DNA of 57,515 bases, taken from NCBI GenBank assembly GCA_028872875.1, contig JAGWOC010000014.1, positions 1 through 57,515 of the forward strand, given 5' to 3'. The notes under the pieces are model-generated. The model had not been told where the DNA came from and searched no databases. It saw only the letters and a list, made by a program, of their open reading frames with translations. This document shows positions 1 through 57,515 of the stretch, piece by piece. This DNA comes from Chloroflexota bacterium. Its GTDB lineage: Bacteria; Chloroflexota; Dehalococcoidia; DSTF01; JACRBR01. Each line of letters starts with the position of its first letter. Within the stretch, counting starts at the first letter, position 1. Made by a program: the position numbers and the translations under genes.

Positions 1-1045
1 AGGTGATCTGCTCGCTGCCGCTGGGGCGCGTGTCGGCCTGCGTCGCGACGTTGCCCGCCGCGTCGTAGGTCAGCGTCAGGCTCTGGTCGGCCACCGTCGT
101 CGTGCCGGTCGCGATGCCGCTGACGCGCTGCCGGAAGTCGTAGGTGTAGGTGGTGGTCGCGCCGTTGCCGAGGCCGAGCGCGGCCGGGGTGCCGGCGGGC
201 GTCAGGGCGGCGCCGGCGATGATCGGCGAGCCATACGTGGCGGACGTGAGGCCGCTGATGGCGCCCGCCGTATAGGAGTACTTGACCACCTCGCCGTCCG
301 GGTAGGTGAGCTGGAGCAGCTCGCCGGCATCGTCGTAGGTCCGGGCGATGTCGTACGTCGCGGCGCTGCTGTAGGCGTCGGCGTTGAGCGTCCGGCGCGT
401 CAGGACCTCCTTGCCGCGCAGGTCGAAGCAGGACTGCCGGACGCCTGCGCCATCGCTCATCTGGACCTGGTGGCCGATGGCCGTCGGCCCGGCCGCGCAA
501 GGGCTGCCGGCGGGGTATGCGTCGTAGGTGTACTGGACCGCCGGCGTGCTGTCCGAGTAGGACTTCCCGAGCAGCCGGCCCAGCGCATCGTAGGTGAGCG
601 TGGTCGTGATGCCGCGGGCGTCCGTCTGCCGCGTCAGCTTGCCGGCGGCGTCGTAGGCGTAGGTCCAGTGTCCCATGTCCGGGTCCTGCATGCTGATCTT
701 GCGGCCCGCCAGGTCGTAGGTGATCGTCGTCTGGTTGCCCTTGGCATCGGTGACGAAGATCAGCCGGCCGAGGGCGTCGTACCGATACGCCGTGTCGTAC
801 GTGCTGGCCGGCGTGGTGCAGGTCGCGCCCGGCGCCGTCGCCAGCTGCTTGACGACGAGCATGCGCGCCGCCGGGTCGCGCACCTGCGTGGTGGCGTTGA
901 GGTTCCCGTCACAGTTGATGGTCCAGTTGATGGTCCAGTTGAAGGGCGTCAGGCCGTAGATCGTCTGCGTTGCGGCGGCCTGCGTGCCGTCGCCCGAGAG
1001 GAAGGCCGTGCACGTCACGTCGCCGAGCGCATCATACAGGGCCAT
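1..1045 (-). CDS. RHS/YD-repeat protein fragment, truncated at both ends
   Basis: The leftward frame is open from 1045 to the window edge and encodes RHS-type YD repeats: YRYDALGR near 780, TYDLAGRKI near 710, YAYDAAGKLTR near 655, TYDALGRLL near 590 and TYDAAGNV near 75. RHS proteins form large secreted or surface shells, often carrying toxins or mediating contact. The C-terminus lies beyond the window. At the 5' side an in-frame TGA lies 18 bases before the first ATG (1045), no Shine-Dalgarno is visible, and the sequence upstream is transposase. The gene has therefore lost its true N-terminus, signal peptide included, and is probably not expressed as such. A 12-bp tandem duplication near 915-945 gives WTINWTIN. 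Confidence 0.8.
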   Translation of the reverse strand, partial: MALYDALGDVTCTAFLSGDGTQAAATQTIYGLTPFNWTINWTINCDGNLNATTQVRDPAARMLVVKQLATAPGATCTTPASTYDTAYRYDALGRLIFVTDAKGNQTTITYDLAGRKISMQDPDMGHWTYAYDAAGKLTRQTDARGITTTLTYDALGRLLGKSYSDSTPAVQYTYDAYPAGSPCAAGPTAIGHQVQMSDGAGVRQSCFDLRGKEVLTRRTLNADAYSSAATYDIARTYDDAGELLQLTYPDGEVVKYSYTAGAISGLTSATYGSPIIAGAALTPAGTPAALGLGNGATTTYTYDFRQRVSGIATGTTTVADQSLTLTYDAAGNVATQADTRPSGSEQIT

Positions 1046-1199
1046 CCCGCTGACACCACGCCTTCAGGCGCAGGAAGTGCCGGAGCGACACGCCGGCGAG
1101 CTGTGCTCCCTCCGCATTGGTGATCCTCCCCGCCAGCGCCCACGCGATGACCCGGCCCCGTTGCTGTTCCCTGATGCTCAAGATCGCTGTCTCCCTCAT
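1032..1199 (-). pseudogene. N-terminal remnant of an IS transposase (ISNCY/IS481-like)
   Basis: Fifty-five codons starting MRETAILSIREQQRGRV and ending QRDGPV before TGA. This matches the usual N-terminal helix-turn-helix of transposases that open with 'SxxEQxRxxVIxxVLxGxxTxxEAAxLLGLSxRxxxRL'. The protein should continue with several hundred residues including a DDE domain. Instead the frame stops where RHS sequence begins, so only the first helix-turn-helix survives. The start is the ATG directly inside the repeat-bearing IS end at 1203-1248. Family placement comes from the N-terminal pattern only. Confidence 0.6.
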
Positions 1200-1202
1200 G
1201 GG

Positions 1203-1248
1203 GTGACAGAATCACAGGCCAGTTAGGGAGTGACAGATTCACTGGCCA
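1203..1248. repeat. Two 19-bp direct repeats, probable IS terminus
   Basis: GTGACAGAATCACAGGCCA (1203-1221) recurs as GTGACAGATTCACTGGCCA (1230-1248) with two mismatches and a 27-bp period. The pair sits immediately upstream of the truncated transposase start. Repeated GTGACA-type sites are typical transposase-binding sites in the ends of such elements, so this is read as the surviving left end of the IS. No second end is visible in the window. Confidence 0.55.
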
Positions 1249-1421
1249 ACAGTACCACTTCTCCTGTTGACAACGCCTCACGTGCTGTGACACATTCGCA
1301 GCAGCCGGCCGCCTCCCCGCCGGCACCTGGGCAGCCCCGGCTGCGCGCCCGGCCCCGCTTCTGCCTCACCAGCGGCGGGCGACGCGGGCCGCCGAAAGGC
1401 ACCACGCGCCGGTCTGCCGGA

Positions 1422-1463
1422 CTGTAAGGTTTGCGGGCCCTGGCGGTGGAACCATCAGGAGCG
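1422..1463 (+). promoter_or_regulatory. Candidate ECF-sigma promoter of the cyclase-sigma operon
   Basis: CTGTAAG (1422-1428), a 16-base spacer, then GGTGGA (1445-1450), followed by CAGGAGCG (1456-1463). The same module with identical internal spacing occurs at 4215-4256 before the CAP gene, and lies 72 versus 73 bases from the respective start codons. A -35/-10 pair with 16-base spacing fits ECF promoters. That the sigma factor encoded downstream reads it is inference. Confidence 0.5.
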
Positions 1464-1499
1464 GTCGAGGGCCCGCTCATCGACGGGGAGGGCACCGCG

Positions 1500-2381
1500 A
1501 TGCACATGCATCAGTTCACGGCAGCGGGGCCGGGGCGCATGGTCCTGCAGGGTGCGGGTTGGCTATCGAGCGCCATCAGAGGAGCGGCGGACGGGTCGCC
1601 GGCCGGGACCGCCCGAGACCAGCGGAGGACGCTAGGAAGCCGGGCGGTGGTGCGCGCGCACTCGTCCGACGGCAGCAAGCAACGAGGGACCGTCGTGCGG
1701 ACATGGTGTCGAGACGAGGCGGCGGGCGCGCCGCAGACCCCCGCGATCCGCGTCGTCCTCTTCACGGACATCGAAGGTTCGACGGCGCTGACCGAGCGGC
1801 TCGGCGACGCTGAGGCGCGCGGGCTCTTGCGGCTGCATGAGCGGATCGTGCGTGCGGAGCTGCGGGCCCACGGCGGCGCGGAGATCAAGACGCTGGGGGA
1901 CGGCTTCCTGGCGGCGTTCTTCTCCGCGACGCAGGCGCTGGCGTGCGCGGCGGGCATCCAGCGGGCGTTCGCGGCGTACAACTGGCGCGGGGCCGAACCG
2001 CTGCGCGTACGGATTGGCCTGAACGCGGGCGAGCCCATCGCGGAGGACGACGACCTGTTCGGAACGACGGTCATCGTCGCGGCGCGCGTGACGGCGCAAG
2101 CATGCGGCGGTGAGATCCTGGTCACCGACGTCGTGCGCCTGCTCGCCGCGGGCAAACGCTTCCGCTTCGCGCCCCGCGGCACGTCGGTGCTGCGCGGGTT
2201 CGAGGACGAGGTGAGCCTGCACGAGGTCGACTGGCGCGCCGCGCCGGACGACGGACCCGTCGGGACGCTGCCGCGCCGCGAGCTGCCGGCCATGCCCGCG
2301 ATGACGCGGCCGGGCGACCCGCTCGCCGCCGTAGCGGTCCTGGCCGCCGGCGTCACGGTCGCAGCCGGAGCCGCGATGTAG
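1500..2381 (+). CDS. Class III adenylate/guanylate cyclase family protein
   Basis: A 293-residue protein with a class III nucleotidyl cyclase domain at about 83-240. The first metal-binding Asp is in FTDIEGST (D90) and the second in LGDGF (D134), with K130 before it. The transition-state Asn of the 'VNxAAR' motif is replaced by Ile (VIVAAR, I192-R196), so catalytic efficiency or substrate is uncertain. The first 80 residues are unstructured-looking and the last 20 are hydrophobic (AAVAVLAAGVTVAAGAAM), possibly a membrane tail. ATG 1500 is chosen because GGGGAGGG lies 8 bases upstream; an in-frame TTG exists at 1431. The gene is 29 bp before the sigma factor gene and is probably cotranscribed, linking cyclic-nucleotide or cyclase-like signalling to that regulator. 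Confidence 0.85.
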   Translation: MHMHQFTAAGPGRMVLQGAGWLSSAIRGAADGSPAGTARDQRRTLGSRAVVRAHSSDGSKQRGTVVRTWCRDEAAGAPQTPAIRVVLFTDIEGSTALTERLGDAEARGLLRLHERIVRAELRAHGGAEIKTLGDGFLAAFFSATQALACAAGIQRAFAAYNWRGAEPLRVRIGLNAGEPIAEDDDLFGTTVIVAARVTAQACGGEILVTDVVRLLAAGKRFRFAPRGTSVLRGFEDEVSLHEVDWRAAPDDGPVGTLPRRELPAMPAMTRPGDPLAAVAVLAAGVTVAAGAAM

Positions 2382-2410
2382 CGCGGCCACCAGCGGTTAC
2401 GAGGGCAACG

Positions 2411-4189
2411 ATGGATCCTGGCGAAACGATAGCCAACGACAACGAACTCGAGCGGCGCGCCGCGAGTGGCGAACGAGAGGCCTTTGCCGCGCTCTACGAG
2501 CGCTACGCCCGGCGCATCTACGACTTCCTGCTGCGCATGGTGCGCGACGACGATGAAGCCGCGGACCTCATGCAGGAGACGTTTGTGCGGGCGATGAAGG
2601 CGCTGTCCCCGGAGCGCGCGGGCGGCGCCCAGTTCTCGACCTGGATCTTCACCATCGCCCGCAACCTCGCCCTCACGCGGCTCGAGCGGCGGAAGCGCAC
2701 CGTGCCCCTCGGCGAGGAGGGTGAGGAAGACGGGACGCCCGCGTACCAGGCGGTGGACCAGACCCGGCTCGCCAACCCCGGCGAGGCGGTCGAGGCGGAG
2801 GAGTTGGCGAGCCTGGTGTGGCAGGCGGCGCAGGGCCTCGAAGAGAAGCAGTACTCGCTCCTCGACCTGCACGTCCGGCAGGGGCTGGACAGCGCCGAGA
2901 TCGCGCAGGTGCTCGGCGTCAGCAAGGGCAACGCCTACACGATGCTGAGCCGCCTGCGCGACGCGTTCGAGGGCGCGGTCGGCGCCCTCGTGATGCTCCA
3001 GCGGGGACGCCGGCGGTGTGTGGACCTCGACCGGCTGCTGCGGGAGCGCGGCGTGACGGCGTTCTCGCCGGTCGCGCGGAAGCTCATCGAGCGTCACGCG
3101 GTGGGCTGCTTCACCTGCACGGACCAGCGCCGCCAGCTCGTGTCCGCGACGGCCATCCTGCGCGCGCTGGCGCTGCTGCCGTTGCCGTTCGTCCTGAAGA
3201 GGCGCGTGGCAGAAGCCGCGTGGCAGTCATGGCGGACACAGCAGGTGGAGCAAGCCTCGCTGCAGGGCTCCGCCGGCACCGGCCCGGGGGTGCTGCCAGC
3301 GGGGCGCTGGCTGGGCCGCCCACTCGGGTTCGTCCGGCAGCTCGCTGTCGGCGCGAACCCGTGGATGACGGCGGCGGTCGGCGGCGTCATCGCCACCGTG
3401 CTCATCACCGGCGGCACGTGCATGCTGCTGCCCGCTGTCAGCGGGCAGGGCGGCGGGCCGGCGCCCTCTGGCAACGCCCGCGTCAACCAGGTCGCCGGTG
3501 AGGTCCACGCGCCCGTCACCGCCACCGCCGCCGCGCCGACGGTGCAGCCGTCGCCCGCGAGCACCGCGACCGCGCCCGCGCCCACCGTGGCGGCGACCGC
3601 CGTGCCGACCGAGCCGCCCGCTGTCGCGCCTTCGCCCACGCGCGCTGTGGCGCCCACGGCCCCACAGCCCAGACCCACGCTGCCACCGCCACCGGTGTGC
3701 GGCGCGTCGCCGGCGCCCGTGCTCGGGCCTGCATCGGAGGATCCGGCGTACGCCGCCACCCTGCGCGGCCTGAGCAACCAGTATCGCGCGGGCCGCGGCC
3801 GGCCAGCGTTCGTCGTCGACGCGCGCCTTACGACGGCCGCCTTCCAGTACGCCCGCTTCGTCGTCGAGACGGAGTGGTGGCTGCACCATCCGCCCGGCAT
3901 GACGTTCGACGGCACGTTCGTCCCCGGCATCCACATCGATGCCGCCTGCCACGACATGTACGACCGGGCCGTGGCCGACGGCTACCCGCCCGCCGTGATC
4001 GGCGAGAACGTCATGTGGGGGACGGCGGACCTGCCTGCATCGAGCATGTTCTCCATCGCCATGACCAGCGCCGACCACGAAGACCCGGCCGACGCGCGGT
4101 TCGCGGCCAGCGGCCTCTCGTGCTTCCGCCGCCTCAGCCCCTCGCCCGCCGAGATCGCCTGCGTGCAGGTCTTCGGCGGCGTCCCGTAA
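2411..4189 (+). CDS. ECF sigma factor fused to a membrane span and extracytoplasmic CAP domain
   Basis: A 592-residue protein. Residues 20-97 are sigma region 2 (LYERYARRIYDFLLRMV, ending FSTWIFTIARNLALTRLERR). Residues 140-195 are region 4 with the helix-turn-helix SAEIAQVLGVSKGNAYTMLS. A Cys-containing segment (CFTC, about 236-239) follows. A hydrophobic helix (about 317-342) precedes a 90-residue Pro/Thr/Ala linker, and the C-terminus (about 437-592) resembles a CAP/SCP domain with LTTAAFQYARF, GENVMWG, SADHED and a closing CVQVFG. ECF factors are normally about 200 residues and controlled by a separate anti-sigma factor. Here the sensor and tether appear built in, and no anti-sigma gene is adjacent. 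SD GAGGG lies 6 bases before ATG. How the sigma part reaches RNA polymerase (proteolysis or in situ) is unknown. Confidence 0.88.
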   Translation: MDPGETIANDNELERRAASGEREAFAALYERYARRIYDFLLRMVRDDDEAADLMQETFVRAMKALSPERAGGAQFSTWIFTIARNLALTRLERRKRTVPLGEEGEEDGTPAYQAVDQTRLANPGEAVEAEELASLVWQAAQGLEEKQYSLLDLHVRQGLDSAEIAQVLGVSKGNAYTMLSRLRDAFEGAVGALVMLQRGRRRCVDLDRLLRERGVTAFSPVARKLIERHAVGCFTCTDQRRQLVSATAILRALALLPLPFVLKRRVAEAAWQSWRTQQVEQASLQGSAGTGPGVLPAGRWLGRPLGFVRQLAVGANPWMTAAVGGVIATVLITGGTCMLLPAVSGQGGGPAPSGNARVNQVAGEVHAPVTATAAAPTVQPSPASTATAPAPTVAATAVPTEPPAVAPSPTRAVAPTAPQPRPTLPPPPVCGASPAPVLGPASEDPAYAATLRGLSNQYRAGRGRPAFVVDARLTTAAFQYARFVVETEWWLHHPPGMTFDGTFVPGIHIDAACHDMYDRAVADGYPPAVIGENVMWGTADLPASSMFSIAMTSADHEDPADARFAASGLSCFRRLSPSPAEIACVQVFGGVP

Positions 4190-4214
4190 CGGGACGGACC
4201 CCTCCCGGCCGGCG

Positions 4215-4256
4215 CTGTAAGAATTCTCCGCGTCGTGGGTGTATCTCCCAGGAGCG
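4215..4256 (+). promoter_or_regulatory. Candidate ECF-sigma promoter of the CAP gene
   Basis: CTGTAAG (4215-4221), 16 bases, GGTGTA (4238-4243), then CAGGAGCG (4249-4256). It matches the module at 1422-1463 in order, spacing and distance to the start codon (73 bases). It sits in the 104-bp gap after the sigma gene, implying the CAP gene can be transcribed separately from the operon upstream. Confidence 0.5.
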
Positions 4257-4293
4257 CCACGCGCTCCGGCAGCGTACGAAGGGAGGGCACGTC

Positions 4294-4908
4294 ATGAACA
4301 CCCCCGGTTCCACCAGACGCATCATCCGCCCGGACTCGTCCGGGACTCCCGCCTCGCAGGCAGCACGCGAGCCCCGCCGTGGCGTGCGGCGTGCTCTCGC
4401 CCGTGTCGGCCTACGCGGCGACCCCGTCCGGAAGACGGCCGCGCTCGCGGCGCTGGTCGGCGCATGTCTCGCCGTACTGGCGTTCGTCGCCTGCACACCA
4501 CAGGTCTCGGCGGAGTTGCGGGCGACGGCGGGGGTCAACGCGATCCGCGTCGAGGCGGGCCTGCCGCCGCTGACGCCGGACTACCAGCTCGTCGCGATCG
4601 CCCGGGCGCGCAGCGCCGACATGGCGGCGAAGGGCTACTTCGGCCACAACCCGCCCGACGGCTGCAACTACGTCTGCCTGATGGACCGCAACGGCGTGCG
4701 CTACGCATACGCGGCGGAGAACATCGCCTGGAACGACTGGCCATGGGACCAGACCGCGGACGTCGCCGTGCGGATGTGGCACAACAGCCCGCCGCACCTG
4801 GCGAACATCCTCAACTGCCACTTCACCCGCTTCGGCACCGGCGTGGCGCGGGCGGCGGATGGGAAGATCTACTACACGATGGTGTTCGAGGGAGACCGGG
4901 CATGCTGA
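4294..4908 (+). CDS. Secreted or membrane-anchored CAP (SCP/PR1) domain protein
   Basis: A 204-residue protein. After about 50 basic residues comes a hydrophobic segment (TAALAALVGACLAVLAFVAC), either a signal anchor or a lipoprotein signal with a poor lipobox (FVAC). Residues about 80-204 form a CAP domain: VNAIRVEAGLPPL, ARARSADMAAKGYFGHNPP, AENIAWN, WHNSPPHLANIL and GTGVA. The conserved His-Glu-His set of the CAP cavity is present (GHNP, AENI, PPHL). CAP proteins bind lipids or small ligands or act in cell-wall processes; the ligand here cannot be told. SD GGGAGGG lies 7 bases before ATG. Position behind a shared promoter module suggests it is a target of the preceding sigma factor. Confidence 0.88.
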   Translation: MNTPGSTRRIIRPDSSGTPASQAAREPRRGVRRALARVGLRGDPVRKTAALAALVGACLAVLAFVACTPQVSAELRATAGVNAIRVEAGLPPLTPDYQLVAIARARSADMAAKGYFGHNPPDGCNYVCLMDRNGVRYAYAAENIAWNDWPWDQTADVAVRMWHNSPPHLANILNCHFTRFGTGVARAADGKIYYTMVFEGDRAC

Positions 4909-4937
4909 TGACAGGCGCGGCCCATCAACAAACAAGA

Positions 4938-4977
4938 GCCGTGCGCCAGCGCGTCCCCGAGACTCGCGCCGCACGGC
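4938..4977 (+). terminator. Long stem-loop downstream of the CAP gene
   Basis: GCCGTGCG (4938-4945) pairs with CGCACGGC (4970-4977), and inside it GCGCG (4949-4953) pairs with CGCGC (4965-4969), giving 13 base pairs with one 3-nt bulge. It starts 30 bases after the stop codon. There is no clear T-tract, so intrinsic termination is likely but not certain. Confidence 0.55.
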
Positions 4978-5161
4978 GAAGATGCTGCGGGATCACCTTC
5001 GCATCGTGCCAGGCGCGGCGAGCGCGCAGATCCGGTCAAGCGATCGCCGACGAAGTGGCTAGCGACGCCAAGATCGGACGCGGACGACCTGCTCATTTCA
5101 TCGGTACGGTTCCAGATCTACGACGGGCATCCCATCGCCCAGCCCGCATTGTCCAGCTACT

Positions 5162-5912
5162 TTGCGGGGCTGGCTCTCGTCGCTGATGGCGCGCGAGTCG
5201 GGGCGTGACCTCTACTTGCCTGTGTCGGATTCTCACGCCGGCGAGCGGCTTCCTTCACGCGTTCACGCGCACGCTGAACCCGTAATGGGATGCGCGTTCG
5301 GGGACGGCGGCTGCGGAGTCTACTGCTACGTCGCGGAGTCGCCTATCCGCCTGTACGCCGGCAAGCCGTGGGGACAGTGGCTCCGGGGGAAGGCGGACGC
5401 CGCCTCTACTCTGCGTCGCGACCTGAGCGCGCTCCGTGACCCACAATCGCTGCGTGTATTCATGAGCTCCGCGACGAACCCCTACCAGCCAGCGGGGGCA
5501 GAGCTACGCATCACGCGCTCGATCCTCGAGGTGTTCCACGAACAGCCGATCGGCCTGCTCGTCGTCCAAACGCGCTCACCCTTCGTCGAGAAGGATTTCG
5601 ACCTGCCTGTCGACATGCCGCTCGTCTGGCTTTCGATGACCGTCGAGACAGACGACGACGCGGTGCGTCATGCGCCCACGCCGACTTGCCCAGCCGTGGA
5701 TCGTCGATTCAAGGCGATGCGCCGGGCGGCGCGCCTGCGGGATCAAAGTGCAGGCAGCCGTCAGCCCGACGCTGCCGCACTCGGCGGAGCGTTTCGCGGA
5801 GACCCTCGCATCCTCTGCCGATCGTGTGATCGTGGACACGTTCTTCGGCGATGGCGCGAACGGCAAGCGCATGCGCTACATTGCGTCTCGCCAGCGTTCT
5901 GATATGTGGTAA
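5162..5912 (+). pseudogene. Radical SAM protein (SPL/Rv2578c-like), broken by a +1 frameshift
   Basis: The first frame reads MRGWLSSLMA, then LPVSDSHAGERL, then the cluster motif CAFGDGGCGVYCYV (Cys spacing 6 and 3), RVFMSSATNPYQPA, LLVVQTRSPFVEKDFDL and WLSMTVETDDDAVR. These are hallmarks of radical SAM proteins related to spore photoproduct lyase. Near 5732-5740 the conserved continuation (ACGIKVQAAVSPTLP, then RVIVDTFFGDGANG) shifts to the next frame. One extra C in the GCGCGC run there explains it. The intact gene would end at 5912. Either a genuine pseudogene or a sequencing or assembly error in a GC run. The TTG start is tentative and the N-terminus may also be damaged. Confidence 0.7.
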
Positions 5913-5954
5913 GATCACCTCGGCAGCGTGCCGAAACCGGCCGTGAGATGTGCG

Positions 5955-6014
5955 CCTAATTAGGTGCAGCTTGCATCGGTTCCGGGCCTGATTTCGAATC
6001 TGGAGCAGCTTGCA
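5955..6014. repeat. Palindrome and 10-bp direct repeat beside the tRNA-Gly scar
   Basis: A perfect palindrome CCTAATTAGG (5955-5964) is followed by GCAGCTTGCA at 5966-5975 and again at 6005-6014. This AT-richer stretch in a GC-rich genome lies directly left of the partial tRNA-Gly. Recombinase arm sites or a regulatory site are possible; neither is shown. Confidence 0.35.
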
Positions 6015-6028
6015 CAAGACATAATCGA

Positions 6029-6073
6029 TTCCCAAGCAGAGGGTCGCGAGTTCGAGTCTCGTCTCCCGCTCCA
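6029..6073 (+). other. 3' half of tRNA-Gly (CCC), probable attachment-site scar
   Basis: From the anticodon loop (TTCCCAA) to an encoded CCA, the sequence has a T-arm with stem GCGAG/CTCGT around TTCGAGT and an acceptor 3' strand CTCCCGC plus T-CCA, as in tRNA-Gly. The matching 5' acceptor GCGGGAG and the D-arm are absent upstream, and the 5' anticodon strand does not pair. Only the half commonly used as an att core by tyrosine recombinases is present. Read as the end of an integrated element lying to the left, with original chromosome to the right. Confidence 0.65.
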
Positions 6074-6159
6074 GTTCATCATGAAGCGCGCGCCCGGCAC
6101 CGGCTGCACCGCCAACGCGCCGCGAATGGCGCCGGTCGATTGGTCAGCTTTGACAACGG

Positions 6160-6180
6160 ACACGCCCCTGTCGGGCGTGT
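6160..6180 (+). terminator. Hairpin downstream of the tRNA-Gly fragment
   Basis: ACACGCCC (6160-6167) and GGGCGTGT (6173-6180) form a perfect 8-bp stem around CTGTC, followed by TCTTG. It lies 87 bases after the tRNA CCA, where a tRNA-Gly transcript would end, and about 100 bases past the end of the leftward giant gene. It could serve either. Confidence 0.5.
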
Positions 6181-6280
6181 TCTTGTCGCCGATCGCCCCG
6201 CTCGGGACCTTCGCCTAAACGCCGCGCCACCGGATGATGCTGGACACGGGTTCCGAGTCTCACCGGCCGCGCGCCGGCGG

Positions 6281-9200
6281 CTACCGCCGCCGTCTGAGGG
6301 CCACCACGCCCGCGAGGCCGCCGGCCAGCAGCAGCGCCGCCACGGCGAGGCTGAACGCCGCGCCGGTGCGCGCCGAGCCGCTGCCCGTGCCAGGCAGCCG
6401 GATGGGCCCCCGGGCCGCGGCGAGCACGGTGCTCACCGGCGTTGTCGTCGTTCCGGGCGTGGGCGATCGGGCGGGGGCTGTGGCAGTCGCTGTGGGCGTG
6501 GCCGTCGCGGCCGGGACGATGATCGCCGCCGCACCAGCGGTGGCGGTGGCCGTGGGGCTTGCCGTGGTCGTGCGCGTGGCGGTGGGCGACGGCGTGGCGG
6601 TCGCAGAGGGCGTGGCCGTGCGCGTGGCGGTGGGCGACGGCGTGGCGGTCGCGGTGGGCGTGGCCGTACGCGTGGCGGTCGGCGACGGCGTGGCGGTCGC
6701 GGCGGGCGCTGGCGTGCGCGTCGCCGCGGGCGAGGCCGTCGCCGTGTTGGTTGGGCTGGCGATCGCGGTCGGCGTCGTGGTCGCAGTAGCTGTCGGACTG
6801 GCGCTCGGCGTCGCGGTGGCGGTGGCCACCGCGGTCGATGTCGGGGTCGGGCTGGCGGTCGCCGTGGCAACCGCGGTCGCCGTCGCTGTCGACGTAGCGG
6901 TCGCGGTGCTCGTGGCGGTCGCGGCGGGCGACGGCGTGGGGGTCGGTGCGGTCGCACCCGAGCAGGTGCGGCTGTAGAAGGTGTCGACGCCCAGCCCGGG
7001 GAGCAGCTCCTGCCACAAGACGTGCAGCGCGCCGGCCTGCCCGCGGAGCACCGGGCCGTACACCCCATTGTCGTTGGGCTGCGCCGGCCGCACGAAGGTC
7101 GCGGCGCCGTCCGTGCTGACGCTCACCAGCAGGTTGCCGACGGCCACCGGGTGCCACGCGAGGAAGACGGACCCCCCGCTCACGATGACCCGCGGATCCC
7201 GGTGCCCGGAGCCCGCCGGGGCCAGCGGGGCGCCGAAGCTCGCGCCGCCGTCGTGGCTGGCGGCGACGAACAGCGAAGTCCCTGCCTGCCCCGTCCAGGC
7301 GGCGTACACGTCGGCGCCCGAGGCGGCGATCGACGCGGCGAACCCGCCATCTTCGCTGTTGAGCTTGACGCGGGGGCCGAAGCTCGCGCCCCCGTCGCTG
7401 CTCTTGCGCAGGGAGATGCCGCCAGGAGACAGCAGGCTCTCCCAGACCACGTACACGTCTCGCCCGGACACCGCCATCACCGGGTGTAGCGAATATGGAT
7501 CCCCTCCCAGGTCGATGGGCGCCGAGAACGTGGCGCCGCGGTCAGCGCTGCGCCGGAAGTACACGCGGTACTGACCGTTGTTGTTGTTGTCCCAGAGGAG
7601 GTACAGGTCATCGCCTGACGCCTGGAACGCGAAGGGGTTGTACGCTCCGTTGAATCCGGGCTGATCCGTCAGGCTCACAAGCGGGCCAAATGTGACTCCG
7701 GCATCCCCGCTCACCCGCACGTAGTTTTGCCTGGGGGATCCGGGGCCGCCATTGAATAGCGTGTACACAGTGTCGCCGGAGACCGCCACGCCGGTGCTGC
7801 CGAAATAATCCACGCCCGGCATGCCGGTGACCGTCGGCGGGCCAAACGTGGCGCCGAAGTCTCTGCTGACGGCGACGTACCCGTACCCAACAAATCGGTT
7901 GACCTCGTAGATCTGCTTCGTCCATGCGACGTACACGTTGGCGCCCTCAGCGGCCACCGACGCTACATTCGGCGCGCTGTCGAGCACGACCTTCGGCCCG
8001 AAGGTGACGCCGCCGTCGGCGCTGGCGCGGAACACCAGTCCCTGGGTCTCGCCCCATGCAGCGTAGACGTGGTCGCCGGCGATGGCGATCCGTTGCGGCG
8101 ATGCCGACCCGTGCGGCGCGTTGCTCAGGTTGACCGGCGTGGTGAGGCAGACGCCCGGCTGCGGGAGGGGCGGCGCCAGGGTTCGGTCGCGGAGGAAGAC
8201 GTCGGCCACGCCGTTCGTGTCGCCGGGCACGACGTTGGGCGCCCCCGAGGTGAAGGCGATGAAGCGCCCGTCGCCGCTGACGCCCGGCCTGGCGTCGCCG
8301 GGGGCGACCGCCGGGCTGCCGTCGTCGCCGACGCTGCCGCGTTCCGTTACGCTCGTGCCGAGGTCGTGGACGTACACGTAACCCGCGGGCGGCGCGCCGT
8401 CGCGGACGAGGGTCGCCGCCGACCAGAAGGCAACGGTACGGCCGTCGCCACTGATCGCCGGGACCCCGCTCGAGTTGTCGGTCTGGGCGCCGGAGGTGAA
8501 CACGCTGACACGCCGCGTCGCCGCGCCGCCCGGCTCGTCGAAGACGCCGTTGCCGTCGGCGTCGCGGTCGCGGACGAAGATGTCCCCCTGCCGGTTCGTG
8601 TCGCCCGCCACGAGGTTCGTCGCGGCCGAGGTGAACGCCACAGAGCGGCCGTCGGCGCTGATCGCCGGCTGGAAGCTGGAATTATCGCCCTGCGCCCCGG
8701 CGCCGCCGACGCTGACGCGCACCGTCACGCCGGTGCGCAGGTCGTACGCGAAGACGTCCTTCGCGCGGTTCGTGTCGCCAGCGACCAGGTTGGTCGCGTC
8801 CGATTCGAACGCCACGTAGCGTCCGTCCGCGCTGAGCACCGGGCTGTCGCTGTCCCCGTCCCCCCAGAGGCCCGCGGTGGATATGCTGGCGCTACGCGTC
8901 GTACCCGTGGAGCGGTCCCGTACGAAAATGTCCTGCATGCCGTTGACGTCGCCGGCCACCAGGTTCGTCGCCCTCGACCGGAACGTGACGAGCCGTCCGT
9001 CGCCGCTGAGCGACGGCGTGCAGCCGAATCCGTTTGCGGAGCCGCCGGCCGGGTCGACGTCCACCCGCTCGGTGACGCCGGTCGCCACCGTGTGCACGAA
9101 GATCCCGTCGGGCGAACAGAACGCCACGACGCGACCATCCGCGCTGATCGCGGGCGCGAACGACGGCCAGACCTTTTGCGAGCCATCGCTGTTGACGCTC

Positions 9201-12200
9201 ACGCGCACGGTCGTGCCCGCCTGCCGGTCGCGCAGGAAGATGTCCTGGTAGCCGTTCGTGTCGCCCGGGACCAGGTTGTCCGCCTCGGACGCAAACACGA
9301 CGTAGCGCCCGTCGGCGCTCATCGCCGGCACGCCGCTCGCCCGGTTCCCCTCGACGCCAGCGCTGGACACGCTGACGAGTGTCGTGACGCCCGACGAAGG
9401 GCGCGCGGTCGCGGTAGGCGTGGCGGTGGCCGTCGCGGTCGCGCTCGGCGTCGGCGTCGGCGTCGTGGTGCTGGTCGCCGTCGGCGTAGCGGTGGGTGGC
9501 GCCGCGGCCATTAGCGGGCGCGCAAGCTCGAGCTGCCGGCCCGCGCCGTCGGTCGCGCGGAGCTTGAGGGTGAAGGCGCCGGCGGCGTAGGCGTGGTCGA
9601 AGCTGGCGCCGGGCGCCAGCGTCTGCGGCGCTGTGCCGTCGCCGGGATCGAGCACGGCGGCCAGCGGCGCGCCGGCAGCGTCGCGCGAGCGGTTGGTGAG
9701 CCGGACGAGGTCGCCCGCTAGCGGGCTCGCCGGGAAGAGCGCGAGCGCCGGCACGGGCAGTGCGCCGGGCGCGAGCGCCTGCGGCGCCGCCAGCGGCGCC
9801 GGCGCCAGCGGCGCGGGAGACACAGACGAGGCCACCGCCGCCGGGCGCACGGCGATGTCCAGCGGGGCAATTCGCAGGGGCGGCGGCAGCTCCGTGGAGG
9901 CGGCAGCTTCACCCGCCGGCGGCGCGAGCGCAGAGGACGACGGGAACGCGCCGGGGAAGCCCTGTGCCGCCGACGGCACGGGCCGCTCGGGGGACCCGGA
10001 CACCGCCGCGACCGCCGCGACGGGCGGTACGGCCGCTCGGTCAGCCGCGAGCGGTGTGCCGGCGGGCGCCGCGTTGGCCGAAGCGGCGCCCGCCGGGAGC
10101 AGCGCCGGACAGTCGATGATGTCGCCGAAGCTCGTCGCCCAGAACCAGACGACGCCCTGCTGCCGGGCGATGCCGATGGCGCGCCAGCGCGGGTCGATCA
10201 TGTTCTCGTTGTGGCCCGCGAGCGACCCTCTCCAGCCGAAGATGACGCTCTTCGCGGTCTGGAAGTCGCGGGCCAGGTTCTCGCCCACCGCCGCCGACGC
10301 CGGGTATCCCGCGTCCCTGGCCCGCTTGCCAGGCGTGCTCCCATCCGACCCGGTGTGGTCGAGGAAGTCCTTTGTGGCCATGTCGGCGACGTGCCGGCGC
10401 GCGGCCCTCGTCAGCGACGGCGAGACGGACAGCGGCGCGGCGCCGTTCTGGGCGCGATAGATGTTGATCAGCCCAAGGAACGCCTGCTCCTCGCTGTCCA
10501 GGGACACGGTGGGGTCGCACGTGAGCGTCGGCGCGGGCGGCGGTGGCGGCGGCGGCGGCCCGGGGAGGATCGTGACGGTCGCGCTGTCGGAAGCCGAGGC
10601 GCCGTCCTTGTCGGTGACGGTCAGCGTGAACAGATAGCTCCCGACCGGCAGGCCGCCGATGTCGAAGGTGCCCGTCGCGGGGGTGGACAGCGTCCCCTGG
10701 ATGGGCGCGACGCCCGGGATCGTGGTCGTCAGCGTGTAGTCCAGCGCCTTCTTATCTTCGGTCCCGGGGTCTGTGGCGCGGTACGGCACCTTGACCGGCT
10801 TGCTGGCTTCGGCGCTGGCATCGTCGATCTGGACCTCCGGCGGGAGGTTCCTCACAACGACGGGCTTGGTGATGCTGTTCGTCGCGCCGTCGGCGTCGGT
10901 CACCGTGAGCGTCACCGTGAACGTCCCGTTGTCGGCGAACGTCAGCGCCGTGTCGGATTCGGTCCTCGTCCTGCCGTCACTGAAGTCCCAGCGCCACGAC
11001 ACGATGTTGTTCTCGTCATCGGTCGAACGGTCACGGAAGAAGACCATCCGGCCCTCGCCGGGAGATGCGGGCGCGAACGAGAAGTCCGCCTTCGGTGGAT
11101 GGTTCACCGAACAGTCCGGCAGCGTCAGCGTGAGCGGCGGCGCGTTGCCGTCGGTGATCGCCGCGGCGAAGGCGTACTGGCGGCGGATGAGGCCAGGGCC
11201 GACGGGCATGGGGCGGTCGCCGGCGGCGTAGGTCAGCTTGCGCGTCAGGTCATCCACGCCGGGCGGGAAATACGGGGAGGGCGTCGCCGCCCGGTAGCCA
11301 AGGCTCGTCGTCAGGTCCCTTTCGAATGTGCCGCAGAACGCATACGGCGCGAGCGTGCCGTCGACGTTGCGCCGGAAGAAGACCGGGCGCGAGGCATCCG
11401 CCGCGTAGCGGAGCGCCGAGCCGTCTCCGCGCGGGACGAGCAGGAGGTCGCTCATCGTGTCCGCCAGCTCCACCGGCTTCTCGGTGCCGCTGATGAGCCC
11501 GGTGCTCAACGCGTGCTGGTACGGCAGCTCGGCGACCGCGCCGAGTCCGTCCAGGCGCACGCCATCGGCGCTCTCCTCCAGCCGGACCGCCGGCGGCAGA
11601 CCGTAGTTCTGGTAGTGCTTGACGTCACCGGCCAAGACCTGCCAGATGCTCGCCTTGCTCCCTGTCCGTACGTTGGTACCGTCCGGATTGCTGAGGGTGA
11701 AGGCGGCCTTCGACCGGTTCGTGCTCTGCAGCACCTCTTCGCTGAGGAAGAAACGTGCGCCGCCGCCGCTCAAGGTGCCCGACCGCTTCAGCCCCGACGA
11801 GGGCGCGTCCAGCTCCAGCCGGGACTGGTCAATGCAGTACTCGACCACCCCGGCGACGGCGCAGTCCGGCATGGTCGGCGGCCGGGCGGCGGGCCAGCGG
11901 CTGCTTCCCTCCTGGAACCACAGCAGGGTGGTCTGCTGCCACAGGTAGGTGACCCTCACGGGCGGCACCACGCGCACCGTCACGTCGCGCTTCGCCTGCC
12001 GGCCCGGCGTCAGCTCCACGGTCGCCGTCACCTTGTAGTCCTGCACCAGCGTGCCGGCGACGAGCCCGGTCGCGACGCGGCCGCTGGCGTCCGTGCCGCC
12101 GGAGGCGACGGTGAGCGACGCGTGCGCACCGCCGCCGGGCGCGACGGAGAAGGCGACGTGCTTGCCGGCCGCCGGCGCGCCGCCACACTCCCTGACAGTC

Positions 12201-15052
12201 GCCGTGATCTTCGAGCGGCTGGTCCCATCCGGGACAAGGGTGGCCGGCCTGGCCGTGAGCGACAGGTTCGAGCAGAGGTCGACGCGCTGGTCGTCGCCGG
12301 AGGGTAGATTGCTCCAGCGCACTGGCGTCGAGGCCAGCAGGCTGCCGTCCAGCGCCGTCGCCTCCGCCGTCACCTCCAGGTCCGGCCCCACGGGCACGGT
12401 GACGACCATGAAATGGTCGGCCAGGTCCGCCGGCGGGAGGCCCAGGGTGCGGGCTGGCAGCAGCGCCCCGGTGTCGAGCCGCCGCACCTTGACCTGCACC
12501 TCGGTCGCGCCCGCCGTGAAGAAGTCGTCGGCGTGGATCTCGAGGTCGGCCGACTCCAGGAGCCCCGAGAGGTCTGCGGCCGTCCATCCCTCCGTGAGAG
12601 CGGGGTCGGCCGGCCACTGGCTCTTCAGCACGCCAAGATCGGTCATGCGGGTGCTCTCGGCGCGCGTCGCGGCGGGCGACCCATCGGCCTTCAGGGGCAT
12701 CCAGGCCTCGGCGAAGCGGTCGATCTTGCCGTCGCCGTTGAAGTCGAAGCGGGGGAACGTGTCCTCGGGTGTCGGGCACTTCGCGTTGACCGGGTCGTAG
12801 ACGCAGCCGTCGAAGTTCAGGTCCTTCTTCGGGTGGCCGGCGAGGCCAAGGTCGTTGAGGGTGATCGCGGCGATACCTGGACACCCCGGCATCGCCGCTG
12901 CCTCGCACGTCTGGAGCCAGGCGTCGCGGAAGCGGCGGAAGTCGCGCATGTCGACCTTGCCGTCGGGGTCGGTGCGATACGCCTCCGTCCGCCCGTACGT
13001 CGTCGCGAAGCCCGGGCGCGCGCTCTGCTGCGTGTCGGCGACGTTGGAGGCGGCCGTACGGTCCAGCTTCACCCGGCGGTTGCCGTCGGCGGTCATGTCG
13101 TTGACGTCGACCAGCGCTTTCGCCGCGCCGGGCACGCCGAGCAGCGAGTCGAACACATCCAGGCGGGGGGCGGCGCCGCCGGTCGTGTCGCGCGCGGCGC
13201 CTTCGAGCAGCCGCTGGCGGACCTGCAGCGCCGTCAGGTTCGGCTCGAACGCCAGCAGGTAGCCAATAGCGGCAACCACCGCAGGTGCCGCCATCGACGT
13301 GCCGTCCTTGAGCCCGTACTGGTTACCGCGCACCGTGCTGTAGATGTCCACGCCGGGCGCCGAGATGTCGCCCGTGGACTCCGAGAAGGTCGCGAGCGCG
13401 AGGGCGTTGTCGTGCGCCTCGACGACGACGGGCGGCGCCAGCATCGCGTCCGTCCAGTGGCGCGCCGCCCACCCGAACCCGGACGCGAGACCCGCGTCGA
13501 TGACAATCCCGGCCCCGGGGCAGCCGTTGTTGTCGGGGTCGGACGCGGTTAGCTCCACCGGTGAGATGACGCCGTCCCCATTGACGTCGATGGCCGCCGG
13601 GCAGAAGTCATTGCTCTCGTTCCCCGCCGCCTGCACGATGAGCACCTCGTTGGCGGCGGCGCGCTCAGCGATCGTCCGGTAGAGTCGTCCGGTGTGGAGC
13701 CAGCCTGTCAGCCATCCGTCCTCGTTGTTCCACGTGCACCAGTCGGTCGAGCCCGGCAGCCCGTCGTCGGCGGCGCCCGGGCCGCAGGCCTTCCGCGGGT
13801 GCGCCGTCCACCATCTGCTGAGCGTGACTGCGGGTCCCGCGCTGTAGTTGATGACGCGCAGCCCCGGGAGGTCGACGGCCTTCCTGTCCAGGACAAGGTT
13901 GAACACGTCCGGCGACTCCAGCGGGTTCAGCGGGAATGCCATCATCCGCGCGAGCGGGTTGCCGCCGCTGACGCCGAGCGAGCGCGTCGGGCTCGAGCCG
14001 TCGTTGTCGTAGTCCGCGCCGATGATCCCGGCGACGTGGTTTCCGTGCGCGTCCACCTTGTTCGCCGTGCACGCGCCGCTGGCGTTGCAGACCTGGCCGA
14101 TGACCATGGCGCTGAGGTCATCGTGCTTCTCAAACCCGTCCACCTCGATGATGCCGGTGGTCACCTGGGCGGCACGCAGCCGTGCCGCCTCCAGCAGGTT
14201 CCACGCCGGCGGGAAGCGGGCGGCCTCGAGGTTCCAGTTCATCCCGGCACCCGTCAGCGTGCCGCCCGGCGTCGGCACCACGTCCCAGCGCCAGCCCGCG
14301 AACGCGGGGGTAGCTGTGGTGTCAGGGACGCGCGGCACGGCGCGGTTCGACGCCTGGAGGTCCGGCGCGGCGAAACGCACGGCCGCGCTGGCGCGTAGTT
14401 GCGCGACGGCCGCGTCCACCACGGAGAAGTCCGCGCTGTCCCCGGCGGTTACCATCAGCAGCCCGAAGTCCGGGATGCCGCCTACCACCGGCGTCCCCGC
14501 CGCCTGCAGCAACGCGTTCGCCTGCGCGACCGTGGTCTGCGGCAGGAACCCCAGCAGGATCTTCGTGCGCGACGCGCGCACCGCGAGCCGCGGGTGCACC
14601 GAGATATCGGCAGGGTCTACGGGGGGTAGACCGCCGTGCGGGATGTGTGCGTTCGCCGGGTCGCCCGCCGGCCCGGCGAGGCCGCTCACGGCCCCCTGCA
14701 GCGTGCCCTTCAGCGCCGGCGTCCTGGCCGAGGCATAGGTGTGTGCGCCCGGCACCGAGAGCGCGATGCTGAAGCCGGCGCCGGGCTGCAGGTCGCCCGA
14801 GTCGAAGAGCCCGCTGTCCGCGGTGACGGTCTGCACGACGCTCGACCGGTTCGTCCAGTGCACGCCCTGGCCCGGGAGGACGCTGACGGACGCCGGCACG
14901 AACCCCGCTTCGGTGATGTCGATGGCCAGGTCTATAGCAACCGCGTTCGGAGAGGAGAGGCGCGAGGCGCGGCCACCCGAAACCAGCGACGCCGCCAGGG
15001 CCACCGCGACCAGGCACGCAGCCACCGGACGGACGCGGCGCGCTGCAGCCAT
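6281..15052 (-). CDS. Giant multidomain subtilase with CAP, PKD, beta-propeller and LPGTG anchor
   Basis: A 2923-residue secreted protein. Order: signal peptide (1-30); cupredoxin-like domain (about 45-130) without obvious copper ligands; S8 subtilase (about 265-640) with Asp305 (EVDGF), His339 (HGNHVAG) and Ser586 (GTSMAAP), plus AAGNES for the oxyanion Asn; EF-hand/dockerin-like segments (DFNGDGKID); Ig/invasin-like repeats; a PKD domain from about 1320; a CAP domain (about 1518-1646: NIYRAQNG, GENLARDF, GHNENMI); Pro/Ala linker; six or more TolB-like propeller blades (about 1880-2295, repeating GDTNG..DIFLRDR); BNR/sialidase-like repeats (about 2300-2700, repeating VYAAW and SADGGVTFGP); a Thr/Pro repeat linker; and LPGTG (2886-2890), a hydrophobic helix and RRRR. 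All three catalytic residues are present. Likely cell-wall-anchored by a sortase encoded elsewhere. Substrate unknown. Confidence 0.9.
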   Translation of the reverse strand: MAAARRVRPVAACLVAVALAASLVSGGRASRLSSPNAVAIDLAIDITEAGFVPASVSVLPGQGVHWTNRSSVVQTVTADSGLFDSGDLQPGAGFSIALSVPGAHTYASARTPALKGTLQGAVSGLAGPAGDPANAHIPHGGLPPVDPADISVHPRLAVRASRTKILLGFLPQTTVAQANALLQAAGTPVVGGIPDFGLLMVTAGDSADFSVVDAAVAQLRASAAVRFAAPDLQASNRAVPRVPDTTATPAFAGWRWDVVPTPGGTLTGAGMNWNLEAARFPPAWNLLEAARLRAAQVTTGIIEVDGFEKHDDLSAMVIGQVCNASGACTANKVDAHGNHVAGIIGADYDNDGSSPTRSLGVSGGNPLARMMAFPLNPLESPDVFNLVLDRKAVDLPGLRVINYSAGPAVTLSRWWTAHPRKACGPGAADDGLPGSTDWCTWNNEDGWLTGWLHTGRLYRTIAERAAANEVLIVQAAGNESNDFCPAAIDVNGDGVISPVELTASDPDNNGCPGAGIVIDAGLASGFGWAARHWTDAMLAPPVVVEAHDNALALATFSESTGDISAPGVDIYSTVRGNQYGLKDGTSMAAPAVVAAIGYLLAFEPNLTALQVRQRLLEGAARDTTGGAAPRLDVFDSLLGVPGAAKALVDVNDMTADGNRRVKLDRTAASNVADTQQSARPGFATTYGRTEAYRTDPDGKVDMRDFRRFRDAWLQTCEAAAMPGCPGIAAITLNDLGLAGHPKKDLNFDGCVYDPVNAKCPTPEDTFPRFDFNGDGKIDRFAEAWMPLKADGSPAATRAESTRMTDLGVLKSQWPADPALTEGWTAADLSGLLESADLEIHADDFFTAGATEVQVKVRRLDTGALLPARTLGLPPADLADHFMVVTVPVGPDLEVTAEATALDGSLLASTPVRWSNLPSGDDQRVDLCSNLSLTARPATLVPDGTSRSKITATVRECGGAPAAGKHVAFSVAPGGGAHASLTVASGGTDASGRVATGLVAGTLVQDYKVTATVELTPGRQAKRDVTVRVVPPVRVTYLWQQTTLLWFQEGSSRWPAARPPTMPDCAVAGVVEYCIDQSRLELDAPSSGLKRSGTLSGGGARFFLSEEVLQSTNRSKAAFTLSNPDGTNVRTGSKASIWQVLAGDVKHYQNYGLPPAVRLEESADGVRLDGLGAVAELPYQHALSTGLISGTEKPVELADTMSDLLLVPRGDGSALRYAADASRPVFFRRNVDGTLAPYAFCGTFERDLTTSLGYRAATPSPYFPPGVDDLTRKLTYAAGDRPMPVGPGLIRRQYAFAAAITDGNAPPLTLTLPDCSVNHPPKADFSFAPASPGEGRMVFFRDRSTDDENNIVSWRWDFSDGRTRTESDTALTFADNGTFTVTLTVTDADGATNSITKPVVVRNLPPEVQIDDASAEASKPVKVPYRATDPGTEDKKALDYTLTTTIPGVAPIQGTLSTPATGTFDIGGLPVGSYLFTLTVTDKDGASASDSATVTILPGPPPPPPPPAPTLTCDPTVSLDSEEQAFLGLINIYRAQNGAAPLSVSPSLTRAARRHVADMATKDFLDHTGSDGSTPGKRARDAGYPASAAVGENLARDFQTAKSVIFGWRGSLAGHNENMIDPRWRAIGIARQQGVVWFWATSFGDIIDCPALLPAGAASANAAPAGTPLAADRAAVPPVAAVAAVSGSPERPVPSAAQGFPGAFPSSSALAPPAGEAAASTELPPPLRIAPLDIAVRPAAVASSVSPAPLAPAPLAAPQALAPGALPVPALALFPASPLAGDLVRLTNRSRDAAGAPLAAVLDPGDGTAPQTLAPGASFDHAYAAGAFTLKLRATDGAGRQLELARPLMAAAPPTATPTATSTTTPTPTPSATATATATPTATARPSSGVTTLVSVSSAGVEGNRASGVPAMSADGRYVVFASEADNLVPGDTNGYQDIFLRDRQAGTTVRVSVNSDGSQKVWPSFAPAISADGRVVAFCSPDGIFVHTVATGVTERVDVDPAGGSANGFGCTPSLSGDGRLVTFRSRATNLVAGDVNGMQDIFVRDRSTGTTRSASISTAGLWGDGDSDSPVLSADGRYVAFESDATNLVAGDTNRAKDVFAYDLRTGVTVRVSVGGAGAQGDNSSFQPAISADGRSVAFTSAATNLVAGDTNRQGDIFVRDRDADGNGVFDEPGGAATRRVSVFTSGAQTDNSSGVPAISGDGRTVAFWSAATLVRDGAPPAGYVYVHDLGTSVTERGSVGDDGSPAVAPGDARPGVSGDGRFIAFTSGAPNVVPGDTNGVADVFLRDRTLAPPLPQPGVCLTTPVNLSNAPHGSASPQRIAIAGDHVYAAWGETQGLVFRASADGGVTFGPKVVLDSAPNVASVAAEGANVYVAWTKQIYEVNRFVGYGYVAVSRDFGATFGPPTVTGMPGVDYFGSTGVAVSGDTVYTLFNGGPGSPRQNYVRVSGDAGVTFGPLVSLTDQPGFNGAYNPFAFQASGDDLYLLWDNNNNGQYRVYFRRSADRGATFSAPIDLGGDPYSLHPVMAVSGRDVYVVWESLLSPGGISLRKSSDGGASFGPRVKLNSEDGGFAASIAASGADVYAAWTGQAGTSLFVAASHDGGASFGAPLAPAGSGHRDPRVIVSGGSVFLAWHPVAVGNLLVSVSTDGAATFVRPAQPNDNGVYGPVLRGQAGALHVLWQELLPGLGVDTFYSRTCSGATAPTPTPSPAATATSTATATSTATATAVATATASPTPTSTAVATATATPSASPTATATTTPTAIASPTNTATASPAATRTPAPAATATPSPTATRTATPTATATPSPTATRTATPSATATPSPTATRTTTASPTATATAGAAAIIVPAATATPTATATAPARSPTPGTTTTPVSTVLAAARGPIRLPGTGSGSARTGAAFSLAVAALLLAGGLAGVVALRRRR
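6555..6725. repeat. 48-bp tandem repeat coding the Thr/Pro stalk
   Basis: The unit around GCGTGGCGGTGGGCGACGGC recurs with an exact 48-bp period (anchor points 6571, 6619 and 6667), about 3.5 copies with few mismatches. On the leftward strand it encodes a 16-residue Ala/Thr/Pro/Ser/Arg repeat in the linker before the LPGTG signal. Such minisatellites change copy number easily, so stalk length may vary among strains. Confidence 0.75.
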
Positions 15053-15091
15053 CGCTTACTCCGTCTCTCAGCCCGCGCGCGAGGCTGGTTG

Positions 15092-15107
15092 TGTGAGGAA
15101 CCTCACA
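15092..15107. promoter_or_regulatory. Operator-like inverted repeat upstream of the giant gene
   Basis: TGTGAGG-AA-CCTCACA: perfect 7-bp arms with a 2-bp centre, 40 bases before the giant gene's ATG and just downstream of its candidate -10. Placement is right for a repressor site or a 5'-UTR element. The cognate regulator is unknown. Confidence 0.45.
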
Positions 15108-15126
15108 TATTTGTGGTGCTGGCACA

Positions 15127-15155
15127 ACCCTAGTGGAAAGAACCAAATCCGTCAA
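15127..15155 (-). promoter_or_regulatory. Candidate housekeeping promoter for the giant subtilase gene
   Basis: On the leftward strand TTGACG (15155-15150) and TAGGGT (15132-15127) are separated by 17 bases, 75 bases before the start codon. The -35 matches the consensus at five of six positions, the -10 at three of six. Confidence 0.4.
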
Positions 15156-15334
15156 TTGGCTGCTGTCAATCGGGTAGAGGTGGCGCCACGCCATGTGCCG
15201 CCATCCTACCTGCGGAAGCGCGCACCGATTCCCTGACGCCCCCTGCCGATGGATCGGCTGTACAGCGTGCTGGGCGTGACAGCGGCTCCAGCGACACCAG
15301 TGTCGGCCTCGGGATCCCGCGGCGAGCGCGCAGA

Positions 15335-16261
15335 TCAGGCGGGCGGCACTGCCGTGTCCGTCGGAGGAGGCACGAGTGGCGGCGCCGTGGGCGCCGCTGC
15401 CGTCGGCGAAGGCATTGGGGTCGGCGCGGGCGTGCCGGTGCCCGCCGGCGTGACCGTCGGTGCCGGCGTACTGGTACTCATCGGCGTCGCGCTGGGCGCC
15501 GGTGTTCCGGTGCCGGTCGGCGTCGCGCTGGGTGCGGGTGTTCCGGTGCCGGTCGGCGTCGCGGTCGCCGTCGCCGGCGGCGGCATGAATCCGGAACGGG
15601 ATGCGGGGTCGCGGCCATGAGCGTGGCAGGCGGTGCAGTCTCCCCCGACGGGGAGGTGACCCTGCCCCATCAGCTCGGGGCTGGTGACGCTGTTATGTGA
15701 TGTCGTGGTATGACAGACGACGCAGATGCTGTCGTGCAGGCCGTTGTTCATTCCGTCGTCGAACGAGCCCGGCCCCGTACTTGCGACGAAGTTCACCGCC
15801 AGCCCGCCGACGACCGGCCGGATCATCGCCTTGTTGCCGGCGCCATCCGGGTTCCCGTGCGGGTCATGGCAAGCCGTGCACGGCACGTAGAACGGCATCT
15901 GGAGGGCGCCCAGGTAATCGACGTTCGAGTGCGTCGAAACGGGATCGGCGCCGCCGACACGATGACAGCGGGTGCAGATGCTGCTGTCGGCCTCGGCCGC
16001 CGCGAGCAGCGGCGCTCCAGCCGCCGTGTGCGTGCGATGGCAGGCGGCGCAGGCCGGCGCCGCGCCGTGCGGGCTCCCGACTGCCGGCGCCGTCGTGGCC
16101 TGAGGCGCCGACGGCCAGGCGGGCGGCAGTCCCGCGTACGCGTTGCCCGTGACCACCGCCAGCGCCGCCAGCCCCAGCGCGGCGACGATGGCAGTGAGCG
16201 CGAGACCGCGCGTGCGGCGCCACACGTCCGCTGTCGGCCGCGTCAGCTTCGAGCACCTCAC
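15335..16261 (-). CDS. Five-haem c-type cytochrome with Pro/Thr-rich tail
   Basis: The protein has a hydrophobic signal or anchor (LALTAIVAALGLAALAVV) followed by five CXXCH haem sites: CAACH, CTRCH, CTACH, CVVCH and CTACH, spaced as in doubled-CXXCH decahaem-like proteins (PHG and HDPHGN around the haems). The last 75 residues are a 12-residue Thr/Pro/Gly repeat (GTGTPAPSATPT), a probable spacer or surface stalk. The frame is open upstream but that part overlaps the six-haem gene, so the real start is internal. GTG 16261 is proposed; GTG 16225 is also possible, and neither has a strong SD. Last gene of the leftward TPR-NHL-cytochrome cluster. Likely an extracytoplasmic electron carrier; partner not identifiable. 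Confidence 0.8.
   Translation of the reverse strand: MRCSKLTRPTADVWRRTRGLALTAIVAALGLAALAVVTGNAYAGLPPAWPSAPQATTAPAVGSPHGAAPACAACHRTHTAAGAPLLAAAEADSSICTRCHRVGGADPVSTHSNVDYLGALQMPFYVPCTACHDPHGNPDGAGNKAMIRPVVGGLAVNFVASTGPGSFDDGMNNGLHDSICVVCHTTTSHNSVTSPELMGQGHLPVGGDCTACHAHGRDPASRSGFMPPPATATATPTGTGTPAPSATPTGTGTPAPSATPMSTSTPAPTVTPAGTGTPAPTPMPSPTAAAPTAPPLVPPPTDTAVPPA
15475..15560. repeat. 36-bp tandem repeat in the five-haem cytochrome tail
   Basis: The unit GGTCGGCGTCGCGCTGGG plus following bases recurs with a 36-bp period, two clear copies and degenerate flanking ones. It encodes the 12-residue Thr/Pro/Gly repeat of the C-terminal linker. Confidence 0.6.
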
Positions 16262-16452
16262 CCCCAGATCATCGCTCCACCCTCGGCACGCGTGCACGGC
16301 CTGTTCGATCTGTCGATGCCTGTGTCTTGTGGCCCAGTCGGCGCATGCTCGAGCGCAGGCGGTGCTGTGCTGGAAGGGCGAGTGGGAAGGAAGCGGACCG
16401 GGAGGTCGCTGGGAGCAGCCGGGTCCTGCATCCCAGCACCTCTCGGTTCGCC

Positions 16453-17655
16453 CTACGGGGTCGGGCTCGGTACCGGCGTCGAGGTCGCTGCCGGCGTCGG
16501 CGTCGGTGCCATCTTGTCCGTCTGGTGACAGGAGATGCACACCCCGCGGTTGTCGTAGAACAACAGCGCGCTGTCGTTTGCCGGGGCCACGCCCTGGGCG
16601 AATCCCGTCGCCGCGCTGCTGCTGCCGTGCGCGTAGTGGCACGTCAGGCAGCTAAACGCGTCGTACTTGACCGTGCCCGCCGTCCCTGGCGTCGTCCCTT
16701 CGGCGGCGAAGCGTAGCGGCTGCTGCGGCGAGCCGCCGTAGGTCCGTTCCACGGCGTGGCGGTAACGCGCCACGTTGCCCTTCCCGTCAAGCGCGTCCTG
16801 CGTGCCCGGGTAGACGTAGTGGGTGGCGTCCGTCGACGGGGCCGCCCCGGAACCGCTCAGCGTCAGGTACGACTTGTGACACGTCGCGCAGAAGGCGTTC
16901 ATCCCCTTCGTCGTATCGATCTGCGTCGTCGGTGTTCCACCTACGAGCACGACCGAGATTCCCGACGTGAACTTCATCTTGCACTTCGTGCCGACGCAGT
17001 CAGACGCCGGGTTGAAGCTGTAGTCGAAGTTGTCATCGACGGTTGCGACGACCTGGCTGTTCATCCAGTCGAGCAGGTCGGGATTGTCCGGGACCCAGCG
17101 GTGCTTCGACGCGTTCGCGGGGCCGTACGGGTAGCCGTTCGAGGCATCCTTCAGGATGCGGTAGTTCGTGCTCCCGTGCGGGTTGTGGCAACTCGTGCAT
17201 TCGAGCGTGCCCTGCACGCCGACGCCCAGGTCACCGACCGGAATGTTGTCGCCATTCTGGCTTCCCCACGCCGTACCGGCCCCGCTTGCAGGCGTGCCGC
17301 TCACCGGCATGCCCGCCACGATGTGCGAGGACGTCACCGGCTTGTTGTTCGCCTGCTCGAAGCCGCCACCGTTCAGGGGCAGGCCGCTGCCGGTCTGGAA
17401 GCCGTGCACCACGTCGGTGGAAACGCTCCCGGCGTGGCACGTCGTGCAGAGGGCATAGACGTTCGTCTCCTTCAGCAGGTCGGTGCCCACGGCCGTGTGC
17501 GCCCTGTGACATCCCGCGCACGCCGCTGTGGTCAGCGTGTAGTTGCCGTGCGGCCCGTTGTTCGCCGACGCTGGCCCGGCCCTGGTGGCCAGGCCCACGC
17601 CGGCGAGCAGCGCCGCCGCGAGCACCATCCCCGCCAGCAATTTCATTGGTCTCAA
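16453..17655 (-). CDS. Six-haem c-type cytochrome
   Basis: A 400-residue exported protein with signal peptide MKLLAGMVLAAALLAG...ASA and six CXXCH sites: CAGCH, CTTCH, CTSCH, CATCH, CLTCH and CISCH. Two are followed by the NPHG/AHG pattern of the doubled-CXXCH family. The C-terminus is a short Thr/Pro tail. Start: a textbook Shine-Dalgarno (AAAGGAGGTGATC) lies 8 bases from TTG 17655 but 17 bases from the next ATG, so TTG is chosen, giving MRPMKLL. The upstream frame extension to 17754 is rejected because it would bury this SD. It follows the NHL gene by 86 bp. Role: periplasmic or surface electron transfer; substrate not deducible. Confidence 0.88.
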   Translation of the reverse strand: MRPMKLLAGMVLAAALLAGVGLATRAGPASANNGPHGNYTLTTAACAGCHRAHTAVGTDLLKETNVYALCTTCHAGSVSTDVVHGFQTGSGLPLNGGGFEQANNKPVTSSHIVAGMPVSGTPASGAGTAWGSQNGDNIPVGDLGVGVQGTLECTSCHNPHGSTNYRILKDASNGYPYGPANASKHRWVPDNPDLLDWMNSQVVATVDDNFDYSFNPASDCVGTKCKMKFTSGISVVLVGGTPTTQIDTTKGMNAFCATCHKSYLTLSGSGAAPSTDATHYVYPGTQDALDGKGNVARYRHAVERTYGGSPQQPLRFAAEGTTPGTAGTVKYDAFSCLTCHYAHGSSSAATGFAQGVAPANDSALLFYDNRGVCISCHQTDKMAPTPTPAATSTPVPSPTP

Positions 17656-17741
17656 TGTGATCACCTCCTTTCTGTTCCAGGATCGATCGCGGTCCGGACG
17701 GGCAACGGTGGCCCGTCCCGTGTCATTAACCGGCGCGCCGC

Positions 17742-18749
17742 TCATGGCGTCCATATGTCGATGCGGCCGTTTTCGCGATTGGCGATATAGATGGCGCTGG
17801 CCGAAACGGCTATGCCTGCCGGATACCGGAGCTCACCACGGCCGAAACCGAGGGTGCCAAACTCGCCGAGGAAGATTGGTGTGTCGCCGCGCACATCGAA
17901 CGCGAGCACGCGATGATTCGTGACGTCCGTGACGTAGAGCCGGCCGTTGCGGTAGGCCAGGCCACCCGGCAGGCTCACGCCGTCGGTGCCCTCCGCCTTC
18001 AGGCGGAAGAGGAAGGCGCCGGCCGAGGAGAAGACCTTGACACCGGTGATGTCGCCGACCCAGATGCGCCCTTTGCCATCAACGGCGAGATGGCCGGGGA
18101 ACATCAGGTCGCCCGGCGCATCTCCCTTCTGGCCGAAGGCCAGGACGATCGTCCCGTCCGGCTTGAGCACGAGGACCCGGTGGCGAACGAGCTGGGGCGT
18201 GTCCACCGTCTCGCTCACGAACACGAGCCCGCCGTCATCGACGGCCAGCCCGAGTGGCGCCCAGTGACCCAGGCCCGCCGGGCGCAGGACGTCGCGGTAG
18301 GTGCCGTCCGCGTTGAAGGCGAGCACCTGCCCCAGCCTGCGGTCGACGACGTACACCGTCCCATCGGGCGCGACGGCGATGCTCACGGGCTGGCGGTCGG
18401 TGGCGGTCGTGTGCGGCGGCGCCGCTTCCGTCAAGGGCTTACCGCTGGCATCGAAGATCGCCACGGCATACGCGCCTGCGCCCTCCGCGACGTACACGCG
18501 CTTGCCATCGGGGCCCAAGGCAACGTCCAGCGGCCGCGGGATCCCAGAGACGAGGGTGCGCTGAAACGTCGGTCTACTGGTGGCGCCCGTGAGCGCGCCG
18601 GGCAATTCGGCGCGCGGCGCCCGCCTCTCGCGGATAAGCAACGTGAACACGCCGAGCGCCGCAAGGAACAGCAGGATCAGCAGCGGCACGATGATCCTGA
18701 GCTTCTTGCGCGTACCGCCGGGGCGCCCGGGCTGGTCTGCGTAGATCAT
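17742..18749 (-). CDS. Membrane-anchored NHL-repeat beta-propeller protein
   Basis: A 335-residue protein: a basic N-terminus, one transmembrane helix (about 18-40, IIVPLLILLFLAALGVFTLLI), then a six-bladed NHL propeller (about 65-335) with repeating segments such as PLDVALGPDGKRVYVAEGAG, ISIAVAPDG-type turns, GHLAVDGKGRIWVGD and PAGIAVSASAIYIAN. NHL propellers act as protein-binding platforms and are common beside multihaem cytochromes in Chloroflexota and delta-proteobacteria. Its ATG overlaps the stop of the TPR gene (ATGA), so the two are translationally coupled. Probably a scaffold for the cytochromes encoded downstream. Confidence 0.85.
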   Translation of the reverse strand: MIYADQPGRPGGTRKKLRIIVPLLILLFLAALGVFTLLIRERRAPRAELPGALTGATSRPTFQRTLVSGIPRPLDVALGPDGKRVYVAEGAGAYAVAIFDASGKPLTEAAPPHTTATDRQPVSIAVAPDGTVYVVDRRLGQVLAFNADGTYRDVLRPAGLGHWAPLGLAVDDGGLVFVSETVDTPQLVRHRVLVLKPDGTIVLAFGQKGDAPGDLMFPGHLAVDGKGRIWVGDITGVKVFSSAGAFLFRLKAEGTDGVSLPGGLAYRNGRLYVTDVTNHRVLAFDVRGDTPIFLGEFGTLGFGRGELRYPAGIAVSASAIYIANRENGRIDIWTP

Positions 18750-19678
18750 GGCGTCTTCCGCGCTCCCTGTGTCTGCACGCGCCGCAGCGATTCCGCGGCG
18801 AGTAGGTCGTTCGGGTTGAGCTCCACGGCCTTCTTGTACGCCGCCTCTGCCCCGGCGCCGTCACCGGTCTTCTCGAGCGCGTAGCCGAGCCCCCACCAGT
18901 AGTGCGCGGTCTTGCCCTGCGCGGCGACCTCGCGCAGCGTCGGGATGGCGCCGCGCGCCTTGCCCTGCAGCAGCTCGGTCATCGCCTGCGCGTAGCGCGC
19001 CTTTGCGGTATCGCCCATCGCCGTGGCCAGCTTCGCCATCTGGACGTACGCCTCCGGAAACTCCGGGACGAACGCTACGGCCATGTCGAAGGCGGACGCG
19101 GCATCGCTCTTCTTCCCGACGAGCACGAAGGTCTTCCCGAGCTCCAGCAGCGTGTCCGCATCCGCCTTGTTCAGGCTGAGCGCGATCCGCAGCTCGTTGA
19201 TGGCGGCGTCGTAGCGCCCCTCCTCGCGCAGGATGAGGCCGAGGTAGTAGTGCGCGCCCTGGACGCGCGTGTTGAGCACGCCGGCCGGGTTCGAGACGTT
19301 CATCTTGACCACCGACTGCAGCGCGGCACCCGCGCGTTCGAGCTGGCCGAGCTTCCAATACGCGAGACCGGAGCCGTAGAGCGCATCCTCGCGCTTGGCG
19401 TCGATGCGCAGCGCCTCCTGGTACTGCGTCAGGGCGTCGGCGGGGCGATGCTCCCTCATGTAGGCGTCCGCCACCGCGACGCGCAGGTCGGCGTTCTGCG
19501 GGCTCGCGCGCACCTTGGCTTCCAACTGCTTCATCACGGCGCCCATCGGATCAGGCGCCTTCGGCGGTCCTGCGACATACGACCCGACGAGCCACGCCGC
19601 CGCGACCAGCGCCAGCCCCATCACGATGGGTACTACCCACCAGCGGATCTGTGTCAGGCCGGTCACCCGGACGTGCAC
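18746..19678 (-). CDS. Membrane-anchored TPR protein
   Basis: A 310-residue protein with one N-terminal transmembrane helix (about 13-36, WWVVPIVMGLALVAAAWLV), then about six TPR units (for example ADALTQYQEALRIDAKREDA, AAINELRIALSLNKADADT, GAEAAYKKAVELNPNDLLAA). It resembles CcmH/NrfG-type TPR proteins that present apocytochrome or assemble redox complexes, but that role is inferred from the cytochrome neighbours. First gene of the leftward operon TPR-NHL-six-haem-five-haem; its promoter should lie in 19679-19922, shared divergently with the histidine kinase gene. Confidence 0.82.
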   Translation of the reverse strand: MHVRVTGLTQIRWWVVPIVMGLALVAAAWLVGSYVAGPPKAPDPMGAVMKQLEAKVRASPQNADLRVAVADAYMREHRPADALTQYQEALRIDAKREDALYGSGLAYWKLGQLERAGAALQSVVKMNVSNPAGVLNTRVQGAHYYLGLILREEGRYDAAINELRIALSLNKADADTLLELGKTFVLVGKKSDAASAFDMAVAFVPEFPEAYVQMAKLATAMGDTAKARYAQAMTELLQGKARGAIPTLREVAAQGKTAHYWWGLGYALEKTGDGAGAEAAYKKAVELNPNDLLAAESLRRVQTQGARKTP

Positions 19679-19922
19679 GACTCCTCCTCGAGCGAATCTG
19701 CTGGCATCATGCCGCGCCCGAGGAGACGCGGGTCAGTATCCGGCGTCAGGTGTTGGGCACAGGCGGCGCGATATGCGCGCGTCAATATGTGAAAAACGGT
19801 ACAGATGGCCCGCCGATCGGGGATGGGTGCCTGTTGGTTCCCCGGGCCGGGCAGTGTTCCATGGTCAGTGGCCGCATGCATCTTCGATGCGGCAAGACGC
19901 CGGAGGAGGTGCGGGACCCTCA
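19679..19922. other. Divergent intergenic region, TPR operon and sensor kinase
   Basis: A 244-bp gap between divergent genes. It must hold both promoters, but no convincing -35/-10 pair could be chosen. It contains an AT-richer stretch (TCAATATGTGAAAAACGG, near 19779-19796). GGAGGAGGTG ahead of 19923 is the kinase SD. A site for the NarL-type regulator encoded next door would logically sit here. Confidence 0.4.
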
Positions 19923-21740
19923 ATGAACCTCGGCCGGCTCAAGTGGGTCGCAATCGCGCTGCCGCTCGCCTTCGTCGCATTTCTCCGGCTGACGACCGAG
20001 CACACGCTCGCCTCTCATCTGGAGGGGTGGAGCGCCTCGCTCATCTTCTTCACGGCGCTCGGCATCGGCGTCTTCGTCTTCGCCAGCCTCGTCTTCGGCT
20101 GGCTCGACCGCGCGCAACGCGCGAGCGAGGCGCGGGCGCGCGAGCTGCAGGCGCTCAACGACCTGGGCCGGCGCCTCAATGGCTCCCTCGACAGCGATGC
20201 GGTGCTCACCGCCGTCCTCGAGACGGCGAGCGAGATCATCGACGCGCGCGCGGTCGCCGTCGCGCTCAACGCACCTGACGGGTGCTGGCGCGCCGTCGGC
20301 GAGGGACGCGACGACCTGGAAGCGATCGTCACCGCCGATGCGCCAGAGGAGCCCTGGCGCCACGACGCCGCACGGGTGTTCACGCATGACGGACGCGCCG
20401 CGATGATCGTCAGCGCGCCCGTGGCCGGAGGCGCGCACGACCGTGCGGCTCATCCGGGCGGCACACTCTACGCCCTGCTCGACGGCGACGCCGGCGCCTC
20501 GACCGCCGGCGTCAGCCGCCTGCTCCACGCGCTCGCCAATCACACCGGCGCCGCCCTCCAACGCTGTCGCCTGTTCGACGACGTCCAGCGCCGCGAGCAG
20601 CGCACGCGCGCGCTCTACGACGTCGGCATCGAGATCGCCTCGTCGCAGGACCTCTCACGCGTGCTCCGCCAGGTCACCGCGCACGCCTGCAAGCTTGTGC
20701 GCGCCAAGGCCGCGGTGATCTGTCTCCTCGACGAGCCGAGCGGCTGCCTCAGCCTCGTCCAGGCTGCTGGCGATGTTGCATCGGTCGTGGCCCCGGGCGG
20801 CGACGGCAGCGCGCTCACCGGCGCGCACATTCGGCCGCGCCTGGCCGATGGCGACCGGGCCACCTGCCCGGTGCTGACGCCGCCCTACAACACCACCACC
20901 GTGCGCTCGCCCCTCATCGTCGGCAGCGATGTCGTCGGAGAGCTGTGCATCGTGCACGACCAGCGGGAGCGGGTCGACCAGGACGAGCGCGCCCTGCTGG
21001 CGGGTCTCGCCGACATGGCGGCGATCGCCATCCACAACTCCCGGCTGCTGGAGCGCGAACGCCAGGTCGCCGTGCTCGAGGAGCGGGACCACCTCGCCCG
21101 CGAGATGCACGACACGCTCGCGCAGGTGCTCGGCTACCTGCACCTGAAAGCCGCGACCACCGGCAAGCGCCTGGAGGCGGGCGAGGTCGAGCGCGCGCAC
21201 GAGGAGCTGCAGGAGATGCAGGACCTCGCCCACGAGGCCTACGTCGACGTGCGCGAGGCGATCCTCGGCCTGCGCGAGACGGTTGCGCCCGCCGGCGGCC
21301 TCGTCGGAAGCCTGCAGCAGTACCTCCAGAAGTTCGGCCGCCAGGCCGGCATCGAGGCCCGCCTGCTCGCCCCGACCGACGTCGCGGCCGACCTCGCGCC
21401 AGAGGCGGAGATCCAGCTCCTCCGCGTCGTCCAGGAGGCGCTCACCAACGTCCGCAAGCACGCGGGCGCGACGAGCGCCATCGTCCGCGTCGAGAACGAG
21501 GACCAACACCTGCGCATCAGCATCGAGGATGACGGCCGCGGCTTCGACGCCTCCCGCATCGACCGCGCGGAAGGCCGGAGCTTCGGCCTGCGTTCGATGA
21601 AGGAGCGGGTCGAGCGCGCCGGCGGCCGCCTCAGCGTCGCGTCATCGCCGGGCGCTGGTACCCAGATCATCGTGCTGCTCCCGCTGCAATCAACAGGAGG
21701 TCGACGCTATGTCCCGCATGAGAGTCCTGCTCGTCGATGA
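19923..21740 (+). CDS. NarL-family sensor histidine kinase with GAF domains
   Basis: A 605-residue protein: two transmembrane helices (about 7-22 and 39-58) with a short loop, a coiled-coil linker, two GAF-like domains (about 75-220 and 230-375), a HisKA_3 dimerisation domain with phosphoacceptor His396 in REMHDTLAQ, and an HATPase domain (N box EALTNVRKHA, G1 DDGRGFD, G2 SFGLRSMKERV). The small periplasmic loop suggests sensing by the GAF domains, possibly redox or haem, which is not shown. ATG 19923 has GGAGGAGGTG 12 bases upstream; a longer frame upstream lacks kinase homology. The 3' end overlaps the response regulator gene by 32 bp. Together they likely control the flanking cytochrome genes. 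Confidence 0.9.
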   Translation: MNLGRLKWVAIALPLAFVAFLRLTTEHTLASHLEGWSASLIFFTALGIGVFVFASLVFGWLDRAQRASEARARELQALNDLGRRLNGSLDSDAVLTAVLETASEIIDARAVAVALNAPDGCWRAVGEGRDDLEAIVTADAPEEPWRHDAARVFTHDGRAAMIVSAPVAGGAHDRAAHPGGTLYALLDGDAGASTAGVSRLLHALANHTGAALQRCRLFDDVQRREQRTRALYDVGIEIASSQDLSRVLRQVTAHACKLVRAKAAVICLLDEPSGCLSLVQAAGDVASVVAPGGDGSALTGAHIRPRLADGDRATCPVLTPPYNTTTVRSPLIVGSDVVGELCIVHDQRERVDQDERALLAGLADMAAIAIHNSRLLERERQVAVLEERDHLAREMHDTLAQVLGYLHLKAATTGKRLEAGEVERAHEELQEMQDLAHEAYVDVREAILGLRETVAPAGGLVGSLQQYLQKFGRQAGIEARLLAPTDVAADLAPEAEIQLLRVVQEALTNVRKHAGATSAIVRVENEDQHLRISIEDDGRGFDASRIDRAEGRSFGLRSMKERVERAGGRLSVASSPGAGTQIIVLLPLQSTGGRRYVPHESPARR

Positions 21741-22374
21741 CCAGATCCTCTTCCGCAAGGGCCTCCGCGCGCTCCTCGCCTCCGAGGACGACATGGAGGT
21801 GGTGAGCGAGGCCGCCAACGGGCGCGAGGCACTGGACAAGGTGAAGGCGTTTCGCCCCGATGTCGTGCTCATGGACATCAACATGCCGGTCTGCGACGGC
21901 ATCGAGGCGACGCGGCTGCTGAAGGCCGAGCACCCCGAGATCAAGGTCGTGATCCTCACCGTGTCCGACGAGGACGACGATCTGTTCGAGGCGATCAAGG
22001 CCGGCGCCGAGGGCTACCTGCTCAAGAACCTGCGCCCGGAAGAGCTGACGCAGATGCTGCGTAGCGTCATGGCCAACGAGGCGCCCGTCTCCCCCGCCAT
22101 CGCCTCCAAGCTGCTCGGGGAGTTCCGCCGCCGGCCACGCCACGACGAGGCGCCGACAGCGGGCGCCGAGCTGACGTCGCGCGAGCGCGAGGTGCTGCAG
22201 CTCGTCGCGGACGGCATGAGCAACGCCGAGATCGGCCTGCGCCTCTGCGTGGTCGAGGGCACGGTGAAGAATCACCTCCACAACATCCTGGAGAAGCTCC
22301 ACCTGCAGAACCGCGTGCAGGCGGCGGCCTACGCGATGCGCGCCGGCATCGTCTCGCTGCCGCCGCGTGGGTAG
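21709..22374 (+). CDS. NarL/FixJ-family response regulator
   Basis: A 221-residue protein: receiver domain (1-120) with acidic pair DD in LLVDDQ, phosphoacceptor Asp56 in VLMDINMP and LKAEHPEIKVVILT, then a LuxR-type helix-turn-helix (about 155-212: LTSREREVLQLVADGMSNAEI and VKNHLHNILEKL). SD AGGAGGT lies 8 bases before ATG, inside the kinase gene. Partner of the overlapping kinase. It is the only complete two-component pair in the window and lies between two multihaem clusters, so it probably regulates them. Confidence 0.93.
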   Translation: MSRMRVLLVDDQILFRKGLRALLASEDDMEVVSEAANGREALDKVKAFRPDVVLMDINMPVCDGIEATRLLKAEHPEIKVVILTVSDEDDDLFEAIKAGAEGYLLKNLRPEELTQMLRSVMANEAPVSPAIASKLLGEFRRRPRHDEAPTAGAELTSREREVLQLVADGMSNAEIGLRLCVVEGTVKNHLHNILEKLHLQNRVQAAAYAMRAGIVSLPPRG

Positions 22375-22566
22375 CGCCGGCGCCGTGGCGGGGCTGTGCC
22401 GCGCGATACACCGCGGCCGCGGCGCGGCGCCCGCGGCCCCTACCCTGCTTGATCGAAGGCCACGGCCGGGATCTACCGGGGCGCCCGTGTCAACCGGCGG
22501 GGATCCGGCCAGAATGGCGGATGGGCATGCGCCGCCACGGAGGGCGGCGTGCCCGAGGGGACTGGT

Positions 22567-22947
22567 ATGCGCCGCCGCCACGTCGTGGTCCTGTTCCGGA
22601 ACCGTCTCTTCGGTGAAGCGATCGCGCGCGCCATCGCCGACGGCGCTGACCTGCGCGTCACGACACTCCAGCTCGACGGCGCGTCTCGCGACGCGCTTCG
22701 CGAGCTGGAACCCGACGCGATCGTCATCGAAGAGCAGGCCGCGCCCGGCGCGAGCACGCCGTCGCTCGTCGACGTCGCGCCGGCGCTGACGTTCGTCGTC
22801 GGCGCCGGGGCGAACACAGCCGAGGTCTACGAGCGGCGCGAAGTGATCCAGGCGACGGCCGCGGAGATCGTCCGGCGCATCATGCGCAGGCCGGCGCCGG
22901 AGGCGGGCCGCGGACACCCGCCAGCGCACCGGGAGCACGGACCATGA
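22567..22947 (+). CDS. Degenerate receiver-like small protein coupled to a multihaem cytochrome
   Basis: A 126-residue protein with the alternating hydrophobic pattern of a receiver fold (VVVLFRNRLFGEAIARAIA, LEPDAIVIEEQ, LTFVVGAG). The acidic pair is absent and the position of the phosphoacceptor Asp reads Glu (VIEEQ), so it cannot be phosphorylated in the usual way. ATG 22567 is chosen for its GAGGGG SD; GTG 22549 is an alternative. Its stop overlaps the next start as ATGA, so expression is tied to the cytochrome gene. Function unknown; possibly a pseudo-receiver that binds a redox or kinase partner. Confidence 0.65.
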   Translation: MRRRHVVVLFRNRLFGEAIARAIADGADLRVTTLQLDGASRDALRELEPDAIVIEEQAAPGASTPSLVDVAPALTFVVGAGANTAEVYERREVIQATAAEIVRRIMRRPAPEAGRGHPPAHREHGP

Positions 22948-24530
22948 GGCATCCCGCCGGCTCCGTCGCGCCCGCCGCCCGCCCCGGCCACGTGATCCTC
23001 AATGCGATGACGGTCGTCGGCGCGCTCGTCGCCTGCCTGGGGCTGGGCGGCTCCGGCTTCGCGCTCATCGCGGGATTCCTCGAACAGGATCCGAGTGCCG
23101 TCAAGGGCATCCTGGGCTACCTCGTCATGCCGGCCGTCGCGCTGGCCGGCGTCCTCTTGATGCTCGCGGGTGTGCTGCTCGGCGCCTGGCGCGACGCCCG
23201 CATGGCGCGCCTGGCCGGTGAGCGCCCCGCCGTCCGCATCGACGTCGGCGGCTGGCGCCAGCTCGCGGGCATCGCGGCGTTCGCCGCGATCGCCGTCGGT
23301 TCGCTGGGGGTGCTCGGCGGCACCTCGTACCGGGCCATCCAGTTCACGGAGTCCACGACCTTCTGCGGCACCTGCCACACCGTCATGCAGCCGCAGGTCG
23401 AAGCGCACCTCACATCGCCCCACGCGGTGGTGGAGTGCGCGCAGTGCCACATCGCCTACCGCTCGGGCCCGGTCGGGCCCAACATGACGGCCTACGTCAA
23501 TTCCAAGATCAACGGCCTGCGCCAGGTGTACGCGGTAGTCACCGGCACCTACGACCGGCCGATCGTCGCCCCCGCCGACAAGATCCCTGCCACCAACCTG
23601 ACCTGCGAGGGCTGCCACGCGCCCGACGCCAACTACGGCATCCCCATCCGCCAGTTCACGACGTACGGGTCGGACGAGGCGAACAGCCGCCAGACGCGGC
23701 TGCTCGCGTTCCGCGTGGGGGGCGGCAGCTCCAACGGCGGCACGCCGGCGATCCACTGGCATGCGACCGCCAAGGTCGACTATCGCGCCTCCGACCCTCA
23801 GCGCCAGATCATCTCGTGGGTGCGCGTGACCCGCCGCGACGGCACCACGGAGGAGTGGCGCAACCCGCACGTCGCGCTCGCGGCCGGCCTGACCGGCACG
23901 CCGCAGCGCATGACCTGTATCGACTGCCACAACCGCGTCGGGCACCGCATCCCCGGGCCCGGCGAGCTCATCGACCAGGCGCTGGAGGCGGGCCGCATCG
24001 ACCGCACCCTGCCCTACGTCAAGCGCGAATCGCTCGCGCTGCTGAGCGCCGACGGCGCAAGCCCGGCGCAGCTCGCGCTGCGCTTCACGAAGCCGGGCTG
24101 GTTCGACGGCCTGGCGACGTTCTACCAGCAGCAGTACCCGGACATCGCGAAGAGCCGCCAAGCGGCGATCCGCCGCGCGATCGACGAGCTGGAGCGGATC
24201 TCGCGGCAGATCCTCTACCCGGACATGAACGCCGACTGGCAGACGTACCCCAACAACCTGGGCCACACCCTCAGCCACGGGCTCGCGTCCGATGTCGTCG
24301 ATACGAGCACGGGCTGCTTCCGCTGTCACGGCACGCTGGTCAGCACGTCGACGGGGAAGCAGCTTGCGGGCACGCTGGGCGGCCAGGGCTGCCTCGCCTG
24401 CCACAGCGTGGGTCAGGCGCCAGGCACGGCAGCACCGCTCGACCGTTCCAGCGATCAGGCCTGTGCCCTCTGCCACGTCGACGTCACGAACGGCTCGCTC
24501 GCCCTTCCCCCCACCCCGAGCCCGCCCTGA
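22944..24530 (+). CDS. NapC/NirT-like membrane-anchored seven-haem cytochrome c
   Basis: A 528-residue protein. Three transmembrane helices lie at about 18-45, 55-82 and 108-128; the last is followed at once by the first haem, as in NapC/NirT. CXXCH sites: CGTCH, CAQCH, CEGCH, CIDCH, CFRCH, CLACH and CALCH (seven). MQPQVEAHLTSPHAVVECAQ is typical of the NapC/NrfH first-haem region. Such proteins take electrons from membrane quinol and pass them to extracytoplasmic cytochromes. The added C-terminal haems suggest a self-contained conduit. It starts within the preceding gene (ATGA overlap). Terminal acceptor not deducible. Confidence 0.88.
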   Translation: MRHPAGSVAPAARPGHVILNAMTVVGALVACLGLGGSGFALIAGFLEQDPSAVKGILGYLVMPAVALAGVLLMLAGVLLGAWRDARMARLAGERPAVRIDVGGWRQLAGIAAFAAIAVGSLGVLGGTSYRAIQFTESTTFCGTCHTVMQPQVEAHLTSPHAVVECAQCHIAYRSGPVGPNMTAYVNSKINGLRQVYAVVTGTYDRPIVAPADKIPATNLTCEGCHAPDANYGIPIRQFTTYGSDEANSRQTRLLAFRVGGGSSNGGTPAIHWHATAKVDYRASDPQRQIISWVRVTRRDGTTEEWRNPHVALAAGLTGTPQRMTCIDCHNRVGHRIPGPGELIDQALEAGRIDRTLPYVKRESLALLSADGASPAQLALRFTKPGWFDGLATFYQQQYPDIAKSRQAAIRRAIDELERISRQILYPDMNADWQTYPNNLGHTLSHGLASDVVDTSTGCFRCHGTLVSTSTGKQLAGTLGGQGCLACHSVGQAPGTAAPLDRSSDQACALCHVDVTNGSLALPPTPSPP

Positions 24531-24629
24531 GCCGGGGCCGCCGTGGGCCCCTGCGCGATCCTCGCTGGAGCGGACCGCGCGGGGCGTGGCGATGCTCGAC
24601 GCCTGTGTGGACGCCGGCTTGGGAGTGCT

Positions 24630-25883
24630 CTACGGGTCCAGCGCGAACAGCGCGCGCACGGCGCGGTCGGCCTCGCGTCCGTCGCCCGCCTCCGCCTCGG
24701 CGCGCAGGCGCGTGATCGCGTGGTGCAGCAGCTTCTTCTCCAGCGCCAGCGTCAGCGACTCGATGCGCACCCGGTCGGCGTCCGGCAGCCGCCGCAGCAC
24801 GGACGATGTGCGGGCCAGCTCCGCGCGCCGGATCGCTTCGGCCCGTTCGTGCAGCGCGGCGATCGTCGGGACGGCGCGACGCGCCGCCAGCCACGCGGCG
24901 AAGCCGGCGGCCTCCGCCTCGACGATCCGGGCGGCCGCGTGCGCCTCCACCCGCCGCGCGCGCACGTTCGCCGCCACCGCCGTCTCCAGGTCGTCGACGT
25001 TGTAGAGGCGTACCCCGGGCACAGCAGCCACCGCCGGGTCGATGTCGCGCGGCACGGCGATGTCGATGAGGAAGAGCGGGCGGCCGCGGCGCCCGCGCAT
25101 CACGCGCTCGACCATCTCGCGACGGATCACGTGATGCGGCGCGCTCGTGCAACTGATGACGATATCGCTCCGCGGGAGCGCTTCCTCGAGCTCCGAGAGC
25201 GCGACCGCGCTGCCGCACTCCAGGGCGAGCTTCCGCGCCCGCTCCGGCGTGCGGCCCGCGACGGCCAGCCCGCCAACCCCTCGCGCCAGCAGGTTCTTCG
25301 CGGCGAGCTCGCCCATCTTCCCCGTGCCGACCAGCAGCACCCGAGAGGCGCGCAGATCGCCGAACGTGCGTCGCGCCAGCTCGACCGCCGCCGAGCTGAT
25401 GGAGGTCGCGTTGCGGCCGACGCCCGTCTCGCTCCTCGCCCGCTTGCCGGCGGCCAGCGCGCGGTGGAACAGCGCGCCGAGCACGGGCCCGGCGCCGTGT
25501 GCCTCCCCCTGCTCGACGGCGTCCCGCACCTGGCCGAGGATCTGTGGCTCCCCGACGATCGCCGAGTCGAGCCCCGCCGCGACGGCGAACAGGTGCCGTG
25601 CGGCGTCTTCGCCCTCGGCGTAGTACACGTGCTTCGTCAGGGTGGCGGCGCTGACACCACGCTGTCGCGCCCAGTAGCGGATCAGGGCGGCCCGCAGCCC
25701 GCCCGTGCCGGGGGCCGCCGCGTACAGCTCCACGCGGTGGCACGTCGAGAGGATGACACCCTCGGCCACGGATGCCTTCATGGCGTCCAGCGCCATCCCC
25801 AGTTCGCCGGGCGAAAACGCCAGCCGCTCCCGCAGATCAAGCGGCGAGGTCTGCCTGCTCGTGCCGAGCAGCGCGACCTGCAT
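24630..25883 (-). CDS. hemA: Glutamyl-tRNA reductase
   Basis: Reduces glutamyl-tRNA(Glu) to glutamate-1-semialdehyde, the first step of C5 tetrapyrrole synthesis. Residues 1-150 form the catalytic domain (GTSRQTSPLDLRERLAF; nucleophile Cys in STCHRVELY, where the family usually has STCNR; AAGLDSAIVGEPQILGQV). An NADPH-binding Rossmann domain (VLLVGTGKMGELAAKNL) and a C-terminal dimerisation helix follow. Start: ATG 25883 gives the conventional N-terminus; ATG 25910 has a better SD (GGGAG) and adds nine residues. hemL and other haem genes are not in the window. Its place between a seven-haem cytochrome and the cytochrome c maturation operon fits high haem demand. Confidence 0.93.
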   Translation of the reverse strand: MQVALLGTSRQTSPLDLRERLAFSPGELGMALDAMKASVAEGVILSTCHRVELYAAAPGTGGLRAALIRYWARQRGVSAATLTKHVYYAEGEDAARHLFAVAAGLDSAIVGEPQILGQVRDAVEQGEAHGAGPVLGALFHRALAAGKRARSETGVGRNATSISSAAVELARRTFGDLRASRVLLVGTGKMGELAAKNLLARGVGGLAVAGRTPERARKLALECGSAVALSELEEALPRSDIVISCTSAPHHVIRREMVERVMRGRRGRPLFLIDIAVPRDIDPAVAAVPGVRLYNVDDLETAVAANVRARRVEAHAAARIVEAEAAGFAAWLAARRAVPTIAALHERAEAIRRAELARTSSVLRRLPDADRVRIESLTLALEKKLLHHAITRLRAEAEAGDGREADRAVRALFALDP

Positions 25884-25910
25884 CGTCCCGCACGTCCCGT
25901 CGTATTGCAT

Positions 25911-26346
25911 AGCGCCGACGCTCCCAACCCGGCTTGCAGAAATCGTACCGGCAACCCTCAACGCGCTGCATCAGCTACTCGGTAGATGCCGGTGATAGCC
26001 CGCATCGCCGCGAGACAAGCGCCAGCATCGCCGATGGCATGCCCGCGCCTGTACCAACGGCTATACAGGCACCTTCCCGTGAGCGCCGGCGCGTGCCAGC
26101 GCCCACGCTGTCCCCGGAGGCGCCGCACTGCGGTTCGGTGCGGCGTGGACGGCCGCGACGCGCCGCTGGCCCTGGCAGGCTGGGCTCGCTTGCCCCGCCT
26201 GCCATTCGGCTCGCTGTGGCCGCGGTGGACGAAGGCATTCGGCAGGGTGCGCGTCCACCCTCGGGTATGGCCGAAATGTGCGCGCGGATGCATGTGGCGC
26301 GGCCGCGGCTGCGCCACCATGGGTACGAGCCAGGAGGGAGAGCGCC
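25911..26346. other. Divergent intergenic region between hemA and the cytochrome maturation operon
   Basis: 436 bp without a supported gene. It must contain the divergent promoters of hemA and the rightward operon. The inverted repeat at 26047-26070 is the only clear element; short frames in it lack codon bias or homology. Confidence 0.5.
26047..26070. promoter_or_regulatory. Operator-like inverted repeat between hemA and the maturation operon
   Basis: GCCTGTA (26047-26053) and TACAGGC (26064-26070) are perfect 7-bp arms separated by 10 bases, the geometry of a dimeric regulator site. It could serve both divergent transcripts. Regulator unknown. Confidence 0.4.
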
Positions 26347-26895
26347 ATGAGCCGAAGCCGGCGGCATGAGCCCCAGTTATCATCAGGGCGCACGCTGCAG
26401 ATCAGCGTCCGGCGCCTGCGCACCTGGCTGCTGCCGGCCGCCGCGGCCGCCGCCATCGTCCTCGCAGGGATCTGGGCTGCGGGGCTCGGCAGGTCCGGCG
26501 ACAGCAGCACCGCTCTGCCCGGCGCGCGATCGACGGCGTCGACCGGTGCGCTGCCGGCCTTCGTCAGCGAGGCGGCGCCGCGCGTGCAGGCGGCGTACGC
26601 GTACGCCGCGGCGCACCAGGCCGAGCTGGCGTCGATCCCGTGCTACTGCGGCTGCGGCGGCCACTCCGGCCACCGCAGCGTCCACGACTGCTTCATCAAG
26701 CCGGCAGCGGGCGCAGGCATCATCTACGAGCAGCACGGTTCCACGTGCGACGTGTGCGTCGGCATCGTGCTCGACGCCAGGACGATGCTCGCTGAGGGCA
26801 AGTCGCTGGTGTCGGTGCGCCAGGCGATCGACGCCGCCTACTCGTCGATCGGGCCGGGCACCGACACGCCGCTGCCGCCCGGGATGGTGAACTGA
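26347..26895 (+). CDS. PCYCGC-motif protein
   Basis: A 182-residue protein with an N-terminal transmembrane helix (about 25-45, WLLPAAAAAAIVLAGIWAAG) and an extracytoplasmic domain holding IPCYCGCGGHSGH, HDCFI and a second pair CDVCVG. This is the PCYCGC family (PF13798 type), whose conserved Cys/His residues suggest metal or haem-precursor binding; no function is established. SD GGAGGGAG lies before ATG 26347. First gene of the operon encoding System II cytochrome c maturation, overlapping the TPR gene by one base (TGATG). An apocytochrome, copper or thiol-related role is plausible but inferred. Confidence 0.8.
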   Translation: MSRSRRHEPQLSSGRTLQISVRRLRTWLLPAAAAAAIVLAGIWAAGLGRSGDSSTALPGARSTASTGALPAFVSEAAPRVQAAYAYAAAHQAELASIPCYCGCGGHSGHRSVHDCFIKPAAGAGIIYEQHGSTCDVCVGIVLDARTMLAEGKSLVSVRQAIDAAYSSIGPGTDTPLPPGMVN

Positions 26896-27839
26896 TGCGT
26901 ACCCCGGAGCGCCCCGCCGGCCTGCCCGAGGACCTCGGCCCGGAAGCACTCCAGCAGTGGTCGAACGACCTCGTCGCGTTCCTCGGCTCGGACCGCGTGC
27001 CGGACGCATTTCGCGGCTGGGCCGACGCGCAGGCGGCCCACGTCGACGCGTGGCTCGCAGCCGCTGGCGACCTCGATGACGCTGATGATGGCTCTCGCGT
27101 GGCCGCCACGTCACCCGCGCGCGGCCCGGCCCGCGGGCGCCGCGCGGACGGGGCGGAGCGTCCGGCCCGGGCGCCCGCGGAACGACGACAAGCGAACCCC
27201 GGCGGGCTGCTGGCCACCGGAGGCGCCGGCAAGCTGCTGATCGGCATCGCCATCGGGGTGATCGTGCTGGCAGGCATCGCGTTCCTTCGCGGCAGCGGCG
27301 GCAGCGGCGCCGCGCTTCCCAACACCGCACCCACGCCGGCCTTCAACCAGGCCCGCGCCGACGAGCTGGCGCGCCTGCTGCAGCAGAACCCGGCGAACAA
27401 GGACGCGCTGTTCGAGCTCGGTGAGATGAACTTCCAGGCGGGGCGCAACGCCGAAGCCATCGCCTCGTTCACCAAGCTGGTCGCGCTCGACCCCGCGAAC
27501 GGCCACGCGATGCGGGACATCGGCACCGCCAACTTCAACCTCGGCCGGGCCGACGAGGCGAAGACGTGGTGGCTGAAGGCGCTCAAGGTCGACCCCAACG
27601 ACGTGCAGGCGCACTACAACATGGGATTCGCGTACGCCAACGCCCAGCCCAAGGACCTCGCCGCCGCCGTCAAGGAGTGGGAGACCGTCATCCGCCTCGA
27701 CCCGACGTCGCAGCTCGCGCAGACCGCGCGCGTGCACGTCGACGGGCTGAAGGCGCAACTGACCGCGACGCCCGCCGCCGGCAGCACGCCGGGCCCGGCG
27801 ACGCCGGCCGCACCCGTGGCGCCGAAGGCGACGCCGTAG
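26895..27839 (+). CDS. Membrane-anchored TPR protein of the cytochrome c maturation operon
   Basis: A 314-residue protein. The N-terminal 70 residues are cytoplasmic; after an Arg/Pro/Ala-rich linker comes one transmembrane helix (about 113-132, LLIGIAIGVIVLAGIAFL). Three or four TPR units follow (ALFELGEMNFQAGRNAEAIA, MRDIGTANFNLGRADEAKTW, VQAHYNMGFAYANAQPKDLA), then a Pro/Ala/Thr tail. The TPR part resembles CcmH/NrfG modules that hold apocytochrome for haem ligation. Start ATG overlaps the upstream stop by one base. Confidence 0.82.
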   Translation: MRTPERPAGLPEDLGPEALQQWSNDLVAFLGSDRVPDAFRGWADAQAAHVDAWLAAAGDLDDADDGSRVAATSPARGPARGRRADGAERPARAPAERRQANPGGLLATGGAGKLLIGIAIGVIVLAGIAFLRGSGGSGAALPNTAPTPAFNQARADELARLLQQNPANKDALFELGEMNFQAGRNAEAIASFTKLVALDPANGHAMRDIGTANFNLGRADEAKTWWLKALKVDPNDVQAHYNMGFAYANAQPKDLAAAVKEWETVIRLDPTSQLAQTARVHVDGLKAQLTATPAAGSTPGPATPAAPVAPKATP

Positions 27840-27856
27840 GAGCTTGAGGAGCGCGC

Positions 27857-28579
27857 GTGGACGGCAACAACGTCACCATCCTGGTCGCCTTCGCCGCCGG
27901 TGTGCTCTCCTTCGCGTCGCCCTGCTGCCTGCCGCTGGTGCCGGTCTACCTGGCCCACATGACGGAAGTCTCGGTCGGCGCGGGCACGATCGCGCATCGC
28001 CGGGTGTTGCCGGCGCTGCACGCGCTGGTGTTCGTGCTGGGATTCACGCTCGTCTTCGTCGCGTTCTGGGCATCGATCGGCGTAGCCGGCTACGCCCTGC
28101 GCGACAACGCGCGGTACCTCCGCGAGGCGGGCGGCGCCGTGCTGGTCTTCATGGGCTTCCATCTGGCCGGGGTGATCAACCTCGGCTTCCTCAACCAGGA
28201 GCGCGTGTTCCACGGCCGGCTCCGGCAGCGCTCGGGATTCGTGCGCTCGTTCCTCCTCGGCCTCCTCTTCGCGGCCGGCTGGACACCCTGCATCGGCCCG
28301 GTGCTCGGTGCGGTGATCGGACTCGCGGCCTTCGACGGCGAGCCCGCGCGCGGGACGCTGCTGCTCATCGCGTACTCACTGGGGCTCGGGCTGCCCTTCG
28401 TCGCCTCGGCGGTCGCCGTGGACACGGTGACGCGGCCGCTGAAGCGGCTGCGGGTGCTGCGTGTCGGCGTGCCGATCGTCAGCGGCGCCCTCGTTGCGGC
28501 CATCGGCATCCTCATGCTGACGAACACGCTGGTGCAGATGCCACAGTACTTCGACTGGGGTGGAGGTGCGCGTGGCTAG
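27857..28579 (+). CDS. ccdA: Cytochrome c biogenesis thiol-disulfide transporter
   Basis: A 240-residue protein with six hydrophobic helices and the two conserved CcdA/DsbD-beta Cys motifs: GVLSFASPCCLPLVPVYLAH and AAGWTPCIGPVLGAV. CcdA carries electrons from cytoplasmic thioredoxin across the membrane to keep apocytochrome haem-site cysteines reduced, working with ResA/CcsX. GTG 27857 has GAGGAG just upstream. The first Cys motif reads PCC, one Cys more than the usual PC. Partner genes (resB, resC, resA) follow directly. Confidence 0.93.
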   Translation: MDGNNVTILVAFAAGVLSFASPCCLPLVPVYLAHMTEVSVGAGTIAHRRVLPALHALVFVLGFTLVFVAFWASIGVAGYALRDNARYLREAGGAVLVFMGFHLAGVINLGFLNQERVFHGRLRQRSGFVRSFLLGLLFAAGWTPCIGPVLGAVIGLAAFDGEPARGTLLLIAYSLGLGLPFVASAVAVDTVTRPLKRLRVLRVGVPIVSGALVAAIGILMLTNTLVQMPQYFDWGGGARG

Positions 28580-30050
28580 AAGCACGCAGGCCGACGCGCT
28601 GACATCCGCCGCACGACGCCCGCGCGCCGCTGCGTCGCCGTGGCTCACGAACCCGACGGGGCAGTTGTGGCACACGCTGACCTCCGTGCGCCTGGCGTTG
28701 ATCCTCATCCTCCTCATCGCGCTGGCGACGCTCGCTGGCACGCTGATCGACCAGGTGCCGGGCTCGGTCGCCGCCGACCCCGCGGCCTACAGCCGCTGGC
28801 TCGACGGGGCGCACGCACGCTACGGCGCGTTCACGACGCTGATGGAGCGCCTGCAGCTCTTCCAGTCCTTCAGTTCCATCTGGTTCCGCGGGCTGGTGGC
28901 GCTGCTCGTCGCCAACATCGCCGTCTGCACGGTCAACCGCTGGCGGGGCATTCGAGCGGCGGTCTTCTCGCCGCGCGTCCGCATGACCGCGGCCTACTTT
29001 GAGCGCGCGAGGCTGCGCGCCGCCTTCAGCGTCAGCGCCGATGCGGCGGTGGCGGCCACGGCCGTACGCCAGGGCCTGCGCCGCGCGGGCTATCGCTCGC
29101 TCGCCCAGGACGGCGAGTCCGTGGCGCTGTACGCCGACCGGTTCCGGTTCTCCCGGCTGGGCACGTTCCTGACCCACCTCAGCATCCTGCTGCTGCTGGT
29201 CGGTGCGGTGATGGGCGGCATCTGGGGCTGGAAAGATAACCAGTTCATCATCCCGCAGGGCGATACCCGCACGCTGCCGCTCGCGCGCGACATCTCCGTC
29301 AAGCTGGAACAGTTCCAGGAGCAGTGGTACGTCGAAGGGCCGCCCAAAGACTTCGCGAGCGACATCGTGATCTACGACGGCGGCCGCGAGGTCAAGCGCG
29401 GCACCGTACGCGTCAACTCGCCGCTCACCTACCACGGCATCACCTTCAACCAGTCGTTCTACGGCCAGGTGGCGGTCGTCGAGGTGCGCGATGCCGCCGG
29501 GAAGGTGCTGTTCAACGACGGCGTGCCGCTCGCCTGGACGTCGACGCAAGGCAAGCGTCCGGTGGGGTTCTTCGACCTCCCGGGCAAGTCCCTCAAGGGC
29601 TACGTCGTCGGCCCCGAGCCGGGCACCTACGACAGCACCGTCCCGCTGGGCACGGTGCGGCTCGAGCTGTACGACGCAGCCACGAGCCAGCTCGCAGGCA
29701 TCGCGACGCTGCCCCGTGACAAGGATGTGCAGTCGCAAGGCCTGACCTTCCGCCTGCTCCGGGAGAGTCAGTTCACGGGCCTCAAGGTGGTGAAGGACCC
29801 GGGCGTCAACCTGGTCTGGATCGCGAGCGGCCTGATGGTGCTCGGTCTCGTGATGGTCTTCTGGTTCCCGCACCGGCGACTCTGGGTGCTCTGCGGCCCG
29901 CACCCCGGCGGCGGGTCCGAGGTGCGACTGGCCGCGGGCGCTCAGCGGGACCTCGGCCTGGAACGGGACTTCGAACAGGTGACGGCGAAGGTCCGGCGCG
30001 CGCTCGCCCGCTGTCAGCAGCTTCCGAAAGGGGAAGGCCCGCATGTATAG
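28572..30050 (+). CDS. resB: Cytochrome c biogenesis protein ResB/CcsB
   Basis: A 492-residue membrane protein of System II. Helices near 38-60, 95-115 and 195-215 and a last one near 415-435 flank a large extracytoplasmic domain, as in ResB/Ccs1. Recognisable stretches: LTSVRLALILILLIALATLAG, FRGLVALLVANIAVCTVNRW, RLGTFLTHLSILLLLVG and VNSPLTYHGITFNQSFYG. With ResC/CcsA it exports haem and ligates it to CXXCH apocytochromes. GTG 28572 is chosen for GGAGG 5 bases upstream; GTG 28560 is an alternative. It overlaps ccdA by 8 bp. Confidence 0.92.
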   Translation: MARSTQADALTSAARRPRAAASPWLTNPTGQLWHTLTSVRLALILILLIALATLAGTLIDQVPGSVAADPAAYSRWLDGAHARYGAFTTLMERLQLFQSFSSIWFRGLVALLVANIAVCTVNRWRGIRAAVFSPRVRMTAAYFERARLRAAFSVSADAAVAATAVRQGLRRAGYRSLAQDGESVALYADRFRFSRLGTFLTHLSILLLLVGAVMGGIWGWKDNQFIIPQGDTRTLPLARDISVKLEQFQEQWYVEGPPKDFASDIVIYDGGREVKRGTVRVNSPLTYHGITFNQSFYGQVAVVEVRDAAGKVLFNDGVPLAWTSTQGKRPVGFFDLPGKSLKGYVVGPEPGTYDSTVPLGTVRLELYDAATSQLAGIATLPRDKDVQSQGLTFRLLRESQFTGLKVVKDPGVNLVWIASGLMVLGLVMVFWFPHRRLWVLCGPHPGGGSEVRLAAGAQRDLGLERDFEQVTAKVRRALARCQQLPKGEGPHV

Positions 30051-30912
30051 CCTGTCGCAGTACTCGTTCGTCGCCTCCTTCGTCGCGCTCGGGCTGGCCG
30101 CGCTGGCGTACGCCTCGTACGGGGTCAGCCGCCGCCGCGCCGCGCTCGCGGGCTACGCTGTCGACGCGCCCATGGAGGGCGGCGCGCCGCTGCTGCCGAA
30201 CGCAACATCGCTCGGCCGCTGGGGGACCATCCTCACCATCAACGCGTTCGCCTTCCTGACCGGGACGCTCGCCTTCCGCTGGGCCGCCGCCGGACACGGC
30301 CCCTTCTCGAACATGTACGAGTTCTCGGTGGCGTTCGTCTGGGGGACGCTCGCCGTGCATCTCTACTTCGAGTCGCGCTACGGCCTGCGCGCGCTGGCCA
30401 TCCTCGTCCTGCCCGTCTGCCTGGCGATGCTCGCGTACGCCGCGACCGTCTCGTCGAGGATCGACCCGCTGGTACCGGCGCTGCAGAACAGCCTGCTGCT
30501 GACCGTCCACGTCGCGGTCGCCATCGCGGCGTACGGCGCCTTCGCGCTCTCGTTCGCCGCGGCCGTCCTCTTCCTCGTCAACCGCGAGGACCGCTTCCGC
30601 TGGCTCCCGCGCCGCGCCATCCTCGACGAGGTGGGCTACAAGGGCGTCATGTTCGCCTTCCCGCTGATGGCGCTCGTCGTCATCCTGGGCGCCGTATGGG
30701 CGAAGGTCGCGTGGGGCCAGTACTGGAGCTGGGACCCGAAGGAGACGGCGTCTCTGGTGACGTGGCTCATCTACGGTGGTTACCTGCACGCGCGCGTCGT
30801 GCGCGGCTGGCGTGGCCAGCGCAGCGCCTACCTGCTCATCATCGGCTTCGCCGCGGTGCTCTTCACGTACTTCGGCAACTACTTCTTCGGAGGGCTGCAC
30901 AGCTATGGCTAG
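30043..30912 (+). CDS. ccsA: Cytochrome c biogenesis protein ResC/CcsA
   Basis: A 289-residue polytopic protein with about eight helices and the tryptophan-rich haem-handling motif WGQYWSWDPKETASLVTWL, diagnostic of CcsA/ResC. Conserved His residues occur at GHGPFSNMYEF, LLLTVHVAVA and YGGYLHAR. Forms the haem channel and synthetase with ResB. Overlaps resB by 8 bp and the ResA-like gene by 8 bp, a tightly coupled operon. Confidence 0.94.
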   Translation: MYSLSQYSFVASFVALGLAALAYASYGVSRRRAALAGYAVDAPMEGGAPLLPNATSLGRWGTILTINAFAFLTGTLAFRWAAAGHGPFSNMYEFSVAFVWGTLAVHLYFESRYGLRALAILVLPVCLAMLAYAATVSSRIDPLVPALQNSLLLTVHVAVAIAAYGAFALSFAAAVLFLVNREDRFRWLPRRAILDEVGYKGVMFAFPLMALVVILGAVWAKVAWGQYWSWDPKETASLVTWLIYGGYLHARVVRGWRGQRSAYLLIIGFAAVLFTYFGNYFFGGLHSYG

Positions 30913-31555
30913 CGGATACGAGCCCGTACAGCCGCCGCCGCTCGACCTCCCGGAGGAGGCCGCGGACATCGGCTGGCGGCCGTCGCCCGGCGCGCTGCGC
31001 AACGTTGTTGGCACGATCCTCGTCGGCGTGCTGATCGCTGGTGTCGTGTGGTTCTTCGACCGGCCGGGGGCGCCCGGCAGCCAGTCGGTGACCGTCACCG
31101 CCGCGGCCGCGAGCGCGGCACCACGCGTCGGCAAGCCCGCACCCGACTTCGAGCTCACGCTGATCGACGGGACGAAGGCACGCCTCAGCGACTACCGCGG
31201 CCACCCGGTGTGGATCAACTTCTGGGCCAGTTGGTGCCCACCGTGCCGGGCCGAGAATCCGGACATCGAAGCCGTCTACAACGCGCACAAGGGCAGCGAC
31301 GGCCTCGTGCTGCTCGCTCCCGCGATCGGCGAGAGCGTGGACGCCGTCGCGTCCTACATGCGGCGCGCGGACCTCCACTATCCGGTCGGCACCGACACCA
31401 GCACGCAGATCGCGGCGGACTACCGCGTCCTGGGCATCCCGACCCACATCTTCGTCGACCGCACCGGCATCATCCGCGAGATCCGCGTGGGCGCCATGAG
31501 CAAGAAGACCATGGAGGCGAAGATCGCGGAGATCACCGCGCCCGCGCGAAAGTAG
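30905..31555 (+). CDS. resA: ResA/TlpA-type thioredoxin-like protein
   Basis: A 216-residue protein with one transmembrane anchor (about 33-53, VVGTILVGVLIAGVVWFF) and an extracytoplasmic thioredoxin fold (about 75-216). The active site is WASWCPPC and the cis-Pro loop is VLGIPTHIFVD. Reduces the disulfide in apocytochrome CXXCH motifs, recharged by CcdA. ATG 30905 overlaps the ccsA stop; no Glu/Pro-rich alternative start is better. Last gene of the operon, followed by a strong hairpin. The symbol is by function; a general TlpA role is the alternative. Confidence 0.88.
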   Translation: MASGYEPVQPPPLDLPEEAADIGWRPSPGALRNVVGTILVGVLIAGVVWFFDRPGAPGSQSVTVTAAAASAAPRVGKPAPDFELTLIDGTKARLSDYRGHPVWINFWASWCPPCRAENPDIEAVYNAHKGSDGLVLLAPAIGESVDAVASYMRRADLHYPVGTDTSTQIAADYRVLGIPTHIFVDRTGIIREIRVGAMSKKTMEAKIAEITAPARK

Positions 31556-31578
31556 GCCCCGCCTCCCCCGCCGGCTCG

Positions 31579-31619
31579 ACTGGCGCCCGCCGCGGCCACC
31601 GCCGCGGACGGGCGTCAGT
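31579..31619. terminator. Bidirectional terminator between convergent genes
   Basis: ACTGGCGCCCG and CGGGCGTCAGT pair at 10 of 11 positions, enclosing two CCGCGG blocks that pair with each other around CCAC. It lies in the 107-bp gap between convergent resA and CoA-transferase genes and can form on either strand. Confidence 0.65.
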
Positions 31620-31662
31620 TGGTTACCAGCGGTCGTCTGCCACGGCTCGCCAGCGCTGCGCG

Positions 31663-32916
31663 TCAGTACAGCGCCTGCTCGATGAGGGCCTCGGCGATCT
31701 CATCATCGGTCATGCCGAGGATCTCCTTGCAGACGAGCTCGTTGTGCTGGCCGAGGAGCGGCGCCGGGCTCCGCAGGACCCCCGGTGTCTTCGACAGGCG
31801 GAACGGCGGGCCGTCGTACGCCGTACGGCCGGCCTCCGGGTGGTCGAGGTAGACGTAGTAGCGCCGCGCCTTCAGGTGCTCGTCCTCGAGCATGTCGCGC
31901 GCGTTCGCGACGACCCCCGCCGGCACGCCGCTCGCCTGCAGCAGCGCCATCACCTCTTCGGCCGCGTGCTCGCGCGTCCATTCCGTGATCTTTGCCTCGA
32001 TCTCGTCCTCGTGCTGCTTGCGGCCGGGGAGCGAGGCGAAGCGCGCGTCGTCCGCCCATGCCGGCGAGCCCATCGCTTCGACGAGCGCCCGCCACTGCGC
32101 GTCGTCGAAGACGGCGATGGCGCACCAGCGGTCCTCGGGCTGCCCGTTCCACTCGTTGTCCTTGCAACGGAACGCCCCGTGCGGCGCCGCGTGCGGCAGG
32201 CGGTTGCCCGCGCGCGTCTCGACCCTGCCATTCACCGTGCAGTCCATGAGCGCGGGGGCGAGCGGTGCGACCGACGACTCGATCTGCGCCAGCTCGATGC
32301 GCTGGCCCCGGCCCGTCTTCTTGCGGTGGCGGAGCGCGGCGAGGATCGCCACGAGCGTGTGGCCGGGGTTGATCACGTAGTCGGGATAGTTCGTGCCCAG
32401 GCCCATCGGCGGCCGGTTGGGGAAGCCGCACAGCTCGTTGTAGCCGGTGATCGGCGAGAGCACCGCGCCAAATCCCATGAAGTCCCGGTGGGGGCCATCG
32501 TAGCCCTGCATCGGCTGGTAGACGGCGATGATGTCGGGGCGCAGCTTCACCAGCTCGTCGTACAAGAGCCCCCAGCGCTCGATGATGCGCGGCGTGAAGT
32601 TGGTGAGGAAGATGTCGGCCCATGCGATGAGCTTCTCGGCCAACTGCTTGCCGCGCGCGGTACCCAGGTTGAGGGTGAGGTCAAGCTTGCCGGCGTTGTA
32701 GTTATTGAAGTAGCCGCTGACGTTGTAGCCCGTCTTCCCCGGCGGGAACGGCGCGACGCCGCGCAGCCCATCGAGGTGCGCCTCCGACTCGACCCGGACG
32801 ACCGTGGCGCCGAAGGTCGCCAGGTTCTCGGCGCAGATCGGGCCGGCGCCGAACCAGGAGAAGTCGGCGACGTTGATGCCGGACAGGGGTTGTCCCTGCG
32901 TGCCGAAGGCGCTCAT
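31663..32916 (-). CDS. Type III (CaiB/BaiF) CoA-transferase, subunit with catalytic Asp
   Basis: A 417-residue family III CoA-transferase. The N-terminus (VADFSWFGAGPICAENLATFGATVVRVE) and the TG.GQ segment after HTLVAILAALRHRKKTGRGQ are typical. The catalytic Asp that forms the aspartyl-CoA thioester is kept at Asp179 (YPDYVINPG). ATG 32916 has AAGGA 8 bases upstream; the longer frame lacks an SD. It lies directly downstream of a second subunit gene that lacks this Asp, so the two probably form a heteromeric enzyme of the BbsEF kind. The acid and the CoA donor are unknown; an aromatic or alicyclic acid would fit the nearby badI and badH homologues. Confidence 0.88.
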   Translation of the reverse strand: MSAFGTQGQPLSGINVADFSWFGAGPICAENLATFGATVVRVESEAHLDGLRGVAPFPPGKTGYNVSGYFNNYNAGKLDLTLNLGTARGKQLAEKLIAWADIFLTNFTPRIIERWGLLYDELVKLRPDIIAVYQPMQGYDGPHRDFMGFGAVLSPITGYNELCGFPNRPPMGLGTNYPDYVINPGHTLVAILAALRHRKKTGRGQRIELAQIESSVAPLAPALMDCTVNGRVETRAGNRLPHAAPHGAFRCKDNEWNGQPEDRWCAIAVFDDAQWRALVEAMGSPAWADDARFASLPGRKQHEDEIEAKITEWTREHAAEEVMALLQASGVPAGVVANARDMLEDEHLKARRYYVYLDHPEAGRTAYDGPPFRLSKTPGVLRSPAPLLGQHNELVCKEILGMTDDEIAEALIEQALY

Positions 32917-32998
32917 CGCTGCGATCCTTTCGTCCTTCCCCGGCCACTGCGCTCCGCCACCCGGCCGGGCACTCCGGTGCGCCCGCGCCAGCGAGGCA

Positions 32999-34291
32999 CT
33001 AGACAACGCCCCGCGCACGCAGCGCGTCCAGCTCCTGCGGCGACAACCCCAGCTCGTCGACGTAGACCTCGACGTTGTGCTCGCCGGGCAGCGGCGCGCG
33101 GCGGCGGATCGCCCACGGCGTCTCGGAGAGCCGGTACGGCGGGCCAGCGTAGCGCAGCGTCGCGTCCAGCTCGTCGTGGCGCACGTCTTGCAGCCAGTTC
33201 CGGTACGTGAGCTGCGGGTTCCGCACGAGGTCCTCCGGCGTGGAGACGATGCCGAACATCAGCCGCTGCCTCTGGCCTTCCTCGTACAGCGTCCACTTGC
33301 TCATGCTCTTGCAGAATCGGGCGAACACCTCGTAGATGTGCGCGAGCGTCTTGAGCATCTCCTGGAGCTTCGGCGGGTCGGCCGCGAGCTGGATGAGGCC
33401 GGTCAGGAAGCGCATGTTGAGCTGGCCGATGGTGTCGGCGTACGGCGGCTCGTTCAGGTCCTCGGCCAGGCCCTGACTCGTCATCCAGGCGAGCATCGCC
33501 GTCCACGGCGCGCCGCCGGGGGTGCCGAGGTAGGCGAACACCTGGCCGTCGGAGCAGTCGTACACGCCGATGCCGGGGATGTCGATGGGCAGCAGGCCGC
33601 GCGCGCCGGTGCGCGTGCGGATCGCCTTCGTCATGTCGAAGGTCTGCATGGCGGTCTCCTGGTTGATCGAGAGCGCCTCCTGCATCGACACGTCGACGTG
33701 CTGCCCTTCACCGGTGTTGTCGCGGTGGACGAGCGCCATCATCGTACCGGCGGCAGCCTGGATGCCGGCGCCGATGTACCCCTGCTGGCCGTAGGGCATG
33801 TTCGGCGGGTCGGCCTTGTCGCCGGCGAGGGTCATCATGCCGGACATGGCGACGCCGACGATGTCGCTCCACCGGTACTGCGCGTGCGGCCCGTCCTGCC
33901 CGAAGCCCGTCACCGACGTAAGGATCATGTCCGGCTTGATCTTCGCCAGACCGTCGTAGCCGAGGCCCATGCCGTCGAGAAATCCGGGGTGGAACGTTTC
34001 GACGACGACGTCCGCGGTGGCGGCGAGCCGCTCGAAGATCGCGCGGCCCTCCGGCTTCGTGATGTCGAGCGTAATGCCACGCTTGCTCGTGTTGAGGTTG
34101 AAGAAGTAGAGGCTGCGCGCCGGCGACGGCTCGTCGTGATAGAACGGGCCGACGTTGCGCGCGGGGTCGCCGTCCGGCGGCTCGATGCGGATGACGTCGG
34201 CGCCGAGGTCGGCGAGGAGCTTCGTGGCGTAGACGCCCACCTCACCGGCAAGGTCGAGGACGCGGATGTCCGAGAGCGCGGCATCCGCCAT
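32999..34291 (-). CDS. Type III CoA-transferase, subunit lacking the catalytic Asp
   Basis: A 430-residue CaiB/BaiF family protein (VLDLAGEVGVYATKLLADLGADVIRIEPP; NTSKRGITLDITKPEGRAIF; DVVVETFHPGFLDGMGLGYD; TGEGQHVDVSM). At the position of the catalytic Asp, just before the conserved 'AAxGxxxAL..R..TGEGQ' stretch, it reads GQQGYIGAG with Gly171. It is therefore unlikely to act alone and probably pairs with the downstream subunit, 82 bp away, which keeps the Asp. ATG 34291 starts the conserved domain at once; a 33-residue upstream extension is not supported. Confidence 0.87.
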   Translation of the reverse strand: MADAALSDIRVLDLAGEVGVYATKLLADLGADVIRIEPPDGDPARNVGPFYHDEPSPARSLYFFNLNTSKRGITLDITKPEGRAIFERLAATADVVVETFHPGFLDGMGLGYDGLAKIKPDMILTSVTGFGQDGPHAQYRWSDIVGVAMSGMMTLAGDKADPPNMPYGQQGYIGAGIQAAAGTMMALVHRDNTGEGQHVDVSMQEALSINQETAMQTFDMTKAIRTRTGARGLLPIDIPGIGVYDCSDGQVFAYLGTPGGAPWTAMLAWMTSQGLAEDLNEPPYADTIGQLNMRFLTGLIQLAADPPKLQEMLKTLAHIYEVFARFCKSMSKWTLYEEGQRQRLMFGIVSTPEDLVRNPQLTYRNWLQDVRHDELDATLRYAGPPYRLSETPWAIRRRAPLPGEHNVEVYVDELGLSPQELDALRARGVV

Positions 34292-34500
34292 GTTAGACCG
34301 AGGCCTCCACGTGGTCGGTGACCGATCGATGCTGGTGCCGGCGGGCACGCGGGATGGGCAAGGACAACGCCACCTCCGGGAGCCCCGCACCCAGGGTACG
34401 GGTCACGGCAATCTATCGCCGGGCGCTCGTGGGTGCAACCGGTCGCAGGTCGCAGGTCGAACTCTGCGCGCCCGCCTACCGTGCTTGCGCGGCGGCGTGC

Positions 34501-34506
34501 TACGAT
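34501..34506 (+). promoter_or_regulatory. Candidate -10 of the tRNA-Val gene
   Basis: TACGAT ends 10 bases before the tRNA 5' end, correct placement for a -10 element with processing close to the start. No good -35 is visible 17 bases upstream. The 225-bp gap from the CoA-transferase start otherwise shows only a short GGTCGCA tandem repeat near 34440. Confidence 0.35.
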
Positions 34507-34516
34507 GAGGCACTTC

Positions 34517-34593
34517 GGGCGGTTAGCTCAGCTGGTTAGAGCGCCACGTTGACATCGTGGAGGTCACTGGTTCGAGTCCAGTATCGCCCACCA
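34517..34593 (+). tRNA. tRNA-Val (anticodon GAC)
   Basis: A full cloverleaf: acceptor GGGCGGT/ATCGCCC (one G-U pair), D-arm with AGCTCAGCTGGTTAGAGC, anticodon stem CCACG/CGTGG around loop TTGACAT with anticodon GAC at 34551-34553, T-arm CTGG-TTCGAGT-CCAG, discriminator A and encoded CCA. It reads GUC and GUU valine codons. Confidence 0.97.
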
Positions 34594-34724
34594 TCCCGCA
34601 CCACAGAGCGCCCGCCCCCGCGGGCGCTCCGCGTCTCTGGCGCGCGCATACCACCCGCCGCCAGCGTATCCTACACTCACGACGCGGGCGCTTGCCCGGC
34701 ACGGCTGTTCGATCGGAGGCAGGC

Positions 34725-35696
34725 ATGGTAGCGCTGCTCGGCGACCTCTCGCTCCAGGACGACTACACCCATCCACTGGGGCCCGAGTCCAACTTCAACG
34801 AGAGCATGTACTTCAACTTCTTCGACCGCACGCGGAAGAGCGGCGGCTTCGTGCGCCTCGGCAACCGCGCGAACGAGGGCTACGCGGAGATGACGCTCGC
34901 GCTCTTTCAGCCGGACGGCAGCGTGCTCTTCCAGTACGGGCGCCCGCAGATCCACGCGAACGACGCCATGGACGCGGGCGGCATGCGGTTCGACGTGGTC
35001 GAGCCGATGCAGCAGCTACGCACCACGTACGACGGCGGCGCCGTGCATCTTGCCGAGCCGGCGCAGATGGCCGACCCGCGCGAGGCGTTCAGGAACAACC
35101 CGCACCGGCGCGTGCAGCTCGACCTCGTGCACGAGGCTGCGGGCCCGGCGTACGGCAGCAGCGGCGGCACGCGGGAGGTCACCGACCCGGGCAAGGAGTT
35201 CGCGAAGGCGCACTACGAGCAGCACATGCGCGTGCGCGGCAGCGTGTCGCTCGACGGCGAGCCGGTAGCGATCGACGGGTTGGGGCTGCGCGACCACTCC
35301 TGGGGGCCGAGGTACTGGCAGGCGATCCATTCGTACCGCTGGCTGACGATCAACTTCGCGCCGGACTTCGGGATGATGGTGTCGAAGATCTGGCAGACGC
35401 CGGAGCGGGCGCGCGAGGGCGGCGTCGTCGTGCGCGGTGAGAAGATGGAGCTGATCACCGGCGTGGAGATCGACACGCGGTTCGACGATAACGGGCTGTA
35501 CCATCGCGAGCTGGACGCGCACGTGACGCTGGCGAGCGGGGAGCGGCTCGACGTCAGCGGCCGGGTGCTCGGCTTCATCCCCCTGCGCAACCGCCGCGAG
35601 GGCATGACGACGCACGTCGGCGAGGGGATGACGGAGTTCCGCTGCGGCGACGCGGTGGGCTACGGCCTCTCCGAGTACCTCGATCAGGTCGTCTAG
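34725..35696 (+). CDS. Uncharacterised protein, DUF7064/7065-like (lipocalin-like hydratase fold)
   Basis: A 323-residue cytoplasmic protein with no signal or membrane segment. Notable stretches: NESMYFNFFDRTRKSGGFVRLGNRANEG-type opening (split by acidic turns), the central motif LRDHSWGPRYW, and GRVLGFIPLRN near the end. The DHSWG motif and beta-rich pattern resemble proteins distantly related to AttH/carotenoid hydratase-like lipocalins that accompany acyl-CoA or steroid catabolism genes. Activity is not known. ATG 34725 has GGAGG 5 bases upstream. It precedes the phosphotransferase gene by 25 bp, probably one operon with DUF6285. Confidence 0.65.
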   Translation: MVALLGDLSLQDDYTHPLGPESNFNESMYFNFFDRTRKSGGFVRLGNRANEGYAEMTLALFQPDGSVLFQYGRPQIHANDAMDAGGMRFDVVEPMQQLRTTYDGGAVHLAEPAQMADPREAFRNNPHRRVQLDLVHEAAGPAYGSSGGTREVTDPGKEFAKAHYEQHMRVRGSVSLDGEPVAIDGLGLRDHSWGPRYWQAIHSYRWLTINFAPDFGMMVSKIWQTPERAREGGVVVRGEKMELITGVEIDTRFDDNGLYHRELDAHVTLASGERLDVSGRVLGFIPLRNRREGMTTHVGEGMTEFRCGDAVGYGLSEYLDQVV

Positions 35697-35721
35697 GGGC
35701 GGGAGACTGGGCAGCGACAAG

Positions 35722-36807
35722 GTGAGCGACCTCTCCGAGCAGCTCGCATCGTTCATCCGCCATGCGGCCGGAGCGCGCAGCGTGCGTGTCTCCCAGATGC
35801 GCCGGCTGACGGGCGGGGCGTCGCGCGAGACGTGGTCGCTCGATGCGACGATCGAGCGAGGCGACGGGCGCACGGAGACCCTGCCGCTGATCCTGCAACG
35901 CGATACGCGCGGCGCGCCGAAGCAGATGTCGCGCGCGCTCGAGTTCAGGCTGCTTCAGGTTGCGCACGAGAGCGGCGTGCCGACGCCGGAGCCCTTCCTG
36001 CTCGGCGACGCGTCACTCGGCGGCGAGTTCTTCCTCGTGCAGCGGCTCGACGGCGAGACGCTGCCGAAGCGCCTGATGCGGGACGAGCAGTACGCGCAGG
36101 CGCGGCGCGCGCTGCCGGCGCAGCTCGGCCGCGCGCTGGCGCAGATCCACACGATGCCCATCGACGCGCCGGGCTTCGACGGCTTGCAGCGGCCGCCGGA
36201 CGGCGTCCCGGCGGCCGCCTGGTCCATCGACCGCCACGAGCAGATCTACCGCGCGATCGCGCTCGAGCCGCACCCGGCGTTCGAGCTGGCGTTTCGCTGG
36301 CTGAAGGGGCGGATGGCCCTCACCGCGCCGCCCGCTCACCCTTCGGGCGCGGCTGGCGCACGGCCTGACCGCGTGCTGGTGCACGGTGACTTCCGCATGG
36401 GCAACGTGCTGTTCGACGCGGGCGGCATGCGGGCGGTGCTCGACTGGGAGCTGGCGCACATCGGCGACCCCGCCGAGGACCTGGCGTGGGTGATGGTGCG
36501 GTCGTGGCGCTTCGGCGGCGGGCAGCCGGTGGGTGGCATCGGCACGCGCGAGGAGTTCTTCGCCGCGTACGAGGCGGCGGGCGGTGCGCCCGTCGACGCG
36601 GCGTGGGTGCGCTTCTGGGAGGTCTTCGGCAACCTGCGCTGGGGGATCATCTGCCTGAGCCAGGCGCGCACGTACCTCGATGGGCACTCGAACAGCGTCG
36701 AGCTGGCGAGCATCGGCCGCCGCACGGCGGAGACGGAGTGGGAACTGCTGTCGCTGATGGACGCGCCCGGTGCCAGATCACAGGGCCCAGGTGCCAACGA
36801 TGCATGA
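35722..36807 (+). CDS. APH-family phosphotransferase (ACAD10/11-associated type)
   Basis: A 361-residue aminoglycoside-phosphotransferase-like kinase. The N-lobe has RLTGGASRETW and LPLILQRDTRG (ATP-binding Arg/Lys position); the C-lobe has the catalytic loop VHGDFRMGNVLF and the metal-binding AVLDWELAHIGDP. In mitochondrial ACAD10/11 this kinase is fused to an acyl-CoA dehydrogenase and phosphorylates 4-hydroxyacyl-CoAs. Here the dehydrogenase is separate (39313-40566), so a 4-hydroxyacyl-CoA role is plausible by analogy. GTG 35722 is the start of the conserved domain. It overlaps the DUF6285 gene by 8 bp. Confidence 0.85.
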   Translation: MSDLSEQLASFIRHAAGARSVRVSQMRRLTGGASRETWSLDATIERGDGRTETLPLILQRDTRGAPKQMSRALEFRLLQVAHESGVPTPEPFLLGDASLGGEFFLVQRLDGETLPKRLMRDEQYAQARRALPAQLGRALAQIHTMPIDAPGFDGLQRPPDGVPAAAWSIDRHEQIYRAIALEPHPAFELAFRWLKGRMALTAPPAHPSGAAGARPDRVLVHGDFRMGNVLFDAGGMRAVLDWELAHIGDPAEDLAWVMVRSWRFGGGQPVGGIGTREEFFAAYEAAGGAPVDAAWVRFWEVFGNLRWGIICLSQARTYLDGHSNSVELASIGRRTAETEWELLSLMDAPGARSQGPGANDA

Positions 36808-37192
36808 CCGGCCGACCGTCGACGAGCTGTTGCGCGCCGTGGAGCTCCTGCTCGACGAGCAGCTCGTGCCATCGCTCGACGGCGCGCGCCGGTACAACGC
36901 GCGCGTGGCCGCGAACGTCGTCCGCACGGTGCGGCGCGAGCTGGCGCTGGAAGAGAAGCAGCTCGAAGCGGAGTGGCGCGGGCTCGACGTCCTGCTGGGC
37001 CCGCTGCCGCGGCCTTCGTCGCTGGAGATCATGCGCGCGGCGCTGCGTACGCGGAACGAGGCGCTGGCGGGGCGCATCCGCGCGGGCGACGCCGACGCCG
37101 GCGACTGGCGCGCGCTCGTCCTCGCGCACGTGCGGGACGTCGTGCACGCGAAGCTCGAGGTATCGGACCCGGCGTGGTTGGCGGAGGGCTAG
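36800..37192 (+). CDS. DUF6285 domain protein
   Basis: A 130-residue soluble helical protein (PTVDELLRAVELLLDEQLVP, YNARVAANVVRTVRRELAL). Small proteins of this type commonly follow ACAD10/11-type phosphotransferase genes, so it may be a partner or regulator of the kinase; its function is unknown. ATG 36800 starts the domain; an in-frame start at 36770 lies deeper inside the kinase gene. Last gene of the rightward operon. Confidence 0.78.
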   Translation: MHDRPTVDELLRAVELLLDEQLVPSLDGARRYNARVAANVVRTVRRELALEEKQLEAEWRGLDVLLGPLPRPSSLEIMRAALRTRNEALAGRIRAGDADAGDWRALVLAHVRDVVHAKLEVSDPAWLAEG

Positions 37193-37230
37193 CGGCCGTT
37201 CCGGCTTGATGGTGCGACATCCTCGAACGG

Positions 37231-37248
37231 GCGGCCACATGGGGCCGC
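37231..37248. repeat. Intergenic hairpin GCGGCC-N6-GGCCGC
   Basis: Perfect 6-bp arms around ACATGG, 39 bases after the DUF6285 stop. It resembles short dispersed palindromes found between genes in several high-GC genomes; no second copy is in the window. May terminate the rightward operon. Confidence 0.45.
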
Positions 37249-37312
37249 ACCTACGTACGCCGCCCATCGTTCGCTGTCGCATCAGGAACCGGGCTCGATC
37301 CTGGGCTCGACG

Positions 37313-37333
37313 GCGCGGGCTGAAGGCCCGCGC
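37313..37333. repeat. REP-like palindrome GCGCGGGC-N5-GCCCGCGC
   Basis: Perfect 8-bp arms around TGAAG. This form of palindrome is widespread as an intergenic REP-like repeat. It directly precedes the YbjQ-like relic, which may mark where that gene was cut. Confidence 0.5.
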
Positions 37334-37359
37334 TCCAAGGTAAGCGGCACAACGCTCCG

Positions 37360-37485
37360 GTGGAGGCCGAGGCAAAAGGCGCCAACGCGATCATCGCGAT
37401 GCGTTTCGACGGCTCGGACCTCGGCTCGCGCTGGACAGAGATTTGCGCGTACGGGACGGCCGCGAAAGTCCGGAAGCTGGCATAA
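37360..37485 (+). pseudogene. C-terminal relic of a YbjQ/UPF0145-family gene
   Basis: Forty-one codons read VEAEAKGANAIIAMRFDGSD and then TEICAYGTAAKV before TAA. This matches the end of YbjQ/UPF0145 proteins, whose C-terminus has 'A..LGANAVVGVRFD.....TEV.AYGTAV'. The first 60 or so residues are missing; upstream is a REP-like palindrome. Too short and without a start site to be functional. Confidence 0.6.
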
Positions 37486-37577
37486 TCGCAACGACCCGGA
37501 GAGGCTACCTCGGTCATTCACCGCTTCCAGATCGCTCGCTGTCTTGCCGCGGCGGTTCACCGTTGCGAGACATTACA

Positions 37578-38372
37578 TCAGCGGCGGAAGCGGGCGAAGT
37601 CAGGCGGGCGGCGCTCCGTGAAGGCCCGGTGGCCCTCGGCCGCTTCTTCCGACTGGTAGTAGAGCGCCAGCGCGGACATTCCGAGCGCACCGATGCCTTT
37701 GATGTGGTCCGTGTCGGCGTTGAAGGACGCCTTCGCCAGCTTGATCGCCGTCGGGCTCATCGCCAGGATCTCGCGCGCCCAGGCGCGGGCTTCATCCATC
37801 AGGCGCTCTGCCGGCACGACGTGGTTAACGAGCCCCATCGCCAGCGCGTCCTGCGCCGAGTACTGGCGGCAGAGGTACCAGATCTCCCGCGCGCGCTTCT
37901 CGCCGACGACGCGCGCCAGGTACGCGGTGCCGAAGCCGGGGTCAACGCTCCCCACCTTCGGCCCGACCTGGCCGAGCCGCGCCGTGTCCGCCGCGATGCT
38001 CAGGTCGCAGAGCACGTGCAGGACGTGGCCGCCGCCGATGGCGTAGCCGTTGATCGCGGCGATCACCGGCTTGGGGATCTCGCGGATGATCGCGTGCAGG
38101 TCCTCGACGTCCAGGCCGATCTCCGACCGCGCCTGCTTGCCTCCATAGCCGCCCTGCGTCCGCACGGTCTGGTCGCCGCCGACGCAGAACGCACGGTCCC
38201 CCGCACCCGTCAGGATGACGACGCCGACGGTGCGGTCCGCCCAGGCGTCCTTGAACGCGTCCACCATCTCATCGACCGTCTCCGCGCGGAACGCGTTCAG
38301 GACGCGCGGCCGGTTGATCGTGATCGTCGCGATCCCTTCAGCCGCCTCGTAGAGGATGTCCTCAAACTGCAT
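37578..38372 (-). CDS. badI: 2-ketocyclohexanecarboxyl-CoA hydrolase-like enzyme (BadI/MenB group)
   Basis: A 264-residue crotonase-fold protein. MQFEDILYE, AGDRAFCVGGDQ, NGYAIGGGHVLH, QVGPKVGSVDPGFGTAYLAR and REIWYLCRQYS place it in the MenB/BadI group. BadI hydrolytically opens the ring of 2-ketocyclohexanecarboxyl-CoA to pimelyl-CoA; MenB makes the naphthoate ring in menaquinone synthesis. BadI is preferred because a BadH-like dehydrogenase precedes it in the same operon and no other men gene is nearby. MenB remains the main alternative. Confidence 0.78.
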   Translation of the reverse strand: MQFEDILYEAAEGIATITINRPRVLNAFRAETVDEMVDAFKDAWADRTVGVVILTGAGDRAFCVGGDQTVRTQGGYGGKQARSEIGLDVEDLHAIIREIPKPVIAAINGYAIGGGHVLHVLCDLSIAADTARLGQVGPKVGSVDPGFGTAYLARVVGEKRAREIWYLCRQYSAQDALAMGLVNHVVPAERLMDEARAWAREILAMSPTAIKLAKASFNADTDHIKGIGALGMSALALYYQSEEAAEGHRAFTERRPPDFARFRR

Positions 38373-38442
38373 CGGCTGCTCCTCTCAGACGGGCGCAGGA
38401 ACTTCTTACCGGCCGCCCCACATGCCGCCCGTCGCTCGCGGG

Positions 38443-39189
38443 TTAGACCATCGTCAGGCCGCCGCTCACGGAGAGCGTCTGGCCGGTGATGAAGCGCGCG
38501 TCGTCGGAGGCCAGGAACGCGACGGCCGCGGCGATCTCGTCGGGCTCGGCGAGACGGCCGAACGGCACGGCGCGCTTGAGCGCGTCGCCCAGCCGCGGGT
38601 TGGCGGCCGCGACCTCGCGGAAGAGGTCCGTGTTGGTCGGGCCCGGGCAGACGACGTTGACGTTGATCTGCTGCCGCGCTACCTCGCGCGCCACCGTCTT
38701 CGAGAAGGCGATGATGCCAGCCTTCGCCGCCGCGTACACCGCCTCGCCGCTGGAGCCGACGCGCGCCGCGTCGGAGCTGATGCTGACGATGCGCCCGCCG
38801 CCACGCTCGACCATGCCAGGGAGCACCGCCTTGACGCAGGTGAGGACGCCTTTGAGGTTGATCGCGATCACCTTGTCCCACGTCTCCTCGGTGCTCTCGA
38901 GGAACGGCTCCATCTTGTCCCATCCCGCGTTGTTGACCAGCACGTCGAGCGGTCCCAGCACCTCGTCGGCGCGCGCGACGGCGGCGCGCACACTCGCCGG
39001 GTCGGTGACGTCAACCCGCAGCCCGAGCGCACGCTCGCCGCACTCGGCGGCGACGGCGCGCGCCGACGTTTCGTCGGCGTCGGTCACCGCCACCCGCGCG
39101 CCGGCTTCGGCAAGCCGCAGCGCGATCGCGCGCCCGATGCCGCGGCCGGCTCCCGTCACGAACGCGACCCTGCCGGCCAACTGCTGCAT
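38443..39189 (-). CDS. badH: 2-hydroxycyclohexanecarboxyl-CoA dehydrogenase-like SDR (BadH)
   Basis: A 248-residue short-chain dehydrogenase: cofactor loop [21 protein letters not shown], catalytic Ser-Tyr-Lys in [33 protein letters not shown] and [14 protein letters not shown]. The [15 protein letters not shown] and SVSGGLTM segments closely follow the BadH type, which oxidises 2-hydroxycyclohexanecarboxyl-CoA to the 2-keto form, the substrate of BadI. It is 70 bp upstream of the badI homologue, consistent with consecutive steps. Other beta-hydroxyacyl-CoA substrates cannot be excluded. Confidence 0.82.
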
Positions 39190-39266
39190 CGCGGCATGCT
39201 CCTCGAATCGGGCCCGCCGGCGGCACCCGCTGATCGCCCGCGGCTCACGCGCTCAGCGCGATGATT

Positions 39267-39293
39267 GCCCGTCCCCGCGGTATGCGGACGGGC
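39267..39293 (-). terminator. Hairpin after the acyl-CoA dehydrogenase gene
   Basis: GCCCGT-CC-CCGC pairs with GCGG-ACGGGC around GGTAT (10 pairs, 2-nt bulge), 20 bases past the dehydrogenase stop. No T-run follows, so termination or attenuation before badH is possible, not certain. Confidence 0.45.
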
Positions 39294-39312
39294 GCGGGCA
39301 GGCGCGGCTGGC

Positions 39313-40566
39313 TCAGTTGCCGAAGTCCCAGCTCTGGCCGCCGTGGTAGCGCCGGAGCACGTTCTTCGCGATCAGGATCTTGTGCACCTCGTCCGGGCCG
39401 TCGGCGATGCGCAGCGTGCGCGCGCCCTCGTACATGCCGGCGAGCGGCAGGTCGCCGGAGACGCCCGCCGCGCCCCACACCTGGATCGCCCGGTCGACGA
39501 CGCGCGTGTAGGCGGCCGGCACGAAGATCTTGATCGCCGAGATGTCGGTGCGCGGGTCGCCGCCGCCCTCCATCTTCTCGGCCGTGTGGATCGTCATCAG
39601 CCGCGCCGCCTGGATGTCGATGTACGAGTCAGCAATGAAGCCCTGGATAAACTGCTTCGTCTCGAGCGTGCCGCCATGCACCTCGCGGGTCATGGAGCGC
39701 TGGACCATCAGGTCGAAGGCGCGCCACATCTGCCCGATGGAGTTCATGCAGTGGTAGACGCGGCCGGCGCCGAGGCGATCCTGGGCCGCCTGGTGGCCGC
39801 TGCCGGTCTGCCCGAGCTGGTTCGTGACCGGGACACGCACGTTGTCGTAGATGATCTCGCAATGGTCGCTGTCGCGGTTGCCCCAGACGGGGACGCCACG
39901 GATGACGTTGACGCCCGGCGTGTCCTTGGGGACGATGATCTGCGTCATCTTGCCGTTGCGGTCGGCGGGGCCGTCCGGGTCGTCGGTGCGGCACATGACG
40001 ATGAAGAAGTCCGCGCGCTTGCCGTTCGACGTGAACCACTTGTGGCCGTTGATCACCCACTCGTCGCCGTCGCGGCGGGCGGTGGTCTTGAGCGAGCGCG
40101 GGTCTGAGCCGGGCTGGTCGGGCTCCGTCATGGAGAAGCCGGACTCCATCTTGCCCTCGATGAGCGGGACGAGCCACTTCTTCTTCTGCTCTTCGGTCCC
40201 GTACTTGAGCAGAATCGTCTGATTGCCGGAGTTCGGCGCGACCACGCCGAAGAGCGCCGCGGCACCGACCGCGTAGGCCAGCACCTCGTTCATGTAAGCG
40301 TGCTCGAGGAAGCTGAGGCCGGCGCCGCCGTACTCCTGCGGCAGGTGCGGCGCCCAGAGGCCCGCCTCCTTGACCTTGCGCTTGATGTCCTCGCGCAACT
40401 GCCGCGCGTGCTCGATGTCGCTTTCGGTGAAGCGCGCGTCGGTGCGCCACGTCCACAGGAAGTTCTCGTTGGGCAGGATCTCCTTGTTGACGATCTGGGC
40501 GGTCAGGGTGCGGATCTCGTTGACGCGCTCCGAGAGGGTAGGGACAGGCTGGACGTTCATGCGCAT
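39313..40566 (-). CDS. Acyl-CoA dehydrogenase, ACAD10/11 type
   Basis: A 417-residue FAD enzyme. Middle-domain motif [25 protein letters not shown] and the C-terminal [15 protein letters not shown] identify the ACAD10/11-like group, which lacks the YEGT catalytic-Glu motif of medium-chain enzymes. Introduces an alpha-beta double bond into an acyl-CoA; chain type unknown. AGGAG lies 7 bases before ATG 40566. Upstream of and co-oriented with the badH and badI homologues, with the matching kinase nearby at 35722, it may supply cyclohexene-type CoA esters for them. Confidence 0.9.
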
Positions 40567-40715
40567 CGGGGTTCTCCTCTGGCGCTGTGACAGGACTGCG
40601 CAACGATTCTAAGCCCAATCGGGCCGCAAAGAAACACGGCCGCGTCTCAAGCTTCCGAGATCTGCCGGTAGATTCGGCCGCCGAAACTGGCAGGCGGTCA
40701 GCGCCGGCGCTGTCG

Positions 40716-40739
40716 GTCGGCGCGCCGACACCGTATAAC
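40716..40739 (+). promoter_or_regulatory. Promoter with embedded palindrome before the PLP-enzyme gene
   Basis: GTCGGCGCGCCGAC (40716-40729) is a perfect 14-bp palindrome, followed 4 bases later by a good -10, TATAAC (40734-40739), 33 bases before ATG 40772. The palindrome occupies the spacer, where a bound repressor would block polymerase or an activator could bend the DNA. No consensus -35 is present, which favours activator dependence. Confidence 0.5.
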
Positions 40740-40771
40740 GGAGTCCGGCCCCGCAGCCACCGGAGGGCGCA

Positions 40772-42034
40772 ATGAAGGAACTACCCGTCACCGGATCATC
40801 ACTTGAAGCCGTCATGGGGCAGCTCCGCGCCCTCCAGGTCTCGGACGCCGACTATCACAACGCGCGCACCTGGGGCCTCATCTACAACGCCGGACCGGAC
40901 GTCGACGCCATGCTGCAGGCGGCCGCCGGCCACGTGTTGCTGGAGAACGCGCTCAACCCCTTCGTCTTCCCGAGCCTGCGCGAGATGCAGGGCGACGTCG
41001 TCTCCATCGCGGCTCACCTGCTGCACGGCGGCGACGACGTGGGCGGCGCCATGACGTCCGGCGGCACGGAGTCGATCTTCATGGCGGTGAAGACCGCGCG
41101 CGACCGCATGCGCGCCGAACGCGGCATCGTGAAGGGACGGCTGGTGATCCCGCGGACGGCCCACCCCGCGTTCATCAAGGCAGCGCACCTCCTTGACGTC
41201 GAGTGGGTGCACATGCCGCTCGGCGAAGACCTCCGCACGCGGGCCAGCGACCTCGAGCGGCTGATCACGCGGGATACCGTGTTGTGCGTCGGCAGCGCGC
41301 CGGCGTACCCGTTCGGGATGGTCGACCCGATCCCGGAGATGGCGCGCATCGCCGCGGAGGCGGGCGTGCCGTTCCACGTCGATGCCTGCCTCGGCGGCTT
41401 CATGCTGCCGTTCCTCGAGCGGCTGGGCTTCGCGATCCCGCCGTGGGACTTCCGCGTGCCCGGCGTCACCTCGATCTCCGCCGACCTGCACAAGTACGGC
41501 TACGCGGTGAAGGGTGCGTCGGTGATCCTGCACCGGCCCAAGGCGAACATGCGTCATCAGGTGTTCCTGTTCTCGGACTGGCCGGGTGGCATCTACGGCA
41601 CGCAGGCGTTCCTCGGCACGAAGCCCGCAACGCCGATCGGCGCCGCCTGGGCTGTCCTGCACTATCTCGGCGAGGAGGGGTACCTGCGCCTGGCGCGCGA
41701 GACGATCGACGCGACGCGCCGCCTGATCGACGGCGTCGCGGCCATCGACGGCGTGCACGTCTGGGGCGAGCCGGACATGACGGTCCTCGCCATCGGTTCG
41801 CGCGACCAGGACATCTTCGCCATCGGCGACGCGCTCGAGCGGCACGGCTGGCACTTCGACCGGCAGGAGCAGCCGGCTGCGCTGCACCTGATGGCGAGCC
41901 CGCGGCACCGGCTCGTCGTGGACGAGTTCCTCGCCGACCTAGCGGCCGCCGTCACGCACAACGCCGGCACCAGCACCAGGGCGGCGACCTACGGCGACGA
42001 CGTGAGCGCGGAGGCCGCGGCCGAGGGTTTCTGA
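40772..42034 (+). CDS. PLP-dependent lyase/decarboxylase, sphingosine-1-phosphate lyase-like
   Basis: A 420-residue fold-type I PLP enzyme of the group II decarboxylase/S1P-lyase family. TSGGTESIFMAVKTAR binds the phosphate, HVDACLGGF carries the cofactor-stacking Asp, and SADLHKYGYAVKGAS holds the Schiff-base Lys241. Bacterial homologues act as S1P-lyase-like or amino acid decarboxylases; the substrate cannot be told. GGAGGG lies 6 bases before ATG. Monocistronic in appearance, behind its own promoter. Confidence 0.85.
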   Translation: MKELPVTGSSLEAVMGQLRALQVSDADYHNARTWGLIYNAGPDVDAMLQAAAGHVLLENALNPFVFPSLREMQGDVVSIAAHLLHGGDDVGGAMTSGGTESIFMAVKTARDRMRAERGIVKGRLVIPRTAHPAFIKAAHLLDVEWVHMPLGEDLRTRASDLERLITRDTVLCVGSAPAYPFGMVDPIPEMARIAAEAGVPFHVDACLGGFMLPFLERLGFAIPPWDFRVPGVTSISADLHKYGYAVKGASVILHRPKANMRHQVFLFSDWPGGIYGTQAFLGTKPATPIGAAWAVLHYLGEEGYLRLARETIDATRRLIDGVAAIDGVHVWGEPDMTVLAIGSRDQDIFAIGDALERHGWHFDRQEQPAALHLMASPRHRLVVDEFLADLAAAVTHNAGTSTRAATYGDDVSAEAAAEGF

Positions 42035-42114
42035 GCGGCAGCGCGGCGGCACTGCGGTTCCCGCATCGGGCCGCGGCGTCCGGCCGGCACCCGTTGGTGT
42101 ACGATGGCGGCAAG

Positions 42115-43485
42115 ATGGAACCGCGCATCCAGTACACAACCGCGGCCGATGGCGTCAGCATCGCCTTCTGCGATGCGGGCGCCGGCGTGCCCGTCGTCTT
42201 CGTCAGCGACGCGCTGCCCTTCAGCCACGTCCAGGCCGAGGCGCAACACCCGGACGAGCACGCGATGTACGACGCGCTGGCGCGGGCGCACCGCATCGTG
42301 CGCTACGACTGCCGCGGCGCCGGGTCTTCGGACCGGGGCGTCGTCGACTTCTCGCTCGACGCGTACGTGCGCGACCTCGAAGCCGTCGCCAGCCGCGCCG
42401 GCCTGGACCGCTTCGTGCTGTACGGCGCCTGGGCGGGCGGGCCGGTGGCGATCACGTACGCCGCCCGGCACCCGGAGCGCGTATCGCACCTCGTGCTGTG
42501 CCACAGCTACGCGCGCGCGGAAGAGGCGATGCGCACGCCGGAGATGACGGCGATCCGGGGGCTGCTCGACACGAGCTGGGAGATCTTCACGGAGAGCATC
42601 GCGCGTGCCCTGATCCTCGGCTGGTCCGCGGGTGAGGCGGCGCACGAGCTGGCCGTGTTCCTGCGCGAGGCGATGACGCACGAGACGGCGCGCGTGGCGT
42701 TCCCGGCGGTCGGTGCGTTCGACGCGTCGGACGCGCTGGAGCGCGTGCAGGCGCCTACGCTGGTCCTGTGCTCGGACGACGTGCCCTGGCCGCCGACCAG
42801 CCTGTCGCGCGCGATCGCGGCGCGCATCCCGGGTGCGCGCCTGATGGCGCTCGCAGAGCGCGTCGCGGACCGCCGCGGGTACGGGGCGATGTGGGACGCG
42901 ATCGACGAGTTCATCGGCGTGCGCCGGGCCGACGCGGCGTCCTACGGCGAGCCGATGGCGGCGAGCGAGTTCGTCACGATCCTGTTCACCGACATCGAGG
43001 GGTCGACCAATCTGACGCAGCGGTACGGCGACGCGCGCGCGCAGGAGCTGCTGCGCACCCACAACACCATCGTGCGCGAAGCGCTGCGGGCGCGCGGGGG
43101 CAGCGAGACGAAGCACACCGGAGACGGGATCATGGCGTCGTTCCCGTCGGCGTCGCGCGCCATCGACAGCGCGATCGCCATCCAGCAGGCGGTCGCGTCC
43201 TACAACGGGCACCATCCGGAGCTGCCGCTCGGCGTGCGCATCGGCCTCAACGCGGGCGAGCCGGTGGCGGAGGAGCGGGATCTCTTCGGGGCGGCCGTCC
43301 AGCTCGCGCGGCGGGTCTGCGACCGCGCCGAGCCGGGGCACATCCTGGTACCGGAGGGCGTCCGCTACCTGGTCGCTGGCAAGGGCTACTTGTTCGCCGA
43401 CCGGGGCATCGTCTCGCTCAAGGGGTTCGAGGATCCGGTGCGGCTGTACGAGGTGCGTCAGCCCGACGCGGGGGACGCCGCCTGA
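42115..43485 (+). CDS. Degenerate alpha/beta-hydrolase fused to a class III cyclase domain
   Basis: A 456-residue protein. Residues 1-270 follow the alpha/beta-hydrolase pattern (VPVVFVSDALPFSH, YDCRGAGSSD, FVLYGAWAGGPVAI, PTLVLCSDD). The nucleophile-elbow Ser is Trp106 (GAWAG instead of GxSxG) and no catalytic His is seen near residue 250, so hydrolysis is unlikely. Residues 284-445 are a class III cyclase domain with metal Asp293 (FTDIEGST) and Asp337 (TGDG), Lys333, and Gln396 in place of the transition-state Asn (VQLARR). The dead hydrolase may be a ligand-sensing module controlling the cyclase, by analogy with related fusions. No strong SD; ATG 42115 begins the domain. Confidence 0.88.
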   Translation: MEPRIQYTTAADGVSIAFCDAGAGVPVVFVSDALPFSHVQAEAQHPDEHAMYDALARAHRIVRYDCRGAGSSDRGVVDFSLDAYVRDLEAVASRAGLDRFVLYGAWAGGPVAITYAARHPERVSHLVLCHSYARAEEAMRTPEMTAIRGLLDTSWEIFTESIARALILGWSAGEAAHELAVFLREAMTHETARVAFPAVGAFDASDALERVQAPTLVLCSDDVPWPPTSLSRAIAARIPGARLMALAERVADRRGYGAMWDAIDEFIGVRRADAASYGEPMAASEFVTILFTDIEGSTNLTQRYGDARAQELLRTHNTIVREALRARGGSETKHTGDGIMASFPSASRAIDSAIAIQQAVASYNGHHPELPLGVRIGLNAGEPVAEERDLFGAAVQLARRVCDRAEPGHILVPEGVRYLVAGKGYLFADRGIVSLKGFEDPVRLYEVRQPDAGDAA

Positions 43486-43523
43486 CATCGTGCGCCAGCG
43501 CCGGCTCCGCGGGCGAGCGCCGG

Positions 43524-44375
43524 TCAGCGCGCGGAGGAGCGGGCGTCGAGCCAGCGGGCGATGTCGTCGATCACCTGCGCGCGCTCGGGCTCGTTCAGGA
43601 TCTCGTGATACAGCCCCTCGTAGAGCTTCAACGTCCTGTCGGCCGAGCGCGCCCGCGCGTACAGCTCGCGGCTGCCCGCCGGCTCGGTGAGCGCGTCCGC
43701 GGTGCCGTGCATGATCAGCAGCGGCAGCGTGACGTCCTCCATGCCGGCTCCGATGCGGCGGGCTGCCCGGATCATCGCCGCGATCAGGCCGGCGCGCATG
43801 CGGCCGCGGTAGACGAGCGGGTCTTCTTCGTACGCGCGCACCACTTCCGGGTCGCGCGACACGTCGGCGGCGGCGAGGCGGCGCAGCGGCAGGCGGGGGG
43901 CGATGCGGCCGAGCGCGAGCATCGCCGCCTGCAGGGGCGGCGGGGCGCCAGCGAGGGTGAGGCCGGCACCGCTCAGCAGGACGCCCTCGACGGACGGCGG
44001 GGCCGCGACCGCCGCGAGCGCGACGATCGTGCCGCCCATGCTGTGACCCAGCAGGAACAGCGGCCGGCCCGGGACCGCGGTACGCACTCGGTCGAGGAAG
44101 ACGGGCAGGTCCGCCAGATACGCGCCGAACGAACGCACGAACGCACGCGGACCGTCGGAGCGGCCGTGGCCGCGCAGGTCGCAGGCGAACACGGCGTAGC
44201 CGCGGCCGACGAGCGCCTCGCCGACGTGGGCGTAGCGGCCACCGTGCTCGGCGTAGCCGTGGACGATGGCGAGCGCGGCGCGGGGCTCGCCGTCGGGCAG
44301 CCAGCGCCGCTCGAACAGGCGGAGCCCGTCGGCGGCGGCGAAGGCGCCCTCCCGGGTGCGCACGGTCTGTGCCAT
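43524..44375 (-). CDS. Monoacylglycerol lipase-like alpha/beta-hydrolase
   Basis: A 283-residue serine hydrolase: IVHGYAEHGGRYAHV (oxyanion HG), DLRGHGRSDGPRAFV, nucleophile Ser in LLGHSMGG, PLLIMHGTADALTEP with the acid, and YEGLYHEILNEPER with the His. This is the bacterial monoacylglycerol lipase/lysophospholipase signature. No signal peptide, so probably cytosolic or peripheral. Convergent with the hydrolase-cyclase gene. Unlike that protein it keeps the complete triad. Confidence 0.87.
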   Translation of the reverse strand: MAQTVRTREGAFAAADGLRLFERRWLPDGEPRAALAIVHGYAEHGGRYAHVGEALVGRGYAVFACDLRGHGRSDGPRAFVRSFGAYLADLPVFLDRVRTAVPGRPLFLLGHSMGGTIVALAAVAAPPSVEGVLLSGAGLTLAGAPPPLQAAMLALGRIAPRLPLRRLAAADVSRDPEVVRAYEEDPLVYRGRMRAGLIAAMIRAARRIGAGMEDVTLPLLIMHGTADALTEPAGSRELYARARSADRTLKLYEGLYHEILNEPERAQVIDDIARWLDARSSAR

Positions 44376-44487
44376 CGGGGGTGAGTGTACGGATAGCGGT
44401 GCGATGGGAGAAGTGGTGCGTTTCTCCTGCCATCTGCTGCCATGGCCGGGGTGATCCGAATCTGTTTTCGATTTCGGTCTGCAATTT

Positions 44488-45138
44488 TCATGTCCTGGGG
44501 AGGCCGCTGACCTGGAGGCGGGCGAGGGGCGCCGGGTGGCCGCTGCGGCGGGCCTGGATGGCCTCCAACTGATTGAGCGCGGCGTAGAGCTGGCGACTGA
44601 GGTGGGCCTCGTAGCGGATGATGTGGCCGCCGTATTCGGCGTCGGGGATGACGTGCGGTGGGAGCGGGTCGGGGAAACGCGCGGCGGCGGCGAGGGCGGG
44701 GGCGTAGAAGCCGCTGACCGGGGCGTCATCGTCCGCGGCCGCGAGCAGCGCGGGGGGATCGGGGCGCAGCGCATCCGCTCCGTCCGCGCGCGAGGAAGGG
44801 TCGTGAGCGCCCGATTGGGCCAGTCTGCGACGGTTGTCTTCCATCCACCCGCGGCGGAGCGCGGCCCGTTCGTCGCCCAGGTGGTTGACGGCGACGCATC
44901 CGGCCTCGGCGCGGGCGACGCGGCGGATGCGCCAGAGCAGCTCGGCGACGCGAGCGGCGAGGATGGCCTCGATGCCGGGCTCGGGCTGGAGGCTCCGGAC
45001 GACGGCATCGACGAGCAGGCACCAGTCCTGGCGGGACTCGCCGGGAGTGAGGAGTTCGGCGGAGGCGAGGCCGTGCGTGAGGCCGTTGAGGCGGGCGGCA
45101 TCTCTACCGCGCGGGGTGCGGGGGCCGGTACGGGGCAC
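44488..45138 (-). CDS. Protein of unknown function, 'NGLTHGL' family
   Basis: A 216-residue basic, soluble protein beginning MPRTGPRTPRGRD, with ARLNGLTHGLASAELLTPGE and then helical Arg-rich segments (VAELLWRIRRVARAEAG). Proteins with an 'N.L.HGL.A....LPGE' start occur widely in bacteria and often near mobile or phage-like genes, but no role is known. GTG 45138 is chosen for AAAGGA 9 bases upstream; a frame start at 45207 would add 23 residues. It is divergent from nadA. Confidence 0.6.
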   Translation of the reverse strand: MPRTGPRTPRGRDAARLNGLTHGLASAELLTPGESRQDWCLLVDAVVRSLQPEPGIEAILAARVAELLWRIRRVARAEAGCVAVNHLGDERAALRRGWMEDNRRRLAQSGAHDPSSRADGADALRPDPPALLAAADDDAPVSGFYAPALAAAARFPDPLPPHVIPDAEYGGHIIRYEAHLSRQLYAALNQLEAIQARRSGHPAPLARLQVSGLPRT

Positions 45139-45271
45139 GGGCGGGTGTCCTTTCTCGTGGGGTGGAGCCAGTGCAGCGAGGATGGGGGAGGGGACGTGAA
45201 CGTCCAAGCAGGGGATAGCACTTCATCGTGTCCGGCCGGGCGGGGGCGGACACGCGACGGCAGGCCTGCGT

Positions 45272-45300
45272 TTGACGCGGCCAGCGGATGGTGCTACGGT
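45272..45300 (+). promoter_or_regulatory. nadA promoter
   Basis: TTGACG (45272-45277), a 17-base spacer and TACGGT (45295-45300), 58 bases before the nadA start. The inverted-repeat operator begins 4 bases downstream of the -10. Confidence 0.55.
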
Positions 45301-45303
45301 GGT

Positions 45304-45326
45304 GTTAGTGTCGATGTGACACTAAC
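45304..45326. promoter_or_regulatory. NrtR/NiaR-like operator of nadA
   Basis: GTTAGTGTC (45304-45312) and GACACTAAC (45318-45326) form perfect 9-bp arms around GATGT, covering the expected transcription start. NAD-synthesis repressors of the NrtR type bind TTAGTGTC-like half-sites before nadA in other bacteria, so NAD-responsive repression is likely. No nrtR gene is in the window. Confidence 0.65.
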
Positions 45327-45358
45327 TCGCCCGCCACGCGGGCTGGAGGGTGCGCAAG

Positions 45359-46570
45359 ATGACCACGAACGTCCTCGTCCCCGCTACGCAGGCAGCGGCC
45401 GCCGGCGCGGGCATCGCATGCGAGAGCGACTCGATCCGGACCGTGCCGCTCGTCGAGGAGCGTGCCTTCGCCTACTGGCAGCAGGACATCCCCGCCGAGT
45501 ACTGGCGCCTCACACCGGAGGAGCTGACCGCGCGCGTGCGCGCCGCCCGGCGGGCGCTCGGCACGCGCGCGATCATCCTCGGCCACCACTATCAGCGCGA
45601 GGACGTCATCGCCTTCGCCGACGAGAGGGGCGACAGCTTCAAGCTGGCGCGCTGGGCGGCGGGGCACCCGGAGTCCGAGTACATCGTCTTCTGTGGCGTG
45701 CACTTCATGGCGGAGGCCGCCGACATCCTCAGCGCGCCGCACCAGAAGGTCGTGCTGCCGAACATGGCGGCGGGCTGCTCGATGTCCGACATGGCGGACC
45801 CGGACGACGTGTACAACGCCTGGGCCGAGATGGAAGAGATCGGCATCGCGCAGGATACGATGCCGATCACGTACATGAACTCGGCGGCCGCGCTGAAGGC
45901 GTTCGTGGGCGCGCACGGCGGCGCCGTCTGCACGTCGAGCAACGCGCGCAAGGTGCTCGAGTGGGCGTTCGAGCAGAAGAAGCGGGTGCTCTTCTTCCCC
46001 GACCAGCACCTGGGGCGCAACACGGGCTACGCGATGGGCGTGCCGCTCGACCAGATGGTGCTCTGGGGCTGGGCGCGGCCCTACGGCTCCATGGGCGGTC
46101 AGACGCTCGATGCCCTGGAGCGGAGCCGGGTCATCCTCTGGGCGGGCCACTGCTCGGTGCACCAGCGCTTCACACCGGAGCAGGTCGCGGACGCGCGGCG
46201 GAAGCACCCCGGCGCGATCGTCGTCGTGCATCCGGAGTGCCGGCTCGAGACGGTACAGGCGGCGGACCTCAATGGCTCGACCGAGTTCATCGCCAGGACG
46301 GTCGCCGAGGCGCCGAGCGGCTCGACGATCGCCATCGGCACGGAGATCAACCTGGTGAGCCGGCTGGCGAAGGAGCACCCGGACAAGACCGTCTTCTGCC
46401 TCGACCCGGTCGTCTGCCCCTGCTCGACGATGTACCGCGTGCACCCGGCGTACCTGGCGTGGACGCTGGAATCGCTCGCCGCGGGCCGCGTCGTCAACCA
46501 GATCGTCGTACCGGGCGAGATCGCGCGCGACGCGAAGCTTGCTCTCGACCGCATGCTCGCGATCACGTAG
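45359..46570 (+). CDS. nadA: Quinolinate synthase
   Basis: Condenses iminoaspartate with dihydroxyacetone phosphate to quinolinate in de novo NAD synthesis; a [4Fe-4S] enzyme of the cytoplasm. A 403-residue protein with substrate motifs ILGHHYQREDVIAFAD, FCGVHFMAEAADIL, PNMAAGCSMSDMA, YMNSAAALKAF, HPECR and a final VVCPCSTMYRVHP; cluster Cys residues lie in VFCGVHF, the central region and VVCPC. ATG 45359 has GGAGG 9 bases upstream; GTG 45350 is the frame's first start. nadB and nadC are not adjacent. Confidence 0.95.
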   Translation: MTTNVLVPATQAAAAGAGIACESDSIRTVPLVEERAFAYWQQDIPAEYWRLTPEELTARVRAARRALGTRAIILGHHYQREDVIAFADERGDSFKLARWAAGHPESEYIVFCGVHFMAEAADILSAPHQKVVLPNMAAGCSMSDMADPDDVYNAWAEMEEIGIAQDTMPITYMNSAAALKAFVGAHGGAVCTSSNARKVLEWAFEQKKRVLFFPDQHLGRNTGYAMGVPLDQMVLWGWARPYGSMGGQTLDALERSRVILWAGHCSVHQRFTPEQVADARRKHPGAIVVVHPECRLETVQAADLNGSTEFIARTVAEAPSGSTIAIGTEINLVSRLAKEHPDKTVFCLDPVVCPCSTMYRVHPAYLAWTLESLAAGRVVNQIVVPGEIARDAKLALDRMLAIT

Positions 46571-46684
46571 GGCCGCCCAGTTCGTCTCTCGACCCTCGCA
46601 GCCCACCCGTACGTCCACGCTGACGGTCCCGATGCGGCGACACCCCGCCCCGGTGTGCACTGTCGAATGTACACTGTGGGCCAC

Positions 46685-47647
46685 ATGCGACTGCTCAAGA
46701 TCGACCCGCGCCCCACGACGTACGACTCCGTCGCCGAGGCCGTCTTCGCGTCCGAGGACGAGGGGCAGATCACCGAGGACATCGAGCACGACGTCTGGCG
46801 GCCGGTGACGCCGGCGCCGCCCGCCGCCGCGCCCGACGTCGCGTTCGTCGACGGGGTCGAGCGGCGCGACGCGCGCGTATCGGCCGAGGGTGAGGGGATG
46901 CCGTCCGCCGGCATGCTCGTCTCGTACGCCGCGGGCGCCATCTGTCCGGCGAAGTCGCCGCCGCTGCGTCACGTCTCCGTGCAGCGCCGGATCGTGCTAA
47001 CGAAGGGCGCGACGGCGTCGACCATCGCGCTCGCGGCGCACAACACGACGGTCGATTACCTGCCCGCGCACAACGCCGAGGCCGACGCCGAGAGCATCGA
47101 CCGCACGCTGAAGGGGCTGCGCGCCGACCTCGAGGCCGAGGTCGTGCGCTCGCTGATCGTCGACGGCGCCGGGCTGATCGTCTGCGACGGGCGGCTGCCG
47201 CCGATCCGCGACCCATCGGCGGTCGGCCTGATCAAGACGCCGCACCGCCTGCCGCTGACGCGGCCGGACCAGATGGAGGCGCTCGCCGCGCTCGGCACCG
47301 GGCAGCGCTCGCCGGTGTTCGTGCGGCGCCGCTCCGACCGCGCGTACTATTCGTGGTTCGTCGCCCTGGCCGGCGCCGGCCCGTTCGACCTCGCGCTGTC
47401 GCACCTGGCGCTGATCGAGATGGACGACGGGGTGCCGCGGGCCCGCGCGATCGAGCTCGCCGACCTGACGGCAGCGGTCCTGCCGCCGTACGCGCCGGCG
47501 GCGTACCGCGACCCGCGCGCGCCGCAGAACCTGATGCCGGTGGGCCAGCTCGAGCGCGAGCTGCGCCGCCGCCTGGGCGACCCCGACCTGTTGCGGAGGA
47601 TGATGCTCGCGTCGTTTGCGAAGGAGGCGCCGTCGTGGAGCCCATAA
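46685..47647 (+). CDS. nurA: NurA-domain nuclease
   Basis: A 320-residue protein with the NurA metal-site pattern: VAFVDGVERR (Asp56) and LIVCDGRLPP (Asp168), a following LIKTPHRLPL stretch, and SWFVALAG near the C-terminus. NurA is a 5'-3' single- and double-strand nuclease that works with the HerA hexameric translocase. The two genes overlap by 13 bp here, strong support for a complex. ATG 46685 is chosen as the start of conserved sequence; ATG 46667 would add six residues. It heads the nurA-herA-sbcD-sbcC operon. Confidence 0.85.
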   Translation: MRLLKIDPRPTTYDSVAEAVFASEDEGQITEDIEHDVWRPVTPAPPAAAPDVAFVDGVERRDARVSAEGEGMPSAGMLVSYAAGAICPAKSPPLRHVSVQRRIVLTKGATASTIALAAHNTTVDYLPAHNAEADAESIDRTLKGLRADLEAEVVRSLIVDGAGLIVCDGRLPPIRDPSAVGLIKTPHRLPLTRPDQMEALAALGTGQRSPVFVRRRSDRAYYSWFVALAGAGPFDLALSHLALIEMDDGVPRARAIELADLTAAVLPPYAPAAYRDPRAPQNLMPVGQLERELRRRLGDPDLLRRMMLASFAKEAPSWSP

Positions 47648-49341
47648 CCGAGCCCGTTGGCCTCGTCATCGGCACCGAGGACGCGTTCGCGCTCTCGTTC
47701 TGGGTGTACGTGCACGAGCATCGGTACCTGCAGCTCGACGACGTCGTGACGGTGCCGGTGACGCTGCCCGACGGCCAGCAGGTACGCCTGCACGGCATCG
47801 TCGACAGCGCGCGCTCGCGCTACGAGGGCGCGCGCTTCGATTCGGACGCACACGCGGCGGCGGAGCAGCGGCTGCCGGTCGGCATCGCGCATGCCGCGCA
47901 CGTCACGGTGACGCGGGTCGAGCCGGAGATCTTCGTCGCGCCGCCGCCGGGCGCCGCCGTCTACAAGAGCGAGGGCAAGCAGCGCGACGAGGCGCTGTAC
48001 TTCGACCAGATGCTCGCCGACCACACCGCCTTTATCGCCGGGCTCGCGCGGGACGGGCAGCCGGTCTACGGCAACCTCGAGTTCCTCGACGGCACGCGGG
48101 GCGCGCACATGAACATCAGCGGCATCAGCGGCGTCGCGACGAAGACGAGCTACGCGCTGTTCCTGCTGTACTCGCTGCTGCACTCGGGCGTGCTCGGCAA
48201 GCACGGCGCGAACACGAAGGCGCTGATCTTCAACGTCAAGGGCGAGGACCTGCTCTTTCTCGACAAGCCGAACAACAAGCTCGACGCCGAAGCGCGCGCC
48301 CGCTACGAGGCGATGGGGCTGCCCGCGGGGCCGTTCCAGAGCGTCGCCATCTGGTCGCCGGTGCAGAAGGGCGGCGACCTGCTGATGCCGGCGGCGGAGT
48401 CACGGACGGAGGGGGTGACCGCGTTCGCCTGGTCGCTCTCCGACTTCTGCCGCCAGCGCATGCTGCGCTTCCTCTTCGCCGAGGCCGACAGCGAGACGAG
48501 CCAGCTCTCGTTCGTCATCCGCCTGGTCGAAGAGTGGCTGGCCAGGCCGACCATCGTGTGCGACCCGGATGAGCGCGGCTTCGTGTCTGTGGCGGGCGCC
48601 GAGATTGTGACCGCGCGCAGCTTCTCCGACCTGGCCGACGCCATCGAGGCGAACATCGGCTCGATCGCCCAGCACGCCGCGGAGGGGACGCGCACCGCGT
48701 TCATCCGCAGGCTGTTCGACGCCGCGGCGACCGCCGGCCACCTGGTGCGCGCGATCCCGCCGGCGCGGGCGAAGGAGCACAGCATCCGCGTGCTCGATGG
48801 CGACGCCGGCAGGCAGGTGAGCGTCATCGACATCCACGGCCTGCCGGACCGGGCGAAGCGCTTCGTGGTGGGCGTGGTCGTGCGGCGGCTGGTCGAGCAG
48901 AAGGAGGCGATGGGACAGCGGCCGCTCGTCTTCCTCGTGCTGGACGAGCTGAACAAGTACGCGCCGCGCGAGGGGTGGAGCCCGATCAAGGAAGTGATCC
49001 TCGATATCGCCGAGCGCGGCCGCAGCCTCGGCGTCATCCTGGTCGGCGCGCAGCAGACGGCGAGCGAGATCGAGCGGCGAGTGACGGCGAACGCGTCGTT
49101 CCGCGTCGCCGGCCGCCTGGACGCCGCCGAGGGCGCGCGCGCGGAGTACGGCTACCTCACCGACGCCGCGAAGGCGCGCGCGTCGATCCTCAAGCCCGGC
49201 ACGATGTTCCTGCACCAGCCGGAGATCCCGGTACCGCTGCTCGTGCAGTTCCCCTTCCCCGCGTGGGCCACGCGCAAGGACGAGGTCGACCGCTCCGGGG
49301 AGCAGGCTGGGCCCGCGCTGCGCGGCGGCAGGCTGCAGTAG
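47635..49341 (+). CDS. herA: HerA-type DNA-translocating ATPase
   Basis: A 568-residue FtsK/HerA-superfamily ATPase. An N-terminal HAS-barrel-like domain (1-105) is followed by a Walker A variant GISGVATKTS (Lys170-Thr171, with Thr where the usual Gly precedes Lys), Walker B LVFLVLDELNKY (about 430-442) and the arginine-finger-like region GRSLGVILVGAQQTASEIE. HerA hexamers pump DNA into the NurA nuclease during end resection. GTG 47635 has AAGGAGG 7 bases upstream and overlaps nurA. Followed after 2 bp by sbcD. Confidence 0.9.
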   Translation: MEPITEPVGLVIGTEDAFALSFWVYVHEHRYLQLDDVVTVPVTLPDGQQVRLHGIVDSARSRYEGARFDSDAHAAAEQRLPVGIAHAAHVTVTRVEPEIFVAPPPGAAVYKSEGKQRDEALYFDQMLADHTAFIAGLARDGQPVYGNLEFLDGTRGAHMNISGISGVATKTSYALFLLYSLLHSGVLGKHGANTKALIFNVKGEDLLFLDKPNNKLDAEARARYEAMGLPAGPFQSVAIWSPVQKGGDLLMPAAESRTEGVTAFAWSLSDFCRQRMLRFLFAEADSETSQLSFVIRLVEEWLARPTIVCDPDERGFVSVAGAEIVTARSFSDLADAIEANIGSIAQHAAEGTRTAFIRRLFDAAATAGHLVRAIPPARAKEHSIRVLDGDAGRQVSVIDIHGLPDRAKRFVVGVVVRRLVEQKEAMGQRPLVFLVLDELNKYAPREGWSPIKEVILDIAERGRSLGVILVGAQQTASEIERRVTANASFRVAGRLDAAEGARAEYGYLTDAAKARASILKPGTMFLHQPEIPVPLLVQFPFPAWATRKDEVDRSGEQAGPALRGGRLQ

Positions 49342-49343
49342 CG

Positions 49344-50510
49344 ATGCGCCTGCTGCACACGAGCGACTGGCACCTGGGCCGGACGATCCGCGGCCTCTCG
49401 CGGCAGGACGAGAGCGAGCGCGCCGTGCGGCAAGTCGTCGACATCGCCATCGGCGAACGCGTCGACGCCGTGCTGATCGCCGGCGACACGTTCGAGACGT
49501 TCGCGCCGCCGCCGGACGCGGAGCGCCTGCTGTACGACGCGCTGTCGCAGCTCCTGCGCGCGGGCATCCGCGTCGTCTCGATCGCGGGCAACCACGACTC
49601 GGCGGCGCGCATGGACGCGCTTGCCGGCGTGCTGCGGATCGCGGGCGCGCACTGCATCGGCTCCGTGCCGAAGCAGGCGTCCGACGCCGCGCTCACGCTG
49701 CCTTCGCGCGACGGGTCGGAGGCGGCGACGGTGGTCGCGCTGCCGTGGGTGCCCGAGCGGCTGGCCGTAGAGTACGAGCAACTGTTCGCCGGGCCGGTGG
49801 AGGCCATGCAGCGCTACGCCGGCCGGCTCGAAGCGGCGATCGGGCGCGTGTGTCAGGCCTTCCGCCCGGACACCGCCAACGTCTTCCTCGGGCACATGCT
49901 CATCGACAAGGCTGCGGTCGGGGGCGGCGAGCGCGCGCTGCAGATCGGGCAGGCGTTCGCCGTCCAGCCGCGGAGCCTGCCGTCCGATGCGCAGTACACC
50001 GCGCTGGGCCACGTGCACAAGCGCCAGCGCATCGGCGCCAGCCCGGCGTACTACAGCGGCTCACTCCTCCAGCTCGACTTCGGCGAGGCTGAGCAGCAGA
50101 AGTACGTGCAGGTCGTCGAGGTGCACCCCGGCCTGCCCGCCGACGTGCGCGCGGTCGAGATCGCCGGCGGCCGCGCGCTGCGCAACATCCGCCTGCGGCT
50201 CGATGAGCTCACACAGCACGCCGGCAGGTACGGCGACGCCTACCTGCGCGTCGTCGTCGAGCTGGACGCCCCGGTGCTCTCGCTGTACGAGCAGGTGCGC
50301 GAGGTGCTGCCGAATGCGCTCGATGTCTCGTTCGAGTTGACCGGCGCCGCGGCGGACGCCGGGGCGCCGCGAGAGGCGCGGCGCGGCCTCGCGCCGGGCG
50401 AGCTGTTCTCCCGCTACTACCGCGAGGCGCGAGGCGCTGAGATCAGCGCGGAGCTGCTCGCCGCGTTCAACGAGTTGTACCAGGCGGAGGTCCAGCGTGC
50501 GGCCCCGTAA
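49344..50510 (+). CDS. sbcD: Exonuclease SbcD (Mre11 homologue)
   Basis: A 388-residue metallophosphoesterase nuclease with all five Mre11 motifs: TSDWHLG, AGDTFE, GNHDS, LGHMLID and LGHVHK, then a C-terminal capping domain. It forms the SbcCD (Rad50-Mre11) complex that opens blocked DNA ends and hairpins. The start is two bases after the herA stop, and its end overlaps sbcC by 14 bp. Confidence 0.95.
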   Translation: MRLLHTSDWHLGRTIRGLSRQDESERAVRQVVDIAIGERVDAVLIAGDTFETFAPPPDAERLLYDALSQLLRAGIRVVSIAGNHDSAARMDALAGVLRIAGAHCIGSVPKQASDAALTLPSRDGSEAATVVALPWVPERLAVEYEQLFAGPVEAMQRYAGRLEAAIGRVCQAFRPDTANVFLGHMLIDKAAVGGGERALQIGQAFAVQPRSLPSDAQYTALGHVHKRQRIGASPAYYSGSLLQLDFGEAEQQKYVQVVEVHPGLPADVRAVEIAGGRALRNIRLRLDELTQHAGRYGDAYLRVVVELDAPVLSLYEQVREVLPNALDVSFELTGAAADAGAPREARRGLAPGELFSRYYREARGAEISAELLAAFNELYQAEVQRAAP

Positions 50511-52875
50511 CCTGAGGCTCGCCGGCTTCACCTGCTACAGCGACCCGGTCGCGATCGACTTCGCGGGCATGGATCTCTTCGTCGTCAGCGGCCCGACGGG
50601 CGCAGGCAAGTCGACGATTGTCGACGCGATCTGCTACGCGCTGTACGGCCGCGTGCCGCGCTTCGACGGCACGTCGGGCCTGATCGCGCACAACCGGGAC
50701 GAGATGTACGTGCACCTCGAGTTCTCCGTCGCGGGCGATCTGTACCGGGTGATGCGGACGCTGAACCGCCGCCGCAAGACGGCGAAGGACGGCAGCGAGA
50801 AGACGACGCGCCTGCCATCCACGGTCGTCCTGGAGCACCGGGAGGGCGGCGAGTGGGAGCCGATCGCCGGCCGCGTGCGTGAGATCGACGACCGCATCGA
50901 GGAGATCCTCGGGCTCGACTTCAACGGCTTCACGCGCTGCATCGTGCTGCCGCAGGGGCAGTTCCAGGAGTTCCTGGCGGGCGACCGCGAGAAGCGCCGC
51001 GACCTGCTGGTGGAGCTGCTGGACATCTCGGCGTATGGCCGCATCATGACGGCCGCCAACACGCGCGCATCGGAGCTGGCGAAGGAGGCAAGCGCCATCG
51101 ACCGCCGGCTCGCGGAAGACTACGCCGACGCCACGCCGGAGGCGCTGGAAGCGAAGCGGCGCCAGCGGGAAGCCGACCGCCCCACGCTCGAGACGGCGAC
51201 CCGGCTGCGTGATGCGCTCAACGGGGCGGTCGAGCTCGCGGGCACCGTTGCGAATGAGCGCGAGCGTCAGCGCAAGCTCGTCGAAGGAGCGGACGCCGCG
51301 CGGAAGGAACTGGCCGGCGCGCAGAGGCTCGCGAAGGACGGCGAGGCGCAGATCAAGGGCCTTCGCGCGGAGCTCGCCGCCGCCGAAGAGGCGCTCAAGG
51401 CCATCGCCTACGACCGCGACCTGCACCAGCGGCTGGGCGTTGCGCTCACGCACGCGGACGCCATCGAGCGGCTGACGCAGCAGCTCGGGGAGGCGACCGC
51501 CGTCGCGCGCGACGAGACGAAGCTGGCCGCGGCGAAGACGTCGCTCGCCGCTGCCGAGCGCGAGCGCACGGACGCCGAGGCAGCGGTCGCCGCGGCCCGC
51601 GAGCGGCTGTACGCGGCGCAGCGCGCCGACGCCGCAGCGCACGTGCGGGGCGGGCTGCGGCCCGGCGACACCTGCCCGGTGTGCGGCGGCGTCGTCGGCA
51701 AGCTGCCGAGAGCGCCCGCCGGCGATGGGCTCGGCGCGGCGAACAAGGCGCTCGCCGCCGCCGAGCAGCGCGGCCGGCGGGCGGCTGACGCGCGCATCAA
51801 GGCGGCGCAGGCGGTCGAGCGCGAGCAGCAGCGGCTCAAGGACGCGGCGGGCGAAGCGAAGCGAGTCCAGAAGGAGCTTGGCGCGCAGGGCGAGACGCTG
51901 CGGGGGCTGCTGCCGCCGACGATCGCGGCGGAGCGGCCCGCCATCGCGGTGGCGCTGGAGGCGCAGAAGGTCGCGGCGCGCGAGGCCGACACGGTGACGG
52001 AGCGCATCAACACACTGCGCAGGCAGATCGCGGAACTCGAGCCGCGTGTCGCGGCAAGCGGCCAGAAGATCGCCGCCCTCACGGCAACATCCGCCGGGCT
52101 CGAAGCCCAAGGAGTGGAGGCCGGCCGGGCGGCCGACGCCGGCAAGGAGCAGCTCATCGCGCTCGCGACGGAGTGGAGCTGGAGCGACATCCTCGCGATG
52201 ATCGAAGCGAAGCGTGACCCACGCGCGACGCTCGTCTCGATGCGCAACGCATCTCAACAGCAAGCCGACGACATCACGAAGCGCCTGGCCGGCATCGAGG
52301 CGGAGGAGAAGCGCATCGAGCAGGCGATCGTGAGGGCGATGGAGCTGCGCGCCGAGCTGCAGGAGAAGCGCGAGCGCTCCGCACTCTACGGCGAGCTGGG
52401 GCGGCTCCTGCGCGCGGACAACTTCCAGGCGTTTGTCATCGAGGAGGCGATGCAGGCGCTCGCCGACAGCGCCTCGCGCCACCTGGCGACGCTCTACGAC
52501 CAATTCGCGATCACGGTCGATGGCGGGGAGTTCCAGGTCATCGACCACTGGCAGGCGGACCAGGTGCGCCCGGCGCGCACCCTCAGCGGCGGCGAGACGT
52601 TCGTCGCCTCGCTGGCGCTGGCGCTGGCGCTGTCCGAGCGCCTGCCGGAGCTGCGCAGCAAGACGGCCGCCGTGCTCGAGAGCCTGTTCCTCGACGAGGG
52701 CTTCGGCGCCCTCGACCCGGAGGTGCTGGAGGTGGTCATCTCCGCGCTCGAAGGGCTTCGTTCCGAGGAGCGCATGGTGGGCATCATCACGCACGTGCCG
52801 GAACTCGCCCGGCGGATCGAGTCCCGCATCGAGGTGTCGAAGTCTCCCGCCGGCAGCACGGCGTCCGTCGCCTGA
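50497..52875 (+). CDS. sbcC: Exonuclease subunit SbcC (Rad50 homologue)
   Basis: A 792-residue SMC-like ATPase: Walker A GPTGAGKST (about 32-40), Q-loop LPQGQF, two long coiled coils (about 190-380 and 410-640), a zinc hook CPVCGG (about residue 391), ABC signature LSGGETF and Walker B LFLDEGFGALD. With SbcD it resects and processes DNA ends in the cytoplasm. Shorter than E. coli SbcC (over 1000 residues), closer in size to archaeal Rad50. GTG 50497 has GGAGG 6 bases upstream within sbcD. Confidence 0.95.
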   Translation: MRPRNLRLAGFTCYSDPVAIDFAGMDLFVVSGPTGAGKSTIVDAICYALYGRVPRFDGTSGLIAHNRDEMYVHLEFSVAGDLYRVMRTLNRRRKTAKDGSEKTTRLPSTVVLEHREGGEWEPIAGRVREIDDRIEEILGLDFNGFTRCIVLPQGQFQEFLAGDREKRRDLLVELLDISAYGRIMTAANTRASELAKEASAIDRRLAEDYADATPEALEAKRRQREADRPTLETATRLRDALNGAVELAGTVANERERQRKLVEGADAARKELAGAQRLAKDGEAQIKGLRAELAAAEEALKAIAYDRDLHQRLGVALTHADAIERLTQQLGEATAVARDETKLAAAKTSLAAAERERTDAEAAVAAARERLYAAQRADAAAHVRGGLRPGDTCPVCGGVVGKLPRAPAGDGLGAANKALAAAEQRGRRAADARIKAAQAVEREQQRLKDAAGEAKRVQKELGAQGETLRGLLPPTIAAERPAIAVALEAQKVAAREADTVTERINTLRRQIAELEPRVAASGQKIAALTATSAGLEAQGVEAGRAADAGKEQLIALATEWSWSDILAMIEAKRDPRATLVSMRNASQQQADDITKRLAGIEAEEKRIEQAIVRAMELRAELQEKRERSALYGELGRLLRADNFQAFVIEEAMQALADSASRHLATLYDQFAITVDGGEFQVIDHWQADQVRPARTLSGGETFVASLALALALSERLPELRSKTAAVLESLFLDEGFGALDPEVLEVVISALEGLRSEERMVGIITHVPELARRIESRIEVSKSPAGSTASVA

Positions 52876-52876
52876 C

Positions 52877-52891
52877 GCGCGGCCGCCGCGC
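52877..52891. terminator. Hairpin between sbcC and the convergent gene
   Basis: GCGCGG-CCG-CCGCGC, a perfect 6-bp stem starting one base after the sbcC stop and touching the stop of the convergent gene. Likely a shared terminator, though without a T-tract. Confidence 0.4.
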
Positions 52892-53310
52892 TATCGCTTG
52901 CGTGCGAACAGGACGCGCCAGGCGACCACGGCGCAGGCGGCGCCGAGCGCGGCGACGCCGGCGATCGGAGCAATCGGCAGCCCGCGCGTGTCGATGGTGT
53001 CGAGCGGGCCGTCGGCGACGGCGCGGCGCGAGAGCGTCCTGGCGGCGGCCACGTCCGGGGCCGGGCGCCCGGCCGCCGCGTCGCGCGCCTCGATGGCGAC
53101 CGCCGCCTCGGCGGCCGGCGCGCCCGCCTCGCCTTCGCGCTGCTCGCCGGCGGTCAGGTCCGATTCGCTCGCCGGCTCGCGCATCTGCTCGGGGAGCGGG
53201 TCGAGGGCGACGACGGCCACGCCGGGCGCATCACCGTGTGCCCGCGTGTTGCAGCGCTGGCGGGGCGTGTGCCGCCCGTCGCATCCGTCGTCGTGTCCGT
53301 AGGCCTTCAT
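52891..53310 (-). CDS. Small tail-anchored hypothetical protein
   Basis: A 139-residue protein: a His/Arg/Cys-containing N-terminus, an acidic Ala/Glu-rich middle and one C-terminal transmembrane helix (about 112-134, IAPIAGVAALGAACAVVAW) ending in RKR, so probably inserted with the N-terminus outside or tail-anchored. No family recognised. ATG 53310 has AGGTGG 5 bases upstream; GTG 53319 is an alternative. The next gene upstream encodes a lipoprotein 19 bp away, so the two may form an operon. Confidence 0.5.
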   Translation of the reverse strand: MKAYGHDDGCDGRHTPRQRCNTRAHGDAPGVAVVALDPLPEQMREPASESDLTAGEQREGEAGAPAAEAAVAIEARDAAAGRPAPDVAAARTLSRRAVADGPLDTIDTRGLPIAPIAGVAALGAACAVVAWRVLFARKR

Positions 53311-53329
53311 GTCAGCCACCTGTACGGGA

Positions 53330-53749
53330 TCACGGCGTCGCCGCCGGCGTCAGCGCCGGCCCGCGCAGCGTGAACGTCTTGATGATGTACACGTCCTGGT
53401 CGTTGGGCGCGTAACACTCCGCCTTGTAGGCGCCCGGGGCATCGAGCGTGAAGTCGAACGACAGGTTGCCGGGGAAGGGGGTGAGCTTCGGGCTTCCCTC
53501 CGGGTACGCCGGCACCGTGTCGTGCCCGAGCGGCTTGATCAGCCGCGTCCCCTGCCGGATCTCGCACTGGACGTCCACGCCCACCGGCAGGTTCTGCTGG
53601 TAGGCGACGGCGGCCGTGAGCGGCGCGCCCGGGCGCATATCGCCGGTGACGGTCAGCGACTGGAAGAAGTCGCTCGTGCGCGCCGGTGTGCTGAAGCGCA
53701 CGCCGCAGGCGGCGGCGAGCAGCGCGGCGGCGGCGAGCGCGAGCAGCAT
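53330..53749 (-). CDS. Putative lipoprotein
   Basis: A 139-residue secreted protein: signal peptide MLLALAAAALL with lipobox LAAAC-G, then a beta-rich domain (LTVTGDMRPGAPLTAAVAYQ, SFDFTLDAPGAYKAECYAP) suggestive of an Ig-like fold. Two Cys (in VQCEI and AECYA) could form a disulfide. Function unknown. ATG 53749 has GAGGAT 7 bases upstream and places the signal peptide at the N-terminus; the longer frame to 53863 overlaps the divergent promoter and is rejected. Confidence 0.7.
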   Translation of the reverse strand: MLLALAAAALLAAACGVRFSTPARTSDFFQSLTVTGDMRPGAPLTAAVAYQQNLPVGVDVQCEIRQGTRLIKPLGHDTVPAYPEGSPKLTPFPGNLSFDFTLDAPGAYKAECYAPNDQDVYIIKTFTLRGPALTPAATP

Positions 53750-53862
53750 CGGGGGGATCCTCACGACGCTGCATCGTAGACGGCCCTCCATCCCCGGACA
53801 AGCGCGGCGACGGCGCGCCTCCGCCGCCGATCTTCCAGAGTCCCGCCACTCGTCGTCATACA

Positions 53863-54984
53863 ATGCCCGGCATGGACGTCCCCTCGCTGCACCCGTGGGA
53901 CCTCAGCCCGACCGAGGCGATCGCCCTGCAGCGGCAGCTCGCGGCGCGCGTCGTGCGCGAGGGCGTCCTCGCAGAGCGCAACGTGCGCTTCGTCGCCGGC
54001 TCCGACGTCGCGTTCGACCGGGCGAACCGGCGCGCGGCCGCCGCGGTCGTCGTGCTCGCCTACCCGTCGCTCGATGTGGTCGAGCAGGTCACGGCCGAAT
54101 CGGCGGTCACATTCCCGTACGTGCCGGGCCTGCTCTCGTTTCGCGAGACGCCGGCGCTGCTGCCGGCGTTCCAGCGTCTGCGCGGCCGTCCGGACCTGCT
54201 GATGGTCGACGGGCACGGCTACGCGCACCCGCGCCGATTCGGCTTCGCCTGTCACCTCGGCCTGCTGCTCGACATCCCTACGGTGGGCGTGGCGAAGTCG
54301 CGCCTCGTCGGCGAAGCCGGCGCCGCCGGCCGGGCGCGCGGCTCGCGCGCGGACCTCGTTGACGGTGGCGAAGTGATCGGCTCGCTGCTGCGCACGCGCG
54401 CGGGCGTCCGGCCGGTCTTCGTGTCCGTCGGCCACCGCATCGGACTTGCGGACGCCGAGCGCTGGGTGCTGCGCTGCGCGCCGTCGCACCGGCTGCCGGA
54501 GCCTACGCGCCTCGCCGACCGGCTGGCGGGCGAGGCCAAGCGGCACATGCTCGCGGCGACCATCGAGATGATCGTCGAGCAGCGCGCGGGCGAGCGCGGG
54601 CGATGGGAGTGGGTGGCGGATGAACAGCGCGCGGTGTTCCGGCACGACCTCGACCCGATGCCGGTGCACTACGGCTGCTCGCCGGAGCTCGTCTGCCCCG
54701 GCGATGGAGAGCTGCTGGACATCATGCTCGTCGACGCGCGCGGCCACGAGCGCGAGGAGCGGCTAGCGGTGCGCGCGGTCGACGTGCTGGAGAAAGCCGA
54801 CGGCGACCACAAGCTCCTCGCCGTGTCCGCCGACCGCCCGGAGGAGCGCCTCGACGGCGTGCGCGACCGCATCCGCGCGTGGTACGTCGCGCAGCGCAAG
54901 CCGGTCACGGAGTGGAAGGGCGAAGCCCGCGCCCTCGCGTTCATCGACGAATGCCGCGCCTACACCGAAAGAGAGCCGCAATGA
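53863..54984 (+). CDS. nfi: Endonuclease V fused to an inorganic-pyrophosphatase-like domain
   Basis: A 373-residue protein. Residues 1-225 are endonuclease V, which nicks DNA (or RNA) 3' to deoxyinosine: metal residues Asp48 (GSDVAFD), Glu95 (SFRET) and Asp116 (MVDGHGYAHPRRFG), with VGVAKSRLVG. Residues about 245-370 resemble soluble family I pyrophosphatase: VHYGCSPELVCPGDGELLDI keeps the D-x-x-x-x-D pattern (Asp281, Glu283, Asp286), and LEKADGDHKLLAV keeps Asp315 and Lys317. Some residues differ (the Arg before the Tyr-Gly turn is missing), so pyrophosphatase activity is uncertain. Stand-alone EndoV is about 225 residues. No SD is seen; CATACA directly before ATG looks like a -10, so the mRNA may be leaderless. 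Confidence 0.87.
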   Translation: MPGMDVPSLHPWDLSPTEAIALQRQLAARVVREGVLAERNVRFVAGSDVAFDRANRRAAAAVVVLAYPSLDVVEQVTAESAVTFPYVPGLLSFRETPALLPAFQRLRGRPDLLMVDGHGYAHPRRFGFACHLGLLLDIPTVGVAKSRLVGEAGAAGRARGSRADLVDGGEVIGSLLRTRAGVRPVFVSVGHRIGLADAERWVLRCAPSHRLPEPTRLADRLAGEAKRHMLAATIEMIVEQRAGERGRWEWVADEQRAVFRHDLDPMPVHYGCSPELVCPGDGELLDIMLVDARGHEREERLAVRAVDVLEKADGDHKLLAVSADRPEERLDGVRDRIRAWYVAQRKPVTEWKGEARALAFIDECRAYTEREPQ

Positions 54985-55153
54985 CACGCCCCAGACAGCG
55001 CGACCGGGTGCTCGCGGAGGCGCGCAGCGGCGTCGCGCGTGCGGCCAACTTTTCCGGCTGGCTGTTCGACGTCCACGCAACCCACCTCGACCCCCCAATG
55101 CGCTACCATGCATCGCGTTGGCATACGAGGACACGTCAGGAGCGCACCAGCAC

Positions 55154-56261
55154 ATGCACGAGCTACGCGACAGACTGATCGCCCTGCGCGAGCGCATCGA
55201 GCACGTCCTGGTGCGTCTTTGACATCGCCGGGCTGGAGACGCAGGCCGCGGCGCTCGAGGCGCAGAGCAGCGCGCCGGGCTTCTGGGACGACCCGCAATC
55301 CGCGCAGGACGTGATGAAGCGCCTGTCGGGACTGCGTCAGCGCATCGACACGTGGCGCGGCCTCGAGGCGCAGGTGCGCGACCTGCTCGAGCTCGTCGAG
55401 CTCGCGCGGGCCGAGGACGACGCCGCGATCGCCGGCGACATCGCACGGGACGCCGACGACGTCGAGCGGCGGCTCGGCGCGCTCGAGTTCGAGCTCGCGT
55501 TCTCCGGCCCCTACGACGACCGCAACGCGATCATCGCCATCCACGCGGGCGCGGGCGGCACGGAGTCGCAGGACTGGGCGGAGATGCTGCTGCGCATGTA
55601 CCTGCGCTGGTGCGAGCGGCGCGGCTTCCCGGCCGAGGTGATCGACCTGATGCCCGGCGAGGAGGCCGGCATCAAGAGCGCCACCGTCGAAGTCACGGGC
55701 GCGCACGCCTACGGCAACCTGAAGAGCGAGCGCGGCGTGCATCGCCTCGTGCGACTCTCGCCGTTCGACTCCGCGCACGCGCGCCACACATCGTTCGCAC
55801 TCGTCGAGGTGCTGCCGGAAGCCGGCGACGCCGCCGAGGTCAGGATCAGCGCGGACGACATCCGGGTCGACGTCTTCCGCGCCAGCGGCCACGGCGGCCA
55901 GAACGTCCAGAAGAACTCGACGGCGATCCGCATCACCCATCTGCCGACGGGCATCGTCGTCACCTGCCAGAACGAGCGCTCGCAGCACCGCAACCGCGAG
56001 TCCGCCATGCGCGTGCTCGAAGCGCGCCTCATCGAGCGCGAGCTGGAGCGCCACGCCGACGAGCAGGCGCGCATCAAGGGCGAGCACGTCAGCGCGGGCT
56101 GGAGCAACCAGATCCGGAGCTACGTGCTGCACCCGTACAAGATGGTGAAGGACCACCGCACCGGCTACGAGACGAGCGACGCCGCCGGCGTCCTCGAGGG
56201 TGACCTCGACCCGATCATCCAGGCGTATCTCAAGTCGCAGGTCGGACAGGATGCGGCGTAG
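55154..56261 (+). CDS. prfB: Peptide chain release factor 2, with programmed +1 frameshift
   Basis: Terminates translation at UGA and UAA. The zero frame runs from ATG 55154 (MHELRDRLIAL...VLVRL) to an in-frame TGA at 55220. A +1 shift at CTT-TGA-C continues as DIAGLETQAAALEAQ to 56261, giving a product of about 368 residues. Domain evidence: SPFDSAHARHTS (the anticodon-like SPF motif of RF2) and the catalytic GGQ in SGHGGQNVQKNSTA. Low RF2 slows reading of the TGA and favours the shift, so synthesis is autoregulated. AGGAG lies 12 bases before ATG. An annotation without the frameshift would give a short peptide and an N-truncated protein starting at about 55311. Confidence 0.96.
55217..55223 (+). 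promoter_or_regulatory. RF2 programmed frameshift site CTTTGAC
   Basis: Codon 22 CTT, then TGA and C: the exact slippery heptamer of bacterial prfB. The usual upstream SD-like stimulator (AGGGGG in E. coli, 3 bases before CTT) is weak here; only CTGGTG lies at about that place. Confidence 0.93.
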
Positions 56262-57515
56262 GATGGGGCGCGGGGCTCGATGGCCGGATGTCAGCGGCCC
56301 GTCCTTGACCCCGCGGCGCCAGCGCCCGGCACCGGTCCTGGCAGCCCTCGTGCGCGCGGTGTTCCCGCTGGCCGCCGCCCTGCTCGCGCTGCTCGCCCTG
56401 CTGGCGCCGCCGCGGCTCGCGGCGCGCGCGCAGCAGCCGCCGATCGTCGTGCAGAGCGACCAGGCCGAAAACGACTTCCCCGCGGGCGTCACCTTCCGTC
56501 TCTCGTTCACCGCACCATCGCCGCCGAAGGAGGTGCGCGTCAACTACACGCTGGCGCCCGACGGCACGGCGGCCACGGCCGTCGCGCAGTGCAGCGGCAC
56601 CGCGACGGTGAGCTGCAGCTACGGGCTGGCGAGCGGCAACGGCATTGTCATCATCCCGGGCGCGCACATCACCTACCACTGGGAGATCAGCGACACCGGC
56701 GGCGACCATCTGACGACGCAGGACAAGCTCTACGTCCACCAGGACACCCGCTTCACCTTCAAGACGCTGACGCAGGGCAACGTCACGCTCTACTACCACG
56801 CCGGCGCGCTGTCCGAAGCCCGGGCCGTGCTCGATGCCGCCGTGCAGACCATCCGCAGCGTCGGTGCGCTCGAGCAGACGCAGGTGACGTTTCCTGTCAA
56901 GGTGTTTCTGTACCAGACGGCGCAGGAGATGCAGCCGGCGATCGCGCCGGGCAGCATCAACCCCGGCGTCACGATCCTGGGCGAGGTCGTGTACTCGGAT
57001 ACGGCGATGGTCTCGGCGGACGTCGACACGCTGGACATCACGCGCCACGAGGTCGCGCACATCGTCACGGGCCAGGCGACGAAGGGGCCGTACGGGCTGC
57101 CGGCGTGGATCAACGAAGGCATCTCGGTGCATGCGCAGCAGCACATGCTCGCGGGGCAGCGGGACGCGCTCGACGCCGCGATCCGCGCCGACCGCCCGCT
57201 GTCCATCACGCAGCTCAGCTCATCGCTGGCGGGGAGCAGCCCCGACACGGTCAACCTCTTCTATGGCGAGGCCGGCGCCATCGTGAAGCACCTGATCGAC
57301 GCGCACGGAGCGGCGAAGTTCGCCGAGCTGCTGCGCACCTTCAAGGACGGCTCGACACCCGATGACGCCTTCCGCAAGGTGTACGGCTTCGACCAGCTCG
57401 GACTGGAGAACGAGTGGCGGCAGTCCGTCGGCCTGCCGCCGCGCGCCGCGGCGCCGACCGCCGCACCCGCTGCCACCGCCGCGGCCGCGCAGCCGTCGAC
57501 GGCCGGCCCGGGCGT
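56251..57515 (+). CDS. Secreted gluzincin peptidase (peptidase MA-like), 3' end beyond window
   Basis: At least 421 residues, open to the window edge. A basic N-terminus and hydrophobic signal (FPLAAALLALLALLAPP) precede a beta-rich domain (about 70-170). The catalytic part has HEVAHIVTGQ (the HExxH zinc motif) followed by LPAWINEGISVH, with the third-ligand Glu in NEG, as in Peptidase_MA proteins. The visible end is Ala/Pro/Thr-rich, a linker to something outside the window. ATG 56251 overlaps the prfB stop; ATG 56263 is equally possible. Substrate unknown. Confidence 0.82.
   Translation, partial: MRRRMGRGARWPDVSGPSLTPRRQRPAPVLAALVRAVFPLAAALLALLALLAPPRLAARAQQPPIVVQSDQAENDFPAGVTFRLSFTAPSPPKEVRVNYTLAPDGTAATAVAQCSGTATVSCSYGLASGNGIVIIPGAHITYHWEISDTGGDHLTTQDKLYVHQDTRFTFKTLTQGNVTLYYHAGALSEARAVLDAAVQTIRSVGALEQTQVTFPVKVFLYQTAQEMQPAIAPGSINPGVTILGEVVYSDTAMVSADVDTLDITRHEVAHIVTGQATKGPYGLPAWINEGISVHAQQHMLAGQRDALDAAIRADRPLSITQLSSSLAGSSPDTVNLFYGEAGAIVKHLIDAHGAAKFAELLRTFKDGSTPDDAFRKVYGFDQLGLENEWRQSVGLPPRAAAPTAAPAATAAAAQPSTAGPG

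What the first reader, a model, noticed from the sequence alone, without database searches (positions are those of the whole stretch)
2411..4189. One-protein ECF sigma factor with membrane span and extracytoplasmic CAP domain
Sigma regions 2 and 4, a transmembrane helix, a long Pro/Thr linker and a CAP/SCP-like domain are in one open frame. ECF factors are usually short and held by a separate anti-sigma factor. Here the extracellular sensor seems covalently joined to the sigma factor, and no anti-sigma gene is next to it. This would be a single-component outside-to-transcription switch, released either by proteolysis or by acting at the membrane. ECF factors with C-terminal extensions are known as a class; a CAP sensor on one is what deserves attention.
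Basis: partly seen in the sequence, partly recalled or inferred. Interest (0 to 1): 0.78.

Follow-up and report, generated by a model that had tools for sequence, protein, structure and literature searches.

The report
One-chain sigma factor with CAP ectodomain
A Dehalococcoidia bacterium encodes a gene-switching sigma factor, a built-in zinc-type inhibitor domain, a membrane anchor and an outside CAP domain in one protein; the one-chain design is already known from other bacteria, but a CAP domain as its outside part was found in no other of about 120 relatives.

Summary
The 592-aa frame at 2411-4189 is real and reads as one coding gene throughout. Sigma regions 2 and 4, one membrane helix, a Pro/Ala/Thr linker and a C-terminal CAP domain are all present. 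CAP is below Pfam's cut-off, but an independent CAP profile and a fold comparison support it.

Between sigma-4 and the membrane lies a C-x25-H-x3-C-x2-C segment, with the helix layout of a zinc-type class I anti-sigma domain. C203, H229, C233 and C236 are invariant in 57 of 57 aligned relatives, 22 of which hit Pfam zf-HC2. So the anti-sigma factor is not absent: it is fused into the chain.

The protein belongs to a large family of one-chain sigma/anti-sigma/membrane/ectodomain proteins in Chloroflexota and Actinomycetota (about 120 members examined). The same architecture is published for ECF52 (SCO4117, with a carbohydrate-binding module) and is proposed for ECF48 and ECF53. In this family the ectodomain varies (BACON, Ig-like, cadherin-like or bare Pro/Thr tail); only this member carries CAP.

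Best reading: an autoinhibited membrane-tethered sigma factor, released by proteolysis after an event at the CAP domain. That mechanism is inferred, not shown. Verdict: new variant of a known kind.

The parts
2411..4189 (+). whole gene, 592 aa: sigma-2, sigma-4, anti-sigma-like zinc segment, membrane helix, linker, CAP
   Evidence: open frame, third-position G+C constant
2492..2701 (+). sigma region 2, aa 28-97
   Evidence: Pfam Sigma70_r2 E 3.1e-17; PDB profile hits to AlgU, RpoE, SigW
2816..2959 (+). sigma region 4, aa 136-183
   Evidence: Pfam Sigma70_r4_2 E 3.4e-7
3017..3268 (+). fused class I anti-sigma-like zinc segment, aa 203-286; ligands C203, H229, C233, C236
   Evidence: four residues invariant in 57/57 members, zf-HC2 hit in 22/57; four-helix layout in the model
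3374..3430 (+). transmembrane helix, aa 322-340
   Evidence: hydropathy 1.96 over 19 residues; helix 317-334 in the model; basic residues on the sigma side
3431..3745 (+). Pro/Ala/Thr-rich extracytoplasmic linker, aa 341-445
   Evidence: composition; Pro/Thr/Ser-rich tail at the same place in relatives
3755..4186 (+). CAP (SCP/PR-1) domain, aa 449-592; conserved H492, E532 (GEN), H556
   Evidence: independent profile E 8e-8, alignment, fold
1431..2381 (+). upstream class III adenylate/guanylate cyclase domain protein, 29 bp before the sigma gene; possible operon partner
   Evidence: Pfam Guanylate_cyc E 9e-17; spacing
4294..4908 (+). downstream second CAP protein with hydrophobic N-terminal segment, same strand, about 105 bp after the sigma gene
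   Evidence: Pfam CAP E 5e-18; sequence

Best explanation
A membrane-tethered, self-inhibited ECF sigma factor. Inside the cell, sigma-2 and sigma-4 are followed directly by a zinc-type class I anti-sigma-like domain in the same chain, which holds the sigma factor off RNA polymerase. One membrane helix and a flexible linker carry a CAP domain outside. An event at the CAP domain (binding of a lipid, a peptide or cell-wall fragment, or a metal; or its own cleavage) leads to cleavage outside, then intramembrane cleavage and loss of the anti-sigma part, which frees the sigma factor. Shown here: the domain order, the conserved zinc ligands, the membrane helix, the CAP fold and the family. Inferred: zinc binding, self-inhibition, topology, proteolytic release, and the CAP domain as the sensor. 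The ligand is unknown.
For: Invariant C203/H229/C233/C236 across 57 aligned members and Hx3Cx2C in 73 of 73 named loci. Helices 204-212, 220-232, 234-243 and 260-286 match the published class I anti-sigma layout, in which Hx3Cx2C spans helices 2 and 3 (PMC7406223). A single membrane helix follows in 71 of 73 loci. The ectodomain is interchangeable while the cytoplasmic part is conserved, as expected for a sensor module. ECF52 SCO4117 has the same order of parts, and its truncated sigma part retains activity (PMC5826349). IutY, a sigma/anti-sigma fusion, is released by Prc and RseP (PMC8999054). The genome encodes a strong M50 site-2 protease candidate, C126:2073-3359, E 1e-52.
Against: No zinc, binding or cleavage data exist. 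M50 proteases were found in all 14 control genomes, so their presence tells little. The model of aa 1-350 has pTM 0.49, so the docking of the anti-sigma part on sigma is not predicted reliably. No ECF-type promoter motif shared by the family was found upstream, so neither the regulon nor autoregulation is supported. The CAP domain is divergent and found in one genome only, so it could also be a decaying or non-sensory domain.
Confidence: 0.6

Rival explanations
1. The protein acts while still in the membrane: an event at the CAP domain changes the zinc anti-sigma part so that sigma-2 and sigma-4 open and recruit RNA polymerase to the membrane, without cleavage.
For: Nothing in the sequence marks a cleavage site; the linker alone would allow it. 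Conformational release is known for soluble zinc anti-sigma factors (PMC8999054).
Against: Nearest studied relatives in design (SCO4117, IutY) are explained by release of the sigma part (PMC5826349, PMC8999054). A long flexible linker of about 105 residues is a poor lever for passing a conformational change through one helix.
Confidence: 0.15
2. The CAP domain does not sense anything: it anchors the protein in the cell wall or shields the linker from proteases, and the real input is redox or zinc status at the cytoplasmic CHCC site.
For: The zinc site is invariant while the ectodomain is variable and in several relatives only a Pro/Thr tail without any domain. Zinc anti-sigma domains can be redox sensors (PMC7406223).
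Against: Most relatives keep a folded ectodomain (BACON, Ig-like, cadherin-like). PMC7406223 argues that the zinc site of membrane-bound anti-sigma factors is often structural.
Confidence: 0.15
3. The CAP domain was joined by accident (a fusion of the sigma gene with a neighbouring CAP gene) and the fusion has no selected function, or it is an assembly error in this MAG.
For: Two further CAP domains lie within 7 kb; the closest relative by sequence, in G008, is a decayed copy.
Against: Third-position G+C stays high across the whole frame; key CAP residues H492, E532, H556 are kept; the linker continues smoothly; the joined CAP is not a near copy of the neighbouring ones (17-31% identity).
Confidence: 0.1

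Closest known systems
ECF52 group, SCO4117 of Streptomyces coelicolor (PMC5826349)
   Same: One chain with ECF sigma domain, zinc finger, membrane helix, Pro-rich linker and an extracytoplasmic ligand-binding module; proposed release by proteolysis.
   Different: SCO4117 carries a carbohydrate-binding module (smart00776), not CAP. ECF52 is described as exclusive to Actinobacteria; this one is in Dehalococcoidia. Sequence membership could not be tested, as SCO4117 itself was not available.
ECF48 and ECF53 groups (PMC8999054, PMC10766802)
   Same: C-terminal extension with zinc-finger anti-sigma-like part and one or two membrane helices.
   Different: Ectodomains reported for ECF53 are glycosidase or carbohydrate-binding; actinobacterial; not compared by sequence here.
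IutY of Pseudomonas putida (ECF243; PMC8999054)
   Same: Sigma and membrane anti-sigma factor fused; shown to be released by Prc and RseP.
   Different: Iron-starvation cell-surface signalling with an outer-membrane receptor; no CAP domain is described.
Sigma/anti-sigma/BACON or Ig-like one-chain proteins of Tepidiforma, Actinophytocola, Nocardioides and Aeromicrobium (this work)
   Same: Homologous over sigma and zinc part (about 35-53% identity), same membrane helix and linker; the nearest clade on the tree is the Tepidiforma-like one.
   Different: C-terminal BACON, Ig-like, cadherin-like or bare Pro/Thr tail in place of CAP.
CAP/SCP/PR-1 superfamily (PF00188; BB0689 4d53, 4ifa, SAV1118 4h0a, GAPR-1 5vhg)
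   Same: Fold and conserved H/E/H.
   Different: The listed proteins are not part of a transcription factor; this CAP has an insert of about 16 residues after the first histidine and scores below Pfam's cut-off.

Membership tests
ECF sigma factor (sigma70 family with only regions 2 and 4) | Sigma-2 and sigma-4, no region 3 | tested here: met
   (TIGR02937 E 6e-26, above cut-off)
Class I anti-sigma domain, zinc type (fused) | Hx3Cx2C spanning helix 2 and helix 3 of a four-helix bundle | tested here: met
   H229, C233, C236 invariant; predicted helices 220-232 and 234-243; definition from PMC7406223
Class I anti-sigma domain, zinc type (fused) | Match to the zf-HC2 profile | tested here: inconclusive
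   22 of 57 members match, this protein itself does not
Class I anti-sigma domain, zinc type (fused) | Binds and inhibits sigma-2/sigma-4 | not testable with these tools
   needs protein work; relative placement of domains is uncertain in the model (pTM 0.49)
ECF52 | Sigma, zinc finger, membrane helix, Pro-rich extension in one chain | tested here: met
ECF52 | Carbohydrate-binding module at the C-terminus | tested here: not met
   CAP instead
ECF52 | Actinobacterial host | tested here: not met
   relatives and sister loci are Dehalococcoidia/Chloroflexota
ECF52 | Groups with SCO4117 in sequence | not tested
   SCO4117 sequence not held; an NPCBM search in 101 actinobacterial genomes gave no sigma fusion among the 10 loci fetched
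CAP/SCP superfamily | CAP fold | tested here: met
   top PDB matches all CAP/SCP
CAP/SCP superfamily | Pfam PF00188 above cut-off | tested here: not met
   16.9 bits against 21.1; an independent profile finds it at E 8e-8
CAP/SCP superfamily | Cavity His/Glu residues | tested here: met
   H492, E532 and H556 are invariant in the alignment; a fourth residue was not assigned

The most novel reading that the evidence does not exclude
A CAP (PR-1/SCP) domain serves as the extracytoplasmic sensor of a one-chain sigma/anti-sigma switch, acquired by swapping it for the Ig/BACON ectodomain of a Tepidiforma-like relative. This would be the first CAP domain known to us to feed directly into transcription in bacteria, possibly sensing a lipid or the neighbouring surface CAP and subtilase proteins.
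Probability: 0.4. Interest if true: 0.62.

Novelty: new variant of a known kind. Interest (0 to 1): 0.45.

Why it matters
One-chain sigma/anti-sigma fusions are known mainly as actinobacterial curiosities with one characterised case. The survey shows them as a large family in Dehalococcoidia too, with one conserved cytoplasmic switch and exchangeable ectodomains. That makes a direct test possible: swap ectodomains and see whether the input changes. A CAP ectodomain adds an input for a fold whose ligands in bacteria are poorly known.

Tried and rejected
A plain sigma factor with a sensor and no anti-sigma part: rejected, the CHCC segment is invariant in the family. Frame artefact joining two genes: no sign in third-position G+C. 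A conserved CAP-gene neighbour as partner: CAP genes lie within 5 kb in only 2 of 73 named loci, about what 3-4 CAP genes per genome would give, so not claimed. Autoregulated ECF promoter (GGAAC-N-CGTC types) upstream of 72 members: no more than in shuffles. ECF52 test through NPCBM-bearing actinobacterial proteins: the loci fetched were not sigma fusions. Viral contigs for CAP relatives: none. A pattern scan of GTDB genomes with the single protein found nothing, while the alignment scan found 73 loci. Phylum-wide searches with the full protein failed on the machine. Paper searches for a CAP-sigma or CAP/anti-sigma combination gave none in the held library. The careful tree did not finish; only the quick tree is used.

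Full report
Observation. The frame 2411-4189 (+) is open for 592 codons. Third-position G+C is 0.86-0.97 in all overlapping 100-codon blocks, so the N- and C-terminal parts are coded alike. Pfam finds sigma-2 and sigma-4 with strong scores and CAP only weakly, E 0.012. The CAP call was tested three ways. (i) A CAP profile built from proteins found here with this protein left out (45 CAP matches) hits aa 449-574 at E 8e-8. (ii) CAP proteins of relatives that are clear members of PF00188 match it at E 6e-9 to 2e-7, and H492, E532 and H556 are invariant in the alignment. (iii) A structure model from five sequences (pLDDT 79, pTM 0.75) matches first 4d53, 4ifa, 4h0a and 5vhg, all CAP/SCP proteins. 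The CAP domain is real and divergent.

Between sigma-4 and the membrane helix the sequence is C203-x25-H229-x3-C233-x2-C236, followed by a Leu-Pro-x-Pro stretch and a further helix. An alignment of 57 full-length relatives keeps all four residues in every row, and 22 of the 57 hit Pfam zf-HC2 on their own. The model of aa 1-350 (50 sequences, pLDDT 77) gives helices 204-212, 220-232, 234-243 and 260-286 before the membrane helix 317-334. This is the layout defined for zinc-type class I anti-sigma domains, whose Hx3Cx2C spans helices 2 and 3 (PMC7406223). The absence of an anti-sigma gene next door is therefore explained: it is in the chain. That it inhibits the sigma factor is inference.

Family. 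A scan of GTDB genomes with the sigma-plus-zinc alignment returned 73 named loci: Dehalococcoidia, Tepidiforma, other Chloroflexota, Actinophytocola, Nocardioides, Aeromicrobium and Acidimicrobiia. All 73 have Hx3Cx2C and 71 have a membrane helix after it, followed by a Pro/Thr/Ser-rich stretch. A search of 393 genomes of the window's class gave roughly 60 fusion-type matches, mostly in the window's order and in one further family. The genome itself has two more members, C124:28645-30012 and C24:41447-42613. The C-terminal parts differ: BACON_2 in 19 of 57, Ig-like or cadherin-like in others, bare Pro/Thr tails in many. An independent CAP profile finds no CAP in 92 other members, and among 50 further loci only the window's own gene.

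Tree. In a quick maximum-likelihood tree of 128 rows (the careful search did not finish) this protein joins L098/L175 (SH-aLRT 93), within a Tepidiforma-like clade of Chloroflexota (SH-aLRT 94) whose other members mostly carry ectodomains of about 300 residues. It does not join the members from its own family. The simplest reading is that the sigma/anti-sigma part came from that lineage, by transfer or old duplication, and that the ectodomain was exchanged for CAP. The closest sequence of all, in G008, is broken by stops and frame changes and its C-terminus is lost.

Neighbourhood. A class III cyclase domain gene ends 29 bp upstream and a second CAP protein starts about 105 bp downstream, both on the same strand. 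Converging on them is a 2,923-aa surface protein with subtilase, PKD, CAP and beta-propeller parts and a C-terminal LPGTG-hydrophobic-basic tail. Three CAP domains within 8 kb, in a genome where PF00188 finds four besides the divergent one studied here, is unlikely to be chance and suggests a functional link. But CAP neighbours are not conserved beside the other family members, so this stays a lead.

Mechanism. Best supported: a membrane-held, self-inhibited sigma factor released by proteolysis after an event at the ectodomain. The basis is analogy with SCO4117, whose truncated sigma part retains activity (PMC5826349), and with IutY, released by Prc and RseP (PMC8999054), plus the conserved zinc part and exchangeable ectodomains found here. 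An RseP-like protease gene exists, but such genes were found in every control genome. The CAP ligand is open; eukaryotic CAP proteins bind sterols and lipids (abstracts and titles of PMC4921858 and PMC5893428).

Known or new. The architecture is known: ECF52 has it with a carbohydrate-binding module, ECF48 and ECF53 are proposed to be alike. Two features stated for ECF52 (carbohydrate module, actinobacterial host) are not met, and sequence membership could not be tested, so it is not filed as ECF52. The CAP ectodomain and the extent of the family in Dehalococcoidia were not found in the literature held here, which does not include most subscription journals. Verdict: new variant of a known kind.

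Noticed in passing
window 6281-15052 (-): 2,923-aa surface protein: subtilase, PKD, CAP, PD40/BNR propeller parts, C-terminal LPGTG plus hydrophobic and basic tail (sortase-like anchor).
   Followed up: partly
window 1431-2381 (+) and 42001-43485 (+); G000:C124:25262-25618: Only four class III cyclase domains in the genome; one lies 29 bp upstream of this sigma gene and one about 3 kb from another sigma fusion (C124). The one at 42-43.5 kb follows an alpha/beta-hydrolase-like part (LipJ-like). Not seen beside the fusions of other genomes checked.
   Followed up: partly
L038 8640-9680 (G008:C2): Closest relative of the sigma part (about 60-72% identity in pieces) is a decayed pseudogene broken by stops and frame changes, without a recognisable CAP.
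   Followed up: yes
L228 603-2405 and L229 3-1115 (Actinophytocola xanthii): Two more, distant one-chain sigma/Hx3Cx2C proteins with hydrophobic stretches after the zinc part, in the same genome as a nearer member: several separate groups share the design.
   Followed up: partly
L223 3956-5266 (Thermomicrobium roseum plasmid NC_011961.1, TRD_RS13910, WP_012642865.1): Family member in a cultured organism, annotated only as 'RNA polymerase sigma factor'; a possible laboratory model.
   Followed up: partly
G003:C44, G006:C8, G013:C115, G015:C69, G017:C51 and others: In many genomes of the order a CAP gene lies 4-8 kb from an ordinary short ECF sigma gene (searches compared), which looks like a conserved locus.
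   Followed up: no
window 1-1045 (-): RHS-repeat protein cut by the start of the contig.
   Followed up: no
window 16453-31555: Multihaem CXXCH cytochrome gene at 16453-17754 (Pfam) with an NHL-repeat gene beside it; frames further on look like a response regulator and cytochrome c biogenesis genes (read by eye, not searched).
   Followed up: no
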